DNA of 32,228 bases from a virus (IMGVR_UViG_3300006752_000119:1-32228); one strand, 5' to 3'; shown: positions 1-32,228, counted from the stretch's first letter. Notes: generated by a model from the letters alone, not told the origin. Program-made: numbers and translations.

Positions 1-250
1 CACTTGAATAATAATATCTTTGACTTGATCGTGACGCTTTAATTGCAGACAATTTTTTTGATGGGCCTTTAACAACTCTTAAGTTTAAACTAAGACCAGC
101 CAAAGCTTTGTCGTCAATTTCTTTGACGTCAACAGGAGCGCTTGCTGCGCGAGGAAGAGGTAGACTTATTTGTGGCGTAGAATCAGTCAAGTATGTGCGT
201 GCAAGTGTTTCTATTATTGATTTTATTTTGTTTTGATCTATATTTGCCAT
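1..250 (-). CDS. Unidentified tail-region protein, N-terminal fragment
   Basis: The first 83 codons of a minus-strand gene are present; the rest lies beyond the left edge of the window. It begins ATG GCA AAT ATA (protein MANIDQNKIKSII...), one base after the stop codon of the large hub-like gene, so the two are likely translationally coupled and belong to the same late operon. The visible part has an amphipathic N-terminal helix, a proline-rich stretch (around ISLPLPRAASAP, residues 29-40) and a basic segment (VVKGPSKKLSAIKASRSSQR). I do not recognise the family. Position directly after baseplate genes suggests another baseplate or tail component, but that is inference from neighbourhood only. 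Confidence 0.7.
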   Translation of the reverse strand, partial: MANIDQNKIKSIIETLARTYLTDSTPQISLPLPRAASAPVDVKEIDDKALAGLSLNLRVVKGPSKKLSAIKASRSSQRYYYSS

Positions 251-251
251 G

Positions 252-3200
252 TTACTTGTAAAACTCCGAAGAATATTCTATTTCTTTAAACTGATTTATA
301 AATTCTCTTAACGACAAAGAATATGTATATTCTTTTTTATGCGCTATAATTTCTCCTTTGTCATTTACTACATTTTCTATTATATTTTCATCTTTTTTGT
401 TAAAGTCTAATTTGAAAAAATTCGTATATAATGTTAGCACTGGAACTTTACAAACAAAACCTTCATTCATTACTTCGTCCTTTACTTTAAATAACTTAGC
501 TATATTGCGCTCATCACTAAAATAAGTATTTAAGATAATAATTATCTCTTCTTCGTCTGTATTTAAAGAAAGATTCATGTCAAAAAGTTGACCATCATTT
601 ATATTTTTTATATTTTTATCAAATTTAATTTCAACTTTATTGATCAATTCGCTTCCGATGTTTTTTACGATATTTCTGCTTTCAACCATAAACTGGTTTT
701 TTGTTTTATAAAATATTTTAAAATATGAACTTTCTTTTTTGTCAAACAGTTCTTTTGTAAAATTTTTTGTTTTAATCTTTGAATAATAAAAATTATCATT
801 ATCAGATGCAATTTCTTCAAATTCATCAGGTGCATCTTCTGCCTTAGATCTTGGTGAGTCATTAATAATTTTTGTTGTAGCTTCTACTTCAAGCCATACA
901 GACTTTTTATCAATTGTGTTTATTAGAGAAACAATGTCTTCTCCGTTTAGTTGTTTTTGTATTACTGGTTTTATTTCTTTAAATTTATCAATATGAAAAC
1001 TAGACTTTGAAATATCAATAAAAAAGTCTAAACCTGTATTTAAACTTTCTGAATCTTCTATGAAAAAGCTAGGTTTGTACTTAGGATTGACTTTGCAATT
1101 TAATGATTTTGTTTGAACAAAAGGGTACTTACCAGCTTCAGTTATTATATTGTTTTGATCAGAAGCTAAAGTAAATTTAACAGGAGATTTCAAGTGTTTA
1201 TCTTCAATTACTTTAAAAAAAATACTTCTCTCTCTAAAAGTATTTAAATAATAACTAATTACGCTTGAAAGATTTTTACCTTTATCAGGTTTAGATTTTG
1301 AAGCTTTTGTAAAACTAAAGTTGCGTTTATTGTTTTTTGTGTCAAAACTTTTCATTTCTTTTAAAATATCAGCAGATTTTACTAATTTTTCTAAAAAGCT
1401 ATTGTTGTAAATCAAAAAACAGAAAATACTTCTAAACTGGGTGATAATGTCAGAATATATAGGTACTTCTATCGATTTTGCGTCTAGAGCTATAAGTGCT
1501 GTATTGATAAATCCTGTGCCGGCAAGATCAGACTTCCACGTTTTTCTTATAGGTATTGCATTAATTGGAACACCAAAATCACTTTCAGTCAAAGTTTCTT
1601 CTGCATTGCTACTAAATACCTCAAGACCTTCACCTCCTGTTTCTTTGAGTAGTTTATCTATTAAGTCTGCAGAAGATTCAAACTGTCCGTAATTGTCACC
1701 ATAAGAAAGCTTTAGACTTGTAGTAAACTTACCAGGAGAAAGATTATGCGTAATTCCAGTTACTACATACTTGTTGTCAATTGTTGTGCCTGTTTCAAAA
1801 TCAAGAAAAATACTTTGTCCAAAGTTAATCCATGGGCAGCCTACTATTTCAACGCTTGCTTGAGTAGGTAATATTCTTAACGGAAGATCAGCATTTACTC
1901 TATTGTTTATCTCGTTTTGATTATTTCTATCTGGTCTTGTAAGAAATATTGTTTGCAATTTGTTTTCGTTTATGGTTGAAACATTTGCGCTTATTAATGC
2001 CGTATTTTGTGTACCAAATGTTAAAGAAGGATATATCTGCTTGTAAAAATCTTTTGTATTACCTATAAAGCTAGACGACAGTTTGCTGTTTTTTGAAATA
2101 TTTTCGTGATTAATAAAATATTTTTTGCCTTTTTTTAGGAGAATTCCTTCTTTTTCGAGCTTTTGTATTTCTTTTTTTGCATTTTCAATGTAACTTTTTC
2201 TTGTTCCTTTTCCTGACTTTAAATCTTTTCTAGTTTTTGCAAGTAAATTAATAGGTTTTAACAAGTTTTCGCCATATATCTGCTCTAAAATATTAGCTGA
2301 AGATGCAAAAGGTATTTCAGTTCTGTCATAAATAGATATTCTTAATACTGTTCTTTCAAAATTAGAATGTTTTTTCTCTGTAAGGCAATCAAAATTCATA
2401 CTAATTTGTGGTATAATAAACTTAACATCATTTTCTTTGTTATAAGGCTCATCTGGGTAATAAATTTCATGCAACTTTCTAGCTAGCTTAAGTTGATATC
2501 TTTGAGATTCATCTTGTGCGTCTTTCGGTTTAACAGGGTCAAAAACACTTTCTCTTTCTTCGTAAAGATCTTTTAATCCGTAAGAAGGATTGTCTTTATG
2601 CTGAATGCACCTTAATATTATTTGTGTTATTAATGACTCTGGAGTGATTACTGTTCTCTTGCTAAATATACCTAAAAGCAATTCTTTGAGTTCAAACTTT
2701 GATACTAAAAGAGTCGCAATATTGTAACAAGACATTGCACCACAAAACTCATTTGTATTATAAAAAATAGTTTGAACTTCATCAAAGTTTCCAGAGTTTG
2801 CGACATATCCTTGCACTATTGTATTGATTATAGTGCCTAAAGAAACATAGTCACCTTCGCTTTCTACGTTTTCTGGTAAATCAATTGGAAAAAAAGGGTC
2901 GATTAGTCCATATCCGCCTACAACACTTTGTATTATTTCTTTTTCTCGCTCTTCTTCTTCAGCATCTTGATCTACTACTTTTTTTAATGTTTGTATTATA
3001 TTCGAAAAAGACTCCTTTACTTCTTCAAAAGACCTAGTTAGAGCTGACACGTCGTAATCATCGTTTAATTGTAAAATACCCTTTGATCCGGTCAATCCTA
3101 ACAAACCCATTATTTTAGGAAAATTATTATTACCAAATCCATTAAGATCGATTTTTTTTTGATCATCTATAATAAAAGTGCTGTCTTCTTGAAAAAAAGA

Positions 3201-4847
3201 CCAGTTATCAATAAATACTCTTATGTTTTCAATACTAGACTCAGAAATTCTTTGTGTGCTACTAAATATATCTGTAAAGTTATTAAGAATAGCATTAGAT
3301 ATTGTGTCTAATTTTTCTGAATTGTCTATTGATGACGACTTTACTAGTATTTTTCTATTATGTCTTATTAAATTAAAGTAGTTAGAAATTTCTTTTATAG
3401 TTATTCTATTGGCAATTGATGTTTCTATTTGCTGAGCTTTAAACTCATAAGGACCTTTCATTGCTATAGAAAGATCAATGTTGACAAGACCAGAGTTGTC
3501 TATACTCATAGAAGAATTAACAATCATATACTTTTCTGTAACTCTTGAATTGCCTAAAAAGTAACTAAGTGGATTGTTTTTATTATCGACGTCAGAATTA
3601 ATCCAGCCGTATTCCAAAACAAGTTCAGCGCCAAAAACACCGAACAAATCAGGCTTTACAAAAGGTGCGATGTCATTCATTCTTGTTCTATCATGTAAAA
3701 CTAGACTTAGCTTTCCAGTTTTATAGGACATTAATCCTTTTGTTGGCGCTGCATTTATGCTAAAGTTTTTAAGCGTCATAAAAGGCTTTGCAGGATCGTG
3801 TACTGTTGTTAGTCTATTTTTTACTTTATGATTTTGTGCATGCCCTATAGGCTCATTCATATTGACTATAGATTGAGGCGTGCTAAATAAAGATAGATTT
3901 GTTCTAATTCTATTTTTACCGAGGTGATCTCCTTCGAAGCTTGTGTAATTACTCGTAACTTCACCAGAATTTCTTGTCCCAAAAAGAAATTGATTCATGG
4001 TTGATGTTCTTAGCTTTGCATGAGAATCTTGAGGAGACCCTTTGTCTGATATGTTTGGCAAGACAAAAGTGGCATCAAGAAAAGGATAAGCTTTACTCAA
4101 CTCTATGCTATTCATAGAATTAAAAAAGGCAGAAAGCTCTAGCGCATTTTGGGTGCCAACTTTCATGTCTGGATTTGTCACTAAAATACTTGAAACAGAA
4201 GTTTTGGTCTTGGATGGATTTTTTATGTTTTTATTAAAAGAACTTGCCTTAAAACTCTGAGCAATAGATTTTTCTATTGCTTTACCTGTTGTAGTAGTTG
4301 TATTTACAAGAGCAGCATTTGCTGCATTAAAATTTGCAAACGCTGAGAGAGTCTTGAGGTCTCTTTTATAAGCTGGTTTTTTTGAGAGCAGGCTTGCCCC
4401 AGTAGCAGATGTATAAGCACCTAAGTTAGACTTTACGTGGTTAAATAAAAAGTTTTTTGCGACACTATAATTTCGGCCGTCAAGCTTTCCTTCATAATTA
4501 GAGTGATAAATCATTATTGACTTTTTAAGATAATCAATTACTTCTGGTTTTACAGACTTAAGTTGAGTATTAATTGTTTGACTAATAAATGTAACTATTT
4601 CGTAAGTAGTATATCCAGTGTTTGTTAAGGATTGAAAAAGATTTGAAATAAATGTATAAAACTGTTTTTGATCAAGCTTCTTGTTAATTTTTTTACTATT
4701 TGTTTCGAAAAGTATTTCTTCGTTTGTAACAAGCTGCAAATAGTTTATTAAGCCTGAGTCATCAATTACTTTATGCACTTTTCCGTAATTAGTTGAATCA
4801 CTTACATTACTGTAAATTGATTTTTTTGGAATTAACCCAGTTGACAT
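252..4847 (-). CDS. Giant baseplate hub-like protein (1531 aa)
   Basis: Very large tail protein following a LysM/gp53-like gene. The best functional clue lies around residues 985-1055: a segment reading VEIVGCPWINFGQSIF, then DFETGTTIDNKYVV, then GITHNLSPGKFTTSLKL. A PW..GQ / D..TGT..DN.Y.V / H.ls.G.FTT.L.L pattern is what one sees in the barrel domain of phage tail hub proteins of the T4 gp27 / P2 gpD type, which form a trimeric ring under the tail tube. Flanking regions (about 980 residues before, 470 after) are not recognisable; residues around 130-220 are low-complexity and Ser/Ala/Thr-rich. T4 gp27 is only about 390 residues, so if this is the hub it carries large additions. The ATG is two bases past the preceding gene's stop. 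It could instead be another large baseplate protein containing a hub-like domain. Confidence 0.55.
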   Translation of the reverse strand: MSTGLIPKKSIYSNVSDSTNYGKVHKVIDDSGLINYLQLVTNEEILFETNSKKINKKLDQKQFYTFISNLFQSLTNTGYTTYEIVTFISQTINTQLKSVKPEVIDYLKKSIMIYHSNYEGKLDGRNYSVAKNFLFNHVKSNLGAYTSATGASLLSKKPAYKRDLKTLSAFANFNAANAALVNTTTTTGKAIEKSIAQSFKASSFNKNIKNPSKTKTSVSSILVTNPDMKVGTQNALELSAFFNSMNSIELSKAYPFLDATFVLPNISDKGSPQDSHAKLRTSTMNQFLFGTRNSGEVTSNYTSFEGDHLGKNRIRTNLSLFSTPQSIVNMNEPIGHAQNHKVKNRLTTVHDPAKPFMTLKNFSINAAPTKGLMSYKTGKLSLVLHDRTRMNDIAPFVKPDLFGVFGAELVLEYGWINSDVDNKNNPLSYFLGNSRVTEKYMIVNSSMSIDNSGLVNIDLSIAMKGPYEFKAQQIETSIANRITIKEISNYFNLIRHNRKILVKSSSIDNSEKLDTISNAILNNFTDIFSSTQRISESSIENIRVFIDNWSFFQEDSTFIIDDQKKIDLNGFGNNNFPKIMGLLGLTGSKGILQLNDDYDVSALTRSFEEVKESFSNIIQTLKKVVDQDAEEEEREKEIIQSVVGGYGLIDPFFPIDLPENVESEGDYVSLGTIINTIVQGYVANSGNFDEVQTIFYNTNEFCGAMSCYNIATLLVSKFELKELLLGIFSKRTVITPESLITQIILRCIQHKDNPSYGLKDLYEERESVFDPVKPKDAQDESQRYQLKLARKLHEIYYPDEPYNKENDVKFIIPQISMNFDCLTEKKHSNFERTVLRISIYDRTEIPFASSANILEQIYGENLLKPINLLAKTRKDLKSGKGTRKSYIENAKKEIQKLEKEGILLKKGKKYFINHENISKNSKLSSSFIGNTKDFYKQIYPSLTFGTQNTALISANVSTINENKLQTIFLTRPDRNNQNEINNRVNADLPLRILPTQASVEIVGCPWINFGQSIFLDFETGTTIDNKYVVTGITHNLSPGKFTTSLKLSYGDNYGQFESSADLIDKLLKETGGEGLEVFSSNAEETLTESDFGVPINAIPIRKTWKSDLAGTGFINTALIALDAKSIEVPIYSDIITQFRSIFCFLIYNNSFLEKLVKSADILKEMKSFDTKNNKRNFSFTKASKSKPDKGKNLSSVISYYLNTFRERSIFFKVIEDKHLKSPVKFTLASDQNNIITEAGKYPFVQTKSLNCKVNPKYKPSFFIEDSESLNTGLDFFIDISKSSFHIDKFKEIKPVIQKQLNGEDIVSLINTIDKKSVWLEVEATTKIINDSPRSKAEDAPDEFEEIASDNDNFYYSKIKTKNFTKELFDKKESSYFKIFYKTKNQFMVESRNIVKNIGSELINKVEIKFDKNIKNINDGQLFDMNLSLNTDEEEIIIILNTYFSDERNIAKLFKVKDEVMNEGFVCKVPVLTLYTNFFKLDFNKKDENIIENVVNDKGEIIAHKKEYTYSLSLREFINQFKEIEYSSEFYK

Positions 4848-4848
4848 T

Positions 4849-5124
4849 TTAAATACTATCCTTTATTTGTTCTATATCACTTAAGTTTAAAGGTATCTTT
4901 AAAACAACACCTTCAGGCACTTGTAACCACCAACCTACACCACTAGCTGCAGCAATTATCCACCACAAAGATCCATCTTCATAGTAATCATATGCATAGT
5001 GATCTAGTCGTTTACCACTTTGCGTAATAACTAAATCATAATCTATCTCTTCGTTGTTAACAGATTTGTATATATAAGGTGAAATATTGACTTCAGTGTC
5101 ATTAACTAATTTATACTTTTCCAT
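4849..5124 (-). CDS. LysM-like / gp53-like baseplate protein (91 aa)
   Basis: Small protein with a core of the form RLDHYAYDYYEDGSLWWIIA (residues 39-58) followed by VPEGVVLKIPLNLSDIEQI. The arrangement 'R.D..AY..Y.D..LWW.I' followed by a glycine/proline turn and a final hydrophobic strand (V.LKIP) matches the LysM-like fold used by phage baseplate proteins such as T4 gp53 and, in shorter form, P2 gpX. In such phages it sits at the hub/wedge interface. It is wedged between two large baseplate genes with only a few bases on each side, so all three are probably made together. Assignment to gp53 rather than to a generic tail LysM protein is uncertain; T4 gp53 is about twice as long. Confidence 0.6.
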   Translation of the reverse strand: MEKYKLVNDTEVNISPYIYKSVNNEEIDYDLVITQSGKRLDHYAYDYYEDGSLWWIIAAASGVGWWLQVPEGVVLKIPLNLSDIEQIKDSI

Positions 5125-5127
5125 GAA

Positions 5128-7794
5128 CTAGCTTCTTTCTTTCATGTCAGTGATAACATCTCTATATATTTCTGCACGATTAACACCTGTTGCATCAATC
5201 CCCGGTGGTATATCGTGAATAGGTGCAAATTGTACTGTTATTTTGGCACCCATTGGCAATGAAACATCTCCCTCAAATCGTCCTTCAACATTTGTTGTTT
5301 CCCAAAGTTGGTTGTTTGTATCTATGCTTAAAGAAGTTATAAATCCAGCAAGACCCAAGCCTTGAGTCGACTCAAATGCTTTTTGATAAGGATTGTTAAT
5401 TCTTTTGTCACTATTTAAATGTGCAGGAAAAACGCTTTCTAGTTTTCTCTCGTCAGAGTCTTCTGCTAAATCATAGACATTTTTATATACTGCCTGTCTA
5501 ACACTAGTTATTTCATTTTCGTGTATTAAAAAAGCATTTCCGTTATTAATTTCTTTAATTTTAAATATATAATACTTTTGTCTAAAGCTTTTATTACCCT
5601 GGGAAATAAAGGTTTTTACCTTAAATTTGTCTTTGAATGTATACATTTTTTTTGGATTAGTAACTTCCAAAGAATTTTCTTGGTTACTTCCCGAAAGATA
5701 AAAATCACTCACGCCTCTGGAACTTAAACCCTTATTCAAAAACATACTTAAGTCACCTGAAATTGTTGACATGTCAGAATTATATATATTCTCACTATCA
5801 TCATTGAAAACATAAAAAAACTTTGACTTATCAAAATCTTTAGTAATGTTAAAGCTTACTTCGCCTTCTCTAACAAGTAATTCTTTTTTAAATACTTTGT
5901 TAAATTTGTTTTTAATTCCTTTTGAATAGAGTTTTTTCATGTCATACTCAGTATAGTTTGAGCGTATAAGATCGCCGACTTTAAGTCTTATTAAAGGTGA
6001 AGCTGTTGGAACTTGCGTAAAAGGAAATCTAAAACTTCTATTTTCTTTAAAATCTCCTGTATTTGCTGGCAGACCGTCTGACCATTGTGGATAAACTAAA
6101 GTCACTAGTTTGTTAATTTGCTGCCACATTAAAGCAAAGTCTTCTTCGTTCATTGTAACAAGAGAGAAAGATACGCTAATACTTCGTGTTGTTTTTGTAT
6201 AATGCTGTGCATCATCAATTCTACCAAAACCAGTAATTGGACTATACTGAGGTTGGAAGCTATCTGAGATATTGTCTATAAAAGCATGAAAAGAAAGCAT
6301 TTCATTTGTTCTAAGATCATGAAAATAAAAAGGTGCCATTTCTCTATTAAAAGCTTTTTCTATTTGATCTTTTAACTTTTTACTAAATCTTTTGTTTTGA
6401 GATGCAGCACCTTTGTATTTATATTTTTTAAAGTCTTCTCTATTAGTTGTTAATAACTCGAAATCGTATTTTATAAGTTGTTGTAACGTTGACGAAGATA
6501 TGTCAGAAACGATTTTAGTCTCAGCGTCACTTGACCGGGCTTTGTCAACATATAACTCTTTTTCTCCACCTTTACCGTAACCATCTTTAAATTTTAAATC
6601 ACCATAGTCATAAAAGCCTTGTGGGTCTTTTAAAGTTGAAAGACCATTTGTATAAAAAACTGATCTTTTATTTGCTGAATATCTGTTGGTATTACTAAGC
6701 AAGCCAAAATTAGCAGAATTCTGATCTGCAAAAATGGTAAATACGTTTTCTCCTTGCAAACTTTTAAAAGATCTATATCCGGCACTTATCTTTCCAATTT
6801 GTACTCTTTCTATAATAAACTTAAAATAATATCTACTAAACTCAACAAAAAATTTATCAATAGGATTCTCTTGAGATATAGAGTTTCTTCCAATGTAATC
6901 ACTTTCTGTAGTTTTAGCCTTATAAAGTATATTTGTGTGCCAATAAGACTGCATTTGAAATTTTCTTATAAGCATATTAAGTCTATTATAACCTTGTTTA
7001 GAAAAGCTTAAGACTGTTCGAACAAATTGTTGCACAGCTGAGTCAAATGGACTCTCCTTAGTTGCCATTGGATTTTTTTTAAGCCAGTTAACGTTTTTTG
7101 GATCTGTGTTTAAAAATAAATCAAACCCGTGTATAAAACTAACAATAACTTGTGTCAAAGTCATTTCATCAAATCCAAAAAATCTTAATCCTAAGTGGTC
7201 TGAAAAAAATCTTTCAAAGTTTGTAAATTTATCACTATTTACACCACTAATATTGTCTGTTATGAAAAAATTGTAAATTTCATTTGCAACAATTATATAA
7301 ACAATTGTGTTAATTAGATATTGAGTAACAAAGAAAAGAGCAGTTAAGTCTGCGCCTTTAGCTGAAATAAAGCCTAATGAATTAAAATCATATCCAGCAA
7401 GTATTTCTAATTCGTCTGCAAAAACTGAAGAGGTTTGAAAATCACCATTAAAGCTATCAAACGAAGTATAATTTTTTAGTGGGCTGTCGTTATCAAAACC
7501 AAACGAGCTATTAACTAAACTTCCAAAAATATTTTCAGGAAAAATACTGTCGGTTTTCAAAGTAGCTTTTTGTTCGTCTGTAATATTTACATCTGTAAGT
7601 GCAGCTGCTATACCACCAAGTGGTAAAACATTAAAGCCTAACTTAACGTCAGCTAAGCTAATGCTTTCTTTGTAATTCTTTTGTCTAGAAAGATAATCTT
7701 TACTAACGTTGTAAGCGTCTTCTAAAGAATTTCCATCTGTGTCGTCTTTTTTTAAAATCTTTCCGCTAGGATCTAAGATATATTTGGTTGCCAT
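5128..7794 (-). CDS. Large baseplate / tail-tube-initiator protein (888 aa)
   Basis: Recognisable by a motif at about residues 488-545: F.FHDLRTNE...FHAFIDNISDSF, then GFGRIDDAQHYTKTTRSISVSFSLV. Baseplate proteins of large myoviruses often carry this combination (a strand with 'D.RTNE..SFHAFI', a 'GR.D..Y..T.R.I..SF' strand). The C-terminus (about 855-880) reads APIHDIPPGIDATGVNR, also typical of these proteins. Location between the tape measure and hub-like genes matches where T4 encodes gp48 and gp54, which cap the baseplate and start tube polymerisation, so a gp48/gp54-like role is plausible but inferred. A hydrophobic stretch near residues 155-175 is probably a buried core rather than a membrane segment. 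Start chosen because ATG follows the upstream stop by two bases with an AAGGG box in front. Confidence 0.6.
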   Translation of the reverse strand: MATKYILDPSGKILKKDDTDGNSLEDAYNVSKDYLSRQKNYKESISLADVKLGFNVLPLGGIAAALTDVNITDEQKATLKTDSIFPENIFGSLVNSSFGFDNDSPLKNYTSFDSFNGDFQTSSVFADELEILAGYDFNSLGFISAKGADLTALFFVTQYLINTIVYIIVANEIYNFFITDNISGVNSDKFTNFERFFSDHLGLRFFGFDEMTLTQVIVSFIHGFDLFLNTDPKNVNWLKKNPMATKESPFDSAVQQFVRTVLSFSKQGYNRLNMLIRKFQMQSYWHTNILYKAKTTESDYIGRNSISQENPIDKFFVEFSRYYFKFIIERVQIGKISAGYRSFKSLQGENVFTIFADQNSANFGLLSNTNRYSANKRSVFYTNGLSTLKDPQGFYDYGDLKFKDGYGKGGEKELYVDKARSSDAETKIVSDISSSTLQQLIKYDFELLTTNREDFKKYKYKGAASQNKRFSKKLKDQIEKAFNREMAPFYFHDLRTNEMLSFHAFIDNISDSFQPQYSPITGFGRIDDAQHYTKTTRSISVSFSLVTMNEEDFALMWQQINKLVTLVYPQWSDGLPANTGDFKENRSFRFPFTQVPTASPLIRLKVGDLIRSNYTEYDMKKLYSKGIKNKFNKVFKKELLVREGEVSFNITKDFDKSKFFYVFNDDSENIYNSDMSTISGDLSMFLNKGLSSRGVSDFYLSGSNQENSLEVTNPKKMYTFKDKFKVKTFISQGNKSFRQKYYIFKIKEINNGNAFLIHENEITSVRQAVYKNVYDLAEDSDERKLESVFPAHLNSDKRINNPYQKAFESTQGLGLAGFITSLSIDTNNQLWETTNVEGRFEGDVSLPMGAKITVQFAPIHDIPPGIDATGVNRAEIYRDVITDMKERS

Positions 7795-7796
7795 AA

Positions 7797-8066
7797 TTAA
7801 CCCTTAATTACAGTTTTACCTGTTAAATAGTCTTCAGTGTTAACTTCTTCATAGCTTTTATGATTTTTATTAAAATCATATTGTTTTGCACTTTCAACTT
7901 TTTCTATAAAGTCATCTTTAAAATAATTCATTTTTTTCTCAACAAGACTTTCAGCATCTTCTTTTGACATTTTAAAAAGTTCCATATATAAAGTTGCTAG
8001 GCCAGAAACTATTTCTTTTGTGCTCTCATTTTTTTTAAAATCTAATTTTTTAACTTTTTCAAACAT
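7797..8066 (-). CDS. Small hypothetical protein next to tape measure (89 aa)
   Basis: Charged, mostly helical protein (MFEKVKKLDFKKNEST...) with no recognisable domain. It contains a predicted helix from about residue 16 to 36 (KEIVSGLATLYMELFKMSKED) and a Lys/Asn-rich second half ending TGKTVIKG. It has an AAGGAA ribosome-binding site and lies between the tape measure and the large baseplate gene with 15 and 2 bases of spacing, so it is a real, co-transcribed gene. In this slot many phages encode a small tail-assembly or hub-assembly factor, but nothing in the sequence proves that. Confidence 0.6.
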   Translation of the reverse strand: MFEKVKKLDFKKNESTKEIVSGLATLYMELFKMSKEDAESLVEKKMNYFKDDFIEKVESAKQYDFNKNHKSYEEVNTEDYLTGKTVIKG

Positions 8067-8081
8067 ATATATTCCTTTATT

Positions 8082-11000
8082 TTAATATGAAGCGTCTTCT
8101 GTAGAACCGGAAGAAGAGTTTCTTGTTGTGCCGTCTCCTAGTGTATCGTATGAACCGCCAAGATTTCTATCCTTTGCAAAAGCTACTATGTTTGCTTTAA
8201 CACACTGCTTTGCAATCATTTCTCCATCCAGATTAACAGAAAGTTCTATTTTGTCAACGTGTTTAACTTGACCAGCACCTTGTGTATTACCACTAGCAGC
8301 AGGAGAAACCATTCCTGCGATTAAACTATAAACTTCTGCAGCCATATCTCCACTATATCTTATTGCAGCATCAATAGGCCCACCACTCATTCCTGCCATT
8401 ATTTGGTCTGCAGGATTAAACAAAGTCATGTCAAAGCCATTAAGACCTCCTTGCAACAAAGCTTTACCTCCTCCTAACAAGTCTGAAAGAAAATCATTTG
8501 CTTGCCTAACTTGAATTGTTGTATTGTTTTTATTGTTTTTATTGTTTTCAGCAATCATGTCAAGTTGTTGCAACATTGCTCTTCCTATTTGGTTAGACGT
8601 TACATCCTGGTCAGAAGAGGAAGATTCAAGAGCTTTATCGACGTCTAGTCTATGAACATATTTTATTCTTTTATTTTTACTTCTAAGCTCAGCTTTAGCG
8701 TTAAGTATTTCCTTATTAGAATCAGACTGCTGTTTTTTAAATGCTTCACGCATGTATTGCAGCATACCTTGTGCTCTCATTTGATTTTGATCTCCCGATC
8801 CTCCTCGGAAGTCTTTTGATGCAACCATATCTCTTATATCTTGAGCAGAAACTGCGCCTCTATAAAGCTTTTTAGCTCTATTAAAACCTACTTCTTTAAG
8901 TTCTGCGTTACTTTTACTCATGCCTTCAAATGGATTTAGTCTTTCGTTAAGAATTTCTCCGACCTCACCAGCAATATCAAAAGCCATACCTAGCACTTTT
9001 TTATTAACCCATACGAAAAAACTCATAAAAGGACCACTTGACTTTTTAAGTTCTTCAAATAACGTTTTAAAAGTATTTCTAATTGCTTCAACATCAGTTT
9101 TTCCAAGTTTGAAAAAGCTTGTAAACATAGTTGATACACTGTTTTTTTCTCCGCCATACCCTTGTAGCCAAGCAACCAAATCTCTAAAGCCTTTACCTAC
9201 AAACTTAATAATGCCCGGGCCAATCGCCGCAAATCCTTTCAAGAACTTTCCTATAAGTTCTCCAGAAGCTTCCATCAACTTTGACGCAACTGAGCCACCG
9301 GGTTTAAGGCCGCCTTGTATAGCTCTTATTGTTTTTAAAGAAAAAGTGTCTTGAACTTCTAAAAGGTCACTGTCATCTTTAAATGCTTTAATTAAAGAGT
9401 CTCCAAAAAAGTCAACGAAAGAGTTTGTAGCTTTATTTAAATCTTTTGTATTAAAAATTCCTCCTTCTTTAGACCCGGGTTTTCCGACAAGTTTTTCAAA
9501 AGTTTCTGTAATTGGTGAAAATATGCCTTTTATTTTTTTCGTAGTACTTTTATCTAAAGTCAATCCTGAAATATAAAAATCTTGCATTCTTTTTGATATT
9601 CTTTTAAAAATAGGGTCAAGACCAGATCCCAGTGTAATTGTTGCAGTTAGTCCTTTCTTGAAAGATTCAAAAAATGAGGTATCTGTAATTACTTTTTGCA
9701 TTTCTTTCAATGAGTCTGTCATGGACTTAATATTTTTTGTTTGTTGAACAGTTGGGTCATCTTCAGCCATTTTCTTTTGAATTTCAGCATACGTCATTCC
9801 CATGTTTTTATAATTCATAACAGACTTAAGAGCTTCTGCTGAAAGACCTGTATGTTGTGCCATTACAGCTTTTTCATGACGATTAAGCTCATCAAAAGAT
9901 CTGCCTGTCGCAAACATTGCATCACTAAACATTTCAATGATTTCTTCAGGTTTTTCTGCTCTTATTAATTGCAAAGCATCGACATTCATTCCAAAAGTCT
10001 GTGATAGTAATGCTGCAGAATTGGCTGCATCTTCAAAAGTTCCAAACTTATTAAACATAGCAGATGCTTCTTTTACAGAAACACCCATTTGTGTTACTTT
10101 TGCAACAGTCTCAGAAAGTTCTTCATTTGTCAAGTGCCCAAAATTAATGATATCATTTCTTAAAACAAAGAAATTCTTTCTAACAAGCTTAACATTGAGA
10201 CCAAATTCTTTAGAAACAGTCGCAGTTGATCCTGCAATGTCATCAAGCGTCTTAAATAAAGATTCACCGTTTTTTGCTGATTCCAGTGCAACATAACTAA
10301 AATCTTGCGTCGACACGCCTAAAGCTCGAGTTGCTTTAGTCAATAATATCAAATTATCAGGTGTTCCTTCTTTACTTATTTTAGCAACATTCTCAGCAAA
10401 GATATCAGCAAACACGCCGGCATTTGTCAAAACCGACGTATACTCCTTTATTAAAGCAGTCACTCCACCGGCGCCGGAGCCAAAAAGTTTAACAAAATCA
10501 TTTGTTACATTTTTAAACTTTAGTAATGTTGTAGTACTTTGCGCAAATTGTACAAGCCCTTTTGTTGCTTGACCTATTTTTCCGCCAAGTCTATCTGACA
10601 TATCAAACAACTCTTTTGTTTCTTGCGCAGCATTTCCAATAGTTTCAACTATGTCTCTTCTAATAGAATTACCAATCTTTGCAGCAGAAGCTGCCATAGT
10701 CAAAGGTAAAGCAATAAAAAACTTTGTCAACTTCGCGCCTACCTTCATTGTCTGCATAAAGACTTTAACCATTGTACCACCAATTGCTGCAATGGCTACT
10801 CCTATAGGACCTAGAACTGCAGCTACTCTTGTAGCTCCAAATTTTGCAAGAGCACTAAACCTGGCAAAATTTGAAGTTGTGTTTACAAGACCGTTATTAA
10901 GAGCATCAAGATCTTTTCCTGAATTCTTAAATGCTGAAAAGCTTTTTCTTATACCGCCTGTAAATTTGAATAATTTTTTGCCGTATTTTTGTAGTTTTCC

Positions 11001-11345
11001 GCCAAAAACGTCGTCAAGAACTTTTCCGTATGCTAGCGTTGATTTATTAAGACCTAAAAAGCTTTTTTCTCCTGATTCTGCAAAGTTTTTCATTTTTTCG
11101 CCGTATGACAAAAATTCTTTTACATTTTCAGATGCTATGTTAACAGCTTTTCCATGATCTTCCATTGCTGCTGTTTGATTTTTTAGCGCGTCTGTAGAAG
11201 CTTCCGCATCAGCATCTAGTGAAGCTGCCGCACGATTGGCCACATCAGACTGTGAGCTCTTATTTTTGGTGCCGGCTTGGGCGCCTTTAGCTGTGTTTCT
11301 TTCTATTTTCTTAAGAAGATCAACCATAAGCTCAGACTGTAACAT
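8082..11345 (-). CDS. Tail tape measure protein (1087 aa)
   Basis: Long, Lys/Ala/Ser/Gly-rich, predominantly helical protein that fits the tape-measure class: coiled-coil-prone N-terminus (residues 1-160), then a strongly hydrophobic Gly/Ala-rich segment at about 165-225 (AAVLGPIGVAIAAIGGTMV and FFIALPLTMAASAAKIG) of the sort that may insert in the host membrane during DNA entry, then long amphipathic helices. Near the C-terminus there is a short beta-type stretch (KIELSVNLDGEMIAKQCV, about 1035-1053). It follows the gp26/gp51-like pair exactly as a tape measure should follow its chaperones. T4 gp29 has 590 residues for a tail tube of about 95 nm; scaling gives a tail of roughly 170 nm here. 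Start ATG has AAAGGA seven bases upstream. No peptidase or lysozyme motif seen. Confidence 0.85.
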   Translation of the reverse strand: MLQSELMVDLLKKIERNTAKGAQAGTKNKSSQSDVANRAAASLDADAEASTDALKNQTAAMEDHGKAVNIASENVKEFLSYGEKMKNFAESGEKSFLGLNKSTLAYGKVLDDVFGGKLQKYGKKLFKFTGGIRKSFSAFKNSGKDLDALNNGLVNTTSNFARFSALAKFGATRVAAVLGPIGVAIAAIGGTMVKVFMQTMKVGAKLTKFFIALPLTMAASAAKIGNSIRRDIVETIGNAAQETKELFDMSDRLGGKIGQATKGLVQFAQSTTTLLKFKNVTNDFVKLFGSGAGGVTALIKEYTSVLTNAGVFADIFAENVAKISKEGTPDNLILLTKATRALGVSTQDFSYVALESAKNGESLFKTLDDIAGSTATVSKEFGLNVKLVRKNFFVLRNDIINFGHLTNEELSETVAKVTQMGVSVKEASAMFNKFGTFEDAANSAALLSQTFGMNVDALQLIRAEKPEEIIEMFSDAMFATGRSFDELNRHEKAVMAQHTGLSAEALKSVMNYKNMGMTYAEIQKKMAEDDPTVQQTKNIKSMTDSLKEMQKVITDTSFFESFKKGLTATITLGSGLDPIFKRISKRMQDFYISGLTLDKSTTKKIKGIFSPITETFEKLVGKPGSKEGGIFNTKDLNKATNSFVDFFGDSLIKAFKDDSDLLEVQDTFSLKTIRAIQGGLKPGGSVASKLMEASGELIGKFLKGFAAIGPGIIKFVGKGFRDLVAWLQGYGGEKNSVSTMFTSFFKLGKTDVEAIRNTFKTLFEELKKSSGPFMSFFVWVNKKVLGMAFDIAGEVGEILNERLNPFEGMSKSNAELKEVGFNRAKKLYRGAVSAQDIRDMVASKDFRGGSGDQNQMRAQGMLQYMREAFKKQQSDSNKEILNAKAELRSKNKRIKYVHRLDVDKALESSSSDQDVTSNQIGRAMLQQLDMIAENNKNNKNNTTIQVRQANDFLSDLLGGGKALLQGGLNGFDMTLFNPADQIMAGMSGGPIDAAIRYSGDMAAEVYSLIAGMVSPAASGNTQGAGQVKHVDKIELSVNLDGEMIAKQCVKANIVAFAKDRNLGGSYDTLGDGTTRNSSSGSTEDASY

Positions 11346-11412
11346 AAAAAAATCCTTTAGTTAGTAACTATCAAATATGTTATAAGTATGTTTATCTTAA
11401 ATAACTCTAAAA
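11346..11412. other. Short gap before tape measure
   Basis: A 67-base AT-rich non-coding gap between the gp51-like stop and the tape measure start. On the minus strand it holds only the AAAGGA ribosome-binding site of the tape measure gene. I see no convincing terminator hairpin and no TATAAATA-type element, so the tape measure is most likely co-transcribed with the genes above it. Confidence 0.5.
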
Positions 11413-11670
11413 CTAAAAAGACTTTTTAAACATGTTATTTGCTCTTTTGCTTTGTTGGGGTAAAGGATTATTGTTTTGCTGAGACTGTTTTTCTAAGTCT
11501 GTCTTAAGTTTTCTTATAAACCATATTCTTTTCCAAATAGGTAATTTATATGCGTCTGCATAAGAAAAACTTAAATGTTGCATTAAGACATATATTTGTT
11601 CTAAAACAATGTCTTTATTTTCAGGCGTCAGGCCAAAAAAATGTAGGTCCGATTGGCAACTCAACCTCAC
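11413..11670 (-). CDS. gp51-like tail assembly / hub chaperone, possibly made as a frameshift fusion
   Basis: Small protein in a frame overlapping the 3' end of the gp26-like gene by 50 bases. The part that looks conserved is the section after the overlap: LEQIYVLMQHLSFSYADAYK, then LPIWKRIWFIRKLKTDLEKQ. The 'L.EQI..L...G.FSY.DAY.LP.WKR.WFI..L' pattern is typical of the small gp51-like proteins found just before tape measures in T4-like phages (T4 gp51 assists hub assembly). The only upstream start in frame is GTG at 11670, with no well-spaced Shine-Dalgarno (GAAGAAA directly abuts it). This, and a T7 run inside the overlap, suggests the domain may be made mainly by ribosomal frameshifting from the upstream gene as a fusion of about 349 residues. 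The C-terminus is Gln/Asn/Lys-rich. Confidence 0.6.
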   Translation of the reverse strand: MRLSCQSDLHFFGLTPENKDIVLEQIYVLMQHLSFSYADAYKLPIWKRIWFIRKLKTDLEKQSQQNNNPLPQQSKRANNMFKKSF

Positions 11671-12463
11671 TTTCTTCGAAGCAGTGGGTGCATTCCATAG
11701 TTGCTTTCATATCAACACCAGGCTCGTGGTTATCCAAAAATCTTCTAAGCGCCAAAGAATCTCTTGCAGGCATGTTTTGAACAAAAAGTTTAATCTTGTT
11801 TTTATCTTTAATGTTTTCAATTTGTAGAATAGATCTATTTAAGCGATCAGTCACGCTATTGTCTGTATTTAAACCGCTCTTTTTCTTTCGATCATTTGTA
11901 ATCATCATTTCTTTTTCGTCATGACCAGTTAAAAACTTAACTTTAACATTCTTTTTCGTTACAGGTAAGACAACATTAAAAACGTTTTCACCTAAAACAT
12001 CTGGCTCTACTTGCAATCTTTTAATCTTTAATTCAGACAAATTAAAAGTTGACTTATTTGACTTACTACAAGCAGGACAATTTATGTCAAGCTCATAATC
12101 AGCACCGTATCCTGTAATTCTTAGCGCGACTAATAAAGCGTTTCTGTCACCTGATATTAGATCGTCGGGGTCAATTGACTTGTCGACTAAACAGCTTTTG
12201 ATTAGTTTTGAAATCACTGTTCCGTTCTTAATATAAGCTCTAGAAGTAAGAATATCTTCTTCCTTAGCTGTCATAGGTTTAATATCTAAAGTTTCAGTAT
12301 CATAAATACCTTTATCTTCAGAGTATATAACACCTCTAGAAGGAAGTGGAACAGATTCAATAGCTAGTTCAAAGCCAAAGTCATCTAACATTACATTATT
12401 TTTTTTAATTGGGCTGCTGTCTGCAATTTCTGCAGCGTCTAGCGGCTTATCAAGATTATTCAT
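11621..12463 (-). CDS. T4 gp26-like baseplate / tail assembly protein (280 aa)
   Basis: Resembles the T4-type baseplate protein family of gp26. After an N-terminal beta region (LPSRGVIYSEDKGIYDTETL, about 38-57) comes a helical segment (MTAKEEDILTSRAYIKNGTVI) that is characteristic of these proteins and of other tail chaperones. Then follow two cysteine pairs: CPAC near residue 130 (LDINCPACSKSNKSTFNLSE) and CTHC near residue 260. Together they could bind one zinc. The family works in baseplate hub assembly. The gene starts 12 bases after the third sheath-like gene with a CAGGAG site. Its last codons overlap the gp51-like frame at a T7 run, so a fraction of product may be extended into that frame. 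Confidence 0.65.
   Translation of the reverse strand: MNNLDKPLDAAEIADSSPIKKNNVMLDDFGFELAIESVPLPSRGVIYSEDKGIYDTETLDIKPMTAKEEDILTSRAYIKNGTVISKLIKSCLVDKSIDPDDLISGDRNALLVALRITGYGADYELDINCPACSKSNKSTFNLSELKIKRLQVEPDVLGENVFNVVLPVTKKNVKVKFLTGHDEKEMMITNDRKKKSGLNTDNSVTDRLNRSILQIENIKDKNKIKLFVQNMPARDSLALRRFLDNHEPGVDMKATMECTHCFEESEVELPIGPTFFWPDA
11635..11641 (-). promoter_or_regulatory. Candidate programmed frameshift site (T7 run)
   Basis: On the minus strand the gp26-like frame reads ACA TTT TTT TGG CCT GAC GCC TGA, stopping 12 bases after the T run. A +1 slip (or a -2 slip) on the seven Ts leads straight into GGC CTG ACG, the frame of the gp51-like protein; a -1 slip hits TGA almost at once. The run is the only slippery-looking sequence in the overlap, and its position just before the tape measure is where long-tailed phages place tail-chaperone frameshifts (phage Mu uses a -2 shift). 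Inference from sequence; no recoding has been shown here. Confidence 0.45.
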
Positions 12464-12475
12464 TAAGTACTCCTG

Positions 12476-15400
12476 CTATACAGATTCTATTATTATATTA
12501 TTATCTTCTTCAAAATTGTTAACAAAGTTTAGTAAATTATTTGTGCTTATTAAATTAAATAAATCACTACTTTGTGAACCTTTAAAGTTAATACCTATCT
12601 CTCCGCTAAACTCATTTCTAAACTTTTGTTGTCTAGCTCTTTCTGAATTTAATTTTACAGTATTAACATAATAATCATTTATTATTTCTCTATCAACGTA
12701 GCTTAACATAAATTCATCTAAACTTAAAAATAAATTAACATCTACTCTATTATCATTACTATCTATAGTATTAGGAGAGAATAACATAGGCGAGCCATTT
12801 ATTAAAGGAGCTGTGAATAATATATTTCTAAGATTTCTAGTTATATCATGATAAATTCTAATATTATGAAAACTTCTAAATACAGATCTATTATTTGTAC
12901 TTAAAGTATTAGAAGAAAGAGGTTTTACAAATCTATTTTGACTCATTAGACCTATAGGATTAATACTACAATCAAAGCTTTTTGTCTGCTTAAGTAAACT
13001 ATCAAAATTATTACAATTAAACTTAAATTGCATGTTTAAAGTTGAACTTACTGAAAGTGTGTCATCAGTATTATCATAGTTTACTGTTGCTATAGGTTGA
13101 GCTAATTGTGACTTTGAGAGTGACTTAAGATAAACAGTGCTAGGAGGAATTTCAACATTAAACTCATTTGAAACTACAGCCTCACAATAATTGTACAAAG
13201 CTAGACTATATTTTGAGTTTATAGACATTAATTTAAAATTATTAATTGTCTCGTTTATATTACTAATATCATTTAGATCATCTTTGACTGTTTCATCAAA
13301 GTTTAGTAAATCACTAGGTCTATTATTAAAATCTAAAAAGTAATAAGATTTGTCTCTTTGCTTTGAACCTGTAACAATTTCAGGAACATCAAATATATAA
13401 TTAAAGCTTCTTTTTGTTTCTGCTAAGTCTACAATTTCTTTAATCAAACTTTGAGAAGATATTCCTGGCATGCAAAACAAATCAACTCTACAATCTGTCT
13501 CTTCTGTTGCAATTTTATATGCAGTTCTATAAATCTCTGTGGTTTGCATTTCTGCATTTGGATCTGCAGCATTATTTGTTTCTCTTGCCACAGAAAATCC
13601 TGACATGTCTTTTTTATAATAATCTAAAATATTAACGCCATCGAAGCCACCATAACTAAAAAAGTCAAAAGAAAGAAACAAATGATTATCAGAATAATTT
13701 TCGTCGTTTGAATAAAGAAGCTTGTTTATATCCACATATTTAAAATTATTTTTTTCATCTAACGATGTAATTTGAGATATATCTTTACCATCTCTTCTGT
13801 AAAATGAATAGTCCCATCTTTTTGAAACGTTTATATCATCTGCGGCGTTATATAAAATCTTTTCTAGATGAAAGAAGTTATATTGGGTATTTTGATCTAG
13901 TTCTTCTTTCCATACACTATATTCGTCTCTATAACTACTAAAATATTTTGAATATTGTGATGCTTGATCAAAACTATTTGTTACGTTATCGTTGTATAAT
14001 TCCATTATAAAATTATAATTTTCACCATCTACTAAAACGTCTCTGACTTTAGTTAACTCTGTCTGATCAAATAGCACGCCCCACGATGCATCTTCTTTAA
14101 AAATAGGTTTTATACCTTCAAATCTTAAAATCTGTCTATTTCCAGCAAACCTCATTGGGTTTTGAATAATCGGTGTGCTGTTAGTATTTTTACGAAGATT
14201 GTTTGTGTTTATAATAGGATAGTTTTTAAAGCCGGAAGGCATCAAAGTTGTTTGGATTACTTTATCTTCAACGTCATTTGTTACTTCTACATAAATATGA
14301 TTATTTGTTTTTTTATAGTTGCCAGCAGTTACTATTTTTCCTAAATCAAAATCATAATACTCATGCTCAGTGCCTATAACCTTGCAAATATAATCATCGC
14401 TTTCTGGGTTTAAGTTTAAATCAATATACTTCGCAATAGAATTATATCTGTTTTGAGTTTTAAGACAATAAAAAACTTCAACATCAAACTTAGAATATAA
14501 CTTATTAGGATCTATATTGTTATAATTTCCTAATCTTTTAGGCGTTATTCTAAATCTATATTTATTTCCTTCTTCACCGTCTGAATAAGTATGAAATCTA
14601 AATAATTCAACACACTCTTTCCATATACTTTCTTTACTAGTGTCTGAAGACTGTATTGTATTGACTGGTTGCGATACTACCCAAGGCGTCTTTGCTTTTC
14701 TAAAAACATCTTTAAAACTTTGATAGTTAATAGCATCTTGGACAGCTGAGTTTTGAAATGTTATAAATGATGCTGTTGAAGCTTTTTTTGTTTTCTCATT
14801 AGGATAATCAAATAAATCAATATCTCTAAACGAGCAATAATTTAAGTGGCCTCTGTTTAAATTAAAATAACTGCTTGTATTTAACTTGTCTTCATACATA
14901 CTAAATCTTTTATAAGAATCAGTTTTAAGAGGCGTTTCAATAATACTTTTGCTCGAGTCACTCAATCCTTTAATATAAATGTAAGGATAAGATATGTCAG
15001 ATTCGATGATTGCACTAGGATTGTCAGACTGGTAAGTTCCTAGTTCTTGCCTTTTTTGACTTAAATCTAGCTCATCTAGCAAATCTTTTTGTAGATCTAA
15101 CTTTATTCCTTGTGCTGCAAATATAACATTTGTTATAATTCCTATTGTGTCATCTGTTTGTCCTATTTGATCAAAGTAGTTTTCAAAAGAAGAAGTATAT
15201 ACAACTTCTTGATCGTCGTGTCCATCTGGCCCAACAAAAGATCTTTCAGAAACATATTTGCCTTCAAAATAGCATAAACCGTTAATTAAATCATTACTGC
15301 TTTTAACGGCATATTCATTAGGGTCAAAAAAAATTTGATTTCCGACTGTAAATCCTGCGTGATCGTATTCACCTGCTTGATTTTTTTCAAAACTACCGTT

Positions 15401-15703
15401 GCCTACGCCTAACACTCGAGTATAACTAAGCTGACTACCGTTATTTTCTAGCCAGACTTTTGAAGAAATTGGGCTTGCATGTTGTTTTTGAAAATTAAAG
15501 TCACCAAAGATATTTTCCCAAGTGTTGAGTATACTAGAATCTTGCGCAAAAGAGACGACTTGTTGTGGAACAAAAGCAGGGCCTCTCATTGCTGTGCCGA
15601 CAAGACTTAGCGTTTCGTCAGTCAAAGAAATAGTTTCTTCTTCTAGAAATATTCTTTGCGTAACTATGTCGCCTGTAATTTGTGCATTATTTCTGTTTGA
15701 CAT
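12476..15703 (-). CDS. Diverged tail sheath-like protein (1075 aa)
   Basis: Third sheath homologue. It keeps landmarks shared with the other two: RGPAFVP at residues 40-46, AKTPWVVSQ with a following SDGEEGNKYRFRI, CKVIGTEHEYYDFD, LMPSGFKNYP and GGFDGVNILDYY. It lacks the strongly conserved PWFAPAG.SRG block seen in the others. Its C-terminal domain is only faintly aligned (HNIRIYHDITRNLRNILF for NVRRL...RR..LLFE; FSGEIGINFKGSQSSDLFNL for the usual G.I...PT...EFI.LDF), and the final DFVITNS arm is replaced by an Asn-rich tail. It is richer in Asn, Tyr, Ile and Lys than its paralogues. Likely a specialised minor sheath or baseplate-proximal ring protein rather than the main contractile subunit; that role is inference. 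Start ATG has AGGAGAC upstream. Confidence 0.75.
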   Translation of the reverse strand: MSNRNNAQITGDIVTQRIFLEEETISLTDETLSLVGTAMRGPAFVPQQVVSFAQDSSILNTWENIFGDFNFQKQHASPISSKVWLENNGSQLSYTRVLGVGNGSFEKNQAGEYDHAGFTVGNQIFFDPNEYAVKSSNDLINGLCYFEGKYVSERSFVGPDGHDDQEVVYTSSFENYFDQIGQTDDTIGIITNVIFAAQGIKLDLQKDLLDELDLSQKRQELGTYQSDNPSAIIESDISYPYIYIKGLSDSSKSIIETPLKTDSYKRFSMYEDKLNTSSYFNLNRGHLNYCSFRDIDLFDYPNEKTKKASTASFITFQNSAVQDAINYQSFKDVFRKAKTPWVVSQPVNTIQSSDTSKESIWKECVELFRFHTYSDGEEGNKYRFRITPKRLGNYNNIDPNKLYSKFDVEVFYCLKTQNRYNSIAKYIDLNLNPESDDYICKVIGTEHEYYDFDLGKIVTAGNYKKTNNHIYVEVTNDVEDKVIQTTLMPSGFKNYPIINTNNLRKNTNSTPIIQNPMRFAGNRQILRFEGIKPIFKEDASWGVLFDQTELTKVRDVLVDGENYNFIMELYNDNVTNSFDQASQYSKYFSSYRDEYSVWKEELDQNTQYNFFHLEKILYNAADDINVSKRWDYSFYRRDGKDISQITSLDEKNNFKYVDINKLLYSNDENYSDNHLFLSFDFFSYGGFDGVNILDYYKKDMSGFSVARETNNAADPNAEMQTTEIYRTAYKIATEETDCRVDLFCMPGISSQSLIKEIVDLAETKRSFNYIFDVPEIVTGSKQRDKSYYFLDFNNRPSDLLNFDETVKDDLNDISNINETINNFKLMSINSKYSLALYNYCEAVVSNEFNVEIPPSTVYLKSLSKSQLAQPIATVNYDNTDDTLSVSSTLNMQFKFNCNNFDSLLKQTKSFDCSINPIGLMSQNRFVKPLSSNTLSTNNRSVFRSFHNIRIYHDITRNLRNILFTAPLINGSPMLFSPNTIDSNDNRVDVNLFLSLDEFMLSYVDREIINDYYVNTVKLNSERARQQKFRNEFSGEIGINFKGSQSSDLFNLISTNNLLNFVNNFEEDNNIIIESV

Positions 15704-15713
15704 TCAAGTCTCC

Positions 15714-15755
15714 TGCATAAATAGTTTTTTTTTTGTGCTTATAACTATTTATGCA
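15714..15755. repeat. 13-bp perfect inverted repeat in leader of third sheath gene
   Basis: TGCATAAATAGTT (15714-15726) and AACTATTTATGCA (15743-15755) are perfect inverted copies separated by 16 bases containing a run of Ts. On the minus strand the hairpin would end immediately before the AGGAG ribosome-binding site of the third sheath-like gene. Each arm holds ATAAATAG, close to the T4-type late promoter TATAAATA. There is no T tract after the stem on the minus strand, so it is not a standard terminator. It may be a translational regulator, an mRNA-stabilising or processing stem, or a promoter duplication. Confidence 0.6.
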
Positions 15756-15781
15756 AAAAGTAAGTTGACAGAATCAATTAA

Positions 15782-16270
15782 TTAATATTGTAGAACGCAG
15801 TTATCGAACCTGATGCTTAAAGAAATATCTGTTGGATCGTCACCGTCGTAACTAAGGTCACCGTAAGCAGCACTTGTTAAAAATGCGCCTTTGATGTCCC
15901 AAAGCTCTACAACAGTCCCAACTGGGTCAAGCATCTTAAGCTGAATATCGCGCTTATAAAAGTCTGCATATCCTGCACGACCACTAACTGATTCGTAGTG
16001 TGTTCTAATCCATTCCATTACTTGCTGAGCTCCGCTTGGTGCAATAGGATCATGAATAGTAACAGAAAGTGAATCAAAAGTCATCTTACCTGCGATGTAT
16101 CTTTTCGCATTAATAAAGTTGATTTCAGTTTCGCCTATTTGGAATGTAGGTCTTGCAGCTGATTTAATAAGAAAAGCGTCGATGCCTTCGATTGCCAAGA
16201 TCCATCGATTCTTTCTTTTTGGCTCAAACTTATTTGGAATCATTTCCGTGACTGAAAGTGTCTCTGGCAT
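15782..16270 (-). CDS. Tail tube protein, T4 gp19-like (162 aa)
   Basis: Length (162) is nearly that of T4 gp19 (163). The sequence shows the tail-tube fold signature: PKRKNRWILAIEGIDAFLIK at the N-terminus, then a middle strand pair (TFQIGETEINFINAKRYIAG), a central WIRTHYESVSGRAGYADFYK helix/loop, and a closing strand set (YDGDDPTDISLSIRFDNCVL) typical of gp19, where 'D......I.....F..C' finishes the barrel. It forms stacked hexamer rings inside the sheath through which DNA passes. It is unusual in lying between two sheath genes rather than after a single one. Expression is probably high: AGGAG site and a TATAAATA element 27 bases upstream of the ATG. Confident call. Confidence 0.92.
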   Translation of the reverse strand: MPETLSVTEMIPNKFEPKRKNRWILAIEGIDAFLIKSAARPTFQIGETEINFINAKRYIAGKMTFDSLSVTIHDPIAPSGAQQVMEWIRTHYESVSGRAGYADFYKRDIQLKMLDPVGTVVELWDIKGAFLTSAAYGDLSYDGDDPTDISLSIRFDNCVLQY

Positions 16271-16296
16271 TTTATTTTCTCCTAATAATTCTTATG

Positions 16297-16304
16297 TATT
16301 TATA
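16297..16304 (-). promoter_or_regulatory. Putative late promoter of tail tube gene
   Basis: The minus strand reads GATATATAAATACATAAG here, containing an exact TATAAATA, the T4 late promoter -10 consensus, in the 36-base gap before the tube gene. The 3' end of the box lies 26 bases before the ATG, leaving room for a start site and the AGGAG site. AT-rich sequence makes chance matches possible. Confidence 0.45.
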
Positions 16305-16306
16305 TA

Positions 16307-19300
16307 TCAATCAATTGAGTTAGTTACAACAAAGTCAAGTGAAATAAACTCTACAGACTTAGTAGGCTGTAAGTATACCTTACCTCTTATTGTATTGTTT
16401 TCAACATCGTTTTGTGTTGTTGTAGAAGTATCAATTTGTACTTTATATCTATCAACACCCTGTCTTGCTTGAATTTCTGCCATAATTGGCTCAACAAGCG
16501 CACTAAACTTAGCTAGAGTAGATGCTCTATTAGGCTCAAAGAGTAACGTGTTTGCAACTGCTTTAACTCTTCTTCTAACATTGATCAATAACCTTCTAAC
16601 GTTAATTCGATCTAACGCAGATTGATTCTGTAACAATGTCTTTTGTCCAAACGCATAAACTTCGCCAGGACGACCTGATGGTTCGTATATTTGATTTATA
16701 TCTTCATCATAAAGATCATCCAGAACGTCGCGATTCATCTGCACCTTTGAGTTAAGAGCATTAAGCTTTCCTCTACTAAGACCTGCAGGAGCAAACCAAG
16801 GGTCTGCAAGGAAGTCGTTTTGACTCATAACACCTAACATACTTACAGATGGTGGAACCTCAACAGGCGTTCCATTCGAAGGCCTTCTAATAATTACATT
16901 AGGGAAGTAAGCTGCTGCAAATGACGTATCCAAACTTCTGTTTCTAAATCTATTAATTGTATTCGCTACATTAGGTAATGATTCATCAGTTGTAGGCAAA
17001 GTATTACCCTCAGCTACTTCTTCAATGTCAACCAACAACATCGCGTCAAATCTGCTTTCGCAAGCTGTAATTGCGTAATCTGTAATTAAAGGCTCACGCA
17101 TTCCTGGAACTGCCAAAAGCTGGAACTCAGTTGCACTCTTGTCACTTAATACGTCAATTGCTTTCTTATATGAATCCACTGTTACACCGGTAAATTTGGC
17201 ATTATCAGTTTCATCATTAGCTTCTCTAAATGCTGCTACTGAACTCATCTTAGATTTTTCTTCATTAAAGATATCTAATCCATCAAATCCGCCTTGCATC
17301 ATAAATCTAAACTTAAGATATCTAGAGTTTTTACCTACAGCATGTGTTCCAACATTTAATTGAGTTGTTAAAGAACCTGCTTCACCATCACGTCGATACT
17401 CAGCAGTTGACCAGTCAAGCTCTCCATCAGAATCTAAATTTAGATAGATGTTATTTAAGCTAAACTTACTGTTTTGATGAGTATCTGCTGTAGAGTCTGA
17501 TACTAAATTTGGCAAGAATTTTGTCCAAGATGGCATACTAGTATTTGTTCTTATTTCAGTTAACTCGTTAGGCTCGTCGTCGCGCTTAGTCTTTTTAGCA
17601 AACTTAACACCCCAAGAAAGCTTTGCATCAGCAACTTTAGAAGAACCTGATTTCTTAGCTATTGATTTAACATAAGGAACCGGTAAAACTTGATGTCTAT
17701 CATAAGAAGCATCTGACACGACCTTGCCTGCGCCATCTCCATCTGTTCCACTTTCTACTATTGCAAGTGGTGCATAGCTAAGTCCTCTAAATCCGCAGGG
17801 CATTGTTACAAATGTAATGTCTCCAGCATCAACAGACGGATCCATCTCAACTCTAATATAATCATTAGTTACATCGTAAGTTCCTTCTTCAACAAGTCTT
17901 TGTCGGGATTCTGCTGCATCAAAGTTATAATAAATGTGTTTATCACCTATTACTCTAGCAATATAATTTCTGCTATCAGGGTCTAAAGTAAGGTTTCTCC
18001 AAGATGCAATTACTTCGCCTGAAATAGGATCGCTGTCAAATCTCTCTAGTGCTAATGTAAATGTCGCATAATCACTTGCAGAGTTGCCAAGCTTTAAGTC
18101 AGATATTTGAACTCTAAATCTACTATTTGCTACTTCACCATCGTCAAGTGCATATACCTTAAATAAATCCTGATCAGTTTGCGAAATAACCCAAGGTGAC
18201 TGTGCAGTCTTAAATGATTCTCTAAAAGTTCTATAGTTTTCACTAGCCTTACTACAGAAAGCGTAATTAACATCTATTGCAGCTCCACTTGGTGCTGTAA
18301 CACCATCATTACTTGGAACGGCACAAGCTTTGTCAATATCCCAATTTAGATATAGATAATGGCCTAACTTTTCAATCTTTGTAGGATCTGTGTTTAAAAC
18401 CTTTGCAAAGTAATTTGGGCTCTCTGGATCAAAAGAACAAGACAAAGTATTTAATTCAGATGAATTGTTAAAACCATTTAACAATAAACTAAATGCTTGA
18501 GTATCATCTGCTATTTCTCCTAGCTCATAACCAATTAACTTTGTATCGTCTCCTACGTCTGGAGAAGCAAAGTTTTTAAGCGCACCGCTACTTGTAACCG
18601 CAACATTAAGGCGAGAATCAGTATCTGCTTGATTAAATGTCGTGTTTGCTAAAGCAGGAACAACGCCTTGTGGCACCATCAAGACACCTCTAACTAAAGG
18701 AGCTGCTGCACCGCCACCGCCTACAAAGTTTTCTTGCTTTTTACCAAAGTTACCAACTACAACTTCACCTTCACTATTAGAAATAGTCACTGTGCTTGTC
18801 GCAGATAACTTATTCTTTAACTTAGCTCTTACTCCTTTTTCAGTTGAGGCTTGTTGTAAAGAAATGGTGCCGCTATCTGATACTATGTCTAGCGGTGTGA
18901 CATTATCACTTTCAAACAATACCAAGTTATCTTTTAAGTTTTGAACTGATGTGGAAATTAAACAATTTTTAAGATTATAAAGCGTCTCTAATATATCAGA
19001 GCCAATCTTACAGTTTGTAACTCTTAATCCATTGTTATCACTAAACTGTGTAATTTCCGCATTGACGCCAGCGTCAGTAGCAAAATCTGCAACTTCTGAT
19101 CCATACTCACCTGTCAAGTCTTGCTCGAATATAACTTTATCAAGGTCATTGCCGGGGTCAGCAATAGCAGTTATTTTTAATGGATTAGATAAATCATTAA
19201 ATCCTGCAATTAGTCGTGTAGCTCGATTAGCATCTGAATCATTAGCAACATCAAAACCAATAGTCAAAGTTGATGAAGGTACATCAAAAGATACATTTGC

Positions 19301-21313
19301 ATCAGCTATGCCGAAAGCAACGTTAATAGTTGTACCTTCTAGATCTGTAAGTGCTGTTATGTTTTTGCCATCAACACTAACGTTACCTTTAAACTTAAAG
19401 CTTGCTGTTGCCTTAGTACTGTCTGTAGTATTTACCGAAGCATTTGTCACAGCACTACTTGTAGTAAACTTGATTTTTTCTTTATCTATTTGATCAGTCT
19501 CTGCATTATTAACTGTTTGAAGTTCTAAGACATCATTGTTATTAGGTTGACCTGATAGTGATAAATCAAATGATACAGGATCAGCGTCTCTACCATTTTT
19601 CATAAACTTTACTTTGTCTTCTTCACCTTGTGTAGATACTAAATTAAAATCTTCAGTAGTTTGCTGTGTTCCATTCGTTAAGTTAGTATCGGCATCTGAT
19701 GCACATTCTATAATAAGACTATTTTCACCAACAGCACCTTTAAGCACAATATTTCCAGTGTTGTTTGTCCTTTTAATGCCTGCGTTGCCTTTATAGACAC
19801 TTACAATTCTTAAACTTAATCCATTAGGAGAAATCGTAGTTTCAAATAATCCTCTATGCACTAAAGTATGATCATCTATTGATGTTCTATCGATAGCAGA
19901 CTTAAGATTTAATAATGTTTCTTTTATAGTTCCACCGCTGTATATTGTAACAGCATTTGCACTTGTAACTTCATATCGATTTGCAACATCGTCAGCACCT
20001 GCAACGTCTGCAGCAATTGCTGTATCATCAAATTCATAAGTTACATGATTCCCGTCAATTGTAAAAGTTCCATCACCTTCATTTTTTAACCCAAAAAACT
20101 TTATCGAAGTATCATCTTTTGGTTTGCTCACACCATCTCTAGAACTAATTGTAAACTCAGCAGCAACAGCGTTATCTAAGCCCCAGAAAAAGTCTCTTTC
20201 AGAAGAAGCTATTCCATCTTGAACTGTTATGTCTGATTCTGAGCCTCCTGAAGTTGAATTTGTTATGTTATAATCAACTGTAAAACTATTAGAAGAAGGA
20301 AACTGTGTTGAGTGGATTGATCGTATCTCTAAAGAAGCTTGATCTAAGTCTTCTACAAGCTTAACAGTTGTGAGTGCATTGAAGCCTTGGTTGGCAGTGC
20401 TTGTAAGAACAAACTCGCCACCCACAGCGGCTTCTGCTGCGCCTAAAGTGCTGATGTTTGCAAAAAAGCCAATGTCGCCTGCATTAATATTTACAATTTT
20501 ATATGTAGCGCCAACAAAAATGCCTGCGATATCACCGCCACCATCATTTAAAGGAATTGCGTCTGCTTTTGCTATCTCTCCATCGCTAAATCTTGTTGGA
20601 ATAAAAGTTGCTGTAAGGTCGGTAAGTGCATCAATTTTTTGACTTAAGTTACGTACACTTTCAACAGATTTTGTTCCTTTTGTTGACTGGCTAGCGTTTC
20701 CAGCAGAAGCAACAAATGTTATTGTTGATTCAACGTCAACACCTACATCATCTTTATGTTTAATTTTAAACGTATCGTCAATAGTAGGAAGTGCACCGTT
20801 TTTAAGTGAATATGTCAAAACACCAGATGTCGATTCTGTTGTGACGCCTGAATCTTTTAAGTATGTGCTTTCGTTTGTATCTTTCATGAAGCAGCCTAGG
20901 AAATATGTGTCTCCATCAATTAAGCCTTCTCCGGATTCTTTAGCGGCATGTGGATTATCTTGTAGTTTATCGTCACCATCATATGATACTTGATTACCTA
21001 CAACAAAACCTGCGTCATCACCTACACCTAAAACTCTGAGATAAGTACCTGCTTGTGCTTGGCGCATCCATTCGTTAAGTGCTAGAGGTCCAAACTTATT
21101 TGAGTTGCTATCTTTGTGAACTTCTTGCATTGAGCCAAAACATTTATTAAATTGTTCCATTGTCGCAAATGTTTTAGGCACAAAAGCCGGTCCACGACGT
21201 GAAGGCCCAACAACAGCTGCAGGAACGCCAACAGGTAGTTGTTCTAAGCTACTTACGTCTGATCTATCTATTTCATTAAGTGTAACTCTTGCTGAGCCTT
21301 GTCTATTAGACAT
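16307..21313 (-). CDS. Extra-large tail sheath protein with about 700-residue insertion (1668 aa)
   Basis: Sheath homologue with intact core. N-terminal RGPAFVP at 40-46 and YFLGCF near 138; then from about residue 960 the block SFDPESPNYFAKVLNTDP, AQSPWVISQ, YALDDGEVANSRFRV, ARVIGDKHIYYNFD, MPCGFRGLSY, GGFDGLDIFNEE, LAVPGMREPLITDYAI, PWFAPAGLSRG, DRINVRRLL, ARQGVDRYKVQID and the C-terminal arm PTKSVEFISLDFVVTN. Between about 150 and 880 lies a Thr/Asp/Ser/Gly-rich insertion absent from the 1033-residue paralogue. It contains several similar modules with a helix such as ETLLNLKSAID or ETLYNLKNCL followed by beta strands, so probably surface domains decorating the tail. T4 gp18 has 659 residues. 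The C-terminal arm needed for sheath meshwork is retained, so it can probably polymerise. Strong AGGAG site. Confidence 0.88.
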   Translation of the reverse strand: MSNRQGSARVTLNEIDRSDVSSLEQLPVGVPAAVVGPSRRGPAFVPKTFATMEQFNKCFGSMQEVHKDSNSNKFGPLALNEWMRQAQAGTYLRVLGVGDDAGFVVGNQVSYDGDDKLQDNPHAAKESGEGLIDGDTYFLGCFMKDTNESTYLKDSGVTTESTSGVLTYSLKNGALPTIDDTFKIKHKDDVGVDVESTITFVASAGNASQSTKGTKSVESVRNLSQKIDALTDLTATFIPTRFSDGEIAKADAIPLNDGGGDIAGIFVGATYKIVNINAGDIGFFANISTLGAAEAAVGGEFVLTSTANQGFNALTTVKLVEDLDQASLEIRSIHSTQFPSSNSFTVDYNITNSTSGGSESDITVQDGIASSERDFFWGLDNAVAAEFTISSRDGVSKPKDDTSIKFFGLKNEGDGTFTIDGNHVTYEFDDTAIAADVAGADDVANRYEVTSANAVTIYSGGTIKETLLNLKSAIDRTSIDDHTLVHRGLFETTISPNGLSLRIVSVYKGNAGIKRTNNTGNIVLKGAVGENSLIIECASDADTNLTNGTQQTTEDFNLVSTQGEEDKVKFMKNGRDADPVSFDLSLSGQPNNNDVLELQTVNNAETDQIDKEKIKFTTSSAVTNASVNTTDSTKATASFKFKGNVSVDGKNITALTDLEGTTINVAFGIADANVSFDVPSSTLTIGFDVANDSDANRATRLIAGFNDLSNPLKITAIADPGNDLDKVIFEQDLTGEYGSEVADFATDAGVNAEITQFSDNNGLRVTNCKIGSDILETLYNLKNCLISTSVQNLKDNLVLFESDNVTPLDIVSDSGTISLQQASTEKGVRAKLKNKLSATSTVTISNSEGEVVVGNFGKKQENFVGGGGAAAPLVRGVLMVPQGVVPALANTTFNQADTDSRLNVAVTSSGALKNFASPDVGDDTKLIGYELGEIADDTQAFSLLLNGFNNSSELNTLSCSFDPESPNYFAKVLNTDPTKIEKLGHYLYLNWDIDKACAVPSNDGVTAPSGAAIDVNYAFCSKASENYRTFRESFKTAQSPWVISQTDQDLFKVYALDDGEVANSRFRVQISDLKLGNSASDYATFTLALERFDSDPISGEVIASWRNLTLDPDSRNYIARVIGDKHIYYNFDAAESRQRLVEEGTYDVTNDYIRVEMDPSVDAGDITFVTMPCGFRGLSYAPLAIVESGTDGDGAGKVVSDASYDRHQVLPVPYVKSIAKKSGSSKVADAKLSWGVKFAKKTKRDDEPNELTEIRTNTSMPSWTKFLPNLVSDSTADTHQNSKFSLNNIYLNLDSDGELDWSTAEYRRDGEAGSLTTQLNVGTHAVGKNSRYLKFRFMMQGGFDGLDIFNEEKSKMSSVAAFREANDETDNAKFTGVTVDSYKKAIDVLSDKSATEFQLLAVPGMREPLITDYAITACESRFDAMLLVDIEEVAEGNTLPTTDESLPNVANTINRFRNRSLDTSFAAAYFPNVIIRRPSNGTPVEVPPSVSMLGVMSQNDFLADPWFAPAGLSRGKLNALNSKVQMNRDVLDDLYDEDINQIYEPSGRPGEVYAFGQKTLLQNQSALDRINVRRLLINVRRRVKAVANTLLFEPNRASTLAKFSALVEPIMAEIQARQGVDRYKVQIDTSTTTQNDVENNTIRGKVYLQPTKSVEFISLDFVVTNSID

Positions 21314-21345
21314 ATTGTTAGTCTCCTATTTTTAAATCTATAAAA

Positions 21346-21356
21346 CTATATATTAC
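21346..21356 (-). promoter_or_regulatory. GTAATATATAG element upstream of large sheath gene
   Basis: The minus strand carries GTAATATATAG 32 bases upstream of the ATG of the 1668-residue sheath gene, partly over the stop codon of the preceding gene. The identical 11-mer precedes the decoration-like gene at 29855, and the first ten bases recur upstream of the gene at 30603. A candidate late promoter core; AT richness lowers certainty. Confidence 0.35.
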
Positions 21357-24300
21357 GGAAATTCAACACCTGAGTTAGTAATTACAAAATCAATTGCAAT
21401 AAATTCAATAGCTCTTGTAGGCACAATAACAATTTGTCCGTTAAGTCTATTATTATCTACGTCCTGTGCTGTATTGTTTGTATCGTCCATAATAACTCTA
21501 AAGTCTTCGATACCTTGATTAATCTGAATATTTGCAAGTTGACTGCTAGCAGAAGAAATAAATCTATTTCTAGTCTTTGAGTTGTTTTGCTCAAATAGTA
21601 AACCTTGCGCAATTAACTCTATTCTTCTCTTAATCTCTAAAACAAGTCTTCTTACGTTAACTCTATCAAGTGCAGTTCTCTTTAGCTGTGTTGTCTTCTG
21701 TCCAAATATAACAAATTGTTTATTTGGGAAGTTTGCAATTGGATTAATTCTAGACTCATACAATGTATCTCTATCTTCAGCGTTAAGTCTAACTGAAATT
21801 GAAGAAATAGATTCTAATGCACCTCTTGAAAATCCTGCTGGAGCAAACCAAGGCTGCGAAATGGAATCAGTCAAAGCTAATGCACCAAGTGCAACAATCG
21901 ATGAAGGCACCAACACAGATCTTCTAGAATTAACAGCAGCTTCGTCAGAGTCACCGCTATCCAAAACTTTTACGTCCGGAAAGTAAGATGCTACATAAGA
22001 TGAATCCACTTCACGAGTATCAAAATCACCAGCTGTAAGCACAACGTCAGGCTTTGAACTCTCAGTGCCTCTTGCATCAACAAAAACTCTTTTACTATCT
22101 TTGTCATACTGCTCTAAGTCCATTAAGTAAATTGCTTTACCATACTCTTCTTCAATTCTATCCTTAACGAGATCTGTTACAAATCTATCGCGAATATTTG
22201 GTATAGCCAAGACATTATGATTAACAACGAGATCATCTGTCATTATTCTGATCGCGTTTTTATAAGAAGCAATAACATTGTTTAGGTCTTCACTACCTTG
22301 CATAACAGAACCAACGTCAGCCTTTAAAGTTCCATGTATTCCACTTTCAAATCCTTCAATAGCGCCTTTACCTTTTGGTGTGGTTGAGGTATGAACTGAA
22401 GCTGCTCTGTCTGTCATAAAGTAAGAGTCTCTATCAAAGATGTTTAACCCATCAAAACCACCACCCATCGGTGCAGTAAACTTTGCCATAACTGAATATT
22501 TGTTAAACTTTAAAGTGTCTTCTGCTAAAAGCTTTGCTAAAGAAACTCTGTCAGCTGCATCAATATCGTCATTAGTTCCACCCATTTTAATTAAATGTGC
22601 TGAAGCGTCATAAACGTCAGAATTAGAAACTTCTGCATTTCTTACGTAAACTGCGCTTTTAAAAACATCGTTTGTTGTCCCAGTTACTCCGTTAACAGTA
22701 GCACCTTTAAGAGCAACCTTTGCCAAAGAAAACTTATTGTTATTATGACTGTCTGATAGTGAGCCAGAAGTAATCACTGTTTGATCTACACCAAAAAACT
22801 TTGTATAGTTTGAAAGAAGCTCGTTAAACTCTGTGCTTTTATTTGCATTATTAATGTCTAAAACGCGTGTAGACATAAGACCCCAGTGTAGAGCAAAGTT
22901 AACACTTTCAGACGGAGATGCATCACCTAAGAAAGTTTGTTCGTAAGATTGATTTGTTCTAATGTCACCGTTTGTTACTTTAAATCTATAAGGCAGAGGA
23001 GGCAAAATAGAATCTAAAAGTTCGTTAACTTTAGCATCACCGGCGCCCGAGTCTACTGCAAAAAGACTGTAATTGGTGTCTGAGTCTTTTGCTGTCGCAT
23101 TAAAGTGCAAAGCGTCAATGCCTCTAAACCCAAAAGGAAGTGTTTTTGCTGGAACTTCGCCTTGCATAATTGCATCGCTAACAACAACTCTTACTTTCTG
23201 TGAATTGTTCTTAAACGTACCTTCTCTTACAAGTCTTCTTTCGTTTTCGCTTGCAGCATCAAAGTTAAAGTATACCTTTTGATCACCAATTACTCTGCTT
23301 ATAAAGTTGCTAGAATTAGGATCTAAAGAACACTGGTTGAATGTTTCGTAAATAATAGGTGATTCATCTGTATCTTTTAAATCTCTAACTGTAACTGTAA
23401 ACGTTCCATACTCATCAGTTGGATCTGTGCTTGCTCTTAAGTTAGATATAGATATTTTATATTTGTCGTTTGCGTAAGCACCGTCGTCCAAAGAATCGAA
23501 ATGAAACAAGTCATATTCACGTGAACCAAAAGGTTGCGAAATAAACATTGGTGAAGTTGCTGATTTAAATCTTGACTCAAAGTTTTCAAAAGCGCCTGCA
23601 AAGCCATCTGTTTTTTCTTGTAAAAGAGAATATGGCGAGTTTGCAGCAGGTTCTGCAACTTCTGAATCAATAGGGAAATGTGCGTAGAGAAAATGCTTTT
23701 TACTTTCTAAAGCAAAAGGATCTGTATTAAGAACCTTTGATATATACTTGTCGCTACCTGGATCTAAAGAAAAAACGTAGTCTAAACTATCTCCCGCTTG
23801 GCCTGCATCATCTTTAAATCTAATGTAAAAAAGTTTATTTTGATTGACATGATAGCTGTTTATTTGCTCGGTAAAAGATCCGCTAGCTTCTTGCAAAGGA
23901 ATGATAGAGTAGTCTTTGTGAGTAATAATCATTGCTCTAACTATATTGACAAGATTATCGTTACCATTTGGAGCATTTGGGCCACCATCATCGTCCATAT
24001 TTGTAGTAAAAGAGTCGTTATCGTTTATAGATCCTAAACCAAGCCATTCTCCAGCGCTAACCGTGTGTGTAGATGCAAGAAAATAAGAAGCACCAATTAG
24101 CCTTCCGGCTGTACCGCCACCAACAGCATCAGTTCTCGGTGTAAATTTAAATCCAGCGTTTTCTTGGCTTTTGAGTCCGCTGCCTAAAACTCTGCAGAAA
24201 GTTAGTGCAGAGTTAGTTGTGCTATTTCTAAAATATTCTGCTGCTGCATGACCGCCGAGTCTATTTGGGTCAGGTTCACCAAAAATTCTAATATATTCTT

Positions 24301-24454
24301 CTCTAGATGTAACTGTAGTGGGTACGAATGCAGGACCTCTTTTTGACGTTGATATAACTCCAACAGGCGTCGCTTTTGTTCTGCTTATTGGTCTGCTTAT
24401 TATCTCAATTTCTCGTTCAAAAAAGCCTGGAGACTTAAATGTCTGCTCTGCCAT
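21353..24454 (-). CDS. Tail sheath protein (1033 aa)
   Basis: Contractile tail sheath, the first of three homologues in transcription order and the one most like a classic sheath at both ends. N-terminal arm MAEQTFKSPGFFEREIEI, RGPAFVP at 39-45, REEYIRIFGEPDPN. Shared mid blocks: DPGSDKYISKVLNTDP, ATSPMFISQPF, DSLDDGAYANDKYKI, SRVIGDQKVYFNFD, LPFGFRGIDAL, GGGFDGLNIFD, LAIPNIRDRFVTDLV. C-terminal sheath domain: SQPWFAPAGFSRGALESI, FVIFGQKTT, ALDRVNVRRLVLEIKRR, LLFEQNNSKTRNRF, QGIEDFRVIMDD, and the arm PTRAIEFIAIDFVITNSG. Subunits form helical hexamer rings round the tube and contract on infection. It is about 370 residues longer than T4 gp18, the extra length being in domains after residue 125. 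Preceded by AGGAG and located right after the gp15-like gene. Confidence 0.92.
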   Translation of the reverse strand: MAEQTFKSPGFFEREIEIISRPISRTKATPVGVISTSKRGPAFVPTTVTSREEYIRIFGEPDPNRLGGHAAAEYFRNSTTNSALTFCRVLGSGLKSQENAGFKFTPRTDAVGGGTAGRLIGASYFLASTHTVSAGEWLGLGSINDNDSFTTNMDDDGGPNAPNGNDNLVNIVRAMIITHKDYSIIPLQEASGSFTEQINSYHVNQNKLFYIRFKDDAGQAGDSLDYVFSLDPGSDKYISKVLNTDPFALESKKHFLYAHFPIDSEVAEPAANSPYSLLQEKTDGFAGAFENFESRFKSATSPMFISQPFGSREYDLFHFDSLDDGAYANDKYKISISNLRASTDPTDEYGTFTVTVRDLKDTDESPIIYETFNQCSLDPNSSNFISRVIGDQKVYFNFDAASENERRLVREGTFKNNSQKVRVVVSDAIMQGEVPAKTLPFGFRGIDALHFNATAKDSDTNYSLFAVDSGAGDAKVNELLDSILPPLPYRFKVTNGDIRTNQSYEQTFLGDASPSESVNFALHWGLMSTRVLDINNANKSTEFNELLSNYTKFFGVDQTVITSGSLSDSHNNNKFSLAKVALKGATVNGVTGTTNDVFKSAVYVRNAEVSNSDVYDASAHLIKMGGTNDDIDAADRVSLAKLLAEDTLKFNKYSVMAKFTAPMGGGFDGLNIFDRDSYFMTDRAASVHTSTTPKGKGAIEGFESGIHGTLKADVGSVMQGSEDLNNVIASYKNAIRIMTDDLVVNHNVLAIPNIRDRFVTDLVKDRIEEEYGKAIYLMDLEQYDKDSKRVFVDARGTESSKPDVVLTAGDFDTREVDSSYVASYFPDVKVLDSGDSDEAAVNSRRSVLVPSSIVALGALALTDSISQPWFAPAGFSRGALESISSISVRLNAEDRDTLYESRINPIANFPNKQFVIFGQKTTQLKRTALDRVNVRRLVLEIKRRIELIAQGLLFEQNNSKTRNRFISSASSQLANIQINQGIEDFRVIMDDTNNTAQDVDNNRLNGQIVIVPTRAIEFIAIDFVITNSGVEFP

Positions 24455-24509
24455 GCTATTTCTCCTATTTAGTATTATTATTTGACATTATAAATATACA
24501 TCAATTTTA

Positions 24510-25736
24510 CTAATTATCATTATTTGATATATTAAAAATTAATTCAGCATATTTTTCGTCATAGACTGTTTCACCTGAAGTATTTTGAACTGCTCTTACT
24601 TTAACGATATTTCCATCTTGATCTTTTACGTTTACTTTTGTGTGCTTTCTTTCGTTTGTATATTTTTCTGCAACAGCATCATATTTTTGCAAATTGCCGG
24701 GTTCTGCAACAAAAGCATGTGATTTGTCATATTCTAAAAGATTTTGTAAATTATCAATATCAGTTACACCTGTAATTTGTGAAATAAAACCGTCATTACT
24801 ATTTACGTCTTCAAGCAACATTCGAGCGTCTGCAGTATTTGCAGGAATTCCTTTGATTTTTGGATCAATATCTTTAGCACTTTGTAAAACTTCAAAAGAA
24901 AACTTTGGTGCACTTATAAGAGACTTAATTCCTACTTTTCCGCCTCGTATATTAGGAGCAAGAATGTAACCTGTTGTAGATATTGTCATCGAGTATTTGA
25001 TGTACCTGTGCGCGTCTGTATAATCTGCGTAGTTTGTATCTTGCGAAAAAGAACTTTCAACAAAAGCAGGAAACCAATATCCTTTCTGGCTTTCAACTCT
25101 AAATTGTTGACCAGGATTAAGCGTGTAAGCGCTCATTATCGTTTCCAATAGTTTGTTCATTTGTTGCGTAAAAGATGACCACACAGTAATCTCGTATGTC
25201 GTACCAAAGTATTTTACAGGTGGTATTTCTATGGTTTCATAGATATTATTTTCAAGATCAGGTTTTAAACTAAAGTTTGGATTTTTTAGATCGCTTTCTT
25301 TAGATGTATAAGAAAGATTTTGAATGCCTTCAAAGTTATTTAGCTGTCGCCATGCGGCATTATTGCTAGCAACTCTTCGTGCAACAACTTCAGGAAACAT
25401 TTGATTATTCGCAATTCCTTTCGAAGGATTATTTTCAATTGCACCTCTTGAAATAGAAATAAGCGGAAGAATTAATGCGCCTCTTTTATCAGTAATAGGC
25501 ATTTTTCTTCTTAAGAGCGCAAATCTCTCACCGGTTGCAAAAACAACTGGGACTTTTTTTGTTTCTCCCTCAAGATCGTAGTAAAGAGGTATTTGTTTAT
25601 CGAATAAAGAAAAGACAGCGAAGTCAAGATCTTCTAAACCACATGACGGGATAACATAGTCATATGACTTTTCGTCTTCATAGCCTGATATTACTTTGTT
25701 ATCTTGTTCTGTATTGCTATCAAATCTTGTTGCCAT
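24510..25736 (-). CDS. gp15-like tail terminator / sheath stabiliser (408 aa)
   Basis: Assigned mainly by order (gp13-gp14-gp15-sheath as in T4) and by the segment VPVVFATGERFALLRRKMPI followed by TDKRGALILPLISISR (about residues 62-97), which is typical of the gp15-type tail completion proteins of T4-like phages. Around residues 165-210 are a proline-tyrosine segment (IPPVKYFGTTYEITVW) and helix TQQMNKLLETIMSAYTLNPG, also usual in this family. The protein forms a hexameric ring that caps the tube and sheath and joins the tail to the neck. The 408 residues exceed T4 gp15 (272), the extra being a charged C-terminal region. Its ATG overlaps the upstream stop in TAATG, indicating translational coupling. 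Confidence 0.7.
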   Translation of the reverse strand: MATRFDSNTEQDNKVISGYEDEKSYDYVIPSCGLEDLDFAVFSLFDKQIPLYYDLEGETKKVPVVFATGERFALLRRKMPITDKRGALILPLISISRGAIENNPSKGIANNQMFPEVVARRVASNNAAWRQLNNFEGIQNLSYTSKESDLKNPNFSLKPDLENNIYETIEIPPVKYFGTTYEITVWSSFTQQMNKLLETIMSAYTLNPGQQFRVESQKGYWFPAFVESSFSQDTNYADYTDAHRYIKYSMTISTTGYILAPNIRGGKVGIKSLISAPKFSFEVLQSAKDIDPKIKGIPANTADARMLLEDVNSNDGFISQITGVTDIDNLQNLLEYDKSHAFVAEPGNLQKYDAVAEKYTNERKHTKVNVKDQDGNIVKVRAVQNTSGETVYDEKYAELIFNISNNDN

Positions 25737-26392
25737 TATTCATCTCCGTAAAAAGAAGACCCGATTCCATTAATACTCTTTGTAGTGCCGTCAGGTGCTA
25801 CTTTTTTAGGACCGCTAATTGGTTCTTCTAAAACACCGTCTTCTCTTAGCTGGCGTTTATCAGTTTCTGTTGTTCCTCTTTGCTGTTTAAATGTAGTCTG
25901 AATTGCATCTTTTTCTGTGTAACCTTCATATGTAGGTCCAATTGCATTCTTGAATATATGTTCAGCACGTGCCTGCTTAGCTGTAAGTTTTATTGATGCA
26001 ACGCGTTCAATTTGACCGTAAACTAGCTTATCGTATATGAGTGATGTTATTTCAAAGAAAAATTCACCATAAGATAAATAGTCACCTTGTCTAATGTTAA
26101 GATTTCTGTCGATAATATCTCTATCATGTATGTAAACTGTAATTGTTTTTATTTGTTCATGTCCAAACTGTGTAGTCTTAACTTCAGACGGTTGCCATTC
26201 CACAAGACATTCTATTTCAACAGGAGGATTAAATATTTTATAGACAGACTCTTCGTAAACGTCATGTATGTCACTCAAATCTTCTCTAATTGTATAGTAA
26301 TATATTTTTTGCCCTGCTACGTCTTTAATAAGCTCTTTGGTAATATCAGCAAAAAAATCAACTTCTTTTTGTCCTATAAATAAACGCGCCAT
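25736..26392 (-). CDS. gp14-like neck / head completion protein (218 aa)
   Basis: Sits between gp13-like and gp15-like genes as T4 gp14 does. The N-terminal half shows the family pattern: FFADITKELIKDVAGQKIYY, then YYTIREDLSDIHDVYEESV and KIFNPPVEIECLVEW, followed by a beta region (FGHEQIKTITVYIHDRDII, QGDYLSYGEFFFEITSLIYD) typical of this neck ring protein. The C-terminus is charged and Gln/Arg-rich (FKQQRGTTETDKRQLREDG), probably flexible. gp14 forms part of the ring closing the head before tail joining. Length 218 compares with 256 in T4. The gene lies six bases after the gp13-like stop and overlaps the next start by one base. Confidence 0.78.
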   Translation of the reverse strand: MARLFIGQKEVDFFADITKELIKDVAGQKIYYYTIREDLSDIHDVYEESVYKIFNPPVEIECLVEWQPSEVKTTQFGHEQIKTITVYIHDRDIIDRNLNIRQGDYLSYGEFFFEITSLIYDKLVYGQIERVASIKLTAKQARAEHIFKNAIGPTYEGYTEKDAIQTTFKQQRGTTETDKRQLREDGVLEEPISGPKKVAPDGTTKSINGIGSSFYGDE

Positions 26393-26397
26393 CTTTA

Positions 26398-27843
26398 TTA
26401 TCCTATTATAATTGCTTTGCCATTAGGCACAGGTACTCGCTTTAATATATTAAGCATTGTTTCGCTCTGAGCAGCATCAGCTTCTAATAACTTCTGGTAT
26501 GTTAATTTGTCAAGCTGCTCATTTAAAGAGTCTATAAGCTTTTGCTGATCATCTCTACCTTGGCTTAGCAAATCAGAGCCATTTAACTGGACATCGCTAC
26601 CAGGAATAGGCACAGAACTAAACTTTGATCTAATAAGTCCTAATGTTTCTTTGCATAGTGCAAGTGTATACTGTCTTATCCATTGTCTAGACATTTGATT
26701 AATTTTACTATAAGTAATATTTCCAAAAGGAACGTTTGACAAGTTTGAAACGCCGTCTATAGATTCGTCCCCATACGGCAGATTAGGCGAAAAAGGATCT
26801 GTAGGGAAAGAAAATTTAATGAAAAGATTCATAGGATTATCTTGTGTAGGTCGAGGATAAATTCTTAAATTTTGCCCTTGTAACTTATATGAGTAATTAC
26901 TTCTTCTAACTCTATTTGATATGTCTAATTGACCTGCTCTTAATAAATCTTCAAAAACAGGCAAAACATAAAATACAGTTTCTGGTGTAAAAGATTCAAA
27001 TGCAAATTGATTATTTAAGTAGTTAATTGCTGACGTTGTATCAAAAAATCGATATGCAGCTTGAGGAGAAAAGTGAAATATCTCATTTACTTTAATCTTT
27101 GTCATTGAAGCAGTCGGCAAAACTTTTTCTTTATAGACTGGATTAAATAAAGATTTTTGTGCTGGATCGTTATTGTACTTATCTAAGTTTAAGACAACAT
27201 CGTCTGTAGGTATTTGGAGTTCTTTATAGATGTTATAATCTTGTTTGTTGTGTTGTAACTCTATAAATCCGTCCAAAGAATTGTTTACACCACCAACAAA
27301 AGCTTCGCTAGCATAAGGTTCAGCTCTTCTTAATAAATATTCTAAAGTCTCTCTAGGAAATCTTTGCTCTTGTCCATTAGGACCTACTTTTTTATCTTCA
27401 ATAGGCACTGCTGGAGGATTATTATCTTTAGCAACAATTTCACCATTGTCGTATTGACCTTCAACATTTTGTGCTAAAAACCGAGGATCGTTTACGTTTT
27501 GTATTAACAAAGGTTGCGTATTAGCATCCAATTCATCACCGTAATAATAATTTCCAAGCGCATTTTTTTTATATGTTTCAGTTGGTCCAGTCTTGAGACC
27601 AAGTATGTTAGACATATAAGATTCAGCCTGATGAGCATTTATTTTTTTTGAAAACTCAAATGTAGCCTCTTCAAAGTTTGCCCATATTTGCTTATTTGTC
27701 AACTCTACCGACATTACATCATCACCTAATCGACGTTTAACGTATAAAACAATTTTATCTGCATCTTCTTGAAAGTGGCTATCACTATCAAATGAGCCAA
27801 AAGGCGTCGGCTGATTACTTAGCATGCTTAAAAATGAAGCCAT
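26398..27843 (-). CDS. gp13-like neck protein (481 aa)
   Basis: First gene of the tail-completion block. Its N-terminal segment DADKIVLYVKRRLGDDVMSV followed by ELTNKQIWANFEEATFEFSK matches the hallmark of T4 gp13-like neck proteins ('D.IV.FV.RRLG..V..VEL...Q....FE.A...F'). A second family segment lies near residues 250-345: IFHFSPQAAYRFFDTTSAIN, then YVLPVFEDLLRAGQLDISNR and LRIYPRP. gp13 builds the dodecameric neck ring bound to the portal. At 481 residues it is much longer than T4 gp13 (309); the extra is a loop-rich part at about 75-245. Promoter-like GTATATAAAA occurs 18 bases before the ATG, with a terminator of the previous unit just upstream, so this probably begins a transcription unit. 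Confidence 0.8.
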   Translation of the reverse strand: MASFLSMLSNQPTPFGSFDSDSHFQEDADKIVLYVKRRLGDDVMSVELTNKQIWANFEEATFEFSKKINAHQAESYMSNILGLKTGPTETYKKNALGNYYYGDELDANTQPLLIQNVNDPRFLAQNVEGQYDNGEIVAKDNNPPAVPIEDKKVGPNGQEQRFPRETLEYLLRRAEPYASEAFVGGVNNSLDGFIELQHNKQDYNIYKELQIPTDDVVLNLDKYNNDPAQKSLFNPVYKEKVLPTASMTKIKVNEIFHFSPQAAYRFFDTTSAINYLNNQFAFESFTPETVFYVLPVFEDLLRAGQLDISNRVRRSNYSYKLQGQNLRIYPRPTQDNPMNLFIKFSFPTDPFSPNLPYGDESIDGVSNLSNVPFGNITYSKINQMSRQWIRQYTLALCKETLGLIRSKFSSVPIPGSDVQLNGSDLLSQGRDDQQKLIDSLNEQLDKLTYQKLLEADAAQSETMLNILKRVPVPNGKAIIIG

Positions 27844-27924
27844 ACATAACTCCTATAATCTTTTATATACATATCTAATTATAAAAGTCTTTGCTAAAGA
27901 ATAAGATTTCAAACAGCAAATACT

Positions 27925-27963
27925 AAAAAACCTCTACAGATAACATAAGAAATCTTGCAGAGG
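27925..27963 (-). terminator. Rho-independent terminator after the Lys/Ala/Pro-repeat gene
   Basis: On the minus strand CCTCTGCAAGAT pairs with ATCTGTAGAGG across a ten-base loop (one small bulge), and the stem is followed directly by six Ts (TTTTTTAG). It lies about 32 bases after the stop codon at 27995, ending the transcription unit of the decoration-like genes before the neck genes begin. Confidence 0.8.
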
Positions 27964-27994
27964 TTTAATAGATATTAATAAGATTATCTATTAA

Positions 27995-28360
27995 TTAACA
28001 TTTTTTACAAACAGAAACGTTTAAGTATGAAATTGCATATTGCAAACCATTTTCCCACGATACAGTTAATTTTGTTGCAAACCCTTGCTCGTTAGATTTA
28101 AAGCTTAAAACTCTACCTTTTAATCCATCTCTTAAATTATTTTGAACGCAATCACCAGCAGAAACTTTCAAGCTTGAAGAAGCAACGCTTTTTACAGCTG
28201 CTTTTTTAGGCGCAGGCTTAGCTTCTGCTTTTTTAGGAGCAGGCTTAGCTTCTGCTTTTTTAGGCGCAGGCTTAGCTTCTGTCTTCTTAGAAGCAGGTTT
28301 CTCATCTGGTTTTTCTAAATTAACCTTTTTATCTTCTTCTGATTTTTTAGCTCTCGACAT
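27995..28360 (-). CDS. Lys/Ala/Pro-repeat protein with small C-terminal beta domain (121 aa)
   Basis: Two-part protein. Residues 1-60 are basic and disordered, with repeats of KAEAKPAPK (nine-residue period) like those of bacterial histone-like tails. Residues about 66-121 look like a small SH3-like barrel: VSAGDCVQNNLRDGLKGRVL, then TKLTVSWENGLQYAISYLNV, ending in CKKC. The basic tail could bind DNA or an acidic protein surface. Gene placement, 20 bases after the decoration-like pair and before a strong terminator, suggests co-expression with head-surface proteins. Function is not known; candidates are a DNA-binding internal head protein or a capsid accessory protein. Ribosome-binding site AAAGGAG precedes the ATG. 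Confidence 0.65.
   Translation of the reverse strand: MSRAKKSEEDKKVNLEKPDEKPASKKTEAKPAPKKAEAKPAPKKAEAKPAPKKAAVKSVASSSLKVSAGDCVQNNLRDGLKGRVLSFKSNEQGFATKLTVSWENGLQYAISYLNVSVCKKC
28201..28308. repeat. 27-bp tandem repeat encoding KAEAKPAPK
   Basis: Three nearly identical 27-base copies begin at 28201, 28228 and 28255 (they differ by one base, aggcgc versus aggagc), and a fourth, degenerate copy occupies 28282-28308. The period is in frame and encodes the nine-residue Lys/Ala/Pro/Glu repeat of the 121-residue protein. Such near-identity suggests recent copy-number change by slippage or recombination. Confidence 0.85.
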
Positions 28361-28379
28361 TTTAGTTTACTCCTTTAAA

Positions 28380-29315
28380 TTATGCAAATGTTAACGCAGC
28401 GCCATTAGCTGACTGAATTGCTCCGCTAACATACCATTTTGGTGCTGCAGCTCCATCACATAGAAGCTCAAAAAAGTCTCCTGCAGTGTCGTGAGCATTT
28501 ACAATTGTCATAGCATCACCTGATACTTCCTCTACTCCTCCTGCATTAAGAACTGTACCAACCAGAGAGCCTTCGTCTCGGGCAGCTAGCGCGTCATCTT
28601 TTGGAATTTCTACAACAATATTTCCATCAATAGCAGCTGCTACCAATCTAATTCTTAAACCAGAAGCATCAGCAATTGCATCTTGTCCTTGATTAGGAAT
28701 AATATTAGCAGTTAAGTTTGTAGCAATTACACCTGCAGTTGTTAGTGCAGCTTCGTCTTTATCTACAAGTACTCCGTTTCTATTTCCAGGTAAAGTTGAG
28801 TCAATTTGAAAATTAGTTCCACCTTGAACAGCTTGCACAGCTACTCCACTCAAAGGAGAGAAATCGTTTGCGCCTGTTCCTAGCAAAGTATGCAAATTTG
28901 TAATTGCTCCGTCGATATCAAGGCCTCGCTCGAGCTGAAATGTACTTACTCCAGACGAATCTGTTGAAACTAATTTACCGTTGTTAGCGTCAGCAGCGTC
29001 TGCAACGACTTTTAGTTTAAATTTCCTACCAAATCCTTCAAATGTAAATACTTCATTTACAGTAAATGGTCCATTAGCAGCTGTAAATTTTACAGATGTT
29101 CTAACTCCAGCAACTGCAGGAAGTAAAACTGATCTGACGTTTGCGCCTAAAAGCAATTCTTTTCCACTGTCAGCAACAGATAGTTGTTCTGTTGCAGTTG
29201 CTAATGTTCGAACAGCTTGACGATGACCTGATAACTCACCACGAAGATCAAGTGATGAAGATGTTGATGATTTTTGAACTAAACCTTTTTCTTTTGTATA
29301 TTCTACGCTTGGCAT
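28380..29315 (-). CDS. Decoration-like beta protein, long paralogue (311 aa)
   Basis: Paralogue of the next gene upstream. Both begin MPSVEYT..KGLVQKSST and share LDLRGELSG and a DSGK.. strand; both end with the pattern AGDF.EL......W.V.G..Q.A.G..... . Ala/Gly/Thr/Asp-rich, beta-dominated, cysteine-poor. A middle insertion absent from the shorter protein (about residues 75-230) contains FEGFGRKFKLKV, AITNLHTLLGTG, AVQGGTNFQIDSTLPGNRNG, which resembles the modules inserted in the 1668-residue sheath protein. These features fit an abundant virion surface protein, such as a capsid decoration protein or head fibre, but no family can be named with certainty. Ribosome-binding site AAGGAAA lies upstream of the ATG and spacing from the paralogue is 30 bases. 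Confidence 0.6.
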   Translation of the reverse strand: MPSVEYTKEKGLVQKSSTSSSLDLRGELSGHRQAVRTLATATEQLSVADSGKELLLGANVRSVLLPAVAGVRTSVKFTAANGPFTVNEVFTFEGFGRKFKLKVVADAADANNGKLVSTDSSGVSTFQLERGLDIDGAITNLHTLLGTGANDFSPLSGVAVQAVQGGTNFQIDSTLPGNRNGVLVDKDEAALTTAGVIATNLTANIIPNQGQDAIADASGLRIRLVAAAIDGNIVVEIPKDDALAARDEGSLVGTVLNAGGVEEVSGDAMTIVNAHDTAGDFFELLCDGAAAPKWYVSGAIQSANGAALTFA

Positions 29316-29345
29316 ATTATTTTTCCTTTTTATTTTTATATTAAA

Positions 29346-29855
29346 TTATACTACAAATATTAATCCGCCAGCTGCTTGGCTTACGCCTTGAACTGACCAT
29401 TTTGAGCCTGTGTAAAATAGCTCAATAAAATCTCCTGCTTTGGCTGTGTCTGCTACAAACCGAATTTTCGAATCATCTTCTGGGTCATTGTTAACAGCTA
29501 AATTTGCTCTATCAACTGCTGCGCCTCCTTGATATAAAGTTCCAGCAAAATCGTGAGCACCATCACCTTGGATTACTTCTATTGTTTTTCCTGCTGCAAC
29601 ATCTATAGCAGTTATAACTCTATATTTAACACCTGTTTCAGGGGCAGCTGGTAATGTTATATCAATATCGTTATCTGCGTTATGAGTAACAAGAAAAACT
29701 TTTCCTGAATCTTCATTTTTTAAAGTATTAGCTGCTGCTGATATTGGCACAATTTTTTTTCTAAATCCTGATAATTCACCACGCAAGTCTAGAGCAGCAT
29801 CTGTCGATGACTTTTGCACTAACCCTTTTACTTGCGTATATTCTACACTTGGCAT
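29346..29855 (-). CDS. Decoration-like beta protein, short paralogue (169 aa)
   Basis: Short form of the duplicated beta-rich protein. The start is set at the ATG at 29855 (MPSVEYTQVKGLVQ) because AGGAGG lies five bases before it and the paralogue starts at the same residue; the open frame continues upstream to 29888 but those codons overlap the ribosome-binding site. The body is beta-type: KVFLVTHNADNDIDITLPAA, TGVKYRVITAIDVAAGKTIE, SKIRFVADTAKAGDFIELFY, WSVQGVSQAAGGLIFVV. Such proteins with a terminal GD.IEL..TG..W.V.G motif occur in phage particles, so a head decoration or fibre role is inferred. A near-perfect ribosome-binding site and a dedicated leader preceded by a terminator suggest high, separately controlled expression. 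Confidence 0.65.
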   Translation of the reverse strand: MPSVEYTQVKGLVQKSSTDAALDLRGELSGFRKKIVPISAAANTLKNEDSGKVFLVTHNADNDIDITLPAAPETGVKYRVITAIDVAAGKTIEVIQGDGAHDFAGTLYQGGAAVDRANLAVNNDPEDDSKIRFVADTAKAGDFIELFYTGSKWSVQGVSQAAGGLIFVV

Positions 29856-29892
29856 AACTTCCTCCTTTTCGGATAAACTTGTCCGCATGATT

Positions 29893-29931
29893 CCGATGCA
29901 CTGGCGGGGTCAGCTGTTATGTTTGCATCGG
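29893..29931. repeat. 8-bp inverted repeat in leader of the short decoration-like gene
   Basis: CCGATGCA (29893-29900) and TGCATCGG (29924-29931) are perfect inverted copies separated by 23 bases. They lie in the transcribed leader between the promoter-like element (29940-29950) and the ribosome-binding site, and are GC-rich compared with their surroundings. It may fold as an RNA stem that stabilises the mRNA, or be an operator; no T run follows, so it is not a terminator. Confidence 0.45.
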
Positions 29932-29939
29932 GCCTAATG

Positions 29940-29950
29940 CTATATATTAC
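29940..29950 (-). promoter_or_regulatory. GTAATATATAG promoter-like element
   Basis: The minus strand reads GTAATATATAG directly after a rho-independent terminator and 84 bases before the start of the short decoration-like gene. The identical 11-mer precedes the large sheath gene. A terminator abutting this element strongly suggests a new transcript starts here. Confidence 0.45.
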
Positions 29951-29980
29951 AAAAAAGGTGCATTTTTTACGTGCACCTTA
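29951..29980 (-). terminator. Rho-independent terminator after 86-aa gene
   Basis: On the minus strand AAGGTGCA pairs perfectly with TGCACCTT (plus positions 29955-29962 and 29972-29979) with a nine-base loop, followed by a run of Ts (TGCACCTTTTTTG). It lies about 37 bases after the stop at 30017 and closes the upstream unit. Confidence 0.85.
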
Positions 29981-30016
29981 ATTTATTTAACGTTAAAAAT
30001 ACGTAATAAGCTAATA

Positions 30017-30277
30017 TTACTCAGAGTCACCGGCAGGTTCTGCATCAACAACCTCGTCAGACTCAGGCATACTTACTGCTTCAGCCTCATCGCCACTCGC
30101 ATCGGCAGCTTGTGCCTCTGCTGCTTGTCTCTCTTGCTCTTCACGAGGTACTAGTCGATCAATTGCTTCTTGCAATGTTGAAGCATCTTGCAAAGAAAAG
30201 GCTCCTCGTCGTTGCGCTACTTGTACTGCCGAGAGAAGAATATTTATTGATTGAACTTGTTCTGGTGATAATTGCAT
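30017..30277 (-). CDS. Small acidic hypothetical protein (86 aa)
   Basis: The first half is helical (MQLSPEQVQSINILLSAVQV followed by AQRRGAFSLQDASTLQEAID), an arrangement with alternating hydrophobic residues suggesting a short helical bundle. The second half is very acidic and Ala/Glu/Asp-rich (ASGDEAEAVSMPESDEVVDA). No domain recognised. It has an AAAGGA site eight bases before the ATG and its own terminator downstream. The acidic tail would be expected to be disordered; a structural or scaffold-like virion role is possible but not shown. Confidence 0.65.
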   Translation of the reverse strand: MQLSPEQVQSINILLSAVQVAQRRGAFSLQDASTLQEAIDRLVPREEQERQAAEAQAADASGDEAEAVSMPESDEVVDAEPAGDSE

Positions 30278-30381
30278 TTGTTAATCCTTTCATTTAATAT
30301 TAGATTTTTTTGTTCGCGATTAAATGCAGGTATATAATAAACACAAATTAATAAATGTACACTCTTTTTTTATTTTTTTTA
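30278..30381. other. AT-rich gap between two small genes
   Basis: A 104-base non-coding gap. On the minus strand it contains poly-A/T runs near 30365-30385 just after the 73-aa gene, a TTATTATATACC stretch (plus positions about 30350-30361) that could be a promoter -10 region for the 86-aa gene, and that gene's AAAGGA site. No hairpin terminator was recognised. Confidence 0.35.
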
Positions 30382-30603
30382 TTAGTAGTAATAAGAGCTT
30401 CTAGCTCTTCGGCGCCGGCTTCTAGCTTCTGCTAGACGCTGTTGTTTTTGATGCGCTGCATACTCTTCTTTGATAACTCTGTTAAGATATTCTGCTGTAA
30501 TTCTTACAGGTCTTTCAGTAGTTCCTTCTACAAGTCTACTTCTCTCAAGGTTACGCATTTCTTGCATAATCATTCTTCTTAACATTCTTGGGCTTAATCT
30601 CAT
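30382..30603 (-). CDS. Small arginine-rich protein with a duplicated helix motif (73 aa)
   Basis: Contains two copies of a similar helix: LSPRMLRRMIMQEMRNL (residues 3-19) and ITAEYLNRVIKEEYAAH (about 34-50), i.e. '(L/I)(S/T)...L.R.I..E'. Short '(S/T)...LRR.I.EE' helices like these are common in marine phage proteins, where the function is mostly unknown. The C-terminus is strongly basic and aromatic (ARSRRRRARSSYYY) and could contact nucleic acid. Good AGGAG site seven bases before the ATG; GTAATATATA lies 30 bases upstream. No function is assigned. Confidence 0.6.
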   Translation of the reverse strand: MRLSPRMLRRMIMQEMRNLERSRLVEGTTERPVRITAEYLNRVIKEEYAAHQKQQRLAEARSRRRRARSSYYY

Positions 30604-30632
30604 TGTATTCTCCTGTTAAACTATTACTATAT

Positions 30633-30642
30633 TATATATTAC
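30633..30642 (-). promoter_or_regulatory. GTAATATATA promoter-like element
   Basis: Third occurrence of the GTAATATATA ten-mer, 30 bases upstream of the ATG at 30603, touching the stop codon of the preceding gene. Spacing is nearly the same as at the large sheath gene (32-33 bases). Candidate late promoter core; unproven. Confidence 0.35.
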
Positions 30643-30917
30643 TAAATGTCGCTTTTTTCTTTTAAGATATTAATGTCTTTTTCTATAATTGTCATTTTTG
30701 TTTCTATTTTAGCTAAAGTGACTTTAATTTCTTGGACAGATGCTAATAGTTCTTGTAGAACACTTTCTGTAACTTTTGCTTTGTCTTCTAAAGTATTCAC
30801 TCTTGCTTTTAAATCTGCCATTTCTTCGGCATTTTTTTTTGAGTCTTTATGCCAAGAGTAAAACAAACCTAAAACTGATAAAACTGTACCTATTGATAAC
30901 ACTAAGTTTGGTTGCAT
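30642..30917 (-). CDS. Membrane-anchored coiled-coil protein, lysis-associated candidate (91 aa)
   Basis: One N-terminal membrane segment (PNLVLSIGTVLSVLGLFYSW), then a long charged helix with heptad hydrophobics (DLKARVNTLEDKAKVTESVL, LLASVQEIKVTLAKIETKMT) up to the C-terminus. This topology occurs in small phage membrane proteins near lysis genes, such as Mu gp25-type (DUF2730-like) proteins. No catalytic motif. The start is ambiguous: an AGGAGGTG box lies 11 bases before ATG at 30917 and 5 bases before an in-frame GTG at 30923, and reading is open to GTG at 30929. I chose the ATG. It follows the spanin-like pair, so a role in lysis or in the envelope is inferred. Confidence 0.6.
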   Translation of the reverse strand: MQPNLVLSIGTVLSVLGLFYSWHKDSKKNAEEMADLKARVNTLEDKAKVTESVLQELLASVQEIKVTLAKIETKMTIIEKDINILKEKSDI

Positions 30918-30972
30918 ATCCACATGCACCTCCTAATTTTAATATACTTTATTAATTATCACAAAAAAGTTG

Positions 30973-31485
30973 TTATTTTGAAATCTCGTAAATTAAAATA
31001 CCTAGGCCAGCTCCACTCACAGCTGATATTGTTGCCCAGATTATTTTGCTTCTTTTTTCAGACTTTAAGCTTCTTAAAAGATCTTTGTTTTTATTTTTAA
31101 GTAAATCATTGTCTAATGTGATTATCTTTATTCTTTTATTACAGCTACTTTGACATTGCGAAAGTTTAAGCTCGTATTCGTTTTTAATTATGTTAACTAA
31201 AGAATCACAGCTACTTTGACAGCCTGTTACTATGTCTTTCATTCTTATAGTATCTCTTATTCCAATCAAGTAACCTTGCCTTGGCGCTACCTCACCTTTA
31301 TAAATAAATGGTGCATATATTTCCAAGTCACCAACTGTAATTTTTACGTCTTTATGCTGAATTATTATTGACTCAGTTTGTCTATCTGAGTTAGTAGTTG
31401 GAATATTGACAGAAACTTGAGCGTTAACTTTTGTTAATGTTAAAGAAAAAATTAAAGCTAAACTTAAAATAGTGTTTTTAATCAT
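30973..31485 (-). CDS. Secreted, C-terminally anchored spanin-like protein (170 aa)
   Basis: Starts at ATG 31485 (MIKNTILSLALIFSLTL), chosen because GAGGAG is ten bases upstream and an earlier TTG would abut that box. Residues 1-22 form a signal peptide with a likely cleavage at VNA-Q (no lipobox cysteine). The exported part has a beta-like region, two CQSSC motifs (Cys 89/93 and 111/115) spaced 22 residues apart, a Lys-rich helix (DNDLLKNKNKDLLRSLKSEK) and a C-terminal membrane segment (IIWATISAVSGAGLGILIYE). Its ATG overlaps the previous stop in ATGA. The layout, with an export signal at one end and a membrane anchor at the other, recalls unimolecular spanins, though those start as lipoproteins. 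Called spanin-like by architecture and context only. Confidence 0.5.
   Translation of the reverse strand: MIKNTILSLALIFSLTLTKVNAQVSVNIPTTNSDRQTESIIIQHKDVKITVGDLEIYAPFIYKGEVAPRQGYLIGIRDTIRMKDIVTGCQSSCDSLVNIIKNEYELKLSQCQSSCNKRIKIITLDNDLLKNKNKDLLRSLKSEKRSKIIWATISAVSGAGLGILIYEISK
31139..31224. repeat. Short direct repeat encoding the CQSSC motifs
   Basis: The sequence acagctactttgaca occurs twice (from about 31141 and 31207), 66 bases apart, and encodes the two CQSSC motifs of the spanin-like protein. The 22-codon spacing keeps the frame. It may be a small internal duplication or codon constraint on a repeated motif. Confidence 0.6.
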
Positions 31486-31841
31486 TGCGAACAAACTCCT
31501 CTAGCTACACAAATAGGACAATGTAAATCTTCACTAAATTCACAGTGACCAATTGCTTCATCAATTCTTAGTGCACAGTCTTTGTTAAGATCACTCGTCA
31601 GAGTCTGCAAGGATTTGACTTTTTCTGTTTGACATTTACTTCTTTCTTCTGTAAGTTGAGATGAAAGTATATCACGATCTCTAATGATATCTGAACATAT
31701 TATTGTCTGTTTACATTCAGGTGCTGTAGCTTTTCCTGCAAAAAAAGAACAGACAACCAAGACTAATCCAATAAATACTTTCTGAAAAGTATTGTCTTTT
31801 ATGATTTTCAAAAAATCTTCTGCATCTATGTTAATAGGCAT
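31482..31841 (-). CDS. Inner-membrane, cysteine-rich i-spanin-like (Rz-like) protein (119 aa)
   Basis: Short N-terminal cytoplasmic segment, one membrane helix (KVFIGLVLVVCSFFAGKATA, residues 21-40), then a periplasmic helical domain (IRDRDILSSQLTEERSKCQT, LQTLTSDLNKDCALRIDEAI) and a cysteine-rich C-terminus (C100, C108, C111, C117). Nine cysteines in all, eight outside the membrane helix. The N-terminal anchor plus periplasmic coiled coil is the layout of inner-membrane spanins such as lambda Rz. The ATGA overlap with the next gene resembles the tight or nested arrangement of spanin gene pairs. It has an AAAGGAGATAAATATG leader identical to that of the divergent lipoprotein gene. No holin or endolysin is recognisable beside it, so the lysis role is inference. 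Confidence 0.55.
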   Translation of the reverse strand: MPINIDAEDFLKIIKDNTFQKVFIGLVLVVCSFFAGKATAPECKQTIICSDIIRDRDILSSQLTEERSKCQTEKVKSLQTLTSDLNKDCALRIDEAIGHCEFSEDLHCPICVARGVCSQ

Positions 31842-31944
31842 ATTTATCTCCTTTGTTTTAATTAATTATAAAAATTATTATAACTTTATATAATATTGTA
31901 ATACATATTTAAATGATTTATATTTCAAAAAGGAGATAAATATG
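31839..31944. promoter_or_regulatory. Divergent intergenic region with 16-bp inverted repeat of leaders
   Basis: This 100-base AT-rich gap separates two divergent genes. Both start in the same leader AAAGGAGATAAATATG, giving a perfect 16-base inverted repeat (31839-31854 and 31929-31944). Between them lie candidate promoter elements: TATAAT on the plus strand near 31890, TATAAAAA near 31872, and AATATAAATC on the minus strand near 31916-31925. No clear -35 box is visible for either direction. The junction marks the only strand switch in the window. Confidence 0.5.
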
Positions 31945-32228
31945 TCAAGAATTAGAACAATTGTTTTAGCCCTTTTAGTTTCAATGTTTGCGTTTTTTGC
32001 AGGATGTGATGATGATGAAACAGAAGAAGAACCTCAAGCCGGCCAAGTAGTAGAGTGTGTAGTTTCTGAAGATGAGACTTGTGAAGAGGCACCTCAAGAA
32101 ATGCCTTGCGAGGAACTTCCTGAGGCACCGCCTGCTGGTGAAGAGATGCCTGATGATTTGGACATGGAGGTTCCTGAAGAGGTTCCTGCTGGTGAAGAGG
32201 CTGATATGGAGGTTCCTGCTGGTGAAGA
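31942..32228 (+). CDS. Acidic repeat lipoprotein, 3'-truncated by window end
   Basis: The only plus-strand gene I support. It begins ATG TCA AGA ATT with AAGGAGA seven bases upstream. The protein starts MSRIRTIVLALLVSMFAFFA then G-C: a classic lipoprotein signal with lipobox FAGC, Cys at 22. Asp residues follow the Cys (C-DDDE), which in E. coli favours inner-membrane retention. The rest, 74 residues visible, is very acidic and Pro/Glu-rich, with three more cysteines (39, 47 and 56) and repeats MEVPEEVPAGEE / MEVPAGEE. The frame is still open at the right edge. It could be an envelope protein linked to superinfection exclusion or lysis (an outer spanin partner would be a lipoprotein), but the sequence does not decide. 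Confidence 0.8.
   Translation, partial: MSRIRTIVLALLVSMFAFFAGCDDDETEEEPQAGQVVECVVSEDETCEEAPQEMPCEELPEAPPAGEEMPDDLDMEVPEEVPAGEEADMEVPAGE
32179..32228. repeat. 30-base-period repeat in the lipoprotein gene
   Basis: GAGGTTCCTGCTGGTGAAGA occurs at 32179-32198 and again at 32209-32228, the last base of the window, in the same frame (encoding EVPAGEE). A related partial copy begins at about 32167 (GAGGTTCCTGAAGAGG). The array probably continues beyond the edge. Confidence 0.8.

What the first reader, a model, noticed from the sequence alone, without database searches (positions are those of the whole stretch)
12476..24454. Three sheath homologues in one tail operon, with the tube gene between the second and third
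Three adjacent genes (1033, 1668, 1075 aa) share sheath landmarks: RGPAFVP at residues 39-46 in all three, S/T-P-(W/M)-x-x-SQ, Y-(Y/F)-(D/N)-FD and GGFDG. T4-like phages normally have one sheath gene followed by the tube gene. Seen here: two copies keep the full C-terminal sheath domain and arm, one does not. This suggests a heteromeric sheath or specialised rings at the ends of the tail. I know of no standard model for a three-sheath tail.
Basis: partly seen in the sequence, partly recalled or inferred. Interest (0 to 1): 0.75.

Follow-up and report, generated by a model that had tools for sequence, protein, structure and literature searches.

The report
Phage tail with three sheath proteins
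A little-known group of T4-like phages, seen so far only in environmental DNA, carries three related sheath proteins in its contractile tail instead of one; two look like abundant building blocks of the shaft, and the third looks like a deliberately rare, specialised ring, an arrangement otherwise known from bacterial toxin-injecting syringes.

Summary
Three adjacent proteins, S1 (1033 aa), S2 (1668 aa) and S3 (1075 aa), are sheath homologues, with the tube gene between S2 and S3. S1 and S2 hit sheath models directly. S3 hits no Pfam or PHROG model, but its family aligns to S1 and S2 over nearly its whole length (hhalign E 2e-55 and 6e-92), and its AlphaFold model (pTM 0.83) matches only sheaths at the top of the PDB. 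The order S1-S2-tube-S3-gp26 recurs in about 40 IMG/VR contigs, including one of 239.5 kb; relatives have one or two sheaths.

New evidence separates the roles. S3 lacks the N-arm motif, evolves about 3.5 times faster than S1, has the base composition of low-copy genes, and is preceded by a conserved hairpin that buries its ribosome-binding site (z below -2 in 31/33 loci, against 3/124 control junctions). Best model: S1 and S2 build the shaft; S3 is a rare end ring, probably at the baseplate. Precedents exist (Afp/PVC three sheaths; PaBG two), so this is a new variant of a known kind. No virion data exist.

The parts
21353..24454 (-). S1: tail sheath paralogue 1 (1033 aa), canonical N-arm (SPGFFEREI) and C-arm
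   Evidence: Pfam Phage_sheath_1C E 1.5e-9 and Phage_sheath_1 E 1.5e-7; PHROG 23 tail sheath E 1.8e-54; family profile to T4 gp18 E 5e-46; AlphaFold/VIA Z 15.2 to KP1 sheath
16307..21313 (-). S2: tail sheath paralogue 2 (1668 aa) with a length-variable insert of about 770 residues (about 100-870); conserved arms
   Evidence: Phage_sheath_1C E 1.1e-6; PHROG 23 E 1.2e-40; family profile to T4 gp18 E 3.4e-34
15782..16270 (-). tail tube protein (162 aa)
   Evidence: PHROG 4542 tail tube E 1.9e-27; phrog_45 E 1.6e-13
15711..15758 (-). RNA hairpin (16 pairs) in the tube-S3 gap that pairs the AGGA of the S3 ribosome-binding site
   Evidence: z -4.35 for the window gap; conserved in 31/33 loci with z below -2, ribosome-binding site paired in 26/27; both-side changes in 5 of 11 consensus pairs
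12476..15703 (-). S3: divergent tail sheath paralogue 3 (1075 aa), altered N- and C-terminal arms
   Evidence: hhalign to S1 and S2 families E 1.9e-55 and 6.3e-92; AlphaFold pTM 0.83; top PDB matches all sheaths
11621..12463 (-). gp26-like baseplate protein, always the next gene after S3 where the contig reaches it
   Evidence: Pfam T4_baseplate E 9.1e-18; PHROG 150 baseplate hub
24510..25736 (-). gp15-like tail sheath stabiliser/terminator
   Evidence: Pfam T4-gp15_tss E 1.2e-7
26398..27843 (-). neck protein (head-tail adaptor Ad2-like)
   Evidence: PHROG 211 E 1.2e-10
8082..11345 (-). putative tape measure protein (1087 aa)
   Evidence: position after tube/gp26, length and Ala/Gly-rich hydrophobic stretches; no Pfam/PHROG hit; inference

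Best explanation
This is the tail operon of a T4-like myovirus whose contractile sheath is made from three paralogues of one sheath family. S1 and S2 keep the sheath fold and both polymerisation arms, are under similar constraint and have the composition of high-copy proteins; they most likely build the contractile shaft together (mixed or in alternating or sectored rings). S3 keeps the sheath body but has altered arms. Its translation is held down by a conserved hairpin over its ribosome-binding site, so only a few copies are made. It most likely forms a single specialised ring at one end of the sheath, probably at the baseplate, where it would cap or initiate the lattice instead of propagating it. 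Shown: homology, fold, conservation, gene order, hairpin (as predicted structure with covariation), arm divergence. Inferred: copy numbers, ring role, which end, mixing of S1 and S2.
For: All three are sheaths. S1, S2 and S3 form three separate clades, S3 at support 100, and S3 follows the tube in every contig of this clade that shows both (39 loci). The canonical N-arm motif is absent in 34/34 S3. S1's model aligns to solved sheaths through their C-arm (Pvc2 to residue 353), S3's stops before it (341). Hairpin at tube-S3: mean z -4.86, 31/33 below -2, against 3/124 at other junctions; ribosome-binding site paired in 26/27, with covariation. GC: S1 .359, S2 .366, tube .384, S3 .296, with S2 above S3 in 35/35; in T4 GC rises with copy number, rho 0.60. 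S3 diverges as fast as baseplate and tape-measure genes: 38% identity to the 239-kb relative against 38, 43 and 34% for those and 55-60% for S1/S2; S3/S1 rate 3.5. Precedent: Afp2 and Afp3 are both in the helical shaft entries, Afp4 is not.
Against: No virion, proteomic or expression data. GC is a weak proxy for copy number (rho 0.60 in T4, with T4 copy numbers from my own knowledge). The S3 tail is modelled at low confidence (pLDDT about 44-59), so the missing C-arm rests mainly on sequence. gp25, the usual sheath initiator at the baseplate, is still present in two three-sheath contigs, so S3 does not replace it. The hairpin might serve RNA processing or regulated timing, not copy number.
Confidence: 0.5

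Rival explanations
1. PVC-like division: one of S1/S2 (most likely S2, next to the tube) forms the whole shaft, and both other paralogues are end rings (S1 at the neck or baseplate, S3 at the other).
For: In PVC, Pvc3 and Pvc4 occur only in the baseplate entry 6J0N, six chains each, while Pvc2 has 30 chains in three entries. In this operon S1 lies next to gp15 (sheath terminator) and S2 next to the tube.
Against: S1 has the same GC, Gly/Ala/Val content and evolutionary rate as S2 (S2/S1 rate 1.12); no hairpin precedes S2 (0/30) and only 3 of 28 S1 starts have a notable fold.
Confidence: 0.2
2. S3 is a rare ring at the head end of the sheath (under gp15), not at the baseplate.
For: Low-copy signature and altered arms fit any terminal ring; gp25 is still present at the baseplate end.
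Against: The S3 gene sits between the tube and a baseplate gene, away from gp15, and diverges at the rate of baseplate genes while the neck genes are 64-74% identical. Gene position is only suggestive.
Confidence: 0.15
3. S3 is not part of the particle: it is an assembly factor or a decaying extra copy.
For: Altered arms, fast evolution and low predicted expression.
Against: S3 is an intact open frame of 1061-1231 aa in 28 full-length loci, with about 50 invariant residues across 25 sequences and a conserved gene position; a decaying copy would not look like this.
Confidence: 0.08
4. Mis-assembly or chance similarity produced the apparent paralogues.
For: The window is a metagenomic fragment.
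Against: The same arrangement is in dozens of contigs with different sequences, including one of 239.5 kb with capsid, portal and terminase genes.
Confidence: 0.01

Closest known systems
Afp (anti-feeding prophage) and PVC extracellular contractile injection systems: Afp2/3/4 and Pvc2/3/4
   Same: Three adjacent, homologous sheath genes in one tail operon (PMC9230969); in Afp two of them occur in the helical shaft entries and one only in 6rao (baseplate) and 6rgl; in PVC two occur only in the baseplate entry. Afp4 and the PlPVC1 sheath chain 9qgl_4A match the S1 profile only short of the C-arm, a parallel to S3.
   Different: Those are headless protein-injecting particles with sheaths of about 350-450 aa; this is a DNA phage (capsid, portal, terminase in the 239-kb relative) with T4-type sheaths of 1000-1700 aa. 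The two sets of paralogues are not shown to be orthologous; convergence is likelier.
Two-component sheath of jumbo phage PaBG (Lupandier group); Alexandravirus
   Same: More than one sheath gene in a phage, arisen by duplication; both PaBG proteins are in the virion protein table (PMC7412058; PMC9686651).
   Different: Two paralogues, not three; no third copy described; not compared by sequence here.
T4 gp18/gp19 sheath-tube pair
   Same: Fold, C-terminal domain, gene neighbours gp13/14, gp15, tube, gp26, gp25.
   Different: T4 has one sheath gene.
Single-sheath relatives: Microcystis phage Mel-JY01, Rhodothermus phage RM378, Flavobacterium phage immuto
   Same: Closest named relatives of S1/S2, similar gene order in Mel-JY01 and immuto.
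   Different: One sheath gene each.
Huge phage LR756508 (484 kb)
   Same: Two sheath genes upstream of a tube gene.
   Different: No S3; the tube lies about 7 kb further on; its two copies do not group with S1 and S2 respectively.

Membership tests
Phage contractile tail sheath (T4 gp18-like; Phage_sheath_1/1C) | Sheath C-terminal domain detectable by sequence | tested here: met
   S1 and S2 over the Pfam cut-off. S3 not by Pfam/PHROG but by profile-profile alignment through the domain
Phage contractile tail sheath (T4 gp18-like; Phage_sheath_1/1C) | Sheath fold | tested here: met
   S3: Foldseek 9mkb T4 E 1.5e-11, VIA Z 25.2 (411 aligned, 4.2 A) to KP1 sheath. S1: Z 15.2. S2 not folded; sequence E 3.4e-34 to T4 gp18
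Phage contractile tail sheath (T4 gp18-like; [quoted passage not shown]
   Present as conserved sequence in S1 and S2; in S3 the N-arm motif is absent (0/34) and the C-arm differs, but the model is of low confidence there
Phage contractile tail sheath (T4 gp18-like; Phage_sheath_1/1C) | Polymerises around the tube and contracts | not testable with these tools
   needs virions or recombinant proteins
Three-sheath eCIS (Afp/PVC type) | Three adjacent sheath paralogues | tested here: met
Three-sheath eCIS (Afp/PVC type) | Headless particle, no capsid or packaging genes | tested here: not met
   major head protein, portal and terminase in the 239.5-kb three-sheath relative; neck genes in the window. 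Not filed as an eCIS
Three-sheath eCIS (Afp/PVC type) | One paralogue confined to a baseplate-proximal ring | not testable with these tools
   only indirect: arms, hairpin, composition
PaBG-type two-component sheath | Two sheath proteins both present in the virion | not testable with these tools
   no virion data for this virus

The most novel reading that the evidence does not exclude
A phage tail sheath built as a heteropolymer of two paralogues, with a third, RNA-throttled paralogue that has lost the lattice-propagating arms and serves as a dedicated end ring: a three-component sheath that arose in phages independently of the Afp/PVC syringes, with stoichiometry set by a ribosome-blocking hairpin.
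Probability: 0.4. Interest if true: 0.75.

Novelty: new variant of a known kind. Interest (0 to 1): 0.56.

Why it matters
Contractile tails are usually treated as one sheath protein repeated in identical rings. A clade of phages that keeps three paralogues in fixed order, from a family whose relatives have one or two, gives a natural series for asking how a homomeric contractile lattice becomes heteromeric and how its ends are specified. The hairpin gives a simple handle: it predicts the stoichiometry and can be tested with reporters. It also suggests that the three-sheath design of Afp/PVC arose more than once.

Tried and rejected
(1) S3 replaces gp25 as sheath initiator: rejected, gp25 is present in two three-sheath contigs. 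(2) The insert in S2 is related to the protein at 28380-29315: not supported (best phmmer domain E 0.018 against a single target, blastp E above 1); no Pfam family for the insert. (3) Hidden S3 between tube and gp26 in two-sheath phages: rejected, those gaps hold small ORFs and homing-endonuclease-like genes. (4) S3 as sister of S2: best tree (support 96) but alternatives not rejected (p-AU about 0.3); left open. (5) Late-promoter motifs between the sheath genes: counts uninformative in so AT-rich a genome. (6) S3 relatives in bacterial genomes, to name a host: none confirmed. (7) Rfam: no match to the hairpin or anything else. (8) Sequence-profile search of S3 against PDB: nothing significant.

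Full report
Observation. The window is a 32,228-base virus record. On its - strand lie neck, gp15-like, S1 (21353-24454, 1033 aa), S2 (16307-21313, 1668 aa), tube (15782-16270), S3 (12476-15703, 1075 aa), gp26-like, a putative tape measure and further genes in the position of baseplate genes.

Are all three sheaths? S1 and S2 pass Pfam's sheath cut-offs and hit PHROG sheath families; their family profiles find T4 gp18 at E 5e-46 and 3e-34. S3 hits nothing sheath-like in Pfam or PHROGs, nor do 24 relatives. Yet blastp joins it to S2 at about 5e-33, and its family profile aligns with those of S1 and S2 over nearly the full length. AlphaFold gives S3 pLDDT 78.4 and pTM 0.83. Every Foldseek match to E 0.001 is a sheath, and VIA-align gives Z 25.2 to the KP1 sheath, with pyocin, T4, Afp and PVC sheaths close behind. 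S1's own model is weaker (pLDDT 65.7) but also matches only sheaths at the top.

Conservation. Searches of IMG/VR brought about 90 related loci. The order S1-S2-tube-S3-gp26 holds wherever it can be seen: S3 follows the tube in 39 loci. Other relatives have S1-S2-tube-gp26 without S3, and a third set has one sheath (Mel-JY01, immuto and contigs). The tree gives S1, S2 and S3 as separate orthologous clades; the three-sheath viruses form one clade among both the S1s and the S2s. Whether S3 stems from S2, S1 or an older split is unresolved. The 239.5-kb contig behind L034 has exactly these three sheath genes plus major head protein, portal, terminase and gp25, so this is a phage and not a headless injection system.

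How S3 differs. (a) N-arm: S1 begins MAEQTFKSPGFFEREI and three-sheath S2 GSARVTLREID, both nearly invariant; no S3 of 34 has such a motif. The strict motif search rang in 25 of 47 S1 and 22 of 43 S2; the rest include variants such as SPNFF and GSARV. (b) C-arm: S1/S2 end in a conserved strand (AVEFIAIDFVITNS / SVEFISLDFVVTNS); S3 has a different sequence, predicted as a short strand and helix at low confidence. With the same aligner S1's model reaches residue 353 of Pvc2 and S3's stops at 341. (c) Rate: S3 evolves about 3.5 times faster than S1; against the 239-kb relative its 38% identity equals that of baseplate-region and tape-measure proteins, while S1 and S2 are 60 and 55% and the tube 85%. 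(d) Composition: mean GC is .359 (S1).366 (S2).384 (tube) and .296 (S3), S2 above S3 in 35 of 35 loci; in T4 GC correlates with virion copy number at rho 0.60, p 0.004, copy numbers from my own knowledge. In the 239-kb contig the head protein is among the highest (.448) and S3 lies below the genome mean.

A hairpin over the S3 start. The tube-S3 gap folds far better than chance in 31 of 33 distinct loci (mean z -4.86) and pairs the ribosome-binding site in 26 of 27. The other junctions (gp15-S1, S1-S2, S2-tube, S3-gp26, and tube-gp26 in viruses without S3) do so in 3 of 124. The window's own gap has z -4.35. Stems differ in sequence between loci and keep pairing: 5 of 11 consensus pairs show changes on both sides in 17 sequences, 4 of 24 in the close group. 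One part of the clade has a terminator-like hairpin after the tube. Either form should lower S3 output relative to the tube. This is my inference; no expression was measured. Controls used fixed 82-base stretches and the S3 gap its full length; each was compared with its own shuffles.

Mechanism. Two high-copy, arm-bearing paralogues and one rare paralogue with altered arms point to a shaft of S1 and S2 and an end ring of S3. The gene's place beside a baseplate gene and its baseplate-like rate favour the baseplate end over the neck. Precedent in structure: Afp2 and Afp3 are both in all five Afp entries including the helical shaft, Afp4 only in 6rao and 6rgl; Pvc3 and Pvc4 only in the baseplate entry.

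Known or new. Three adjacent sheath genes are known in Afp and PVC (PMC9230969) and two in PaBG-like and Alexandravirus phages (PMC7412058, PMC9686651). [quoted passage not shown] I found no paper on a three-sheath phage, but the library holds open-licence papers only. Hence a new variant of a known kind.

Noticed in passing
window 15711-15758, and tube-S3 gaps of 33 loci: Conserved hairpin burying the S3 ribosome-binding site; became central evidence.
   Followed up: yes
L039, L043, L047, L052, L096, L041, L035, directly after the tube gene: Terminator-like hairpin between tube and S3 in one part of the clade, besides or instead of the ribosome-site hairpin.
   Followed up: partly
window 18704-21016 (S2 residues about 100-870): Large insert without Pfam match; full-length S2 varies from about 1000 to 1668 aa between relatives while S1 and S3 vary far less.
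   Followed up: partly
window 28380-29315 and 29346-29888: Two tandem genes sharing their N-terminal 77 residues at 50% identity with different C-terminal parts; possibly virion decoration proteins with exchangeable ends.
   Followed up: no
L041, L042, L047, L049, L096: Two tape-measure-like genes in tandem.
   Followed up: no
L055, L064, L020, L092: Two-sheath relatives carry ORFs that look like homing endonucleases between S1 and S2 or between tube and gp26.
   Followed up: no
L113 (239.5-kb contig 206798-215611): Island of GC 0.39-0.51 in a 29% GC genome.
   Followed up: no
L034 contig as a whole (L103-L114): Shine-Dalgarno motif upstream of 53% of genes against 6% background, which speaks against a typical Bacteroidota host although named relatives infect Rhodothermus and Flavobacterium; host unknown.
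   Followed up: partly
LR756508 (L002): 484-kb phage with two sheath genes and the tube about 7 kb away behind several other ORFs.
   Followed up: partly
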